NCBI GenBank assembly: GCA_015680905.1
Contig: CM027378.1
Location: 15,543,001 to 15,607,000, forward strand
DNA length: 64,000 bases
DNA from: Coptis chinensis
Taxonomy: Eukaryota > Streptophyta > Magnoliopsida > Ranunculales > Ranunculaceae
Direction of reading: 5' to 3'
The notes under the pieces: generated by a model
Databases searched by the model: none
The model's input: the letters and a program-made list of their open reading frames with translations, nothing else
Told to the model about the DNA's origin: nothing
Part shown: positions 1 through 64,000 of the stretch, one piece after another
Numbering within the stretch: position 1 is the first letter of the stretch
Layout of the letters: each line of letters begins with the position of its first letter
Program-made: the position numbers and the translations under genes

Positions 1-1624
1 ATGCTAAAATATGGCCTGTTGTCCTTTCTGCCACAGCTTGGGCTCTTTGGTATACACACACAGTTGTTATTAAAAGAGACAAGAGGCTTCAGTAGATAAG
101 AATACATATATTTGTCTCTTTACCAACATTGTTAGGTCCGAGTTTTCAAGCCTCAGTTTTTGGGTAGGATAAGATAGTCCTACTAGGGTAATAAGCTGTA
201 TTTGACTATTGAAAGCCCTAGGTCTCTCTCAACTAGGAAGTAAGAGATACATCTTCAGTCACTGACTTGCTTAACAGCAACCCCCCCTTCCTAAAAATAA
301 GAGGAAGAAGAATAAGAAAAAAGAGTAATATGATATTTCTCTTTTTATCTAATGTCCTTTCATCATTTCAGAAAAGTGGGAGTAAACAACTAAAAAGCCT
401 CGAACACATTCATTCACTATAAAAGAACATTAGCACTACAATATATAAATGCTTTTGGAATAAGACGATATGAATATATGATGGGGTGATTACAAACTTT
501 ATTCCACAAGCCAATGGTCCGTCTAAGAAAAGAAACTTTTTAGGAAACAACCACAGAGAATTTTGCATTCCTGAGGCAAGAACTTACTCCACTCGTAAAT
601 TAAACAAACACAAAGGTCATCAACAACCCAACTCCATCACCTCCCAAACCACCAACCATAGACATTTATTCAATCAGATATCGCCCAAAACAATTAGCAA
701 CAGAGAGTCCACAACTTATGAATATATTCAATAACATAAGTGCTCAAATGCTGGATACACAAACAAGATATGTTAAGAGAAATAACCAACAACCAAAAAC
801 GCAAGATTTTCATGTAATATTGAGCGAGAAAGAAGTATGAGACCTAGACTAGCACACAAGCATCCATTTATTAAGTTAAACAAGACCCACCCATTACCCT
901 TCATTTCTCTCACCACCATTTACAAGCCAAGCATGCCCTCCACGTAGCCTCAAAATTACTACTAAATTTTCCTTCCATCAACTTCACATCCATACAAGAA
1001 AAACCAGTGACAAAGGAGATGGAATCTACAGTTTCTCATTTCTCACAGGCTCACGGCTAACTTGGGAATTATCTCTCAAAGGAGATGGAATCAACAAGCA
1101 CTATTTGTCTCTATAAGACTAAGTTAGACACTACATTATATAAAGTAAGTACCATTCAACCATTACCATTAGTGTCATAATATATATTGATATGTTGAAA
1201 AAGAGAATTCAAGGAAAGATGTTAAATAAATCAACTTATAAGTCAGATATATTATAAATTAATCAACTAATGAGCAATCTCAGATCATACGGTGAGAAAA
1301 GAGAGGAACTGTAGAAGTAGAAACGCTATGCTCGAGAGGCAATCAAGTGGCAGACCTCATCGACGATAAACCTTAGGGATTCTAGGCTTGAAAGCAACAC
1401 GAACAGAGAATTGCTAAAATATTATGGATCAAATACAGCTTAAGAGCTATCCCTTTCAAACCTGGTATGTAGTGATTGATCCTAAGTTGCATTGACATAT
1501 ACAACACACGGATATGAAGTGTACACTGCGAAATATAAAAAAAAATGAGGTACGACACGGATTATTTTTAAAATATGGCGTGTCCAAACTTGAGTGCTTC
1601 GATTCACATATGAAAAATCCATAC
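1..1624. other. AT-rich stretch with no recognised gene
   Basis: I see no convincing coding exon on either strand. Short open frames here have biased, low-complexity translations. If the zinc-finger gene beginning at 1917 (minus) is intact, this stretch would be part of its second intron. I looked on the minus strand for the C2H2 exon expected next in that family and did not find it. Confidence 0.5.
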
Positions 1625-1917
1625 CGGCCTTCTTCAACATCCATGTATTGGAGCTGACACTTGTCTTCATCAGTCAAATCTAACGCAACCTGAGACGAAT
1701 ACTAATAATAATAAAAATAGAAAACTAAATTTTGATATTTAAAATATAAAGAATTAATAATGAGTACCTGTTTAGCAAGAAGTTCTCTCTCAATATTGCC
1801 AGATGAAAAGAAAGGGGAATCTGGAAGGAATCTCCTGAAAATTGGATTCCAAAACGGAAACCTTCCTCCTAATACTTTATTATTATTAGTATCTGTCTCT
1901 GTCGTTGGAACCATCAT
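1625..1917 (-). CDS. First two exons of a probable ZNF511-like C2H2 zinc-finger protein (partial)
   Basis: Exon 1 (1917-1768) starts at tandem ATGs and encodes 50 residues including GGRFPFWNPIFRRF and NIERELLAKQ. It ends in CAG followed by a GT donor. Exon 2 (1689-1625) follows a TCAG acceptor in phase and encodes VALDLTDEDKCQLQYMDVEEG before another GT donor. From memory, plant ZNF511-type zinc-finger proteins share this N-terminus (FPFWNP, then NIERELLAKQVALD) ahead of their C2H2 fingers. The fingers are not visible, so either the next intron is longer than 1.6 kb and the gene leaves the window at its left edge, or the copy is truncated. A T-rich run at about 1938-1960 lies just upstream of the start. 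No frame break is seen in the two exons. The exon structure is well supported; the family name is moderately sure. Confidence 0.5.
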
Positions 1918-4790
1918 CTTCTTTCTTTCTTCAAATGCTTTTTTTTTTTTTTTTTTTTTAAGAAGAAAAAGAGTTCGTCGACAAATGGTTCACGAAAAAT
2001 CTTACAAAATGCCGTGGAATATTGTGAGATTTCGTGTTTTATGCCGTGACGGGATATTAGAGGTTGACAGTTTTACAGCTTTTGCTCTACGGTCATCAAC
2101 AATACGTGCGCATCACAGTGGTAAAAGAGACGGAAGTATTTCCTTTATACGTGCCTTGAGATCTTATATTTGTAGCAGAAAACCCACATCCAAAACATTA
2201 TTTAGGTTTCTAAGGGCATCTCCAACGGATAGGGCTGGTCATGGAGTCCTGTTCGTGAGTAACTCGGGCTCGGCATGTTGAAGGCTCGACTGAAACTCGC
2301 TCATTCAATAATACTAGCCATTTGGCCCGGCCCATGGCCGGACTTGTTACATAGATAGCTAATGACTCGTAAGCCTAAAGTCCACTTGAATAAATATGTA
2401 TATTGACAGCTAATGATTCATTGCATATTTTTTGTTTGAAGGATTTATGTTTTTCTAATTTTTTTTAAAGATTTTGACGAAGTGTTTTATTTATATTTTT
2501 AGGTTATTATTGTCCTAAATAACAATTCTTATCACTCACCTATATAATACAACGCAACAATTAAGGAATAAGACACGTACTTTGAAAAATAAAAAATTAC
2601 AATAGAGCAAGGATGCATTTAGTTATTACTCTTTCTTTAATCTCAAATTGCCTGTGTTATGTTTAAATTGGTGTCATCTTGGTTGAGAATAGTGTTCTAT
2701 ATTGAAATTTTAATAGTATCATACTTGATTAAAATCATGATTGATTAATCTTTGACAATGCGTCTCAGTAGCAAGAGAAAAAATCAGTATAATTGATTCG
2801 TTACAGTTTTACTTGGGAAAATCATACACATTATATTACATTTGAGATATATTTCTACAAACAATAAATGATCTACAATTACCAAAATAGATAGTGGATG
2901 TACATAATATTATTCAGTTCAACCAAATTTCTACAATCCTAATGTACTGAAACACTTCCCTACAAAGTGTTCAAGCATGGATTAAGATGGCTCATTCCTT
3001 ATTTTTAAAATTTCCTTAAACATCATGCCCGCATACCTTTTCTTATTAACAACGACTTCAATGATCTATGCTTCTCAAGTGGCGTAGTATCATTATTCCT
3101 TTCAAACTATTTGGTCGCCATTGCTGCGCACGCCTATATACAGTGAAACTTGCTAGCATTTCTTTTATCCCTTTTATAATCAAACTACAGTATATATTCA
3201 CAATTAGAATAAACATAATAAGCAATGAGATAAATGCGTGAAAGAAAAATGTAAAAAGAAATATCATGTTGGAATAAATCAAAATAACAATCATATTACT
3301 TGAAGATCGTACAACTGTGCGTCTACAACGGTATTATTTACATTAGTTCTCAAACACATGTTGGTTTCAAACAAACTTGAGAAAATATTAAAACACGATG
3401 ATTTGTGTCTCAAAGGGCCTCACCAATATACAGTTTGTGGTAAACTTCTCGGCATTCTCGCTATTTGATATAATGCACTCAAGTTTCTTGTTGTGCTTAG
3501 TGTTTGTCTCCACCATAACCACGAACTACACTTTCAAATAGAAATGAAACTTCACAATATTTCTTCATCTCCACAGCAATACAATGAAACGTACAAATTT
3601 AGAACACCCAGTCACCGAAGGCGAGTGTCAAAATACAAAAGCTAAAGCAATCAAGTTATGAATGTGAAACTTTAATAGTAAAAAAACACTCTGAGTTTGA
3701 ATTTTTCTTTAACTATCTATCTATCTATAAGATGAGTTGATCTCCATATACTATTATCAAGAAATCAAGTTCTACATAAGAATAGACATGTTATATAGCA
3801 TCGTCCATTGGTCTTCATCTATTACCTCCCTTTACATGAGTCAAGATCAGTGTGCACGTTCATATACATTCATTCCGCTAAGACTAAGACAACCAACCAT
3901 TCACATATTAAATTTCAAGTAACATATAACAGCAAGCCAGTAACAATGTAGTAATTTGAAAAAAAATATTATAATAATCCATAATGCATAATGAAAGCAA
4001 GAATGCATACAGTTCAGCCATCTCAAACTTTATATATATATATATATATCTTCGGAACCTAGCAATGCAAAGATCAAATTTTTACAAAAACATTATATGT
4101 AGTGAATTGAGTACTCGTGGAGAAAAAAAAATAGTCATGAAGAAGAAGGCAAAAAAAGGCATAACATTATAGAGGCATGAAAAGCATGAATACTTGATGA
4201 AAAAGAGCTGAAGCTTGCCAGAAAAATCAGACCACAAATAAATATACACCTTTTGAACTTTTGAGAATTTGAATTTTCCTAAGAGAGTTTGAACAAACAG
4301 AAACTTTATGTTTGAACTTTGAAGATAACCAAATTTTTGGTATAAAAATGAGTTGTTGGAAAGTTATAGACCAATAAGAATGGAGCCCTAACGAAGATGG
4401 ACACTTGTCGAACGTTGCATTGCAATGTTTCAACTGAAAGGTGCACATAGTTTTGTGCAATGAGTTATATATTGTGATAGTAGTTACTGTAGTTCATAAA
4501 GAAAAACAAACGTACTAAACCCCAACATAGTATAAAAAGACATATCTAAAAGCAACCCTATATATATATCACTCTTCAACTATGGTTGTTAAATTCATTG
4601 CCCTAAAAATCAATATGCAACCTTGCTCCACACTTTCTCAATCTTCCCCTTGAAGTGAATTGAATCTTCCTACATCACCAAAATGATATACACAATATGC
4701 TATCGATTCTCTATAAAACCAAAATGCTATACACAATATGCTATCGATTCATATTAGTAAGAGATTCACACCATGCAACTATTAGAAACT
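1918..4790. other. Intergenic stretch, repeat ends only
   Basis: No gene recognised. At 2213-2232 there is a sequence resembling a MITE terminus (GGGCATCTCCAACGG), followed directly by a second repeat beginning AGGGCTGGTCAT. The reverse complement of that second motif recurs at about 9914-9926. A short (ATCT)n run lies near 3713-3728 and a TA run near 4032-4050. The rest is AT-rich and featureless to my reading. Confidence 0.4.
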
Positions 4791-4795
4791 ATGAA

Positions 4796-5712
4796 TATGC
4801 AATTATATACCTAAAGTACATGACTTTTCTGAAAAATTTCGATAGAGTCTCCTATGTATTTTCAACATTTCATAAATATAAAACTTCTCATAACCTAAAA
4901 ATTTAAAACAATATACTTCTCATTGATTAACCCAGCTACTTAACCGTCTCGACGAATGCCAAAGCAGTTAAATAACTGGTTTAAAAAATGAGATCAACAT
5001 TAGGACTTAGTACAACAAAGAACTTGAATGCCTCGACTAATGCCAGATCATCCAAACACCTCGTACAAATATACTTCTCATTAATTAACCCAGCTACTTA
5101 ACCGTTTCAACGAATGCCAGAACAGTTAAATAATTGGTTTAAAAAATGAGATCAACATTAGGACTCGACTAATGTCAGATCATCCTCGCACCTCGTTTAA
5201 AGCCATTACCGAAAACACATTAAATATATACTTTCGAGTCCAACGCCCCAAAACTCGAACAATTATGTACCTAAAGTATGTGACTTTTCTGAAAAATTTC
5301 GACAGAGTCTCCTCTGTATTTTTGACATTTCATAAATATAAAACCTGTCATAACCTGAAATTTTAAAACAATATACTTCTCATTGATTAACCCAGCTACT
5401 TAACTGTCTCGACGAATGCCAGAACAGTTTAAAAAATGAGATCACTATAACATTAGGACTTAGTACAGCAAATAACTTGAATGTCTCGACTAATGCCATA
5501 TCATCCACGCACCTCGTCCAAAACCATTACCGAAAACACATTAAATATATACTTTCGAGTCCAACGCCCCAAAACTCGAACAATTATATACCTAAAGTAC
5601 GTGACTTTTCTGAAAAATTTCGACAGAGTCTCCTCTGTATTTTCGACATTTCATAAATATAAAACCTGTCATAACCTGAAAATTTAAAACAATATACTTC
5701 TCATTGATTAAC
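4796..5712. repeat. Tandem repeat, about 310-bp unit, three uneven copies
   Basis: The block is built of diverged copies. Landmarks recur: TGACTTTTCTGAAAAATTTC at 4821, 5281 and 5602; AACCCAGCTACTTAAC at about 4929, 5089 and 5390; and a CTCGACTAATG motif several times. The last two full units are about 320 bp apart and differ at few positions; the first is interrupted and partly duplicated internally. Short open frames in each unit translate to related peptides (YLKYVTFLKNFDRVSSVF) simply because the DNA is repeated. I see no sign that this is a gene. It may be a small satellite or minisatellite seed. Confidence 0.8.
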
Positions 5713-7800
5713 ATACCCACTACACATTAAAGCATCTTTGTGGTAGCAAGGACTTCTATTTGCTGGGGAAGACACCATAATACCTCTCACTTAATTTATT
5801 GGAAGTCTAATGGTTAGAACCCAATATCTCAGAGTTGTAATGGGTTGAGCACAATGCCTAAGTTTATTGTGTTTGGAGTGAATGCTTAACAAATATAAGT
5901 TTAATTAATCAATATAAATTTAGAATTTAGTCATTTATTTTCATAGTTTCGTTAATATCGATCAATTCTTCTAACTTAGTGACATATCAAACCAAAAGGA
6001 AAAAAAACAATGAAAGTAAAAAAGAAGAAGGAAAAGAAGTAATACAACACCTATAAAAAAGATAAAACTACAGCATTCATTACCATGAGATATCAAGAGA
6101 GACATAAAACTGCAATATAAAATTGATAATTAAAACAAAAAATATGATAGATTAGAAAGAAAACCAAAATTTTATTTAATGAAGTACTTGAGAATTGAAG
6201 ATATCAATAGATGTTTGCTTCAAAAGCCTCTGTTAGTCGTCCTCTGCTTCAATTTTTCTCAACCATTTTGGCACTCGTTCATTATTCATACCAGGTAGAA
6301 TTGGCACTTGCGGATGTCACTCCCATTGGCACTAATGTAATCATTGAATGCCCTGTAGTGCAAGCTGCAAGCATCAATCCGCAATCTAGATTCCAGAAGC
6401 ACTTCCCATGGTGGGTGCAGTAGTGGCAGCAGCCACAATCATAGTCTCAGTTTGAATGGTGTGAGGACCCATTATATCATAGATAAATTGATTGTTCAAT
6501 ACCTAGTGAGTTTTATGCTAAAAAGAGTACAAATGTCAGCAAGAAGCAAGAAAGAAAACATGTATAGATAGGATAAATAGACTATTGCTTACCGCGATAC
6601 AACAATACAAATATGCTTTATTTATCACAGTATCAGATAGTATGTTGACGTGTAGATTCTTATTAGTACACGTGATCTTATATTCTCCCATTCTGCATAA
6701 AGGAAGCAAAACAAACTGGCCACTTATATTTTTTGTAGAATGAAGGAGATAAATTTGGTGCCAACTTATACTAAGAACCCATGAAAAGAGATCTGGTAAT
6801 CAGTATATGACACGTTTCTATTTCTGAAACTAAAATTTCATGCAAAATAATATACATAAACAAATAACAATACAATCTCACCATCTCAGGCAAGAGAGTA
6901 TGAGTTACCCTTCTCGGAGGGGCATGTCAGTTAGGAATATCGAGGACAACACCAGTTTCGTGTAAGTTATGGTGGTTAAACATGAGAAAATAGTTAGCAT
7001 AAAAGGCTTCGAATGGGGAATATAAATTATTCTGAAAAATATTTGCTACTATGATATATAAATATTATATTGATTGCTCATTCAAATTTCCATTCATAAC
7101 ATATTAGAGTAGATATACCTGAGCACTTTTTTCTTGTGTCCAAATTAAATCTCAATTTCTTAGAATATATTGTCATAGCTTCTAAAGCTATGTCTTTGGG
7201 TTCCGATATAAAGCCAAACTCTACATTCTCCAAATAACAAAAAAGAAAAATGTTTGTTCAGGGAATGATCTACATTGCATAATAATGGATTGGTAGAGCA
7301 GGAGAATGAAACTTCTTTTTTTTTAAAAAAATTTGGGGTTAGTTTTTCATTTGTTCGGCCGTCTCACACGAAATGGCCAAATGACTAAGAAAACTCCTCA
7401 AATTTGACAATTCGAGATCACCATACCTTTTTAATATGAACATGAAGTCATGAACACCCATTTTAGAAGAACGAAAAAGAGAGATAGTACAACTTAATAG
7501 TGAATCAAAAAACACTATAACCCATTTGATTCCTACTTTCCACTTCCAACTAATACTATAAGATACATGGCGTACATACTATACGAAGAAAAATAAGAAA
7601 ACAATGGAAGTATGGACTATTCTATTTTGGTAAATAATAACAGTCTAAGCTACTTTTCAGCCGTGGGCATCCTATAGACAAATTAATTATAGGCTCATGT
7701 ACGGCTAAATAAGTTCATACCCAATATACCTAAGTACTCAAATTCATACCTAATCTATCTAATAGCCATCTATTTCTTTAATTGAAAGCAAAAAGAACAC
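5713..7800. other. Intergenic stretch without recognised gene
   Basis: A 70-codon open frame at 6211-6423 (plus) was examined on both strands and matched nothing I know. The rest is AT-rich with poly(A) and poly(T) runs. Nothing else is supportable. Confidence 0.4.
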
Positions 7801-7801
7801 T

Positions 7802-8370
7802 TACTTTTTTACACCATGGTTAGAATCTTCTACCAAAAGATCCCTTATCTTTTCATTATAAACTTCCAACATACTTACAGACAAATCATATTTCATAGTA
7901 CAACTTCGCTCCTCCGATATTCGAAACAGTTCCTCTAACGTTCTATAGTGAACTCCGCTGCTCTCCGAAGTTCCTTCCATTGTGAAAGTCTTACCTGTCC
8001 CTGTCTGCCCATAGGCAATGATACAAACATTAAACCCATCCAAGACAGAAGTCATGACGGGTGATGTCTGAGCAAAGACAGCCTCTGCAGGCATTCCAAA
8101 AATAAGAAATCAGTACAGAGACAACACATAAATAATTAAGGAAACTAAATTTGACAACATTAAAATTACCTTGATCATCCTGAGGTCTGAACACATGATC
8201 GAACTTAAACAGCTTCCTAGAAGAACCCCCACATAAAATATGTAGTTCATTATCTTTAAACAAATTAAATTCCACGACAGACGAACAACCACTTGAAACT
8301 TCACCCTGATTTAATGGCCTACATCTGCAGAAAACCCTTATATTTCCTTTAAGCTTAATCACTTGGTAAT
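7802..8370 (-). pseudogene. Kinesin-14 motor-domain fragment (two exons)
   Basis: Kinesin-14s are minus-end-directed microtubule motors. The upstream exon (about 8370-8172) encodes IKLKGNIRVFCRCRPLNQGE and FKFDHVFRPQDDQ, which is the neck and first beta-strands of the motor, and ends at a GT donor. The next exon (about 8081-7804, after CTGCAG) encodes EAVFAQTSPVMTSVLDGFNV, the P-loop AYGQTGTGKTFTMEG and SMLEVYNEKIRDLL, then meets a donor-like GTAAG. The switch I, switch II and microtubule-binding parts of the motor, as well as stalk and tail, were not found nearby. The fragment has no internal stop in these exons, but a quarter to a third of a motor domain cannot work alone. It lies just downstream of a bHLH fragment on the same strand. 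Family identity is firm; calling it a pseudogene fragment is an inference from what is missing. Confidence 0.85.
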
Positions 8371-8656
8371 TTAGCCATTTGAGATTAATAAATAAAGAAA
8401 ATAAAAAGTTGTTTGAGTGTAAGTGTGAAACTCACCAAGATGTTAAGCTTCCCATTGAACACTGATGAGGTCTCTTCCATTAATTTCTCTCTTTGGGCTC
8501 GCACCGAGACATCGCAAACTGATCGACATTATGATCTCCTTAATGTTTCCTTGCAACTGAACTGTGTATCAATAGACATAAAGGAAAGAGATAATAATGA
8601 AAAATACTATCTGTAGAATAAAGTACTTAACTTTTGTTACATCAACAACGTTTTAC

Positions 8657-8997
8657 TCAATTTTTGAAATTCCTAAGCCCATGTTTCTTCACTTCAACCT
8701 TTAAGGACTTGAGGTAAGTAACGACTTCATCAATAACAGTGGCAGTATTCATCTGGTCGGCACCGGGAACAATTGAACGCAGTGCCTTAACCATTTTCTT
8801 CATCCTCCGTCGCTGCTTTTCTCAGTCAAAGAAAACCTCGGCTTGCGGGATTTGGAACAAAAATTGGAGCATGAGTCACGAGAGCCACATTCATAGCTAC
8901 CAAAATTCCGTGCAGTGCTAACCACCTCATCATCCTCTTCGAGTTCATCTTCTTCCAAACTCATTAAAGCATCGATATCTTTTGAATCCTCTTTCAA
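8657..8997 (-). pseudogene. SAC51/bHLH144-type transcription factor fragment, frameshifted
   Basis: The first frame reads KEDSKDIDALMSLEEDELEEDDEVVSTARN, then SCSNFCSKSRKPRF and EKSSDGG, ending in a stop at about 8800. The helix-loop-helix part continues in another frame: KQRRRMKKMVKALRSIVPG, QMNTATVIDEVVTYLKSL, KVEVKKHGLRNFKN, stop at 8657. This layout (acidic DIDALL/STAR segment, then an atypical HLH with VKALRGIVPG and LKSLKVEV) is that of the plant SAC51 / bHLH142-145 group, closest to bHLH144 as I remember it. In plants that group is translationally controlled by upstream ORFs and thermospermine. Here the 5' half of the gene, including the conserved uORF region, is absent, and a small deletion breaks the frame between EKSS and the basic stretch. 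No ATG precedes the open frame, which starts only at TTG. It is a dead, 5'-truncated copy. Confidence 0.8.
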
Positions 8998-9080
8998 AAA
9001 AGAGGAATGTATTTTTGCTCACTTTCTTATTTCTTTTTTTTTTCTTTTTTTTTAGGTTTGGTGAGAAGAAGAAGTCTGGG

Positions 9081-9199
9081 TTTTGTTTGTTTGTTTGTTT
9101 TTTTTTATTTACCTGATGAATGGAGGGGTTGAAGGATGTGGGTTTTGTTTGTTTGTTGTTTTTTTTTATTTACCTGATGAATGAAGGGGTTGAAGGATG
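9081..9199. repeat. Short tandem duplication of a leader-like sequence
   Basis: A unit of about 59 bp with (GTTT)n followed by ATTTACCTGATGAATG and GAGGGGTTGAAGGATG occurs twice in a row. On the minus strand it reads as an AC-rich, CT-rich leader lying upstream of the bHLH fragment, so it may be old 5' untranslated sequence that was duplicated. Confidence 0.7.
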
Positions 9200-10290
9200 A
9201 CTATTTTGGGTTACGAACAATTGAAATGTACAAAAAAGGGTGTAGTTTTACTTTTTTTTATGTTGTATTATTGTAAAATCTGATGTGTCAGTCTCAAAGA
9301 AAAAAAGGGGGCTGACGTGGGTCACTGGGAGCATTCTCAACTACTCAGTATTCATGGTCTTTGATGAGTCGAGTTTGAGCACATTTTAAAACTCGAGCTC
9401 GAACTTGAGACGCTCACAAGCTACTCGTAATTCGCCACTTTACATAGTTATGTTAACGTTTATTTGGGATAATTATATATGTTAGTGTGTTGGATTATAA
9501 TTACTCGATCAACACATATTGATTGTATTTATAATGTGCACACTTTGAAATAGTTGTTTGATAGTGGTTATTGTAGTATTAGTAAATTGTAGTTACATTT
9601 TAGTATTTTATTTAAATGAGTTTAGCAAGTTATTTTGGTCTTGAAGTAAAATTTAGAGTCTATTTATGCTCAATTATCTTTAGTTTGTGGTTGAAGTCGA
9701 GCATATACATAACACAAGTCAAATTAAACTCGAGCCTAAGATTGAATTCAAATTTGTAGTCTAGAAGAGTAGGAATCTAGCCTCATTGAGCTACTCGAAT
9801 AGTCGAGCTTGAGCATGAAGTAAAGCTCGAACAAATATTGAGCTCGACTCGTGCTCGACTTGAGAGATACACGTGCTGAGCTTGAGCACCCTAGTACTCA
9901 ATACGAGTAGCTCGATGACCAGCCCTACTAATGGGTGTGTAAAATTACACCTCCACATAGGCTCCACCTAACTGTCATTAGTCATTAGGATTTTACAAGT
10001 CCAATTGCACACTAATGTTTAGACAATAAATATCCACACTTGATAATCCCCAATAGACAAGTATAAAAAAAAAAATTGGATTTTAAACTCTGACATCACT
10101 CCACGTGACATATCACTTTAATCAAAGACCATTAATAATGAGTAGTTGAGAATGCTCCCAGGAAGCTAGCCACGTCAGCCCTTTTTTTTTTCTTAGAGGT
10201 GGACACCTCAACTTTTCCAATAATTCGGCAGGAAAAAAAGAAATCTACACCCTATTTTCCCAATTTCAATTGTTGGCCATTCTCACCCAA
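9200..10290. repeat. Long inverted repeat enclosing about 755 bp of other repeats
   Basis: The left arm (about 9200-9362) and right arm (about 10118-10290) are reverse complements with small gaps. Shared blocks include GGGCTGACGTGG, TGGGAGCATTCTCAACTACT, ATGGTCTTTGAT, AGGGTGTAG and AACAATTGAAAT. Arms of this length suggest a Mutator-like or foldback element, but I find no convincing target-site duplication and no transposase. The interior holds a CTCGAGCTCG-rich repeat (about 9363-9926) and part of a MITE. Confidence 0.6.
9930..10110. repeat. Partial MITE copy, same family as the element at 28.4 kb
   Basis: The stretch GGGTGTGTAAAATTACACC, CTCCACATAGGCTCCAC, ATTAGGATTTTACAAG, CCAATTGCA and AATATCCACACTT reads in order along the reverse complement of the MITE at 28444-28765. 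It is incomplete: the copy is joined on its left to the AGGGCTGG-ended repeat and on its right to the inverted-repeat arm. Confidence 0.65.
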
Positions 10291-10329
10291 TTAAAACCAA
10301 TGAAAAAAAAAAACAGAAAACCAAACAAA

Positions 10330-10880
10330 AGTCCTGACTTTTCCCCCAAAAACTTTATCTCATCTTTGTTCAGTATTACTTCTTGACACTCCACAAAACT
10401 AGGTTACTTATTTGTTGATCAACATATTTCAAATCTCTCTCTCTCAAAATCTCTCTGAAGAAGAAGAATATAATGATCTGAAAAATGCCAGAAAAAGAAG
10501 AAAGATATGATTTTATTTCTATATTGACAGAGATTTCGGTACCATTGTTGTTGGTCAATTTCTGTGATGATTGATTAATTTGAGTACCATTGTTGTTGCT
10601 TAAAATTCCATCGATTTCTTTCTTCAGAGCATACAATAAGCGATTTTTTTATAACCCATTTGCTTGAACTTGTTTGAGTCCTGACTTTTGCCCCAAAAAC
10701 TTCCTCTCATGTTTGTTCAGTGTTACTTCTTTCTCAAAATCTCTCTGAAGAAGAAGAATATAATGATCTGAAAAAGAAGAAAGGTATGATTTTGTTTCTA
10801 TTGACAGAGATTTGGGTACCATTGTTGTTGCTCAATTTCTGTGATGATTGATTAATTTGAGTACCATTATGACATTATCA
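10330..10880. repeat. Direct duplication of a leader-like 250-bp sequence
   Basis: Copy 1 (about 10330-10595) and copy 2 (about 10676-10868) share, in order, GTCCTGACTTTT, CCCCAAAAACTT, TTTGTTCAGT, CTCAAAATCTCTCTGAAGAA, AATATAATGATCTGAAAAA, ATTGACAGAGATTT, GGTACCATTGTTGTTG and TCTGTGATGATTGATTAATT. The CT-rich and GAAGAAGAA content resembles a plant 5' leader. No long frame continues from it. It lies upstream of the GH1 fragment, but I cannot show that the two belong together. Confidence 0.7.
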
Positions 10881-11098
10881 TTATCTGCATGTCCAATAGA
10901 TCAAGTGCACGTTGAGTAAATTATTTCGTCGGAACCATATATAATTTGTTCTGTCACTCTTATTTTGAAATAAACTTCTATTGACATTGGGTTCCTTCTT
11001 TTGTTGCAGTTCCAAGTGGAATGCTACTAAAAGTAAGATATCGTATGAACTTATTACCCTGAGTTTTGAAAAGCTAGAGCAAATTCATCTTAACCAAA

Positions 11099-11453
11099 AT
11101 GTGGACTCTTGACCAGGATTTTGCTAGGCGAAAAGGTGATGGAGGGATTATATCAGTGTGGGGACTACAACGACTGTTGGAGTATGTTAAATTGAAATAC
11201 AAAAATCCTACAGCTGTAATTTATGAGAATGGTACCACTACTCACCCCCACCTCACAATCCAACCATTTTTGGGCCTGGTAAAGTCTATATATAGGTGAA
11301 TTGCAATTTCGTTCTCATTGATTGCACCCACCTTTATGATAACAGGATTTCCAATGACTGCTGATGACTCATCCAATCCTGCAAGTCGCAATGACACTAG
11401 AAGAATCAAGTATTTGCAGAGCGCTCTCAAAAATTTATATTCATCTGTAAGGT
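11099..11453 (+). pseudogene. Glycoside hydrolase family 1 (beta-glucosidase) fragment, two exons
   Basis: GH1 enzymes hydrolyse beta-glucosides by a retaining mechanism. The first exon (ending at 11231) encodes VWGLQRLLEYVKLKYKNPTA followed by VIYENG, the family signature carrying the catalytic nucleophile Glu, and stops at a GT donor after the first base of the Gly codon. The second exon (11346-11453, after ACAG) resumes in phase with GFPMTADDSS, then DDSSNPASRNDTRRIKYLQ and SALKNLYSSVR, again ending at a GT donor in the phase expected for the family (the YLQSYL...IRNG junction). The N-terminal barrel with the acid/base NEP motif and the C-terminal WSLLD exon are not found. About one seventh of a normal enzyme remains, so it is a gene fragment even though these exons are open. 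Confidence 0.85.
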
Positions 11454-11783
11454 ATATGTTTTGCCCTTTACTCATCACCAGTTGGTCTTTCAGTTGGATG
11501 CTCCGTATTTAAGATGATATGAGGGCAGGGCGTCTGCCTGTTTTGGTACGATCCATGTGACACACATCTTATTGTATAGAAAAAACTGAATGTATGTGTT
11601 CTCGACCTTGGACTTATAACCAAATATGTATGTGATGTTTTTATATAGTATCGAGTATGTAAGTCCCTGCTTCACAAATGTGGATGCGCTCATTGTTTAA
11701 TTATATGTAACTATTTGGCGTTACATGTTTCGATTAAGATAATGTTAACCCAGCCTTCTATTTTTCAAATTGCACTACAACAG

Positions 11784-12060
11784 AGGGGCCCTTTTGCAAC
11801 GCACCCTTTTGCCACGCCAAAAAATTGTTGCTAAAACACATCTATTGCAACGCCATCTAGCGTTGCTACATCTTTCTCGTTCCATAAGAGCCCACTTTAC
11901 TTGTATTCACATATTGTGACGCCTAGACCTGGTGGCAACCTGCTTGTTTTATGATATTTTAGAAACAATAATAAATATTTTTTGAGGGATTTTAACATTG
12001 GCAACGCAGATGGCGCTACTATTGTATGCGGAAATTATTTGCAACGCCATATTCATCACA
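11784..12060. repeat. 5' subterminal motif array of CACTA element 1
   Basis: At least seven copies of a motif close to TTGCNACGCC, in both orientations, sit in this interval (TTTGCAACGC, TTGCCACGCC, ATTGCAACGCCATCT, AGCGTTGC, GTGACGCC, GGCAACGCAGA, TTGCAACGCCAT). Subterminal arrays of this type bind the accessory transposition protein in En/Spm-type elements. Confidence 0.8.
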
Positions 12061-13695
12061 ATAAGTTTTTTATCGATTTAATATTTAACTTTCTCAATTT
12101 TTGGTATACATTTGTTCTGCGGTGAGGTAGAAGTCACAATTGGGCTTTTCACAGCCTACATTTTTTCGCGGGCTTCTTTTTGTTTTGGCTCCTACAAAAT
12201 AACAAAATAGAAACGAAATATTTAGCAAAATAAAAATAAAAATAAAAACCCTAAAAACACTTCTTCTCTCTCCCTCCCCCCTTACTCTCTTCAATATAAA
12301 AATTGTTATAGCTAGGTGGCTTCAATCTTCCACCCTCGAATTAAGGTTAGTCTTCTTCCACCGAAAAAGATAATTGAGATAAGCTTTCCGGATTTCTCAC
12401 GATCTCTTTTTTCCTCATATTGCATATTAAAGTTCCAAGCTTTGAATTAGGTTTTAGGCTGATGGATTGGGGTTTTGATTGTAAGGTAATCGCCCACCAC
12501 TAGAATAGTGTCGATTTTGAGTTTGGGTTTGTTGAAATTTGTGTTTTTTTTTTTATAAAAAATTCTGTGATTTATTGTAGTGAATGGGTTCTCTTGTGTT
12601 TGAATGATTTATGGACATGGGATTCAATTTTACTAATTAATCTTTTGTTTGACATCAGTTTAGACTTGGAACTTTGTCTGCTATATGTTTTAGGGTCATG
12701 AGTGCTCTACTTAGAGAACTAATCTTCTTTCTCAGATATTATGCATGCAGTCCGTGTAGGTGAATACAGGTTTCAACCCAGGTAATTTTCAAAAGCTTTC
12801 AAGGTGGTTCATTATCTCTTCGATGAATTTCTCATGATAGATCTTTGCAAGTTCTTGCTTGTATGGGATTGTTAAATTGTTAAGGTAGAATGAACATTGG
12901 GTTGTTTGACAAGTAATGGTATTGTTTAATTAGAATAAATAGTTTTCTTTCGTCTGGGTATATTTTGTTTTGAATTGGTAATAATGATGAAGTTGTGCAA
13001 TCAATAGATTTTTGTTATTAGCTAATATGGCATGGTTTTCACCTTTCTATAATTGGGATTGGGATGTTGACCGGCTTTTGGATCAAAGATGGAAACTTGA
13101 AATTTATTTGGAATTAATTGAATGATGAATATCAAATGTTATATATTCATAATCTGAGTGCTACTGTGATGATGTTGGTTGTCTTGATTGGTAATGCAAT
13201 AATTTGATGGTATATGTTAATTGACCTAATTGCTAGTATTGCAGAAAATGTGATTTTGAAACGATGGATATCACTCATATTGTTCTTTGAATGATGCAGT
13301 TTGTTTCTTTTTCATAAGATGTATACCTAGATCCATCAAATGTTATAAGACCTCTTTAGCTTAAGTTATTTATTGTGGTTCTATATTTTGTTTTTAAGGT
13401 GCTGATTATCTAAGTGCGTCTCTCGAGCATACGATCGAGGTAGGCCAAGTTTATTTATTTATTTTCTACACTTTTTATTCATTTTGCTTGTTTATTTGGT
13501 TGGGATTTATTTTTTTTTTGTTAGTGAGGCAAAGAAAAAATCAGGTTGGGTACATTGTGTTAAAGCTTGGGTAGTTGGGTGTCAGGTTTTTGATGCATGT
13601 TTACAACCTAGTGTTTACTATAGCACATTTAATAATTAACTTGTCTTTTTCTTTTTTGACCTTGCATCTGATGTATGAATGGATTTGCTCTCTAG
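12061..13695. other. CACTA 1 interior, no recognised coding sequence
   Basis: CT-rich sequence at 12250-12300, then T-rich and intron-like sequence. Some of it may be the leader or introns of captured genes. I could not tie any part to a known protein. Confidence 0.4.
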
Positions 13696-13842
13696 ACGGG
13701 AAGTGGGAAGACATATACAATGCTCGGTGAGATTGACGAGTTGGAAGTAAAGCCCAGTCTAGACTGTGGGATGACACCACGCATATTTGAATTCTTAATG
13801 CAGAAGATATGTTGCTCCCTCAAAGCACATTCACCTTCTATG
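13696..13842 (+). pseudogene. Captured kinesin-12 motor-domain exon
   Basis: After the acceptor CTCTAG the exon reads TGSGKTYTMLGEIDELEVKP, then SLDCGMTPRIFEFL, and ends at a GT donor. TGSGKT is the P-loop. The following MLGEIDELEVKPS...GMTPRIFEFLF segment is, as I remember it, specific to plant phragmoplast-associated kinesin-12s (PAKRP1/POK type). The last 15 or so residues (MQKICCSLKAHSPSM) no longer match. No other kinesin-12 exon is found in the element. It is an isolated exon, on the same strand as the CCD7 exons that follow. Confidence 0.8.
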
Positions 13843-14030
13843 GTATGTTTTTGTATTTGTTATTAGTAATAATTTACATGTTATCTCAGTGCTGTATACA
13901 TGTGTATTGTTCATCACATCTAACCTTGTGTCCGATATGCCATTTCAACTTTTCCTCGAGTTGTTTCATTGTATAATCGATTTTGTCATAAACTAACCAA
14001 GAATAACTTGCATTTTTTTTGTTGTTGTAG

Positions 14031-16224
14031 AGTTTGATTCAAATTTCAAGTTAATGAATAAGCGGACATATAACATCTCGTAACACATGATGGTTCATGA
14101 TTGGGCCTTCACGGACACGCACTATATTTTATTTGGGAATCGTATTAAGCTCGATATTCCCGGGTGAGTTAAACTTTAGATATGCAACATTATCACTGTT
14201 CCTAACACAAGTTTTGATTTACGTAAGTGCCTAAACTCAAATAGATCATCATACATGAATTAGCTTTCTAGCATTGTGCTAAAATTTGGTTCCTCGATAA
14301 GCTATTCATGCAAATTACAATTTATATTTGTTCTGAACGTGAAAGTTGCTTTTAGTTTGGAATCAAAATTTCACAATATTATGTAAACACTGATTTAGAA
14401 GGACCATTGTAACATTATATATGCTGCATTTGCATAGAAGTGATTAATCTAGTCTAGCATTTGAATTGCAGGGTCAATGCTTGCATTAAGTGGGATATCT
14501 CCGATGATATCTGCGTTGTCTATGGACGATAGCAAATCTACATCTCCTATTTACTTGCTTCCTCGATTTCCAAATGAGATTGTTGAAGATCGAGATTGGA
14601 GGGTACCGATTGAGGCTCCAAAATAGATGTGGCTATTACATGTGGGTAATGCCTTCGAAAGCGGAGGGATGTGAAAGGGAATCTAGAAATTCAAGTGCAT
14701 CTTTGCTGCTTGCTCCTACCAATGGTTCAATTTTTGCAAAATGTTTGGTAATTTCTTTTACTATCACACTATTTCTCTGTTTTTTATCACCACAGATATG
14801 ATCCTTTTTTTTTTTTCTTATTTAGTGAATATTAACTTTTACTACAAAGGGTAATTTGTAAATCGCTGCATGTAACATAAAGCAAGGATTTTAATTTTTT
14901 CATGATTTTGTAGGATATGACCGGAGAAGTGGTACATTGGACCCTTCTTTTATGAATGCAAGAGAAGGTGAAGAGGATTCACTGCCTCATCTAGTGGAGG
15001 TACTCTTTGTGTTCCCCGTGTATGTTTTTGTGATTAAACTGTGTGTATGTTCCCTGTGGACTCACCGCCTCATCTTCTCTGTTCACCATGTTTATCGTTA
15101 TCACCGAAAAAAATGTTTGTCATTTAAAACTTCTAATAGGATCACCCAACAAACCATATCTTCACCACATGGAATCACTCCAATATTTTCTACCTCAAAC
15201 AAATAAGATGTGTACTTTTCTTTAGAGCCTTCTAATAATACAGAAGGTAATTTTCTTTTAATTTTCAAAAGAACACGATTACACTAGAAATTAGAAACAT
15301 TTGAACCGAGTTACGTGGTTTCTTATGTTAGTAGAATATGTAGTAATCTGTTTAATTGAATGATCTTTTGAGCGATTAAGAAAAAGATCCCACAATTCAG
15401 GTTGTAAAGTTCGACTAAATCTTATGACAATGTAGGTGTCTATGAACTTTGACAAAGAAGGAAATTGTAAATATTGTTCCGTTGAGCCCTTGAACCTTTG
15501 GACTACACCTTCTCGACTTTCCCCGTGATCAACCCAATGGTCTCAAGTAGAAAAAACAAGTACATTTATGCTTGCCACATCTTCCTCGTTCCTCGCCAAA
15601 CCTTGCCACATTTTCCTTTTGATATCAAGCAAAGCTCAATGTGGACAAAGAAGTCGGTTTCGACTTGGTCATTGGAAATCGAAGATTTATCGGTGAGCCC
15701 ATCTTCATTTCTAAAGGTGACAAAGAGGATGACGGATACCTCCTTGTAGTAGAGGTAAGAATGAACACATCGTCGTAGGTACTTACTCATGCTAAATGAC
15801 AAAGAAGGCTGAATTTGGGGAACCGATCTTCCTTATAGAACAATAGAAATTCCCTATTTATCCCCCTCGTTGCCATGTTATGTTGGGTGCATTTTGTATT
15901 TCAACATGTCCTTTGGGTTTCAAGGTAGTTACATATTATGGCAACACAGCTAACCACATTAAAGAAAAAGAGTATATGGTAACTTTTGTCTCAGACTCCT
16001 TAATCACAAAAGTTGTGGAACTATCTACTCTGTCTCTGTTTTAACGGATGTTAATCTATGTTTTTGATTTTTCAAGATGCGCTTCAAGACAAAGATGTTA
16101 CCTTGTGATTTTAGATCCAAGACGGATAGGAGAAGTCGATCTTGCAGTCATAGCAAGGCTTGAAGTTCCCAAAAACTTAAATTTTCCTCTTGCTTTTCAT
16201 GGTTTTGGGGCTGGAGAGAATTAG
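14031..16224 (+). pseudogene. CCD7: Captured carotenoid cleavage dioxygenase 7 (CCD7/MAX3) fragment, five exons
   Basis: CCD7 cleaves 9-cis-beta-carotene in plastids in strigolactone synthesis. Five exons survive in order: 14031-14163 (MVHDWAFTDTHYILFGNRIK, LDIPG), 14472-14747 (GSMLALSGISPMISALSMDD, TSPIYLLPRFPN, RDWRVPIEAPK, LLHVGNAFES, YQWFNF), 14914-14999 (SGTLDPSFMNAREGEEDSLP, HLVE), 15436-15754 (KNKYIYAC, RQTLPHFPFD, KSVSTWSL, then GEPIF and EDDGYLLVVE in another frame) and 16077-16224 (RCYLVILDPRRIGEVDLAVI, ARLEVPKNLNFPLAFHGF, stop). The His of HDW is a probable iron ligand. Exon ends have GT and AG sites and introns are kept, so this was copied as DNA. There is a stop just after RVPIEAPK (family: Gln) and frame changes in the second and fourth exons. 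The N-terminal half of the enzyme is missing. It is non-functional as an enzyme; a transcript could still resemble the real gene. Confidence 0.85.
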
Positions 16225-16864
16225 TTGTATTGTTTAAGTATTTGATTGCATTATTTTTACTTCGTTAAACAGGTTTGTCGATAATTCATTTTATACATAA
16301 TGACCCAATCGTCACGCATTTTCAAGAGGTGAGTGGAAGCAAAGCAATTATCAAATACAAATTATGTGTTATATATTGAAATTGCCATTGAAGCGCTAAA
16401 GCTTATGATCGTGCGCGACTTTCAATTCAAGATGCATGGAAGCAAATCATTTCTCGATGCCTCTTCAAGACAGAAAATTTGAATATCTGTGTCACCAGTT
16501 CACCACCATTGAGTCATGACAGAAAAACATCGATATACTCGGGGAGAGTACCATGCGAACTCAAGTTGAGAAACAAATTGAACAAAAAGAGCTGGAATGT
16601 GTCAAGAGTCTTGAAGTTGTTCAACCTGTTTTCTGGATGACTGTTTGAGAAGATTTTGGATGGCAAGGGCTATTTATTATCGGCACTATATGCTCTAGTT
16701 CAAGTTCTGTTATTTTCTGTTTGTTTACACATGGGGTGGCCTAAGTAAGATGTTTTGGGTGTACATGTGGAGTTAATAATGAACAAATAAAAATGCATTT
16801 CTTTTGCCATTTCATTGTTGTTTTACTGCCAAATAAAGTGTGCTTTTCTGGAATTTATATCATT
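16225..16864. other. CACTA 1 interior beyond the CCD7 fragment
   Basis: No long frame. A stretch near 16555-16660 could be read as RTQVEKQIEQKELECVKSLE, a possible short helical exon, but I do not recognise it. It may be a third captured fragment or chance. Confidence 0.3.
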
Positions 16865-17370
16865 CGCAACAATTTTGGTGTAGCTAAAAGATTTGATTCT
16901 ACCGTAACGTAGACACTTTTTGCCACACTTGGTGTGTCGCTAAATTTATGGATGTCTGTTGCCACGCCAAATGTATAGCTAAAAATTCAAACTTTCCGCA
17001 ACGGAAATAGTGTAGCAAAAGGTTGCCTTTTGCGATGCCTAGTTGTGCAGCTAAAGGTATCACTTTTGCAACGCCATCCTAGTTGTTACAAGCTCTCTTT
17101 TGCGACGCCAAGCGCTGCAAATAGTTTGAAATAAATTTGTAATTAATTTAATTTTCATAAATGAAGTAGCAACGGAATTAGTGTATTAGCAGCGCCCATA
17201 GGCGTCGCAACAAACTAGGAACATTTGCCACGCCACTTTTGGCGTTGCATTTGAGTATTTGAGACGCACTTTTTAGCCACGCCTTTGCAACGCCATCTGG
17301 TGCGTTGCGACAGATCTTTTGCCATGCTCAAAGGCACCTTTAGCGATGGGGTATGGCGCTGCTAAAACCA
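16865..17370. repeat. 3' subterminal motif array of CACTA element 1
   Basis: A dense array of the same short motif as at the 5' end: TTTGCCACACTTGG, GTTGCCACGCC, TTTGCGATGCC, TTTTGCAACGCCATC, TTTTGCGACGCC, GGCGTCGCAAC, TTTGCCACGCC, GGCGTTGC, TTTGCAACGCCATC and others, in both orientations. Many copies have drifted, mostly by C/T and G/A changes. Confidence 0.85.
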
Positions 17371-17388
17371 TGCTCTGTTGTAGTGTTG

Positions 17389-18790
17389 CACTTCATATGG
17401 TCGGATTTAATTTTTCCAATGTGGGTCAGTACTACCTAATCTCAGAGTGTAGTTGCCTCAACCTATTTTCATTCATGCCCACCTTTATGTTGCTTGCTCA
17501 ACACCTCACTAAGACTTCCCATAAATATTACTAAAGTTATGGTCAAACAAATAGAAAAAATAATGACTCCGTCGAGTTTAGTTGTTTTATTGGAGCATCA
17601 CCAGGTTTGCTTATTCACAATCATGTAGTAAGATCAAACGCTGCTTAACTTTGCAAAGAAAGTTTTAGTTTAAGAATATTAGTTGTTTTTTAACTTAGAT
17701 AATTTAAGATAGTTTTTCAATAGCATTTCTGTGTGACTAGCTCAAGCTTATATCTAGATAGCTATTTGCAATTGGTAATCGTGGGTGACAACAAAAGCAC
17801 CAACCTTTACACCTAAAGCCATATAATAATCAGATCAAATAAAATCCATACTGTTCTAGATTATGAGAAACAAAGCTACAGGTGTTGCCCCTTTACTTGG
17901 ATGCAAAAGTATATCTTCTCTTCCTCCATTAATTTTTTATGATTAATGATATGGTTAGCTGTATTTAAATATTTTTAATCCTACTGCAGGAATAACCATC
18001 TATATCTTTTATGTCCCTAGCATACAGACTAATTATATTTTAATTAATAATGTATTCCCTCCATATTCTTCATTCTGAGAAGGACAAGATATTCCGTTGA
18101 GTAGGTAAAAGTTTGTCACGCAAGAGATAAACAAGTTTCAAATGAAAAAAAAAAAAACATATCCACACTTAATATTGTTTAAAGAGCATTTAGTATTCAA
18201 GTATCGACTTTATCACAGGTTTACTGTTAGGGGCCACAGTTTAAGTCTTTTATAGGGAGCATAGTTTAAGCCTTTAGTTTCTCCACTCTCTAGAACCACC
18301 TAGCACAAATTAGTATTTTTTTTCCCCAAAAAATAAACAAATTCATGATTTGGGTGTCATGAATGACTGTGGATACCCTATCAATACCAATGGAAAGAAG
18401 TGTAGTTTAATTGAAGGTAAGTATACGCAAGTGACTGTTGATGCCCTATCAGTACCAATGGAAAGAAGTGTAGTTTAATTGAAGGTAAGTATATGCAAGG
18501 GAGTCATTATTCTATGAGCCACTACCTGGACACATTAGAAACATGCCTCAAAAGACCTTCATTACATGCTTTCACTACTACTTTCTTTATCACATATTTT
18601 TTAAATGTTCATTGTCAAATTTGCCCTTTAAACTCTAATTGTTTAGTTGCAAATTGATGCTATGGTTGCATATCTTTATTGAGTACCCCCCAGCTGATGA
18701 GTTATATTCACCCCCTTTCAGTGACTGCTGAGGGTGGATTTACGACTGATGCAATAGAAAAAACTATAGAGTGGTTATATACATATATAT
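17389..18790. other. Intergenic stretch with a 68-bp tandem duplication
   Basis: No gene recognised. At 18365-18500 a 68-bp unit beginning GACTGTGGATACCCTATCA occurs twice in direct succession with a handful of differences. A 28-base near-perfect palindrome built on GTGGTTATATA lies at about 18772-18799. Confidence 0.6.
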
Positions 18791-18795
18791 ATAAC

Positions 18796-18798
<3 letters not shown>

Positions 18799-18885
<87 letters not shown>

Positions 18886-18925
18886 CTACTTCTGGGGTTA
18901 TAATATATATATATATATATTATAA
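18799..18925. repeat. (TA)n microsatellite
   Basis: 86 bases of uninterrupted TA (18799-18884), then a short unique spacer, then about 25 more bases of TA-rich sequence. Length is likely to vary between individuals and may be under-measured in assembly. Confidence 0.95.
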
Positions 18926-19752
18926 GATAGGGATAGGGATTTTTTTAGCACTACAGGACAAAATAACAAGTTGCCTAAGACAAAGGACGGTCAGGATCGA
19001 TTTTTAGCACCATCGAATGGCTGGTGAGTGTTGATCTAAAATTCTGAAATGGGACATTGACGCAAACGGCTCCCACTTGGTATTTATGGGCTTTTCTTCA
19101 CGTCAGGTCATGGATTCGAGCCGAAAATACCTGACTTTCGATGTTTTTGTTAGAATTATTGAAACTCATCGTGGTGTATCTGTTGAATACGAAGGGTACT
19201 TAAAATTTATCAAATTTTAGTTCTGCCTGCCGCTACTTTCAACAAATCATCGTCGAACACTCGAGGTATCTACCCAATTCAATTATTTTGATTTTTTTTT
19301 CTCCTTTTCGAATTAATTTCTTTGTCTTCTTTGATTACTTACACTATTTATATCAAAGTCTTAATCTTTTTGTTATTTTAGATTGATGTGTTTGTGTTTT
19401 TGAATTGACTAAGAAATGAAAGATGTTTACTTTGTAAATGAATTGAAAGTTTTGTTGTTTGGTGTCTGTTTGAATTTTGTATTTGAGCTAAAATGTGTTT
19501 TTTTTTTGCTTAAAAAATGATGCGTGAAACACTGCTGAGTTGTGAATAAATGGGATTTTGCTCCTCCCTTATGATGACTTTATTCCTATACATTACACGG
19601 AGATATTATAATGCATGTCTTACAAACCTTAGTGTGCAAACTTGATTCTGGACTTGATTCTTCAGTTGTGTGTGCAAATATTCTTGGGTTTGTTTTGCAG
19701 GTGTAGAAACTAATTATTGAGTAGCATAGTAACATTGTGAAAATATCCATGT

Positions 19753-20705
19753 GTGAAAGCTTTTGTTAATATTTCCCACCATTTCTCAGCACACCGTTTT
19801 GTTACTTTTTTATCACTTCACCTCAAATTTTATACAATCCAGTGTAGTGGGAAAAAACAAACAAGTAGTTCATCAACTAATGAAGACTCTAAATCGAACA
19901 AGAATGTGTTGATTACTTTAGCATGGTACAGTTATGAACTTCTTGGAATTACGACTTCTTTTTTCTGGTCACCCACCTCAAATGTTGAAGCCCAGGGTAG
20001 AGTGCTTGAGCTGGATGATGATAGGTCTTACATTGTTAATTGTGCCCAAGTCATGGAAAACATTAAAGAGGACTTTGAACAGTCTTATTTCATTACAGGT
20101 TTGATAACTCTCAATTGATAGCTCCATAAGTTTGTCCAAGTAATATTAGTTTCACAGTGTACATGTACATAATTAGGCTTTGTTTGTGACACAGTGATAT
20201 TGTAATAGTTAACTTGGACAACTGCATGCACTATGAGCAAAGCAGACCAATGACGAATCTGATCATAGTTTAACGGCTTCTCTTACCTATTTGAAATGTT
20301 CATTATTCACATATAAAATTGAAGAAAAAAGATCCTAAGTATTAGCTCTATTGATTTGGCTTTAGGCATTTTCTTGCAATTTCAGGAAATTTTATACTTG
20401 ATGCTTATGAAGAAGGCTGTGAATTTGCTGATTCGGCGGCATCCTTCAAAGGACTTTGTCGATTTACAAGAATATGTTCCAACTTTGGATCCCTGATTGA
20501 AAAATCAAAGATGAACCTAACAAAATGGGAGGAATTCAAGGTAAATCCGGTTTATTGTCACAATGACTGTTTAGAAAATAGAGATCGCCTTTAGAGCATT
20601 TTGCATTTATCCTTGCTTGAATAATACTTTGGGTGCAGGATACGGGAATAAGCCATTAGAGTTTTAGCTTCATATTATTGTTTTCTTGGAGACCCATTCT
20701 TTCTG
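19753..20705 (+). pseudogene. Decayed DUF2358 (NTF2-like, plastid) protein gene, three exons
   Basis: Exon 1 (to 20098) contains ISHHFSAHRF, SSSSTNEDSKSNKN, LAWYSYELLG, TSNVEAQGRVLELD and ENIKEDFEQSYFIT. Exon 2 (20386-20540) contains GNFILDAYEEGCEFAD, AASFKGLCRF, NFGSLIEKSKMNLTKWEEFK. Exon 3 (20639-20705) reads DTGISH, stop, SFSFILLFSWRPILS and ends at GT. All splice sites are present and in phase. The pattern DFE.SYFVTGNFTLDAYEEDCEFADP..SFKGLRRF, then KG.GHWRF, is the DUF2358 family of small plant and cyanobacterial proteins of unknown function. The conserved Trp of GHWRF is a TAG stop here, and no ATG opens the first exon in frame (a GTG lies at 19753). Later exons were not found. This is a recent-looking pseudogene, since only one nonsense change is seen in about 150 codons. 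Confidence 0.75.
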
Positions 20706-23700
20706 GTAGAAGCCCCTTAACTCCTCTTGAAATCTTGCTCATAGAATTGGCAATCGAATACTATACTCCTGTCGACATACATTAAATATAGGCTCTTTTT
20801 AAATATAGATCATATAACTTTTGCACTATCCAAAATATTCATGTGTTAGTCTGGTGATTCATAAGGGATACTGGTATTGAATAGGCTTGAGGTTCTAGAA
20901 GTCGAGTATTCGATTGTGACAATCTTGCTCATAGAATTGTAGAATTGGCAATTGAATACTATACCTCCTAGAAAATGTATTCAAACTATTTTGTAGCCAT
21001 TATTACTCAAAACAACTTTCCTTGCTTCATTCCATCACATATTACGGAGTGGTATTTCTAAGTTTTCACTTAAGAAATCCAAGTTTTTATATTCTTCTTT
21101 ATGAGAAATTTTTCTCTATAGCGTATGGCCATGCCCTGTCTATGCTTTTAATTTAATTGCACAATTGAAGAGAGTGAGGGTAATAATCATAGATGATGGC
21201 GCATAACTCAGGTTGAGACTATGCCCCAGAGCACCTCCTCAAGTAAAGGCTTACATAGTCGCTTGATTGAGGGTTACAGTCAAAGAATCCGCCATGGCAT
21301 ATATAATGACTAATGATCACATATAATTACCAATGTCGTTGGATGGCAATATGAAACCAAAAACCTTCATTGTTACGTACCCTTGAACATACTTCATAGA
21401 TTTTTGTGGCACTTTAACGCTCTCAGTCGTCATAGATTTCTAGTCATTTTATTTACCTCTCCTGTAGAACAAGCTACAATAGGAATAATTCATAAGTTTA
21501 TCTTAGTAGCAATCAACTAAAACTAATGGGAAGACATAACAGTTTGTGACTCCTGTAGTCAATTCCCTTCGTATGAAGCCATTGAACTATTCATATTAGT
21601 TAAACTATTCATATTAGTAAGTTAATAGCAAACAATGCATTGCAGTCATAATTTTATGCTGCATAACTAGCGACAAGGCTTGCACATTGGCTAGGACTGC
21701 AACAAGTACACCTATTTGGAGACATTCAATGTGTCACTAAAGCCTTAATTAACTGGAGGAACTACTGTAGTGAGATTGGTGTGAGTTACTCAAACACTAT
21801 AGGAAGAACATTCTAGCAGCTAAAATATACATGGGCAGCAATAGGCTTCGCTTGAAAAGAAAGGAGCAACATGTGGTTTAAGAATAGGGCCTCTGAGTCG
21901 CAATGGTATATAGATATCTACATCAATTCGATCCAGAAAAGAAAATGTTCTCAGCAAGGTAATGCTTTTCGTTGTTTCTTTCGAGCTATATACGTTTATT
22001 AATTATGTAATAAAAAATTAAATATGATTAGAATATACTTATTCAAAGTTTGTAGTGGAGAATACAAAAACAAGTATGGAAGACTTATAAACCATTGAGA
22101 ACATTAACCAACAATATTAGGAAGCACTCGGGACTCAGGAAGACATATGTAAAGTGACATAACTAAACAAAGATATTATCTATAGTTTGTTACATAGATG
22201 CGATGGTTGTCGGCTTAGATCGAGATGGTAGACATTATGTTGCATAACTTTGGAAAAATAATTGAATGGTTACGAGTATTTTATTCTAGAACATTTAAGC
22301 TTTGTTTGCCTTTCTCTTCTATTATAGTAGGACTATACATCTTTACTAGACTTTAGTTCTAACTCTTTGTACGTATAAGACCTTCCCATTCAACTCGGTA
22401 ATTTTGAAAGCATGCGTGCAATTTTAACATATAGTGACCGGCCGACTCACTATTTGTGATACTTCATCTTTACGGTACTTGGTGAGTAGCTACTAGATAT
22501 AGACAACTCAATCCTTCCTTCTTTATGAATTTGTCAGGGATGATCTTAATGTTTTATTATTGTTTGTTTGTTAAGGATATGTTGAATAGGGAAATGATTG
22601 TCGACCTTATGGTATATTCTATAGGGTGCTACCTATTGTAAAGCAGAAGAAGAGGGAGAATCGGTACAACCCTGAAAGGAATTGAACAAGCACAAATACG
22701 AGGTATGTAAAAATGAATTCTACACTGATGGTTTTAGAAACTATTTAATTAATGAGATGAAAATTTGATTGCAATATATGGTATTACCTCGAATGTTCAA
22801 AATCGAAGTTTTGGTTTTCAACATTTTCAGCGACTAGATTGTTCTTTTTGAATGATGCATTATGTCAAAATTCCAACTTTTTTTTCCCCCACCTATTCCA
22901 AGTTCCGCATTAGCTTATTGTTCACTAACAGTATAGGCATTGCATGGTGAATATAGTAGGCACTAGACAGGGATACATAATATGTTTTTACACCCTTAAT
23001 CCATTTCAGAAACAAATTATGATTCATTTTCTTTTTTTCTTCATTTTTTGGGGACCAATTCGGACTTGATTCCAATAATGGCCACAAGCGAGTGGGGAAG
23101 GGGGCTACTAACAGAGGACAGTGACTAAGCTTCTACCATGACGCTTAAGTACACTAACAGACCAGGGGCTGGTCTAATTCAAAGACATCAACTGTTTAGA
23201 GAGGCGTCACTTTGCTGATAAAAATGTATCACATATATTGTTATAGACTTCTCTTTCATCATTTTCAGTGTAACGAGAGAAGGGTAGACTTTAAGAGTTT
23301 TGAAGAAAACGAATTCGTTTCTTAATTCGGGCTTTTGAAGAGAACAAATTTTTTAATTGAATCCAAACAAGTTCAGAGATGAATTTACTGAAACTCTTCA
23401 ATTCCCTTCTTTCCTTCTTTATTATCTTTATCTATTTGGTATTTTTTTTTCACAATCATTATATTATCGTTGTTGTTTGATGATTAAAATGACATGTGAC
23501 TACAAAGGTGACGATGATCAACGATGACATGTGACTACTAGAAACTAGGTATGCATCCTTCTTCAAACCAAATAGTGCAACATATTTCTTGAAATTAATT
23601 GTGAAATTAATTGCGACGTATTTTAACAATGGCAGTGTACTTTGAATATGGAGCATTGTGATTGCTCAGCAACTGAGGAACAGACTTACAGAGGTAACTC

Positions 23701-24880
23701 TATCAAACTTAAATGGTTATCTGGGGTAGAAAATTTGTATGTTACTGAAAAGTAAAAGTAGATCGATATCACGTTGTGGTGGAATCCATGACAAAGAATA
23801 ATCTATCTTCTTGGTTTTAGATTCTTTGCCAACAACCATGCATCAACCTTGATTTTCTCCCTGACTTGGTGCTTTGTGAGTTGATAGTGTCTAACAATAC
23901 ATACGAGTTAAATGTCGCCATAAGTATGATAACTAGATTGGCATTCTATTAGTGATCTTTGTAGCAGCCGTGTGAACATAATTTGTTGTTGACTTTTTCT
24001 TTCTGTTACATTTCTTTTTACTAGGGAATTTTATTGAATATGCATGTCCAATGAGATGAGGAACCCAAAATTGCAGGTCTTGCATGTGATATCACCACTA
24101 TTTAACTTTGAACTTTTAATTCACCCTTAAGATAAAACTTTTGGGGGTTTGTTTCTTTTCATTTTTTCCAGTTTTTGGTTTGTGAATTACAAGCACCTCA
24201 TATAAACATGTAGTAACCTTTTTAACTGCCAAAATCAGTAATTAGGATCTGCAATGTCCATTAAAATGAGATATGAATTTATAGGCATATACTTTGAACA
24301 CTAAACCTTCTAGTGTAGTGATACGTCCTTTTCAATTCTTTTGAACACCATTATTGGTGTCATCCAAATACCTTTTATAAAAGTTTACAGAGCTCATCTC
24401 ATCAAATCAACACGTACTTCTTCACTGTTACACATATATATACATTGTCATATAGTTAGACAGTAGTGGTTTTATTTAAATTAATCCAATGTTTTAAGCC
24501 AATTAGGAATATTAATATCGGTGTCCTATTGGCTACTACTGGGTATGTTTTCAACCTCTCAGTGAAAACTAATAAATATGTTTTTAGAATGTAGCTTCAA
24601 GTACCATTATAACCTAGGAAGAACAAATAGAAATTCGAGAAATATCAAGATTCAAGAAGTGGTGGTACTACTATTACAATATTTTGCTTTTTGAGTAGGT
24701 TTGCCATAAGGTATGGCCCTTCACAGCTCATTTAGTAAGTTATTAATAGAATACTCTGCAAGCTAAAGAGTGAAACAAAATAATATTCAATTGCTAGGTT
24801 CTCACAAGGCTTAATCATTGATTGATATGGTGGTGTTTAATTGAATATCCTTAGTCTAACTTTTTAAAGTGGTTTCATAG
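20706..24880. other. 4-kb stretch without recognised gene
   Basis: No coding exon I could identify on either strand. A 35-bp segment (AATCTTGCTCATAGAATTGG and following bases) occurs at about 20733 and again at about 20922, a short local duplication. The 3' exons of the DUF2358 gene should lie here if it were complete, but were not seen. Confidence 0.4.
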
Positions 24881-24889
24881 AATATAGTA

Positions 24890-25330
24890 GTGCTTGGTGG
24901 TAACTGTTGCAAATTCCGAAATGCCAAAGGAAGAAAAAATTCTTCTGTATCATCTGATCAATCCAAGGCATCTCCTTATCCTTGCAGCTCGAGGAGCTCC
25001 TTGCAGTATCTACCTAAGCCCCTTTTAGAGGATGTTAAAGAATGGGATCGGAAGAAGCCAAGTGCCCTGTGTGCACGAAGCATCCGCATAACGTTGTTCT
25101 CCGTCTATGTTCCTCCCAGGAGAAGGGCTACCGTCCATTCATGTGTGACACAACACTCAAACTACGTTATTCAGTTCCACAAGTCATTTGCATAAAACCT
25201 TTCAATTGTTCCACTTCAATCAAGAAGAAACTACTCATCAGGAATTGCTCAAGAAACAAGGAGAGAAACCAGAAGGTAGAGCCTACTAGATGCAAGGCGT
25301 GTAGAAAATGCCTTGAGTGTGCCCATTTCT
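24890..25330 (+). pseudogene. Decayed DUF1644-type zinc-finger protein gene
   Basis: The first frame encodes RKNSSVSSDQSKASPYPCSS, SLQYLPKPLLEDVKEWDRKK. Read in a second frame, the conserved core follows: KCPVCTKHPHNVVLRLCSSQ, EKGYRPFMCDT, then back in the first frame HSNYVIQFHKSFA. This is the DUF1644 signature (CPVCMEHPHNAVLLLCSS, KGCRPYMCDTS..HSNCLDQFCKSF), a family of plant RING/C2H2-like proteins tied to stress responses. The Cys residues of the first knuckle are kept, but at least two frame changes and the loss of the C-terminal part show it is dead. It has no clear partner nearby. Confidence 0.75.
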
Positions 25331-25334
25331 AGTC

Positions 25335-27099
<1,765 letters not shown>

Positions 27100-27107
27100 A
27101 TTTTAAT

Positions 27108-27847
27108 GGGGCGCGGTATTGGCACCCCCATAAATGGGACTAGCACCCCTTTGACAAAAAGTAAAACAATAATGTTTATTCGTTATATATGTCCTTTTAC
27201 ACTCCACATGCCTATAGTTCTACGACAGGCAGTTGCCGTGAGATCTCATATCCCACGGCAGGCAGTTGCCGCGAGATCACACAATCTACGGTATCGGGTT
27301 GCCGCGAGATCCCATATCCCACGGCAAGCAGTTGTCGTGGCATATTTTTTTGTGTTTTTTGTTTTTTTTTTTCACTTAAATTTTGTGTATTTAACACACA
27401 CGACATATGGATACCTCATTTTCTTCTTTAAAGTTTCTTTATACACTCCAAGAACAACACCAAAACCATGACAAAAAAAATGTACAATCGAGCTATAATT
27501 TTGCTATCTCGCGGCAAATATTTTCATATACTATAAGAAATTTTTGGATCAAATTAATGAAGAAGAGTTTTGATAATTAACACAAACAAAGACTCCATTT
27601 TAGTAAACAAAATCATCTCGCGGCAACTAACTTTTTTTTACGGTGGCTATTAAAAAAAAAAGGACCCACGGCAATCATCTTCCGTGGAATATGGGATCTC
27701 GCGGCAGCTGCTTGCCGTGGATTGTGCGATCCCGCAGCAGTTGCTTGCCATTAGTGTTTTTTGTGTATTTAATGGAGGGGTGCTAGTACATTTGAATTGG
27801 TCAAAAGGGTGCTAGTCCCATTTATAGGGGTGTCAATACCGCGACCC
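27108..27847. mobile_element. 740-bp foldback DNA transposon with 8-bp TSD
   Basis: The ends are long inverted repeats. The left end starts GGGGCGCGGTATTGGCACCC and the right end, reversed, starts GGGTCGCGGTATTGACACCC; similarity continues through ATAAATGGGACTAGCACCC. Flanks are a perfect 8-bp duplication ATTTTAAT (27100-27107, 27848-27855), which fits hAT or Mutator-type insertion. The interior has a second layer of symmetry: GC-rich modules around CCACGGCAGGCAGTTGCCGC and CGCGAGATCCCATATCCCAC occur as repeats on the left (27230-27345) and inverted on the right (27670-27755). No transposase is present. The whole RNA could fold into a long imperfect hairpin. Confidence 0.9.
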
Positions 27848-27855
27848 ATTTTAAT

Positions 27856-28443
27856 TAAATGAATTTGTCAATGAACTTTTATTTATTTTTTTTGCTAGAT
27901 TTCTTAGATTTGAATTAATCAATTTCCAACTAAGAGATTGACAATGTGTTGATGAAAACTATATCATTGAACATGATTACAACGAACTACTGTTTTTAGT
28001 TTCCTTGAAAGAATCATTATACTTCCTCAAAAGAATTAGTACAAAGAAAACTTAATTTCATATGGCAGGCCCGCTATTAATTTTTGATGCTACTGATACA
28101 TCAATTATATTTCAGTGGAGGAAGGCCAATCAATACTTTGCCAATAGTAGGTAATGCAGCTAATGGTAGGTAACACTGGGTAATGCTGTATTGTAGTTGT
28201 TAATAGTTTGATAAAAGTAAATCAGGTCATTGTGAATTATCAATGTAGCAGGCCCGGCCGTAGGCAGGATAATTGGCTAGTTTAAAAAGGATGGTTGAGT
28301 TTAAAAATTACAAAAGAACTATAGAGGGAAGTTACGTCCGAACATATTATAAATTCACGCGTCATTCCAAGTGACCCCCAAGTTTTTTAACTTGTATTCA
28401 AGTGAGAAATTCTCCACCCCCTCTATTAGCTATTAGTTTATTA
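27856..28443. other. Unassigned intergenic stretch
   Basis: No gene recognised. A GC-rich run GCAGGCCCGGCCGTAGGCAG near 28249-28268 resembles a transposon end, but I found no partner. Confidence 0.35.
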
Positions 28444-28765
28444 GAGCATCTCCAATGGGAGGTGTAAATCGTATAGAGTGGAAAGTTTATACCCAAGTGT
28501 TAAAAAACTCTATCAAATAAACTATTAGTTAATAGGAGTGAGAAATTCCCCATCTCGCTATTAGTTGATAAATAGCCCTGACGACACTTGCATCACTTCA
28601 AAGTATCATCAAAATTGAACTTTTTTACACTTCTCCATTGGGAATAATATAGGGTGGATATTTGTGAGCTATACAATAATTTGCAATTGGAGTTGTAAAA
28701 TCCTAATGGCACCTAAGTGGAGCCTATGTGGAGGTATAATTTTACACCCACCATTGGAGATGCTC
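28444..28765. mobile_element. MITE, 322 bp, ends GAGCATCTCCAATGG
   Basis: The terminal inverted repeats GAGCATCTCCAATGGGAGG (28444) and GAGCATCTCCAATGGTGGG (reverse of 28765) continue into GTGTAAA on both sides. Flanks are TTA on the left and CTA on the right, close to the 3-bp TWA duplication of PIF/Harbinger (Tourist) MITEs. Just beyond, at about 28800-28848, is a diverged second right end (TTTACACC, then CCATTGGTGATGTTCTAA), so a related copy may have been invaded. Part of another copy lies at 9930-10110. Confidence 0.8.
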
Positions 28766-28918
28766 CTAGTTATTACCTACGCTTTACAACCCCCGTCGGA
28801 ACAAGTTTTACACCATATATTTACAACTGCCATTGGTGATGTTCTAACTGTTCAGATAAAAAACCAAACAGTAAGTGAGAAAGTAATTACAAAAAACAGA
28901 TTGGTAGGGAAATGTTCC

Positions 28919-28924
28919 TTTATT
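28919..28924 (-). terminator. Poly(A) signal of the RAMP4/SERP gene
   Basis: AATAAA on the minus strand, about 135 bases past the stop codon at 29058. The spacing suits a plant near-upstream element. Confidence 0.5.
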
Positions 28925-29057
28925 ACTCATAAGGTATTACAATTGCAAAAACCAACCATGTCCACTATCACATTCATATTCTTACATACTATTTTGAGTT
29001 AACAGAAACCTAATCTTGAGTTCTTGACCAGAAGTCGACCAGATATTGTAATCATAA

Positions 29058-31138
29058 TCAAGCCGCGCCTCCGCTTGTTGCTGTACGGATGATTTGGAAC
29101 AAAGCTGAGATGGAAAACATTCAAATTAGTAAATTCTAAAATGTAGGTTACACAGTAAAGCTAATCATCTTAGTAGATGATGATTTAATGATCTGGTCTA
29201 AAGATTAAAGTCAAGTACCACTAACACAAATAAAATAATTGAAATCAATAATTTGAGTACAATTCGCAATCTACAAACAGGCAGCCCAACAGGGGTCGCG
29301 ACTTTCCTGTTTATGAGCAATTCCTCCAAAGAAATAAAATGAAGCTTGTAAATGATGAAAACAGGCACATATACTCCTTTATAAATACTATCAACAAAGA
29401 TCAGGCTAAACCCCTTAGAAGATCAAACTGCAAAAGGACCATTTACCTACAGATCAATATGCCCCTGAGGTGCCAAAAGAAAGTAAATATGGCCAGAAAA
29501 CAGTAAGGGCAACAAGGAAATGCTGAGCCCTGTCAACACAGTCCAGTGCCCAATACGAGCTGGAACTTGGTGCGAATCTTAAGTTGTAATGCTCAATAAG
29601 AATAATAGTGGAAGTAAATTGAAACTCTTGGATGATGTAAACAGTAGCAGATGGCGAACAAACCCAAATTGGTATGGTTTGTGGTGGTAAGAACCAATAA
29701 AAGAAATTCGTGAAAACGTTGCCACAGATCCGGCTCCAAATTCCACTAGGCATAATACTTTTTGTGTCTCGTAGTGTCTGCTCAGTTGTGGGTCCACAAA
29801 CTAATACTTTTTGGTCGAACGTCAAAAGTTAAGGGTCATGATCATCATTTTATTTTACCAAGGAATGGCACTCGATTCTGAATTACATTTATTTCTGCAC
29901 ACCTACGCTTTGTGTAGATGGAAAGACGCTTTTGTGTTTCGGAATGTTTTGCACATTTGTTGCTATTTCCTGTTTATGACAATGGTTCTATTGTAAGGAT
30001 ACTTCATTACTTTTTCTATGATTCTATATTATTATATCAATAAAAATACCAACAAAATACCTATTTACAGATCAAAAAATAAATGCTAAATGTAGTCAGC
30101 ATGTGCAGCAAAAGAAATATGACATGGAAAAGATAAATCATCATATATAATTTGCACGTACTGAAAGGTCAATTAAGATTTAACAAGGAGCTAACAACTT
30201 AGCGTACTATAACTTATGTGTTGAGATGTAGTTCTACGGCAGGCAATCAGCAACTTCAAAACTCGGTCGAGGAGGACCTAAGACACTTGCCTAAGTATGA
30301 CAATGGTGCCAAGGATCTCATTTTGCGTAGTCTTGATCCCAGCACTTTTCACTCCCACTTCAACAAACCAATATAATTCACTCGCCAAAACATGATTGCG
30401 AATAACACAGACCTAAGAGGAAAAGATAGTGAAACCAATCATTTTCAATTATTTCTTCTTCACCATTTTTCTGTAAGACATCTCTATATGTTCTTCCCTT
30501 TTCCATATATCCATTTCCCTATTCCACCACCTATTACTACATCACATGTAAATACTAACCCCCCTTAGATCCGCCCCTGAGCATATAATCCGCTACTTGT
30601 TTCAAAAAGTCATATGCCTTTTCTAAAATACAAGAAACGATGAAACCATATTATATGCTTAAAACAAACATGCAGATAACAAAATGACAGATTAACAGTT
30701 ATGTTAAAGTTAAAAGGAGAAAAAACTCACATGAACCAATGACAACGAAGACAAAGAAGCCAAGCACGATGGGTGTAACTGGATAGTCAGCCCCTTTCTT
30801 TGCAGTTGTTTCAGGCACTGCTCCTCTCTTAGTAATGTTCTTCTCAAACTTCTCCACCTTCCTATCTGCAAGACGCCTTGAAGTTGTCTACAAAAATTTT
30901 CATATCCGGCAATCAGATCTTAATTCAACAGCATAAAATAAATGGATTTTCAAAGTTCAATAGTATAGAGAATAATTAAACCAAACCACATTTACATAAT
31001 AATAAATAATAGTCACGGGGATTGATCTGATCTATAAAACAAAACCCAGATCTAATATGTAACCCTGACAATCCGTTTAAAATCAGACCAACGAATCTTA
31101 AATTGGAAGGAAAAGAGAGATTGAGTGATTATTACCAT
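29058..31138 (-). CDS. RAMP4/SERP-type stress-associated ER membrane protein, intact, three exons
   Basis: RAMP4/SERP proteins are small tail-anchored proteins bound to the Sec61 translocon, linked to protection of membrane proteins during ER stress. Coding exons: 31138-31136 (only the ATG), 30887-30731 and 29104-29058 (stop TGA). All introns are GT-AG; the second is 1,626 bp. Joined, they give 68 residues, the usual length. Exon 2 opens TTSRRLADRKVEKFEKNITK, a basic cytosolic region, then RGAVPETTAKKGADYPV. The membrane anchor is PIVLGFFVFVVIGSSLFQII, and the C-terminus is RTATSGGAA. There is no frame break. Unusually, the start codon is the last three bases of exon 1, so exon 1 is otherwise untranslated. 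A TATA box lies about 100 bases upstream. This is the only gene in the window I would call functional. Confidence 0.93.
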
Positions 31139-31230
31139 CGTTGGGATCGAAGCGAGGAGATCTGCCGATGAGCGGTTTTTTTTTTTTTTTGGTTGCCGAA
31201 AGGAAGTAATGACTAATGAAAACGCGTTTG

Positions 31231-31250
31231 GGGTGTTGTATATATAATAG
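31231..31250 (-). promoter_or_regulatory. Probable TATA box region of the RAMP4/SERP gene
   Basis: On the minus strand CTATTATATATACAAC lies 95-115 bases upstream of the ATG, leaving room for a leader of about 70-80 bases. That leader contains a poly(A) run (31178-31191) and a CT-rich segment close to the start codon. Confidence 0.5.
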
Positions 31251-31494
31251 ACACACACGGCACACTGATTACAAAGCCGACATTTCCTAATTCTTACGGA
31301 CTTTTGTTTTTTATTCCAAGTAGCGCTGCCGTTACTTGAATGGATATTAGGTTTTGTTGTTTGGTGGGTCGCACCGTCTCCGAACCTTGTTTTGTCCAAA
31401 TTCACAGTGGATTGAGTCTGTGAATCCACCCACCCCAAGTTACTAAACTTTTATTTGAATGAAGCCCAGCACATACTCAAATAAAAGCCCATCA

Positions 31495-31503
31495 ACATTC
31501 TTT

Positions 31504-31535
<32 letters not shown>

Positions 31536-31558
31536 CGATAATACATTCTTTTGATTTT
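31495..31558 (-). repeat. Near-pure poly(A) retro-insertion with perfect 16-bp TSD
   Basis: The 16-base sequence ACATTCTTTTGATTTT occurs at 31495-31510 and again at 31543-31558. Between them is a 32-base insert of 25 T followed by CGATAAT. On the minus strand this is seven bases of body (ATTATCG) followed by a poly(A) tail. That is the structure of a target-primed retro-insertion cut short almost at once after the tail. Confidence 0.8.
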
Positions 31559-31603
31559 GATTCACTGAAACTCATCAATGATTCCATGATACGATGTTCT
31601 TCT

Positions 31604-32428
31604 TGTTGGAAAATCTAAGTGTGAATATAAAATAGTCCCATATATGAAAGATGGTGTATTTGAACAATTTTAAGAAGTTGATCTAGTGTTATATATTTTG
31701 GAATTCAAGTTGGATGCGAAGGGTTCAAACCCACTCCCCAACAAAATAGACATAGGAATATATTGAATATTCTATGGTTTAAGATTGGGCCTTAGGGGTC
31801 TTAGACTTGTATGGTTGTGATTACGTTTTTATTTTCAGATTTCATAAGCAGTTATCAAGAAGTTAATGAGGTTTAAATTTTGGATAAATGCATTTCTCTT
31901 TTCTGACAGTTATAAAACTCTTTAAATATGGTCGTGGAGAGACATATGCTTGAAGAGACAAAGTGACTCTTGGAACAGACATAGTGGTTGTTTGAAGAGA
32001 CACTTTATTTTTATTTAAACCCTTGTCTTGTTTATTCAAGAGGTTCGATCAAGATCTCAAAATCTAAGAGAAAGACTTGAAAATCATCATCCTCTTTTTC
32101 CCCATTTTGATTTTTTGAAGTTTTCATAGAAAGTACAAAAAAATCCATTCAAAGGTTCGCTAGGACTTCGAAGTTGTGGTGCTATACTTTGGAGTTACTG
32201 ATTGTTATATCTTGGCAAGACGACACTCGAAGAACTGTAAGCACTCAAACAGAGGTGAAATTCGTCTTTTGGACATTGCATTTGCAGTCCTCAATCATCA
32301 AGAGTAATTTCTTTTATTATTATTATTTCTTTTATTCTATAAAACATCATATTCTTTATTCATACTGTTATCAGTAAAGTTTTATTACTTTGTTCAATTT
32401 TCCATACAGTTGAAGTGTGGTTCCAACA
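31604..32428. mobile_element. Solo LTR, Copia-like (fossil)
   Basis: The unit begins TGTTGG and ends CCAACA, the inverted ends usual for Copia-type LTRs. It is 825 bp and flanked by CTTCT and CTTTT, a near-perfect 5-bp duplication. No primer site or internal region follows, so it looks like the product of recombination between two LTRs. The start TGTTGGAAAATCTAAGTGTG is typical of Copia LTRs in dicots as I remember them. The mismatch in the duplication suggests it is not recent. Confidence 0.7.
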
Positions 32429-32697
32429 CTTTTTCGGCTTGAAGATTAGCTTTACGAGTTGACTACTGACATGCAGGAGGATTATGGACATCCTTGCACT
32501 AGGAGCACACAACACATGAGTGATTGCGTTCCATACTTCCATTGTCTTAATTTGTGTCACAAAATTTGGATACTTTCAACTACTGAGAGATTGATACTAA
32601 TCTCATCCATCTCAGATAAGCATCTAGACGTACCGGATAAAATAAAAGCACAGAAGAGCAGTTATTGGTTGTCTTGCGACAAAGTAACTAAGCAAGC

Positions 32698-33270
32698 TAA
32701 GTCCAATGGTGCGCCATCCCACCAAATATGGCGAAAATTGTGATCCAATGGTGCGCAAAATACCAACCTGTAAACGCTATCACTATTAATTTACATATAC
32801 ATAGTGCGAGTTTTAGTGGAATGGCATATGGTCTACAAGCCAATATGAAAGGCGGGTAGAATATATTTGGCTAGCACGTCACTACAAATGGTATGTAGTA
32901 AGTGTTTGTTTAATATGCCACACGCCAAACATTTTCCACAAAATATTCCATTTTATTAAGTTACTATTCTACCCATAATCTTATCGATTTTATTCCATTT
33001 GGGTAAGGAGCGAGGAAGGGGCAAAATTGGGACAAGATTCAATTATTAAATATGTGTTGCACGCCACTAGGAGTGGTGTGTGGTAATACTTGCTTAATTT
33101 GGGCTACACGCCATTGGGAGAGGCGGCTATGAATTCGAAAATTTTCTTCACGCCTTTGGCACTAGTAGATGGTTTAGAAACCATTGGGTGCGACTTACAC
33201 AATCCGGTTAACACTATTCCTATGCTATTGTGCTATAGTGGGATAGTGTACAAAACCATTAGACTTAGAG
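32698..33270. mobile_element. Candidate MITE with CCAATGG-type ends
   Basis: The left end TAAGTCCAATGGTGCGCC and the reversed right end TAAGTCTAATGG are similar, and internal motifs such as TACACGCCATTGGGAGAGG and CACGCCACTAGGAGTGG repeat. It resembles in style the MITE at 46400-46807. The ends are diverged and a clean target duplication is not seen. Confidence 0.5.
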
Positions 33271-35234
33271 AGTGAATTTGTGGATAGCCTTAGCCTAACA
33301 TAGAGTCATCACTAACTACATTGCTCTCTCCTTTTGAGTAATTAACAAAAAACATGCTACAATTTCAAGCTAGTAAGTCTAGCTATAGGTTGAGCATTAA
33401 TTGGAATAAAAAACTAATTAATGTCCAGTTAGTAGGTTTAAATTTTAGCTACAACTTCCATAACTTTTTTTTTTTATTATTAATTAATTAGTTTCTTGTA
33501 CATAGAAACTCAAGAATATTCTAATTTTATTATTACTTCAGCAATATTTCAAGCAAACCTGAAAATATTAACGATGTCGATATATATATGTACATATATT
33601 TTTGGTAATGATTTAATTTTTGGTCTAGTCTCAATATGGGGATAAAGTACTAAAAACAACCGGGCGAAATTAGTTAAGATAGGTAAGAAAACATATATTC
33701 ATATGTATGGACTAAATACTAGCCTACCTATGAGCAAAAGCACACAAAAATAGTTGGTTAGGTAAAAATAGTTAAAACTTAGATATAGCTCCCTCCAAAG
33801 TTTTTGCAAAGTACTTGAAATGGAGTGCTCTAAGTATAGAAGATCAATATAAATTGTCATGACTTTATGATTGTACCACTTCATATTTTTCCTCTAAACT
33901 CAACTTGAATAAAAGATGGCCTTGAGCAAGAATTATGTATACTAGCTAATCTGCCCGTCCTATGACCGGGCTTACTACTATAAAGATTAGACCACGTTAA
34001 CAAATACATATTTTGGGTATGTTTGTTATTACGCTCATAAGTTTGTGTTGAAGAAAGATGTCATGGAATTTTTAGTCTTAAAAGTTAGCGTTTACAATAT
34101 TTTTGTACATGATAGACTTGCAATTTCCCTGTTTATATATAAACTTCAGAAATAGGTAGCAATAAAATTATTGACAAAGTCATATATACATTTGAAATGA
34201 ACAGTTATACCTTAGCTGAATTCTTACAATGAAATAAAAGAATACAAATATAAATCAGCATGAATAACTCAGCCATATAGTGTCCAAAAACATTAAGTCA
34301 TTTTTGCTTCAAATAGCTACTTTTATCACCGTCATTGACCATGATCGATACAAATGAACTCTTACTGACCAAACACCCCAACCCCATCAAGCTTCCTAAC
34401 CAAAAGATTTTAATTTATATCTAAAATCCTAATTCTATGCAGAACAACAATGGGAAAACTTGAGGTCCTATCACGTGCATCAAAGTCATGCAGAATAACT
34501 TACTCGAACAGTTGAACATTGCAATCGTGCTCACCTTGCTCACCTATTTCTTCTCATCCATCCTTTCATTGAGGTTGAAAACATAGTGTGTGATCTTGAC
34601 CAAGGCAGTATGTGGAACATTAGTAGATCAAGTGATCATAATCCAGGAGGTACATTGCGATTTCTTTGATCCCTGTCCTTACAGAATGCATCAACCCAGC
34701 TGACCAAGAGCTTTTCCAACGAAGCCTTTTCTATTGATAGGGACTTGACTGCCTAAGTATCTCAATCAATCCACCTTCTAGTTGATTAAAATGATAGAAA
34801 ATTTCATCTGGCTGCCTGTCCATCAACACCATTTTGTCACCGACGTTAATAATAGTTATAAAATTAAGTTGGCTAAGCTGAGCTTGACATAATAAGATCA
34901 TGCAAAATACAAAACTGAAAATAAAAACTGAAATAAATGATGATATGCAGCTATGAGATAATAGATAAGAACAACATCAAATGCTTAATTCTACATAGCC
35001 TAAGTGAACTTTACATTGCATTCCTTCCAATATAAATGGCGTAAGATTATATGAACTCCAATTTAAAGGGTGACTTTTAATTCAAATTAAGACATTAATT
35101 TTATTACTCTTACATAATCAAGCTATGATTTTCTATCAATTTCAATTGGATTTTTAAGCTATACATATGGCTTCAGTGACAGTTACCTTCCGATTGCTTT
35201 CTATATAATTTGGCAGTGCTGCTCATGTCAATGA

Positions 35235-35237
<3 letters not shown>
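33271..35237. other. 2-kb stretch without recognised gene
   Basis: AT-rich, with no coding sequence recognised on either strand. A palindromic GC-richer motif (CTGCCCGTCCTATGACCGGG) near 33951 may belong to a repeat. Confidence 0.4.
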
Positions 35238-35271
<34 letters not shown>

Positions 35272-35289
35272 TGGAAATTTTATTGATAC

Positions 35290-36655
35290 TGATAAGGAAT
35301 TTTACAAATAATTAGGACAAGCGTGCAACAAGTTTAGCCAAGAAGTCCTTTCTGAATAGCAAATCCTATTCTTCTAAAAACAAACTCGTTAGAACCGGTA
35401 TCATAACATAACGCTATCGTCTATTACTTTCTGAAGTCTCTTGAGAAGCTCAACAGACTATTGTTCCAAGAAACCAAAAGTATCGAAACTAAACGGAATG
35501 AAACAATGCTGGTTAGCCATGCAAGCTTCCTTATGCTTCTCCATCTTCCCTGTCGCTGCTCTCTTAGTTGCTTCTCCCACCTCAAAGACTCCATTCCCAA
35601 GCCCTACCAACGGAGAGGCTCCAGTTACATCAACACATGCATGTCTCCCCTCAGACCAGCTGTATATCAATACATCCGCAGGCCGAAGTGTAGATCTCTC
35701 CTCATTCAGATCAGTGAGAAAATTCATAGGAGCCTCCTTCTTCACTTGTACCCCAGCCCTCCAAAATGCATCACATAAAATATCTCTGACAGGATCATGT
35801 CGGTATTTGAAACCAGGAAAATGTCTACAATGTGCTGCATGGTCCCCGAAAGCATCTAGTCTACTCTTTTTGCAAACAGGGCATAGACCACCATCAGAGT
35901 ACAAAGGAATCATGAGACGGTACCGGAGAATAGAACGATACTCCACCGACGACATACGCTGTCCAAGGCCCTCCATCGGAATAGCAAGTAGAAAATCCTT
36001 TGCGTGTTCTGACTGCAAACATCCAATGACTGCTTTCTGACGAGTAGATAACACAAACTCCCTCTCAAGACCAGCAACAATCTTACTAGAGAACGCTTCC
36101 GCCAAAATTTTTTGTGGTTTTGAGGGGACGGTAGCATTCCCAGCCATAGAACTGAGGTCAAAATTGGGTATATTGTTGCTAGCAGTGCATGAGATTCTAC
36201 CTGAGACATAATGGCATAACACTGCTAGCAACATCAAGAATCTCATCCAAAGGCACTGGCCCACAACTCCTAAGAATGTGGTTCTAAAGCTCAGAAGTCT
36301 GATAACGAGAGGCGACAAAAGCAAAAGTAGAGACATCAGTGGCACAATAAATACCTAACCCACCAAGACATAATGGGAGTGTTGATAAACACCACTGCAA
36401 ATGACCGAAGTTAGGACCATCAGAAACCACAATACCCTGGAGAACACTGCGGAGATGCCGATTAAAAGTCTTAGCTGCCTCTCTAAATTGGGATGGTGGA
36501 CAAGTACGAATCGCAAATACCAACTTAGAGAGCCCAACACAAGCACGTAAGAGAGCTAACTCACACTGTGGATCGTCTAATATAGCTAAATGGTCCATCA
36601 AAGTCGCAACCTTTTCAACATGCTTGCGAGCAAGGCCCATGACAAAGGATGGATT
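35290..36655 (-). pseudogene. Non-LTR element: C-terminal part with CCHC knuckle and restriction-like endonuclease
   Basis: Reading from 36655: NPSFVMGLARKHVEKVATLM, DPQCELALLRACVGLSKLVF, LGGLGIYCATDVSTFAFVAS, then in a second frame LSTRQKAVIGCLQSEHAKDF, LGQRMSSVEYRSILRYRLMI. The knuckle is CPVCKKSRLDAFGDHAAHC (C-x2-C-x10-H-x3-C). After FKYRHDPVRDILCDAFWRAG comes RPADVLIYSW and GRHACVDVTGASPLVG, which matches the R/K-PD...D pattern of R2-type restriction-like endonucleases (here PAD then VDVT). It ends FIPFSFDTFGFLEQ, a stop, then VELLKRLQKVIDDSV. At least one frame change (near 36300) and one stop (after FLEQ) are present. Confidence 0.8.
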
Positions 36656-36689
36656 CACTACAATAGAAAAGACATTTAAAATCACTCCA

Positions 36690-37020
36690 TAAGTGATGTA
36701 AAAAATATACGATGTCACTTTTGCAAGTGATGTAACTGGTGGCGACGTGAAAAGTTAGGGTTTTCAACATCACTTTTTAAATAATGTCTACAAGTGATGT
36801 TACTTCATATCACTTTTTAATTGATGTCCACAAGTGATGTTATAACTTTGCATCACTTTTTAATCGATGTCCACAAGTGATGTTATAACGTTTAACATCA
36901 CTTTTTAAGTGAAATCAATAAGGTCAATTAACATTACTTAAGAAGTGATGTTTCATTTAGATTCCAAATTACTTGTAAAGTGATGTGAAATAACTCTATA
37001 AATCACTTTAAAAGTGATGT
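36690..37020. repeat. Left subterminal array of CACTA element 2
   Basis: About a dozen copies of AAGTGATGT or its reverse ACATCACTT, often as pairs separated by short spacers (CAAGTGATGTTACTTC, ATCACTTTTTAA). The motif differs completely from that of CACTA element 1, so the two elements belong to different families and need different binding proteins. Confidence 0.85.
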
Positions 37021-37406
37021 CCCATTTATCAAAATAATAAACAATAAAAATAAAAAATAAATAAAATTGCCAATGTCATCCCAATATAATACTAATTTCC
37101 TGGTCATTTATCATCAAATAAAGATGAAACGTATCTTAAAATCACATTCATCACACAAATATCATCTCCAATTCAAAATATTACACTATATACAAAAAAT
37201 TATAACGAGCCAACATAAACTAACAAAATCTAATTTGCAGTACCGAAATGAGTCAAAGAGAACCACAATCACCCAACTAAGAACCTATCACAGCCTGGCT
37301 TGATGCAATCAATTTAATCCAAGAACCTATCATAGCCTAACAAATCACTCTGTTTTCTTTTTTCTGCAGTATGAAACATTGTAATAGAAAATCAATGCAG
37401 ACTTGT

Positions 37407-37901
37407 ACTCATGCAAGAATAGTTTGACAATGTCTGGATCTTCAAGAGAAGCAAGATAGGCTATACAAGGAACAAGACCAGGCAGTCAGATAATGTACTT
37501 GATAGCATAACAAGTTTTCCTACATCCATCTTACACAAACAAACCCTTGGAGACTCACCAAGAGAAATATTCTTCAAAGTACGTCTGGAGATATTAGCAT
37601 GGTCAAAGATGTAAAGCTCAATACTCCTATTATTTTCAACCTAGAACATGTGATGCGTTAAATGAAACGAGGAAGACCAAATGAATAGAGAATAAGAACA
37701 ATCAAAGAAAACACTTTTTGATTTAACATATATTTATATTTGAAGATGTCATACTGTGCTAAGAAATTCAGCTTTTATTTCCGAAGCGAGAAGTTTTCTG
37801 ATGAAAGAGCTGACATCATGAACAACATCGAGATCTGCAACCTCCATCATATCCATGATCTCCCCATCTCTAGGAAGAGTAAGCACCTTTGCAATGAATT
37901 C
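37407..37901 (-). pseudogene. Captured M1 aminopeptidase, C-terminal exons
   Basis: Three exons with GT-AG sites: 37901-37755 ([50 protein letters not shown]), 37640-37559 (VENNRSIELYIFDHANISRR, TLKNISLG) and 37460 to about 37407 (AYLASLEDPDIVKLFLHEYK). These match the helical C-terminal (ERAP1_C-like) domain of plant puromycin-sensitive/aminopeptidase N-type enzymes (family memory: [35 protein letters not shown]). The block is separated from the upstream aminopeptidase exons by the cotransporter fragment. No stop is seen within these three exons. Confidence 0.82.
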
Positions 37902-39443
37902 CTAAAAATTATCAAGTAGTAGTTAGAACTAATGAGTAACATTATTTGGTTCTGACATCTACACTATATGATAAGCTGGGTCTTCCTAATAATACCCTCC
38001 CAATATCGAGTAGGCAATTTAAGATCTCCTTATTTACTTAATTTAGAAACATTTCCCTCACTAAATTTAGAATAAGTCCCTTTTTTAATATATATCGTTG
38101 TTTTTCGGAGACTTTGTCTCATTAGCTACTTACTTGTTCCCATAAATGATGCATCCGTGTTTTTCCGACGCAAACTTATTCCAAATTTTGTAAGACTAAC
38201 AAAGATGTACTTTGTATTGATAAGAAATCAATATGGATCTACCTACATTTGAATGTAGCATAAAGGCCTTCGAGCTTTAACCCTTGAAAACAAAGTACTG
38301 CAAGTAGAAAGAAGCAACATATCCCTAGTGAACCAAAGAAGAAAAGATAGAGGAGCTCTGCTGAGGCTCTTTTGAATCTACAGAGACATACTCAATTGAG
38401 TGAAACGTTTATTAAATGGAACAAAAAGTGTTTGTTGGCAAAGAAAAGAAAGAACCTTATAAATGAGATTGCAGAAGACGGATGCCATAACATCTTATAA
38501 ATAATGGATGCAAAGGTGCATCCCGATATGATGCAACAGACGACTAGCTGCAAGAGAGGGGCGAACCCGGTCTTTGTCCGTCGTCGAGCAGTCCCCGCGT
38601 CCAGCTTGGCTATATGTCAAAGGTAGTAATACATAAATTATATTTTGGGCAAAAAGAGGAGCTGCAAGGAAAAATATCGATCCATAGTTTGCCCATATAT
38701 GACAAGAATTTATAACTTGGAAGAAGGTTTTAATTAATGGAATGAGGAAAATATGGACCTGACCAAACAATGTCGACACTCCGTTGTTATGTTCCAAGGT
38801 TAAAATAGGATATTAAAAATACAACTTTTTGTTAAATTATAATTCAGTAGCAAAGAAACTGATGAGCATCAAAAAGATACTCTGGTAAGGGAGCATGGTT
38901 AAAGAATATAAGGAGTATAGTAAGAATCTTGCAAATATGGAACTGAAAGGGCAGTTTACCTCAAGTGATGGAACTGATTTCGACTACATACATGATACAC
39001 CGTAAAAAATATGTTATAAGAAACAAAAACCTTTTTCGACCACCCGACTCACGTTTTTTTTTTCAACTAACTGTCTTAGATCTTTGCAAACAGTTTCAAC
39101 GTGGTTTAGAAGATCAAATGACTGGTATCCATTTCAAACAAGATTTAGGCCATTGTGGAGCTATGCAGGATTGAGCATAATTGAGAGATTGTCAATGTGA
39201 GAAGTAAACCATATTATTAATAATTGATGAGCCTTTCTCTTCTTTTGATGAATGCTAATTGTATGCTTATAAGTTTTTTTTTCCAATCATATTCTTAATA
39301 TTTCTCACTCAATCAAAGGGGGGAAAACACACACACGCAGGGCAGCTAGGTGAAATTCAGTAAGGGATCCTGAATCCCAAGAAATGAATGTAAGAGACAC
39401 AATCCATCTAAAGTCAATAATAAATTTGAAAAGGAATGAGTAC
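37902..39443. other. CACTA 2 interior, no recognised exon
   Basis: A GC-richer patch at 38510-38620 lies in a 100-codon minus-strand frame that I do not recognise. The rest looks intronic. Confidence 0.35.
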
Positions 39444-40611
39444 CTGTCTTTCAAGAGCTTTTTGTGGTTGGTTGAGCTCCAAATAACAACCGCAGAGATT
39501 AAATATAAAAACAGTTTGTCGTAAGAGAAGCGGCCGGGGGTTCCAAATTCGTATCGAATGTTCAGTATCTTTCAACGAGGACAAGCGATTTGAACCAGCC
39601 ATAATTCCAATAACAGCAGGGAAAAAAAGACTCACCAATGCACTGGAATGGTGAACAATTTTATTAGAAAACTTAGAAGTCATCTAGAATAGGAGGTTAG
39701 TTTGCTTCTGAGAGAATCTAGCAAGATTCAACAGTTGCACAAAAACATATATGGAATGAACATTTATAAAAACTCAGTGGCCACTTGGAACAAGATTATA
39801 AAGCAACAGAAAGGTAGTTTTTCCCTGGATTGAACTTGGGTAGAAGATCTATTTCTCTTCGAGATAAACGAGTGAAAAAAATGAAAAGAAGAAAGAAAAA
39901 AAATGTTTGACACCCAGGTTTATGAGTTGATTCCCTTGGTTGTACGTATAATGAATTTATGAATCTGAAGAAACAAGTGAAATCAGCCATCACAAAATCA
40001 ACTTTACCACTAAAGACCCACTTCAATACTAGATACTACATGGTAATGTCAATGTGTGTAGACATAAAAAGCATATCCAAAAGTGTGAAGAAGGAAGCTC
40101 TGAATCTATCAAACAATAGTGGCACTAATTAAAGGGAGCCCATAAGATCCCAAATAAGTCACATATTCACCATAACAAAACAGAATAGGTATACCTACAC
40201 GAAAACCATTAAGCATTTGTGTTGCTTACTTAAAATTCCAGTAAATTGATCCATTAGGATCAGGTACCCCTGCATTGTTGGTGTGTTGAAATTCTGAACT
40301 CAAATTGTCTTTAAATGTCGTTGAGCTCAACCCCGTGATTCCAGCTGTGCAAAGATTGGAACCATTTATCAGTAAATTCTAGCGCATAAACTAAAAGAAA
40401 AGATAACTTGAGCAATAATAACTTATTCAAAAAAAAAAAAGGTGGACAAGCAATAATCAATAAAATGATAAAAGGCATATTTCGTGTATCACATACCTTT
40501 ATTGCACCATTAGTAGCAATAGCACTTAACGATAATGTAGTCAAGAAAGTGCACATGCCACAAAAGGAGACTAACAATAATGAGTCCAGTATGCTAGCCA
40601 TACCAACTATC
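39444..40611 (-). pseudogene. Captured cation-chloride cotransporter (CCC) fragment
   Basis: Plant CCC proteins co-transport Cl- with Na+/K+ at endomembranes. Exon 40611-40497 reads IVGMASILDSLLLVSFCGMC, TFLTTLSLSAIATNGAIK, a pair of membrane helices ending in the family's SAIATNGA motif. A second exon ending at 40230 reads FKDNLSSEFQHTNNAGVPDP, NGSIYWNF. A third ending at 39444 reads ALVSLFFPAVIGIMAGSNRL, SSLKDTEHSI and then loses frame, the expected GTLAATLTT...LLFGA continuing in other frames. FFPAVTGIMAGSNRSASLKDTQ is a hallmark of the SLC12/CCC family. Intermediate exons (after SAIATNGA) are missing, so the copy has internal losses as well as frame changes. Confidence 0.85.
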
Positions 40612-41446
40612 CTGAAAAGGGAAGAGGGTAGTATTTTCCCATTAACACTACTAGAGAGTACGTTTAAAAAATGAAAAAACAACAACAACAAAAGCAAAAA
40701 GATCGTATCTAAGACAGAACCTCAGTTGTTTGTTCTCCTCACCATTCTTGCCTTGATCCCTTCTAAATGACGTCAGCCACAAGAGTTCTCACTTTACAAC
40801 CCTTTATATTGTATGTCATACCACCTATTTTGTTCTACTTCTTCAAATCATTTTTAATACCTTATCCAAGGTTAAATTCCTTTCCCGTCATTGTCTCTTT
40901 CGTAGCATACATACTAATCTTTCTTCAAACAGGTGAATCATTCGACAGGATTAGTTGTATCATATCCACAAGAAGGTTCCTATACAATGATCAGAATCCT
41001 AACTGACCATATATTACAACCCTTAACATTCTTTCTTAATTTCTGAAAATAAAATTGGACACACCAACTGATCTACTAACTTATACATGCAAAGTCTACC
41101 ATTATGAACTAATACGGATAATAATTAATAGCATAGGGTAAATGTTATTTACCAAGAAAATCGGATAAAATGGATGATTCCCATTATATTTTGCAAGCAT
41201 GGTACAAATAGACCCATCAAAGTCCCCAATTTAATTCCAATTGGCTGCAAGATAAATCATATTTCATCCATTAAAAACACATGGAAAAGATTTTAAAGTC
41301 AGCAAAAGTGCAAAACTACAATATATTTTATATTTTGACTGGTAATCCCTAATTACATCAGGGTACCTCTTGGGTAACGCCTTCCCACCTAAACATAAGA
41401 TTGAATTCTGACACAATTTCTCATCGATAAACAATCAGAACTGACC

Positions 41447-42196
41447 TTCTTTACTTGAAGAACTACAATGTCAACTGGATGGGCATTTGGCGTAAGTGAC
41501 TCAAGCAACCCTTCATGGTACACAGACATGAGAGGAATGCCCTTTCCATTGGAGTCGAGGAGACCAACTGCCAAAGGTATGAACATGGGTACTTTCACTT
41601 GCTGGCCAGGGGTTGGAGGAACCTCTTGACTGGAAAAAGATAAATCATAAACATAATTGAAACTACAAACATTCCTACTGTATATAACGACATTATGTGT
41701 ACCTAAATCTCAAGGAATAAGTGTTGGCTTCGGGACAAAAAGATGATGTAACCTTCACAATAGGCGTGCCCGCTTGAGAGTACCTATAATTTATAATTAC
41801 ATTACAAAACCAAAAGCACCAACAATAATGTTAACAAGTAGAGATTGAACAAACAAGAAGGGGTGCAGAATACCATAATAAGAAATTCTGGAAGTTCGCA
41901 TCATTTGAATCCTGTATGGAAGTAAAAAAATCTTCACAAGTAGCAGCCTATCCATCATGCCTCTTAAAGTAGAGATCCATTCCCTGGAACACATAGAGTG
42001 TACGTCATCACTCCATAAAAAACAGTTAGTACAATAACATCATTCAGAAGTAGCACAGAATCCACATTTGTGTAAATGTACATATAGCTATAATGCGACA
42101 AGATAAACATTTCAGGTTAAGGAAAATCCATGTTCATACTTTTCGAAAACCTCAACTCCCAAGCAAAGTTTTGTACATCCTGACAACTTCAGCTCC
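41447..42196 (-). pseudogene. Captured M1 aminopeptidase, central exons
   Basis: Four exons in order with GT-AG sites: 42196-42140 ([14 protein letters not shown], stop, GFRK), 41983-41874 ([11 protein letters not shown], stop, AATCEDFFTSIQDSNDANFQ, NFLL), 41783-41703 (YSQAGTPIVKVTSSFCPEAN, TYSLRF) and 41629-41447 (QEVPPTPGQQVKVPMFIPLA, VGLLDSNGKGIPLMSVYHEG). This is the segment after the zinc site of M1 aminopeptidases (family: [37 protein letters not shown], then WYSQAGTP and PTPGQPVKEPMFIP). Two stops replace expected Gln/Arg and Gln codons. The catalytic HExxH exons are absent. The downstream C-terminal exons sit at 37.9-37.4 kb. Confidence 0.88.
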
Positions 42197-42421
42197 CTAT
42201 TAAGCACAAATACAAATGAAGAATCAAATAATGCAAACTGTAATTATCAAACTAATTCCTAAAAATTATCAAGTACATTGTGTGAGTTCGGTTTCTTCTA
42301 AAATACTTAGCTCAAATCAATACACTAAACTAAAAGCTATGATATTCTCTTTTAAGAAAGCTAATGGTGGCGTGTAGTGACGCCGACATTATTCATCAAT
42401 GATACAAGAAGGAAAACTCAC

Positions 42422-42960
42422 CATAGATTATCGGAGGAAGAGTTCCCAGAGTTAGGCTTTCAAACTCAATAGATTGTATTTGGTACTTTCCAATGTAATA
42501 TGCAAATATTGGTTCTACCGTGCTCTTTATCATACCACATATAGCTTGTACAGAACAAGATTGAACAATAAGTAATAAGAGAGGAAGAATAACTAACCAA
42601 AACAACATGTAATCCATATCTCAGTTTCCAGTACAAGGCATGAGGTACAGTTGTGCATATACTTATTAATTGATTATCTAAACTTAAAAACACCTTATCA
42701 AGGTAGGGCCACATATAAGATAGAAACTTATTCAACCAGTCCACCTAAAAAGATCACAAAAAGGAAATTAGTCACTGTGTGGAAAGAAAAGATCGTAAGT
42801 CCAAAATATCGGTAAGTGCACAACAAGAAATGAAAAAATCTCCATTAACTTCAATGCTCACTCTATCATAATCCGGATTTTTTATCCATTGAGGAATCTC
42901 ATCCAAAAGATCGTGCAAGGCATTTCATTCCAATTCATGAAGTGGTTTGATGACAGGGTC
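42422..42960 (-). pseudogene. Captured plant synaptotagmin (SMP domain) fragment
   Basis: Plant synaptotagmins tether ER to plasma membrane; their SMP domain binds lipids. Exons: 42960-42862 (DPVIKPLHELE, stop, NALHDLLDEIPQWIKNPDYD), 42744-42694 (VDWLNKFLSYMWPYLDK) and about 42549-42422 (AICGMIKSTVEPIFAYYIGK, YQIQSIEFESLTLGTLPPII). The run WVKNPDYDRVDWLNKFL..MWPYLDKAIC..., then IESVEFE.LTLGTLPP, is the start of the SMP domain in this family. The acceptor of the third exon is weak or altered. The C2 domains and the N-terminal anchor are absent. Confidence 0.87.
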
Positions 42961-43964
42961 CTGCCATGTAGGTTTCAAGTGAATATTAATAATACTAAAA
43001 GATTCACCAGAAGAACATTTGCAGCACTAACTAGGGAACCGTACCATTCTTAAGTCTTAACTAAATAACATACTTCTAGAGGGAACACATATACTGATTG
43101 AGGTTTTAGGTGATGCAATAGGATGAGGACAATATACATGGTGGGTTCAAGAATTTATCGTATCGTGTCGACATTTCGAAGATGGTATATTTATCTGGTT
43201 TGAAATATTCTTCCAATTACCACGAACAAGACAAATCATAAGCGAGAGAGCCCATAGACCCCCTACAAGACCAAAAATTTTCTCATACTTGCATAGCTAA
43301 TAAAGTCGCGGCAATAAAAATGTCTTGTCCCCAATTTCATAAACAAAAATCAATGTGAATGCGACAGTGAAACCCTGACTTTGCAATTGCTTCTAAGATT
43401 GTTTGAAGGACTCCCCTTTTGCAAAAGCAATAGCGGCGAGACAATGAGAGGCGTGGAAACTTCTGGGTGAGAACTAGTAAGATTGAGATCTTTATTAAAG
43501 AAATATATGAGAATCACTCTGAAAACAACCAATACCATCTAATTTTCATTCGGCAAAAAAGCAAAACCAACCTTTTTTAATCAAGAATATTCTAAAGTAA
43601 GACTGAGAGGAAACCGACATCAAAGTAAACAGATCGAGAGTGACCTTACCTAGTTCATTAGCGATGTCACACCGCAAATTGGAGAAGATGACAAGAGGAA
43701 CCCAAAATGTTTTTAGAAATTGGAGGCTAGATTGAAATAGAAGATGGATGAAGAGGATAACTAGTTTTCTCCGTTTGTTTCTGGTTGGGCTATTTTTGGT
43801 GCAAGAAAAGAGTCCAGATGTTTTTTATTTTCTAATTTTCGTTTAAGGGTGGCTAGTCTAGCAAACCAATCGCGCACCCTGTTTTATATTTTTCATGGTA
43901 TTTTTCTAACTAATTAACTTAATTAAAATTAAAAGGAGCTATATTAATAATAACACTTATGGAA
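42961..43964. other. CACTA 2 interior near the right end
   Basis: No coding sequence recognised. On the minus strand it is the expected place for the leader and first intron of captured sequence. Confidence 0.35.
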
Positions 43965-44330
43965 ATCAAATTATAAGTGATTTCGAAAACTTGGCAAAGT
44001 CACTTTTAAAGTGATGTTGAATACATAGATATTACATCACTTTATAAGTGACACGCTGAGTGGCAACACCTTTAAAGTGATGTTGAATACATAGATATTA
44101 TATCACTTTATAAGTGACACAGTGAGTGACATAAAAAAGTGTTACTACATCACTTATTAAAATAATGTTGTACAACTCCACTATATCAGCTTTCGAAATA
44201 AGTGATGTTAAAAAAAAATTGTGATAATTATTACATCACATGCTGAGAAAATTGATGTCATAGCTTTCATATGACATCATTTCATTGAAAGTGATGTAAA
44301 ATTAGTGATGTCATATGTCATATTTGTTGT
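43965..44330. repeat. Right subterminal array of CACTA element 2
   Basis: The same AAGTGATGT / ACATCACTT motif in at least ten copies. It includes a direct duplication of about 68 bp (ACTTTTAAAGTGATGTTGAA onward) at about 44000 and 44068. Confidence 0.85.
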
Positions 44331-44334
44331 AGTG

Positions 44335-45830
44335 TTAGTGCTGACCGCACCTCCAAGCAACCTGACTCCCTGCTGAGGACGGGACAAATTTGAAGGAAAG
44401 AGACCAGGAGTGGAGCGACGTGGATCCAATGATGGCAAAAATATCTCAGTTTTAGCCATATTAAGAACTAGCCCGTAAGAAGGTCCTTCTTCCTGAATCA
44501 TACCCAAAGCTGTTGCCACCTGTTCTGTATCTCCAATCAGAGTCCCATCATCTAGATACAAAGCATGTAGCAACAACTGACAACTGGACTGGATTCGCAG
44601 AATCAAGGGATGCAACACTAGTGCAAATAGAAGGGGACCCAAAGGGTCGCCTTGCTGGACCCCAGTAGCAGACCATATGTAGCTATCCCCCATATATAAC
44701 CTCACAGGTTGACAATACAAGTACTCAACCCAAGGGGCAATAGCTGGGCAACAGATACGAACCTCTCTCAACATGGTGGTCCGATCAACCATGTTAAAAG
44801 CATTTTGAAAATCTACAAGCAGCATCGAAAGAGAGGTATTGTCACTGTTAGCATATACTATGCGGTTGACAACGTGTAAAATCGCTTCTGCACCACTAGA
44901 AACACCAACCCCATACTGAAAATCCTATAAGTATCCTACCACATCTTGGGAAACTCCTTTTATTGCAATCTTGGAGACCAAACGACGCCAAACCATCCCC
45001 ATAACTATAGGACGAATACTATTATCCGGTTTGAGAAGTGGAGTAAGCAGAGCACTCGCAATGAATTCCGATAACGGCTATGGACATCGTCCCTGTAACC
45101 AAAGATTCAATGCATCTAGCAAATCAGACGATATAGCTGCTGCAGCACCACTCATGGCATCCAACAAATGCTGAGCTCGAAGACCATCACGACCACAAGA
45201 AGTACCTTTCGGAAATGACCTAATACATGACAATAGGGCATCTCTCTCTACTACTAAAGGAGGCTTAGCAAAAGGAACAGTCGGTCTCATAGGTGGTTGT
45301 CGCATTGGGTGCTTCTCCTCTAAAGCACATATAGTCTCCGCAGTATTGGAGGCAACTCCTGCTGATGATAACACTTTAACCGCTGCAGCAAAATGTCCAT
45401 CAGTAACTTTCTGTAAGTAGCGACGCACATTCTGAGTGGAGGCAGATTTCTTAGTTGGCTGGACTGAAGGAGACTCTATTACAGACTCTAAGAGACGAAA
45501 CATCTCGCCAGGCTCATTCCATGTCGTCAAAGCATGGAGAATCTGTTTTTGCTGAAAGTTTTTCCTAGTGCCAGAACGACGTTCCTGACGATTCTGTGGT
45601 TGGAAAACTTGTAGAGTGCAATGCGACAAGAGGAGGGGACGAACCCAAGGCATAACTGAACTAGGATCAGTTGTAATATCCCAAAGAGCTGATTTCAGTG
45701 CACCTGAAAATGCCAATCAACAAGCACGTGGTATACTTTTCACGGTTCAGAAAGGTATACGAAATGCATTATCCAATAATTTCTCATTAAGAGAAGAAGG
45801 AACAACAAGCGGATCAGGGGTATCACCACC
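44335..45830 (-). pseudogene. Non-LTR element: reverse transcriptase part
   Basis: From the hAT junction: DPLVVPSSLNEKLLDNAFRI, TVKSIPRAC, LAFSGALKSALW, LQVFQPQNRQERRSGTRKNF, ADGH-like KVTDGHFAAAVKVLSSAGVA, FPKGTSCGRDGLRAQHLLDA. The RT core has domain A LLVDFQNAFNMVDR, domain B GVQQGDPLGPLLFALVLHPL and catalytic domain C YLDDGTLIGD, followed by LNMAKTEIFLPS and GVRLLGGAVS at the CACTA junction. The catalytic Asp residues are all present. In-frame stops lie after LWLQGRCP and in GYL-stop-DFQYGVGVSSGAEA. The protein order continues exactly across the CACTA insertion to NPSFVMGLARKH at 36655. Confidence 0.88.
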
Positions 45831-45836
45831 ACCCAA

Positions 45837-47454
45837 TGGTGGAGCCAGGGGGGCCCAGGGTATGCCCTGGCTCACCCTCAACTTTCCAGAAAAAAAAATA
45901 TAGTATAAGTGTATCACTTGAAAAAAAAAAAAAAAAAAAAAAAGGGAAAAAAAACGCCAGAAACCCAAACAAAAGAAACCCCTCAAGCACCCCACTTCTC
46001 CTCCCTAACTCCCTTCTCAATTATTCTATTAAAAGTCTTCTACTCTTCTTGTGGAGTAACTAGGTAAAACTCACATTATTTAATTTTGTGTCTTCTTTTT
46101 TTTTTTATCTTTTTGTACTGATTTCTAAACCATATTATTTAATGACAACTCTTACTTAATTTCTTGTTGTGAATTTACTAAATATTTAGGTTTGCAACTG
46201 TAAGGACAATTTGTCGGTTGTTTATTCTGGTTAATTAGGTCCATTTCTGGTTGTATTTAGGAGTTTTTGAGGGGAGTCAATGTGTTCTAGTATTAATTAT
46301 GTCTGTCATTATTGCGACTGCCGACTGAGACCTGAGGTGTGTTTAATTAAATGGTGGAGTTTACTTTTTTTAGTCGATAGAGGTTGTGTTAGGTACTTAG
46401 GCTGAGTCCAATGGTGCATCACCCTCTATCTCCATTCCACCAAAAAATAGTGTTTTGAGGATGGGGAGTCAATTTTGGTGTCCAATGGTTCGGACCATTC
46501 TACGCCACTTCGATTGGCGTGGAATTAAAAAAAAAATGCATTCCATGCCACTTTAAGTGGCGCCATTTGGGATTTTACAAACCACGCCACTTCAAATGGC
46601 ACGGTATGAAATTGAAAAATGCATTCCACGCCACTTCAAGTGGAGTCGTTTAGGTTTTTACAAACCACACCATTTCAACTCGCGTGGAATGCACTCTCTA
46701 TTCCTCAATATTACTCTCTATATATAGAGAGTATTATAGAGATAAGGGGAAAAAACCACTGCCACTCCCTCCACTTTTGAGGGAATGGGGAGCCATTGCA
46801 CCCAACCTTAGAGATGAGTTTTTATGGCAGATGCAAGATCCCATATTGGTGTTCCTTATAAAGATTGAAGATGTTCCAACCCATGCTAGGGTGTTGGAAA
46901 ATAATGACTGTAAATAGGTCATTATGTGGATATGATGACTTTTGGTTAGAGGTTGTGGAAATGGACTCGTTACTCGCTAGTGAAGCTGGTAAACTCCGTA
47001 TGTGATCCTGGTTAATGGGACGTTTGCTGGAATTTGCACCATGATCTTGTTTGACTAGTGTTTTCATTATTTGTTCAGTGGTGGGTTTTAAAATGTTAAA
47101 ATGCTCCTATTGAGATATTTTACTCTCGTAACAATACTTTGCTTGCCAGTCCCCGCCTCAAGTTTCTGCAGAGGGTTGCATACCTTAGCGTTAGAATTTA
47201 CCCTTTCACTTTAATATTCCTCGTTGTTTAGTTGTCTACTACTTTCTACCGGATTTTGCCCTCTTCTCTGAACATTTCATTTTAAAGACTCTTGATCCAA
47301 TGTTCCTATTGTATCGTTTTATAAGATATTTGATGTTCGAAATATACTTGTTTCGTGATTGCGTTTGAATTATTAGTTAAAAGAAATTATTTATTTATTT
47401 TGTATGTTTGGTTGTCTGGGTGGCTCACCCTCACTCAAATTCCTGGCTCCGCCA
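45837..47454. mobile_element. hAT-like non-autonomous element inserted in the non-LTR element
   Basis: The left end TGGTGGAGCCAGG and the right end, reversed, TGGCGGAGCCAGG are inverted repeats of the common plant hAT type. The left end continues GGGGCCCAGGGTATGCCCTG. Flanks share CCACCC within 8 bases, a worn 8-bp duplication. It is 1,618 bp with no transposase frame that I can see. It interrupts the N-terminal coding region of the non-LTR element, whose reading continues on both sides. Confidence 0.8.
46400..46807. mobile_element. Tourist-like MITE nested in the hAT-like element
   Basis: 408 bp with ends GGCTGAGTCCAATGGTGCA and, reversed, GGTTGGGTGCAATGGCTCC. Both sides have a perfect TTA target duplication (46397-46399 and 46808-46810), as for PIF/Harbinger MITEs. 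Inside, a CACGCCACTTCAAGTGG-type motif recurs about six times, several copies being palindromic. Confidence 0.8.
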
Positions 47455-47455
47455 T

Positions 47456-47870
47456 CCACCCCTTTGTGTCGGGCTTAGGAGGCGGTTGTGGTATGCCCAC
47501 AATGAAACATGGGGATTGCCCATTCTCCATCAAAACAGGTGGTGGTATGATAGCATCTGGATGAAGACACGGTATACCAAGTGTGTGGATACCAAGACAA
47601 CGACCACACATCCATTTGTCTATAGACTTTAAGGAATTCTCCAATAACAAATACAAATCACAATCATCCTTAAGTTCATCCCGTACCCTATCAATACTCA
47701 ACTGACAACCTACATGTTGTTTATCAAAATGCGTGAGAAAGTAGGGAATAGTAAAACCATTACCGTTTACCCCATTAGTGCATCCATGACGATCATGGAA
47801 GCTTAACCAACGTAAACATATAGTATGTCTGTAAGTTATCTCTTTAGAAAATGATTAGTATATGAAAGTG
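47456..47870 (-). pseudogene. Non-LTR element: N-terminal zinc-finger-like region
   Basis: Reads FHDRHGCTNGVNGNGFTIPY, FLTHFDKQHVGCQLSIDRVR, KSIDKWMCGRCLGIHTLGIP, CLHPDAIIPPP, FIVGIPQPPPKPDT and then meets the hAT insertion. The C-x2-C-x8-C spacing (MCGRCLGIHTLGIPC) and the H/C residues upstream look like nucleic-acid-binding zinc knuckles, as expected ahead of the RT in this type of element. The true 5' end of the element beyond about 47870 is not defined. Confidence 0.65.
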
Positions 47871-49039
47871 AGTCAAGAACCTAATTTTAGAGTTTGAGAG
47901 GAATCCAAAATCCTTTAATCTACACAAAAATGTAGTTAGCACTACTAACTACATTTAGTTATATAAGGCTTGAACCTTAAACATCAATTGTACCTAGACA
48001 ACATGAAATTATTGAAAATTACGCATAGGAGAAAAGGTGTTTAAGTGTTACCACTGCAGTTCACTTATAGCTCCAACCTTAACCGCATGACCAATTGGTT
48101 CCCCAAAAGCACTGTTATAGTGGAGACTACCACATGATATTACGATGCATTGACAATCACCTTTAAACCTCAAACACAAAAAGCGAAGAGAATTTAAGAT
48201 CATATAACATGTATCATTTCCTTACATAGTTAAATTAAACAGATAAATTAAAATTTTATTGATGTTCAACAATATATGTATATAGTTTAGTTCATTAATA
48301 TGACATATTCAACTATATTAAAATAGGTAGAGAATGATACTGAGCCTAGCTTTTTATCAATGGCAATATGGATGAAGAAAATATTGAAAAACATAATGAG
48401 AACTGATGAATGAACCTTCAAGCAACAAAATAATTAAGTAAGCTGATTTACTGTTGAATGCACCTTCAAGCTACATGATTGCATATGTAATTTGAATCTC
48501 AAACATTCTTTTGACAAACACTATTGCTCGGGAGATGTGATCGAACAGTAACATACTCCTAAATAGATGGTTCTCCAGGCTTACGCGAGGCATGATGAAT
48601 TCATACACTAACATCCGTTGATCATCCTCAATGTAGTAATTGATAAATTTAACCAAGAGGTTGCCAAGAAAATTAACTTTAGCCTGCCATAATGGTAAGG
48701 TATTAATGCATCAATATATATTTCATTTTGAGTAATAAGAATATATTTGTGTATACAAATTTCAACAACAATGAAAAAGAAATTTGAGTAATAAGAATAT
48801 AGACCCATTTTCATTTTGAGTTTAGATTCTTGGTTGCAAATGTGCATATTTGCTTGTGATTTAAGAGAAATAGAATGTATAATGGCAAAATGGGCAAATA
48901 AGGTTTCACCATTGTCAACACGTTTTGGTTCCCATCATTGTCCCGTCCCATCCTTGAGCTAAACCTTTTGATGTGCAATAATAAGAAATTATTGAAAATT
49001 TGATTGAAATACTATACCTTTATTGTAACCAAGGTTGGT
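47871..49039. other. Intergenic stretch between the non-LTR element and the LTR fossils
   Basis: No whole gene. Contains the kinase scrap listed next. A second minus-strand segment near 48060-48170 could be read as SAFGEPIGHAVKVGAISELQ but is not recognised. Confidence 0.4.
48471..48660 (-). pseudogene. Receptor-like cytoplasmic kinase fragment
   Basis: The minus strand reads [20 protein letters not shown], then [12 protein letters not shown]. This matches the beta-4/beta-5 and hinge segment of receptor-like cytoplasmic kinases of the PBL/RLCK-VII type (family: [33 protein letters not shown]). An extra residue between YEF and MPR (YEFIMPR) suggests a small in-frame insertion, and similarity ends soon after. 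The ATP-binding and catalytic loops are not found. It is a short decayed scrap. Confidence 0.7.
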
Positions 49040-52000
49040 TGATAAGCACCCAAAAGTGTAGTTTAAACCCCTTAATATTATTACATTTAGGCCAATTATG
49101 TTTATAATAAATAAGAGTTAGTACTGTTTACGTGTTTTTATGTATTTCAGGTCTTGAAGTTGTTTATGTGCTTAAAGATACCATTTTGCATGGAAAATGA
49201 GTCAAGATGATTGCTAGAAGAGTTCTATATTTAAAGCCCAAGAATCAAGAAGAAAAAACCTTTTCAAGCCCAGTTAAAGCTGGGAAGTCAAAGTCAATTC
49301 GAGTAGAAAAAGAACAGAAAAGTCAACAAAACTTCAAATGGGCGTATCTTTGGACTTGGGCCTTGAAATTGGGCCTACTTTATGTCAAAATGACCGTCTC
49401 GGGTCAACACTTACAGAAGATACAACAAGTTATTACTACAATCCATCATCCTAATGTAACACCTGAACAAATAAGTTAAGGGTGTTTTCTTTCACCCTAG
49501 TTGACAAAGCAGCAGCTTGGCTAACAACACAAAAGCCAAACTCTGTCGACACATGGAGAAAACTAGTTGAATTATTTATGGAACAATTTTACCCACCACA
49601 GAAGACTGATGAGTTGTTATCACATATTCATTTCTTTCACCAAAAGCCTAAAGAATCCTTTTCTAAGGCTTGGAATCATTTTACTGGTCTTCTAGTAGAA
49701 TGTCCCCATCATAATCTTGGTAAAGATACACTAGTTCGTGCCTTCTTCAAAGGCCTATCCCAACATCATAATGAGACTTTAGATATCATGAATGGAGGTA
49801 ATTTCTTAAGTAAAGGAGCCACAGATGCATATAATTTCTTAGATAATCAATCCAAGAAAAGTAACAACTGGGAGGTAGTGAGTACTCCCGCTCAAATACT
49901 TGTTCATCAACAGATAAGGCAACCAACATAGTTGAGGCAACACCCAACCCTGACTTAATATCTTTAATTGAATCCCTCACACGTAAAGTCGATGCTCTTT
50001 ATGTTAACAAACAAGAACCGAAACCCAATTTGGTCCTGAACATAAACACTAGTCCATGTAATGTCTATTTTAATCCCAACCATACCAATTCCTTTTGTCC
50101 CTTACTCTACGGTTCACCTCCACCACAACCCGTAGACAATTACGCTTTCACTAACCCTAACACACAATGGATGCAGAACACTACCAACAACAAAAACCTG
50201 CACCTTCATGCTTTAATTATCAAAATGTTAGGCCCACTACAGACTTCCACCAATTTAACCAACATCTAGGACAAGGAGATTTAGGAGACCAGAATAGAAG
50301 TTTAATACACGTACCTCAGTACTATCAAAATCATAACATAAGCACTCAACAAAACTTAGTCCCAGTCACCCCTCCTATTACCGCACAACCGGCTAACCCA
50401 TCAAAAGATGACTTATTATTAACCATGATACAAAACCAACAACAACAAACTAATATGATGCATGCATTGTTCCAGAAGGTACTTGATCTATCTCCTAACC
50501 ACAATAATAACCAATAAAGCGTGTTTCCAAGTCAAGCAGTGCCTAATCCTAAGTCAACAAACAATGCCTTCAAAGTAAATAGTATTTAGTGTAATGGTAA
50601 TATAAACCAAGGGGATCTACAGGCAGTCACTACCCTTTATTCAGGTAAGGTAGTTGATAACCAAGTGACTATGCTTAAAGATCGCCCGCAAATTAAGAAT
50701 GAAACCATACCAAATAGTGTCATGGAAACTGAAGACCCTACAACTGTAGAAGTTCCAGTCCAACCACAACGACCAAAAGGGAAAACCTTACAAGACCCAA
50801 TAATAGAATTTGATGATCCTACACCTATAGAGGTTCCAATATGGAAACCTAGTTGGAAAGCGGCAAAAGATAAAGACAAGGTTAATAATATTGTTGACTC
50901 TTATGCTAAGTATAGAGAAAAACTACCGTTTTCCCAGAGACTAGTTGTGTCTAAAAAGTATGAGAATTTTGATGAGATTAGGGAAGTGTTTAAAAATCTG
51001 ACCATAAATCTACCTTTTCTAGGTGCTATAAAAAGTCTACCTAGACACGCTAAGTTTCTAAAAGAGTTGTGCACCACGAAAAGGAAAACTAACATGCCCA
51101 ACGAAGCCTTTTTAACTGAACAATATCCTTCCTTATTTGAACATAATGGAATTGTTAAGTACAAAGACCCTGGTCATCCTACTGTTCAATGCACCTTAGG
51201 TGATAACTTCATAACAACTACACTATTAGACCTGGGGGCGAGTGTTAACTTACTCCCTTTTTATTTATATAAACAGTTAGGTCTCCATGGACTTAAACCA
51301 ACCAAAATGACTTTGCAGTTAGTCGATCGTTCTATTAAGTATCCCAAGGGTGTAGTTGAAAATATTCTCGTTAAAGTTCAGGATTTTTACTACCCAACAG
51401 ACTTCGTTATTCTTGAAACAAAAGTTGCTCATGATTCTATTCCTATCATTTTAGGGCGTCCTTTCTTGGCAATTGCCAATGCCCAAATCAATTGTCGGGA
51501 TGGATCAATGACTCTTCCTTTAAAATCTTTCTGTAGAAGTTAACATGTTTAGACTCAAGCATGGACAACTAGGTTTGCCTGTAGAAGGAGAAGTGAAGTC
51601 AATTGAGAGTTTTGTATCTAACATTAGTACAGCCGACACCTTAGTCCCCACCCTAGTAGATACCCCTTTTATGAAAGAAGACAAATATCATAATTTCTAC
51701 TCCTTGAACATAACTAAATTAGAGGAAGAATTTTCCACCCTGTCTTCCGAACTTCCACCCTATCTTCCGAACTTATGAGAGATGGAGTCAATCTCACAAT
51801 GGACAAGGTAGATGAATTTCTCAAAGATGTAGATGAATACCACAATTATGTGGATGCGAATAACCTAGATGAGGAATTCGACGAGTTTCTAAGAGCCTAT
51901 GATGATCCACCTTTTGAAGAACTACCTAGAGCACCACCCAACCATCATCCCCCTAAGCTAATCCCTAATAAATACCAATCATTTACCACCACCTCGATCC

Positions 52001-53270
52001 CCCTCCCTCCACTTTTTCAAAGACACATTCAGTTTGCAATAAACCTTCTTGTTTCTCTTGTGCTTCATGCCTTTCTAAACCTATCTGGTGAAGAAAGTAA
52101 TACCCAAGGACAAGCCACCTAACACTTTCTCATTTTTTCCATCCTTTCATTCTAACACTTATCCAGATTCCATGTATTTTCCACAACCATTATTTTTCTC
52201 ACGATCATTTACTTGGAGACCCTTTCATTAGAGGAAAAAGAAGAAATTGCATGCTCGATTAGGTTCTAGGCCGATCTATTAGACTTCATCCCGCTAAGCC
52301 ACGTCATAGGAAATCTTAGTGCCTTATTATGTTTGGGGGTGTTTTTTGTGATAATTATTTATGAAAAGACTCACAACTCTTTAGGTTGTTGATATAATTA
52401 AGGTAAATTGCATGTTAATATAATTAGACAAAGTCTCAAGTATCTGACTATAAAAGACTCATTGTATTCTTTGGTGTACTCTATTCTAATCTTATATTAT
52501 GGGAGTACACCATGAGTTTCATTTTTATTTCTTTCTCGTAATTTCAATTTTTCCAAAAATTAAATATATAATAATTAAAAAAATAAAAATAAAAATTAAA
52601 CATAAACATATATTAGTAAGTCTAGGGAATCTGACTTTAAAACTTAAAAAAAAAAAGTTTTCAAATTTTGTTTGGGGGTGGCGCATTTTGGTCTTTCATT
52701 TTGAAACTTTTTGCTTGTCATGTTTACTCCAATAGAGTTTAGGTTAGTTAGTTACGAAATATAATTGTACTATTGAATTATTTCATGAACCCCCCTTCTC
52801 TAAAATTGTTTTGGGGTGGTATATTTAAATTTAGCACATTGTACGTTCACTTATTAAAATTGCATGTATAAATATCGAAATATAAAACCCATGGGCCTTG
52901 TTGATTTAATAATATAATTAGGTACCTTAATTTCGTAAAATTTCACTATTTCGCAAAAAATTTGAAAGCTAATCCTATAGGAGCCACTATATGTAAATGC
53001 TTGATTTGTGAACATATGATATTATTTTATTTATGTTAGAGTCCGCTTATGTCCCAAGTGTTATTTATTCTTTCATGTTATCCCCATAATGGGAGGAACT
53101 CATATATGAGTTGCATATGTTTTTATTTATTTATATTAGTATATATTAACCTTCTTTTTTAGGTGCTCCCATTTACAAGCACGTTTCTATGGTACTCTCT
53201 ATCATTTATTTGCATTCCATACTTTGGGGACAAAGCATGATTCTGTTTGGGGGTGATATAGAAACATATT
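49040..53270 (+). mobile_element. Athila-like LTR retrotransposon fossil, left unit (gag/protease)
   Basis: The unit starts TGATAAG, the same start as the LTR at 53271; over the first 110 or so bases I count about 85% identity between the two, so it is old. It carries gag sequence (about 49480-50520) and an aspartic-protease-like region (around 51190-51470, with the motif DLGASVNLLP), followed by AT-rich 3' sequence with several GTTTGGGGGTG purine runs. Reverse transcriptase, RNase H and integrase are not seen. It is incomplete and broken in several places. Family call rests on remembered Athila gag sequences (LVDKA.AWL, NFLSKGA..AYNFL). Confidence 0.75.
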
Positions 53271-54827
53271 TGATAAGAGCCCAAAAATGTAGTTTTAACC
53301 CCTTAACAATAATACTTTTAGACCAATTATGTGAGTAATAAATAAGAGTTAATGCTGATTACGTGCTTTTATGTATTTTAGGCATTGGAGTTGATTATGT
53401 GCATAAATGGGTCACTTTTGCGAGATAAAGGAGAAAGGGTTGGTTGCTAAGAAGTTCTATGATTAAAGGCCAAGATTCAAGAAGAAAAAGCCTTTTTAAA
53501 GCCCGGTCAAAGTTGAAAAGTCAAAGTCAACGCGGGCAGAAACAGCGCACAAAAGTTAGCAGAACTTCCGAAGGCCATATCTTTGGACTTAGACCTCAGA
53601 ATTGGGCTTACCTTATGTCAAAACGACCGACTCGGAAAGAGCTTTCCAATAGTATGAACCTTAACTAAATCAGAGGAGTAGAAGTAAACGAAATGTCTGT
53701 TGAAGCAAAATCTAACTGAAAAGGCCTCTGTGGACTGAAGAAATTGGGTTTTAGGCTCGATTTTCCGGCCCAAAACATGGCTCCTTAGCCCATGCACGAA
53801 AATGTGGATCTTGTCTCCTCCATTTGAGGACACAAGACTTAACTCTTAAGCATCTAGTTTTTTAAGTAGCCATTAGCCAATAGTTTTTAGATATAGTTTT
53901 AGACTCCATTAATTAGTTTCAATAGCTTGTTTTAGATCTAGTTTTTACTTTGTAATAGATTAGTTAGAACAAAGTAGATTATTATTTTAGAATCAATTTT
54001 AGTTTTACAATAAAGTATTAGTTTTTCAATTCAATTTAGTTTCATTAGATCAATAAAGTTAGTTGTTACTCATAATCTAGTTTCAAGTATTAAATCACTT
54101 AGATCTAATTTCAATCATTTAGTTAAAAATCATTTCTTAGTTGTTAATTTAGTTTTAAATTCTTGATTAGTTAAAATTAGTAAATTTACAATCTTTATAT
54201 CATGTCTTGCTTAAATTCGTATAGAAATGATTGTTTGATGACTCAAGGCTAAACCTCCATTAGAGGGGTTTGAGGAAGCCTCGATGAAAACTCGATTTTT
54301 GCTAGCTTAGAAATTGTTGTGATAATCTATTCAATTCTAGAAAGTAATTAGTTCACCATGAGAATGGGTTTGATTGCTTCACATGCTAGTTATTATTTGG
54401 TAGAGATTGCCACGAATAATTAGGGATTAGAATACCATTTGTTATGCGAAAGCATTGACATTTGGATTACGAAATTTCTTTGTTAGTTGATTAAGTCGAA
54501 TCAAGGTGGAATCAAATTCCCCTAATTCATTCTCTATTGACAAGTTAGTATTTGAATTCCATCATTTCATTATTTGCATATTGTTTTCTAGTTTCCCATC
54601 GTAGTATAATTTCCATCTTACTCTCATTAACTTTGGATAGACTGATAATCTTAATAAACGTTAATTCTAAAGAACTAGGAGTAGAACGAATCTTCTACTC
54701 CACTTAGTGCAATAACATCGAGAGTGTAGAAAACTTTGATAACATAAGACATAAGTTTAGTTTTAGTAATACTTGCGTTTGAGTTTCATACTTATTCATA
54801 GGTAAAACTATCATTTTACAGTTATCA
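53271..54827 (+). mobile_element. LTR of Athila-like element (fossil)
   Basis: About 1,557 bp, starting TGATAAG and ending TTATCA, which are inverted to each other. It is directly followed by a primer-site-like sequence. It may serve as the right LTR of the unit to its left and the left LTR of the unit to its right, a shared-LTR arrangement expected after recombination between tandem or nested copies. Confidence 0.75.
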
Positions 54828-54829
54828 AA

Positions 54830-54847
54830 TGGCGTCGCTGCCATCTT
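54830..54847 (+). other. Primer binding site, tRNA-Asp type (fossil)
   Basis: TGGCGTCGCTGCC lies two bases after the LTR end. The 3' end of plant tRNA-Asp would pair with TGGCGCCGTTGCCGGGG, the primer site known for Athila elements; most of the positions shown still match. Confidence 0.65.
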
Positions 54848-54969
54848 AGTTCCCTTTAGTATTGTTTTCTTTAGTATTGTTAGTCTTCTCAAAGTCCCAT
54901 TAAACCTACCCACCCTTGTTTGTTTCTAACAGTGATTTCTTGTTTCAGAAACTAAATTTTTTTCAAAAA

Positions 54970-55225
54970 ACAAGCTTGAGCGCGACTTGCGCCCTACCCA
55001 GACATATTTCAAGTGCCCCCAGCGCTGAAGAGCCTGGAACTTCGAGTTGGACTTGAGCGCGACCTGCGCCCTACCCAGGCATATTTCAAGCACCCCCCCG
55101 CGCTGAAGTGCCTGGAACTCGAGTTGGACTTAAGCGCGACCCATTCCCTACCCAGGCATATTTCGAGCACCCCCCGCGTTGAAGCGCCTGGAACTCGAGT
55201 TGGACTGGCGACCCAGCCCTCCCGC
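54970..55225 (+). repeat. GC-rich tandem repeat in the LTR fossil's leader
   Basis: Three units of about 85-90 bp share GAGCGCGAC, TGCGCCCTACCCAGGCATAT, CGCTGAAG and CCTGGAACTCGAGTTGGACT. Base composition is strikingly GC-rich against an AT-rich background. A related array occurs 6.4 kb downstream. Confidence 0.85.
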
Positions 55226-58200
55226 TTAACGGGCGTACCTGCGTCCTATTCTGAACCGCCCGATTTCCACAGGTTAGTTCAAACTACCATTACTTCAAGT
55301 TATTCAGTATTCTAACTTGTAAAATACACTGAGCTCGCGTATACAAGACGATATTCATAAGTGAAGCAAGGAGGCATTCAGGTACTTCTTTCTTCCACTC
55401 CTCGAATCTTCTATCTGAGGAGTTCTTATACTAGCATATCAGGGTTGTTTTGATTATTGTCGTGTTTCTTCAATATTGGACTTAGACTTGCATGAGATTA
55501 CGGTCAGGTAGAGAAAAAACGACTAACGTAATCTATCGTGAACGTCAACACACACACCTATCTAGTATACCACACACCACACCTGAAATAATGGCTGAAG
55601 AAAGAGAGTCTCTTCTCTCTGACTTTTACAAAGCCTTGAACGATAGCCCAAAATCTTGCATCGTTCTTGCAGACCTAGTGGGGGATTTCTGAATCCCCCA
55701 AAATATATTTAATTTGTTACCTATTTTTCATGGGTTAGACCATGAAAAACCTTATCAGCACATGCGTAGGATTGAACAAGTCCTTACCACATTCCACCAT
55801 CCTACGGTTGGTGCTGAACAAATTAAACTGATGGTGTTTCCTTTCACCTTAGTCGATAAGGCGACATCTTGGTTAACTGCCTAAGCGCCTAATTCTGTAG
55901 ACTCGTGGGCCAAACTTGTTCAAATATTTATGGAACATTTTTACCCACCACTGAAGACATATGAAATGCTTTCCAAGATTCATTTCTTTTGACAGAATCC
56001 TCATGAATCATTTTTAGAGGCTTGGAATCATTTCACCGATCTTCTTATAGAGTGTCCACACCATAACCTCGCGAAAAACATGTTAGTTCGTGCCTTTTTT
56101 AAGGGACTGTTACACCACCACAAAGAGGTGCTTGACATAATGAATGGGGGTTGTTTTCTTAGTAAGGGAGCCTCAGAGGCTTATAAATTTCTAGAAGATA
56201 AGACAAAGTGTAATAATAACTGGGGGGTAGTGACGATATCTCCCGTTCCGCTAGTTCTTCTACAACAGTTAAGGCCGCCGGTATGTTTGAGATGAAACCC
56301 GATCCTGAACTAAAAACTTTAATTGAATCTCTCACTAAAAAGGTAGAGGCTATCTTTGTTCAACAAAAGCCTATCCCCGTCATGAATGTCAACTCTAATC
56401 CATGTAATTTCTGTTTAAGTCCTGAGCATCCCGACTCCTATTGTCCTCTCACTTACGAACAACAAACATCACAACAAGACAATGTTTGTTCCATTAATAG
56501 CGAACCTAACGCACCTTGGCGACAAAACACCAACTACGGTTGGCGAAATAATCAATAAGTTACACCTCCAAGGTTTAATAACCAAAATGTTAGGCAACCA
56601 AACAACTACAATCAAGCTCCACCACGACAAGGACAAGGTCAGGGATAAGGTCAGGGTAATTATAATAATTATAACAATAATAATTATAATGCTAATAGAG
56701 GTATTGTCCCGGTAAATAATAACTATCACAACCCACCCATTAATAATCAATGTGACATAGTTCCTGTCGCACAACCTATAGCTAACACTCCTCCACAACC
56801 GGATCGTTTTGATGCCTTTATGCAATCCCAACAATAGATTTTACAAGCTATCCAACTTTCCTTACAGCAGATAACACAAGAGAAGGTACAAACAAAAGGT
56901 GTGTTTCTAGGTCAAGCGATACCTAATCCTAAAACAACAAACACAGCCTTTGAGGTAAACAGTAATACTAGTATGGACAATGAAAACGTAGGGGAGCTAA
57001 ATGCCATCACCACTCTCCGTTCTGGCAGAGTGGTTGATAACGCTGTAACTATGCCTATAGTTACCCCACCATTAGTCCCTACACCGGATATTGAACTAGA
57101 TACCGAAATGATAACTGAAGATCCTCCCTCTGTAGAGGTACCAGTTAAACCACAATTTAAGAAACAGAAAGCCAAGGTTAAACATCCTGTTGATCCATAT
57201 GCAAAATATAGAGAGAAACCACCGTTTCCTAAGAGATTAGCTATGTTATACAAGGATACAAATTTTGACGAGATTAGGAAAGTTTTTAAAAATCTAACGA
57301 TAAACTTACTTTTTCTTGAAGCGATAAAAAAATTACCTCATCATGCTAAGTTTCTTAAAGAGTTGTGCACTACTAGGCGTAAGACAAATATTCCTAAAGA
57401 CGCCTTTTTAATTGAACAGTTTCCAACTTTAATCAAACATAATGGAATCGTTAAGTACAAAGACCCTAGTCGTCCTACTGTACAATGCACCCTAGGGGAT
57501 ACTCACACGACCACTGCTTTACTAGACCTATGGGCGAGTGTTAACTTACTCTCTTATTATTTATATAAACAAATAGGTCTATAGGAGATGCAACCTACAA
57601 AAATGATGTTGCAATTAGCTGATAGGTCTATCAAGTATCCTAAGGGTGTAGTGGAAAATGTGTTTGTTAAGGTTCATGATTTCTACTATCCTGCTGATTT
57701 CGTTATCCTCGATACATAAGTCGCCAATGACTCTGTTTTGATCATTTTAGGGCGTCCTTTCTTGACTACTGCCAACGTGCTTATAAACTGCCACGATAGT
57801 TCGATGTCCTTGTCTTTTGGCCATCTTTCTGTTGAGGTTAATGTTTTTAAAACGATGAAATAGTTTCCTGATACGAATATCGATGGAGAAGTTTGCATGA
57901 TAGAGAGCTTAGCTCAAGAGTATTTTAACAACACGTTTCCTGAGAATCAGATGCACCAATTCATTTCCTTCGGAAGTTCTAATTTCGAGAAGGACTCCCT
58001 TGATGCCATGAAAGAAGAATAATTTTTCACCCTCTATCCCAGTGATTCTTCTAACCCACCTATTGAGGAATGTCTTGCATATTTAAATGATTATGATGAT
58101 CTAGACCTGAGAGCATTAGGTGAGCGCCATTTACCTACCTCAATTCATTCTGTTACTCATTCACCTTCCATCAATGTTCCCCGCCCTCCACCTTTTTAAT

Positions 58201-59732
58201 AGAATCTTGAGTTTGCGCTTGACCCTCTTGCTTCTTCGGTGCTTAATGATTTTCTAAATTCTTCTAATACGGAAATAATTTCCAAGGGAAAGGCACTTGA
58301 CACCTTCATTTTTAGAATTGAGATAGTTCTTACCTGCACTATGAATGAGTTTTGTGCTAAACTCACATTCCCATTTGTTCCATTCTTTCCTTCTAAACCT
58401 TATACACATCCAACATATCTTCCACAAACATCCATTTTCTCACGATTATTCACTTAGACACCATTTCATTCAAAGATGAAGAAGAAGGTGTATGCTCTGT
58501 TACGTTCTAGATCTATCAGACTTCGCTTTCATTTCACTAAGTTGCATAGAAAATCTTGGTGCTTCATTCTGTTTGGGGGTGCATTCCATGTTATTTATTT
58601 AGGGAAAGACCCACAACTCTTTAGGTTGTTGATATATGGTAAACTGCATGTTAAGTATATACATATGTTTTAAATATAATCTTGAGTATCTGACTATAAA
58701 AGACTCACTTTGTTGCTTGGTGTACTTCCTTTCACGTTCATATATTGGCAAGTGCACCATTCAAGTAACCGGGCCCTCCCTATGGAGTGTGTGGCTGTAA
58801 GTACCGGATCCTAAGTCCATGTTTAATATAATTCACGTTTTCTACTCTTGCATGTTTTCTCGATTTTTGAGTCATGTTCCTCTATGGTGTGAATTATGTC
58901 TTTATTACTTTTCATTTTTCTTATATTAAATCTTATTCATAAAAAGTAACAAATTTTAAAATCATAAAAATAGTAATATAGGAAGTCTCGGGAATCTGAC
59001 TTTAAAAGACCCACGTTTAAAACAAATTTTCTAACCTCTGTTGTCTAAAATTTGTTTGGGAGTGGGGTCTTAGTCTTTCCATCCTTGATTGCTAAATTTT
59101 CCATTTTTTATTGCTTATGCCGTTTAATCGTATTTTGATTCAGGTTGACATTATCTATGAATTTAGATTTCATTCGTTCACATAACTTACGTTACACACG
59201 CACTTTGAGGTATTTTCCATCTTCTTATATGTCACCCACGGTTGGAATAGAGTGTTTTATAGATCATTGGATTAGAAATTCTCTCCTGATCGTTTCCATA
59301 TCTCATTTGCAAAAAACGGACCGGTAACGAGTCGGGAAGTTTAGTTTGAAGTTGTGCAAAAAATCGGAAAATTTCAAAAATCGAATTGGGCTTGGGCCCA
59401 AATACCGCACGCACGTGCGTCTCCTTCCTCAAGTCAAAAACAAATCGCGATTTTTCTTCTCACTTCCACCATTACGAAAGTTAAAACCCTAACCAAAAAA
59501 AAAAAAAAAAAAAAAAAGAAAACTTAAATACCACCGCGCCATAGTTTAACCCCCACCCCAAAAAACTTCTCCAAACATAACCACCACCATCTCCATCAAT
59601 TTCAACCACCAAAACAGTAAAAATTTTGAAAAAAAAACTCGAACCACCGCGCCATCGCCCAAACTTTAAGTGAGTTTGATTCAACTCCATCCCCATATTG
59701 CGTTTAAACCCTCAAATCATCTCAAAACTTCA

Positions 59733-60620
59733 ATGGTGCAAAGACGGAGAATTTTGCTGGAAGAAGCTTTTACGGCCGACCGCTTCGCGCCGTTTTATAG
59801 TGACGAGATGATTAGGAGGGATTGGAATAGGTTGTGGTATTCGACAGATGATTTCTACCACTCCGATTTGGTGAAACAATTCTATAAGAAGAGGGAGTTG
59901 GATGGAAATAGAATTTTTGTTAAGGTGGCTGGGACGAGGGGAGAAGTATCTAGGAGGTTGCTGGCTGAGATTTTAGGCATTCCACCTAGACGCCATCTCG
60001 ACGCCACATTGCAGGAATCCCAATTTGGTGGGATCAAGCCTTTTATGAACGAGACAGTTTTGGAGGGAAACTACAATGCGAGCTCGCATTGTGTTCACCG
60101 ATCGTCTCACGCAAACCAACCAAAATTTGTCAGCTTCGATGGATTGGTAGGAATGTCACTGGAAAAGAGAAGGTCAGTGATATCAGTCTGAACTGTCTTC
60201 ACATTCTATGGATACTCCAAGAGCAGAAGTATGAATTCTATATTTCTGAGTTTTTGATTAATATGATTAGGGGAGTTGGGAAGAGTATTGAACCTCTCCC
60301 TATTTTGATAACAAAGATCATGATGAGTTTGAGAGCAACTCCGAAAACTGAGCGTACTATGATTAAGTTGCATACAAATGTCATAGCATATACGGACTGT
60401 GTTCAGAAGATTTGGAGGTTGCCTGGAGATAGGGTAGTGGAAGAGGCTGATTCAGATGATGATGAGGAGGACACGACATGTTTTGATGCCGATGCCTTGG
60501 AGAGGTGTACTTCTGATGCAGAACGCATGTCAGTGCTTCATCGTGGCATGCGCTCTCTTATTACTATTTGTGAAGATCTCCGGACTCGCCAAACTATCAT
60601 ACATCATAACTATTAGACTC
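59733..60620 (+). pseudogene. Additional ORF-like region of the LTR fossil, first
   Basis: Starts near MVQRRRILLEEAFTADRF and contains RGEVSRRLLAEILGIP. It resembles the plant-specific proteins often labelled 'putative plant transposon protein' that occur in and near Athila-type elements. Function unknown. It belongs to the fossil unit and is broken. Confidence 0.45.
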
Positions 60621-61312
60621 GTGCCCAGTGCGATGATTAGCGTTGGGAAGAGATGAAAGCCGAGATGGAAGCACAACGCAAGTTTCGAGAAGATATGCTT
60701 GAACGCTTCCCACCCCAGGGGGGGTTCTTCTTCTGAGGAGGCGTCTGTGAGGCATGGGCGTCGTCACCGAAGGACGGATGGCTCGGACCCATCTTCATCT
60801 CATGCTCCATCTTCAACCAGTAGCGAGTGGTTTAGGGAATTTATTGATTGATATTTTTTTGTTTTTATTGTTTTTATTAGTTCGGATGTTAATTTTGAAT
60901 TCAGTAGTTAAATTTGTATTCGGTAGTTAATTGTATTTGAATTTGAATTTTAATTTAATGTGGTTCTTTTCAAATTATGCGTTGATTTTTGTGTTAATCC
61001 CACATTCCCGAATTGTTTGGGGTGGTATTATTTCTTTTAGCATGGTTTTTATATGATCCACATTTTTAAAAGTAATTTTGCGATGATTGTTGGGAATGTT
61101 GCCGATATTGGCATGCCTATGATTAGATATTGTGGTAGGGAGAAATTTCAATGAGTTAGGAAGTTACTATTCTAAATTTAATCTAAAAGATATTAGGTTT
61201 GTTTTAGAATAATGAATATGGGTTGTTTTCGTTTTAAGTTTTAGAAATATTTTGTTTTTGGCAATTGCCTTAAAGCTTTTGGCAACTTGTTAATTCGTTT
61301 AAGAAATAAAAA

Positions 61313-61715
61313 CCCTATATAAACTTCCTTCATTCTACACTCACAACCCACACTACATCTCACTTTCATCTCTCACCTTTCACTCCCAATTTTTCCTCTT
61401 TTATTCTTCACTTCAGCACTCCAGCTATACGGAGCGTGCCCTGCGCCTTAGTTGAGCGCCACCTGTGCTTGAATCACCTGTAACTCGATTTAGTGAGGAG
61501 CGTGACCTGCGCCCTACCCAGACAAAATTTGAGTGCGTCCCGCGCCTAAACCATTGTAACTCGAAATTCACCTGAGCGCACCCTACGCCCATCCCATGCA
61601 AAAAGTGAGAGCGCCCTGTGCCTAAGTGCCTGGAACTCGAGTTAGACCTGAGTGCGACCCGCGCCCTACCCAGGCTAAATTGGAGAGCCACCCGCTCCCT
61701 AACCTGCGTAGGCAT
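61313..61715 (+). repeat. TATA-like site followed by a second copy of the GC-rich leader array
   Basis: CCCTATATAAACTTCC (about 61313-61328) is followed by a CT/AC-rich leader-like stretch. Then come 2-3 diverged units sharing TGACCTGCGCCCTACCCAGA, GAGCGC, TGCCTGGAACTCGAGTTAGA with the array at 54970-55225. The same leader-type sequence therefore occurs twice within one unit. Confidence 0.7.
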
Positions 61716-61779
61716 AAATTTTTTTGATTTTTTGTAGGTTGTTCCAAGATCGTTTCCAGCTTGTCTAGAGAGTAGTTTT

Positions 61780-62706
61780 GTGATGACATCTCCTACAGTC
61801 ATACCTGAGCAGTCTTTCGAAGACTTGTTGGGAAGCGAGACTTATGGAGGTTGGTTTTACGACAGGATCTTGCAGTTAGGATGGCGACATCTACTGGTAA
61901 GTGATGACGACTTGTATTCACCTTAGCTTACTGTATTTTTCTACAATAATATTACTTTCTATTGTAACCAAGACGGAGAACACAAATTTTCTCTTGAAAT
62001 TAATGACACGACAATGGAATTCAGTAAGTCTTTGGTAGCGTTAGTTTCGGGATTGCCCTTGCCTGATCCTATGCACACGTGGGGATATATAACCGATAAT
62101 ACATACCTCTATGACTATACATATTTCCATGAGTATTATGGGGGAGGGGCCGGTGTTTCGTGTAATGGACCAAGGGCGATATAGCATAGCCCTTGGTAGC
62201 CTGTCCCTGAATGTAGGCACCACCATGTTATTCATCCTGATGAATATTTTAGGAGAGTGGCAATTTAATTCTGCGAATAGTACTGCTGGTGACGTTTTCC
62301 TTGCTTTAGCTGAGGGAAGTCGCCGATATGACATTCCCCGAGTATTAGTAGTTAGTCTTAAGAGAGCCCAAAGCATGAGACATAAGTATCTTCTTATGCC
62401 TATTTTGGTTGGCCGCATCATGCGCAGTTGTTTACCTGAATTCTGTACCCAGTTCACGGATTGGAAAATGGTTGAAGTCATGAGACCCACCAATTTGGTG
62501 GTTCATTCATTTCGAGTTTTAACTTGGCTGGGATGGTAGGTGCAACCTCATTTGGTTGCTCCTTACACCCCATCAGACCTAGCAACACTCGACAGGTTAG
62601 CACAAGTTGATGACACATGGCGGCGGGCTTGGCAAGTTATCATGGCATGGCAGGACGCAAAGGAACCACATCTCTTTGAAGAGAAAGATGAGGAGGATGA
62701 CGATTA
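61780..62706 (+). pseudogene. Additional ORF-like region of the LTR fossil, second
   Basis: Contains VMDQGRYSIALGSLSLN and SRRYDIPRVLVVSLKRAQSM, with an acidic end, followed by a purine run GTTTGGGGGTGGG. I do not recognise a known enzyme. It lies downstream of the second leader-like repeat array and is part of the broken fossil. Confidence 0.4.
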
Positions 62707-62979
62707 AACGGAAGATAAGGTAAGTTTTTAGTTTCAATTAGTGTCTGCTTATGCCCCAAGCACTTTAATTCTTGTTAACCCCATAACAGGTGGAACTCCT
62801 ATAGAGTTGTGTCAGTTTTTATTTTCTATATAAGTATATTTTAACCTTGTTTTGCAGATATTCCAAAATTTCACGCATTTCCATGGTATTTTTCTACACT
62901 TTTTATTTAAATACTTTGAGGACAAAGCATGCTTCTTGTTTGGGGGTGGGCATAGAAACACGTGTAATTAAGGCATCTG

Positions 62980-64000
62980 TTAGGATATAGATATGTACAA
63001 TATGCACTTGTTTTCTAGTTAAAATTTCAAAAATTTCAAAAAATATAAATAAAAAGTTTTGCTATACACTTAGGAATATTGGTATGTTCTTAATAATCTA
63101 GAAGTCTCACGTAGCTTTTGCATTAGAATAGTTTTTAGAAACTTAGGTTAATATGTAGGTAATAATCTTTGCATCTATCTATAAATATGTTACATGAGTA
63201 TCTATGATTGTTTGGCAGTAAGTTCCTGAAATCTAGGCTAGAGTACTTATTCTACAAATCCTGTGAGAATATAGCTTAAAGCCTTATATGAGTGAAACAT
63301 TTGAGAAATGACACAAGGAAGAAGTAAAATCCAGATAGAGAAATCACACGTCCACTTGCTTGATCAATATACCATATCCTAAGCGAGAATTTAGGCCCTC
63401 TTTGGATCGATATAGCCAGAAATTCAAACCTTATGAAAGTATTTTCCGCTAGTCGCCCCTCTGAGCCTTTCTTTAGCCTTTCATAAACCACAATTCCTCT
63501 ACCCTTTTACAAAAAACAAAACAAAATAAAAAATCAACCTACCCATTATAGAATGAGTCTGAGAATAGGATGAGTGAAGAAATGAGAAGAGAAAAACCTG
63601 TGTAAACAAAAATTAGTTAGTTGCTTCATAAAAGAATAAGAAAAGAAAGTTTCCATCCATATAAAAAAATAAAAATAAAATAAAAGAAAATAAAGAGTTA
63701 GAACTCCAAAAAAATAAAAATAGTCAAAAAGCCAAAATAAAAAGTCTAAGGATGGAAACAAAGTGTAAAAGCAAAAGAACAAAGGTTTCTCTAGTTACGA
63801 ATATGAAGACCCTATTATCTTAGACTTGTTCTTTTTGAATATCTATTTCCTTTATTCTTAAACCATCTCCTAATTCCCGTAACACCTAATAAAGACCTCT
63901 AGCTCAATTAGGAATAGGTTAGTGTGATAGTAAGTGGTAGATGTGTTTGATCGACTTCGGCTTCTTTGTGTGTCATTGAGATTGTAAGGTAAAGTGTGCC
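62980..64000. other. AT-rich tail of the window, probably still inside the right LTR fossil
   Basis: A-rich sequence with no coding region recognised. The minus-strand frames here are low-complexity translations of A-rich plus-strand DNA. Confidence 0.4.

Follow-up and report, generated by a model that had tools for sequence, protein, structure and literature searches.

Non-autonomous CACTA elements carrying pieces of host genes are known from Arabidopsis as Pack-CACTA (Catoni et al. 2019), and excerpts of PMC13317346 and PMC8903248 give as their origin model a hybrid of two neighbouring elements. Soybean Tgm-Express1, as portrayed in parts of PMC1947982, is a 5.7-kb CACTA whose five host gene fragments comprise exons and introns from several genes; it is inserted in a gene, and the exons it carries are spliced into RNA. 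Pack-MULEs and gene-carrying Helitrons, mentioned in passages of PMC13317346, are likewise mobile, multi-copy carriers of host gene fragments. Their ends, target site duplications (TSDs) and transposition machinery differ.

The element described here lies in a 64,000-nucleotide stretch of Coptis chinensis DNA (the window). This young element joins Pack-CACTA, carrying host coding fragments (from KIN-12 and from CCD7, the gene of carotenoid cleavage dioxygenase 7 in the strigolactone pathway that controls branching, with the source genes found) in several copies, and its capture history is unusually complete. Unlike the Arabidopsis elements as excerpted in those sources, it has source genes, relatives with the older cargo and relatives of both ends in one genome, and its cargo was added stepwise. 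Compared with Tgm-Express1 as described in the parts of that paper, the cargo differs (CCD7 and KIN-12, with a cyclin-D-like piece in one relative) and is known from DNA alone. Among the publications listed as matches, none reported CACTA capture of CCD7 in its title or the start of its abstract, and a CCD7 peptide word matched no paper in the literature search.

Structure of the element

CACTA elements are mobilised by a TnpA/TnpD-type transposase, and a 3-bp TSD is a trait of the superfamily. Window positions 11773-17385 are a CACTA element, as evidenced by perfect 12-bp terminal inverted repeats (TIRs) beginning CACTA, the TSD TTG/TTG and subterminal arrays. The element opens with CACTACAACAGA at 11773 and closes with the exact inverse of that sequence at 17385. 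Allowing one mismatch at most, the window contains 17 matches to TTGCNACGCC where 3.99 would be expected, and 14 of these are inside the element, at its ends, giving CACTA subterminal repeats on both sides. The initial annotation had described a clean CACTA, and these features bear it out: the flanking TIRs and TSD delimit one element, a point set beforehand as the test that could refute the capture. The parts of the element are as follows (positions in the window; strand in brackets).

11770..11772 (no strand), left TSD TTG
11773..11784 (+), 5' terminal inverted repeat CACTACAACAGA
11773..13654 (+), left element body (element positions 1-1882), wholly or partly common to KIN-12-only elements
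11794..12048 (no strand), 5' subterminal TTGCNACGCC array, 5 of the 14 in-element matches
13651..13796 (+), captured KIN-12 kinesin piece, source gene at L027
13696-13796 (+), part of the KIN-12 P-loop exon (TGSGKTYTMLGEI)
13797..16829 (+), captured CCD7 gene segment, parent L010 4224-7242
13797..13842 (+), CCD7 exon 2, 3' part (46 bp)
14031..14163 (+), CCD7 exon 3
14472..14747 (+), CCD7 exon 4
14914..14999 (+), CCD7 exon 5
15436..15754 (+), CCD7 exon 6
16076..16224 (+), CCD7 exon 7 to the natural stop TAG, start approximate
16225..16829 (+), CCD7 3' flank
16830..17385 (+), 3' end of the element, nearest an abundant group (98.7% to L064 and L065) rather than the KIN-12-only elements
16959..17294 (no strand), 3' subterminal TTGCNACGCC array, 9 of the 14 in-element matches
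17374..17385 (-), 3' terminal inverted repeat
17386..17388 (no strand), right TSD TTG

The 5,613 bp of the element comprise its ends, KIN-12, CCD7 and 1.9 kb of left body, and ten translated frame pieces (a partial frame scan) gave no match to a transposase. For its own rice and maize CACTA set, PMC8903248 gives a 5-nt duplication. No such duplication was seen here, where the matching duplications have 3 bp.

The captured CCD7 segment and its parent gene

On sequence comparison, the captured gene is identified as CCD7, with CCD8 and NCED more distant. Decisive for this assignment were a gene on contig C6 of the same genome, which matches window 13797-16829 end to end (95.9%, DNA alignment), and the fit of its seven exons to residues 12-618 of Arabidopsis CCD7. 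The genome comparison proposed with the initial annotation has located the parental CCD7. A Pfam RPE65 match (E 1.4e-33; window coding pieces chained, with X at breaks) places the segment in the carotenoid oxygenase family. Its best PDB match was apocarotenoid-15,15'-oxygenase, while VP14 (3npe) was not matched at E up to 10, though in the searched PDB set. In tblastn searches of the window with reference sequences, Arabidopsis CCD7 gave collinear matches, CCD8 zero matches and an NCED-like sequence a single weak match (E 0.003).

Exons 3 to 7, natural stop included, are carried within the CACTA as annotated, but the bounds given for the capture (14031-16224) did not hold: the segment spans 13797-16829 and takes in part of exon 2 and the 3' flank. 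By inspection, 9 of its 10 splice sites are kept in the window; the exon 7 acceptor differs from that of the parent, at a CAG site. The stretch 16330-16700 was considered as a third captured gene and rejected, as two pieces of it had no Pfam match and it aligns with the parental 3' flank. Parental CCD7 runs on past both capture breakpoints, and its coding part matching the captured segment is open. Across the 9.9 kb of the parent locus, element sequence was absent apart from the captured segment, and there was no footprint at the breakpoints.

Copies and insertion sites

A DNA search of the genome, whose reach excludes paralogues too divergent for DNA matching, placed CCD7-derived sequence at 11 loci including the window, the parent not counted. 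Three are full-length elements, each with a different TSD (window TTG, L011 CAT, L014 GTG). The mobile, multi-copy source proposed earlier is upheld by these loci, which rule out a single inert capture. A matching TSD, CTT, was also found at L056/L063, carrying the distal CCD7 part, and matching TSDs accompany KIN-12 without CCD7 at L028 (AAA), L040/L062 (CAC) and L039/L029 (TTA); L013/L016 had no matching TSD (TTT versus GCT). One copy also holds cyclin-D-like sequence.

The left CCD7 junction was identical in all seven copies reaching that far and the right one in 5 of 5, with a small difference beside the junction in L014. The joins themselves are blunt or overlap by about 1 nt. Only 4 of 1,935 clean columns were altered relative to the parent in all six copies, which indicates that spread came quickly after capture. 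Clean-codon changes per copy (0-1 synonymous, 0-2 non-synonymous, one stop in L014; six copies) were too few to assess selection on the cargo.

KIN-12 cargo

The kinesin piece, missed in the initial annotation, directly precedes the CCD7 segment. Sequence comparison shows that KIN-12 was captured earlier than CCD7, because elements with KIN-12 but without CCD7 exist; these also rule out joint uptake of the two. KIN-12 appears as the older cargo on substitutions per unaffected position as well: over 1,770 such positions, L028 had 54 and L029 had 29 (285 of its positions deleted), compared with 18-37 in 2,396-2,439 positions for six CCD7 copies. By inspection, the kinesin and CCD7 parts of the fused exon are in different reading frames.

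Ancestry of the ends and proposed assembly of the element

The window 5' end resembles KIN-12-only elements, and the 3' end resembles another, abundant group. Outside CG/CHG, 5' end divergence was 1.6-3.1% from three KIN-12-only elements and 11.6-13.7% from L054-L061; 3' end divergence was 1.0-1.5% from L064 and L065 (compared through their 3' ends only) and 6.6-7.6% from L028 and L029. The group bounds are untidy, as the 3' end of L062 (KIN-12-only) is unlike both groups (55-57%). These comparisons indicate that the two ends stem from different element copies, as the published neighbour-fusion model predicts, and recombination swapping ends after capture could also yield such discordance.

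The source genes, copies, TSDs, shared junctions, discordant ends and order of events can be read directly from this genome. We consider it quite likely that CACTA copies, fused one after another, gave rise to this non-autonomous Pack-CACTA. In this scenario an older element, already bearing its captured KIN-12 piece, would have come to rest at CCD7 exon 2, with a copy of the abundant group located to the right of CCD7. Transposase in trans would then have handled both outer ends as a single element. Near-blunt joins would have removed the internal ends together with most of the KIN-12 cargo, and the CCD7 stretch reaching from exon 2 into the 3' flank would have become cargo. The new CCD7 element would have spread soon afterwards, and one lineage would have gained a different 5' end on the left, with cyclin-D-like and membrane-protein-like pieces. 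We infer that the joins were made by neighbour fusion rather than copying repair, and that the transposase acted in trans. Two CACTA copies flanking CCD7 were seen at no locus examined, the parental one in its present form included. It is rather unlikely that CCD7 was instead copied into an existing KIN-12 element by template switching during excision-gap repair, with no fusion of neighbours. The open parent without footprints and the blunt or nearly blunt junctions fit such copying, but template switching alone does not account for two ends of different group membership.

Frame damage and probable CHG-linked errors

As assembled, the window CCD7 frame is interrupted by 2 stops and 11 counted frameshifts, three of the latter on modelled exon joins; the initial annotation was silent on this damage. 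Relative to the parent, all 11 coding indels of the window and 34 of its 37 substitutions are no more than 3 nt away from CG/CHG contexts, which make up 34.5% of positions, so sequencing error at methylated CHG sites probably accounts for most of the window damage. That the copies are truly decayed pseudogenes with real stops and frameshifts seems unlikely, although the six element copies have 8-17 counted lesions as assembled versus 3 in the parent. Lesions fell on CG/CNG no more than by chance (21.8% of columns) in L011 (1/8) and L014 (4/17), five of six copies had 2-6 coding indels away from CG/CHG, and the L014 stop is in a clean codon. Against decay stand, besides the clustering in the window, the makeup of changes at CAG/CTG, of which C>T accounts for 28 of 175, and the different alteration of the same sites from copy to copy. 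PMC6591954 also documents errors of nanopore consensus sequence at 5mC CCWGG. The CAG/CTG error signature stood at 7-19 of 28-32 in the copies and at 0 of 24 deviations in the parent, a pattern suggestive of CHG methylation in the copies; had short reads polished only the parent, its lack of the signature could be explained as well. In an assembly of this kind, apparent stops and frameshifts of transposon cargo may be sequencing errors at methylated CHG sites, and pseudogene calls need checking.

Possible roles of the cargo

The CCD7 cargo is most likely a passenger, because it is without its own 5' part and the copies look CHG-methylated. That a neighbouring promoter drives the cargo as chimeric, spliced transcripts, a reading for which the retained splice sites and Tgm-Express1 (PMC1947982, in part) offer a basis, is quite improbable given the out-of-frame kinesin-CCD7 fusion and the likely methylation. 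Sequence identity would permit small-RNA cross-talk with the parent: of 912 parental 21-mers from the captured exons (approximate bounds), 753 occur verbatim in at least one of seven copies. The number of CCD7 loci besides the parent is likewise compatible with small RNAs from the copies lowering parental CCD7 and altering strigolactone output, and a portion of the review PMC13317346 cites maize captures as siRNA reservoirs. Such silencing is nevertheless highly improbable: the parent is without the CHG error signature, which gives no sign of CHG methylation reaching it and no support for silencing.

Few cases underlie the arguments on how Pack elements acquire genes. The genome studied here contains the parent gene alongside relatives with the older cargo, relatives of both ends and later descendants, making the steps readable and testable. 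Most speculative, and very improbable in our view, is that a cargo-swapping CACTA lineage repeatedly gains growth genes (KIN-12, CCD7, cyclin D) and that its CCD7 copies, via small RNAs in trans, dim strigolactone synthesis. If true, the dimmer would be dispersed and would vary among individuals by insertion number. In any case, this natural set of copies homologous to one hormone gene is material for testing trans-silencing.

Element structure and surrounding features

Features of the window (strand where assigned)
7804-8431, minus strand: kinesin motor exons (Pfam Kinesin, E 1.4e-32)
11078-11296, about 480 bp left of the CACTA element: fragmentary, weak match to glycosyl hydrolase family 1 (E 0.0034, under the cut-off)
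11773-17385: CACTA element, 5,613 bp, starting CACTACAACAGA and ending in its exact inverse
36656-44334: second CACTA-like element, ends CACTACAATAGA ... TTTGTTGTAGTG, subterminal AAGTGATGT arrays
44277-44825, minus strand: reverse-transcriptase ORF (RVT_1, E 2.9e-14)
50665-51543: retroelement ORF (weak aspartyl protease match, E 0.00066, under the cut-off)

The inverted CACTACAACAGA ends, the TTG on each side (target site duplication, TSD) and the subterminal repeats uphold the initial annotation of a clean CACTA element at 11773-17385. With at most one mismatch, TTGCNACGCC matched 17 times in the window (3.99 expected; 17 reached by 0 of 100 shuffles), and 14 of these matches lay within the element. 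TSDs of rice and maize CACTA elements are given as 5 nt in part of one published account (PMC8903248), whereas those observed here are 3 bp. BLAST of the element against the 64-kb window found no second copy.

The flanks of the element at 36656-44334 (ATT and TTA) do not form a matching TSD, and it overlaps the end of the reverse-transcriptase ORF. ORFs at 35461-36718 had no Pfam match and may continue that ORF. A stretch at 57162-57775 is 77.9% similar to the retroelement ORF. The kinesin at 7804-8431 is a different one, which we take to be KIN-14-like by motif, and was rejected as the source of the captured kinesin piece.

Captured CCD7, its parent gene and its copies

The CCD7 frame pieces of the window, joined by X at breaks, matched Pfam RPE65 (E 1.4e-33). 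In tblastn searches of the window with reference sequences, CCD7 gave collinear matches, an NCED-like sequence gave one weak match and CCD8 gave none. The window occupies C2:15543001-15607000 of the host genome (935,630,033 bases), in which eight places matched CCD7 exon 3 (8 of 8 candidates scored): a locus on C6 (L010) and seven element copies including the window. The seven exons of L010 align to Arabidopsis CCD7 residues 12-618, and the captured 999 nt of its coding sequence are open as far as the stop. Judged by its sequence, L010 is the parental CCD7 gene. It matches the element solely over element positions 2025-5057 (window 13797-16829), without the rest of the element, which confirms the proposed capture. 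The cargo lies in sense orientation relative to the element; the gene's own 5' portion is missing from it, and it is likely to be silent.

A distal query (window 16100-16800) returned 13 rows (13 of 13 candidates scored). One was the parent and two fell in a single C9 locus; with the remaining ten, this gives 11 loci with CCD7-derived sequence besides the parent. Four of these were absent from the exon 3 result (C3:118.7M, C2:13.1M, C9:70.6M and C4:11.0M), of which C2:13.1M alone was inspected, through its end stretches L056 and L063. A distal piece at C4:103.56M, about 16 kb from the piece at C4:103.55M, appears to belong to the same interrupted copy. Three full-length copies have matching but different TSDs (window, TTG; L011, CAT; L014, GTG), in agreement with the multi-copy, mobile CCD7 source initially proposed. 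L013/L016 has both ends with mismatched TSDs (TTT and GCT); within the fetched stretches, L009 has a 3' end only and L012 and L015 a 5' end only.

CAG/CTG differences and state of the reading frame

Across eight aligned sequences including the parent, CAG/CTG deviated at 175 of 544 copy-sites, compared with 62 of 1,557 for CAT/ATG. Of the 175 deviations, 66 were indels, 24 multiple changes and 27 transversions; T>C/A>G changes numbered 30 and single C>T/G>A changes 28. Relative to the parent, the window copy was changed at 49/85 CAG/CTG and 5/147 CAT/ATG sites, the other five long copies (L009, L011, L013, L014, L015) at 47-65 of 84-85 CAG/CTG sites, and the L012 copy at 8/16. Per base, the seven copies were changed at 616/2,981 positions near CHG, 79/638 near CG and 271/15,250 elsewhere. 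In leave-one-out comparisons, copies had 7-19 CAG/CTG deviations per 28-32 sites and the parent 0/24; for CAT/ATG, copies had 2-8 and the parent 3 per 142-143. Against the KIN-12 kinesin gene, the KIN-12-only element L028 was changed at 35/77 CAG/CTG and 8/103 CAT/ATG sites, and L029, which has deletions, at 57/77 and 24/103. In the 5' regions of nine elements the counts were 39/153 and 9/329, with GAC/GTC (15/108) and CAC/GTG (26/271) likewise elevated.

On this analysis, the likeliest source of the CAG/CTG differences would be miscalling of methylated CHG sites during long-read basecalling. For nanopore data, PMC6591954 documents consensus errors at 5mC in CCAGG/CCTGG. If so, the copies would be CHG-methylated and the parental gene not, unless short-read polishing mended the parent only. 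All 11 indels in the captured coding part of the window, and 34 of its 37 substitutions, fall no more than 3 nt from CG/CHG, contexts covering 34.5% of positions. That the copies are truly decayed pseudogenes is unlikely, and it keeps some weight because a protein-based lesion test was equivocal and indels away from CG/CHG occur in five of the six long copies (L009, 5/19; L011, 2/5; L013, 2/15; L014, 6/16; L015, 3/13). In L014, one stop also falls in a clean codon. The lesion test, which used a reference CCD7 protein, had 21.8% of columns near a motif and was less clear than alignment to the parent. It placed lesions, loosely, near CG/CHG motifs in 8/13 cases in the window, 6/13 in L009, 1/8 in L011, 4/13 in L013, 4/17 in L014, 5/13 in L015 and 0/3 in the parent, whose three lesions are taken as exon-join artefacts of the gene model. 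The CAG/CTG differences could be used as a rough record of methylation in the assembly, and they are a trap for pseudogene calls.

In the 1,935 clean columns compared with the parent, 8-24 substitutions separate it from each of the six long copies, and 4 of these are present in all six. Assuming 7e-9 substitutions per site per generation, the pairwise divergence of 0.45-1.26% would very roughly place the copies at 0.3-0.9 million generations. Within approximate exon bounds, the parental exons that were captured yield 912 21-mers, 753 of which occur verbatim in at least one of the seven copies. Small-RNA cross-talk with parental CCD7, as initially suggested, is therefore possible, but we regard it as very improbable.

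Order of capture and origin of the element

A Pfam kinesin match (E 2.5e-5, under the curated cut-off) and an alignment to a KIN-12 motor run from window 13696 onward. The host kinesin gene L027, with motor exons readable between introns and no element ends, confirms the KIN-12 origin of this piece. Ten places match it (10 of 10 scored): the seven CCD7 copies, L027, and elements L028 and L029, which carry more KIN-12 and no CCD7. Another KIN-12-only element, L040/L062, found via its 5' end, lacks the exon piece from 13696 onward. TSDs are AAA in L028 and CAC in L040/L062. L029/L039 (C8:90357729-90376850; TTA/TTA) is a partly read relative spanning about 19 kb, with nested insertions presumed.

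In unaffected contexts, KIN-12 substitutions relative to the source gene numbered 54/1,770 in L028 and 29/1,770 in L029 (285 positions deleted), and CCD7 substitutions relative to the parent 18-37 per 2,396-2,439 in the six long copies (window, 22). Since KIN-12-only elements exist and KIN-12 is more diverged from its source in these contexts, KIN-12 was captured before CCD7. The stretch matching the KIN-12 gene before CCD7 is 383 bp in L009 versus 146 bp in the window type. On C5, L013 has its right part in common with the window from element position 1802, and its left side carries a further open frame:

Related element, L013 430-4005 with L016: cyclin-D-like ORF of 191 aa on the minus strand (Pfam Cyclin_N 4.5e-26, Cyclin_C 1.4e-11; best PDB matches, cyclin D)

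Other left stretches of L013 presumably resemble a plant membrane protein (Pfam match sub-threshold only).

End comparisons were restricted to columns outside CG/CHG contexts. The search with the 5' end covered the best 40 of 285 candidates and that with the 3' end the best 40 of 404, all at least 95%, so that family counts are lower bounds. The window 5' end differed from those of the KIN-12-only elements at 8/258 (L038, the 5' end of L028), 5/258 (L039) and 4/255 (L040) positions, from L044, L045 and L048 at 9-10 per 250-253, from L054-L061 at 29-35 per ~250 and from L053 at 46/232. Its 3' end differed from L064 at 2/198 and L065 at 3/196, versus 15/198 for L028 and 13/198 for L029. The 5' end of L013 groups with those of L054-L061 (1-8 differences per 248), and the L062 3' end resembles neither group (55-57%). 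The CCD7 segment has a blunt left join and about 1 nt in common at the right.

A neighbour-fusion model of Pack-CACTA origin reportedly goes back to Catoni et al. in 2019. The discordant ends and near-blunt joins fit this model as presented in PMC8903248 and PMC13317346: two neighbouring CACTA copies would have fused into an element with ends from two groups and CCD7 as cargo. As no insertion was found at the parental CCD7 locus today, the fusion step itself is one that we infer. Serial fusion of CACTA copies, with L064 and L065 known from their 3' ends alone, is the best explanation and a rather probable one. The element would be a new Pack-CACTA member with an unusually complete capture record.
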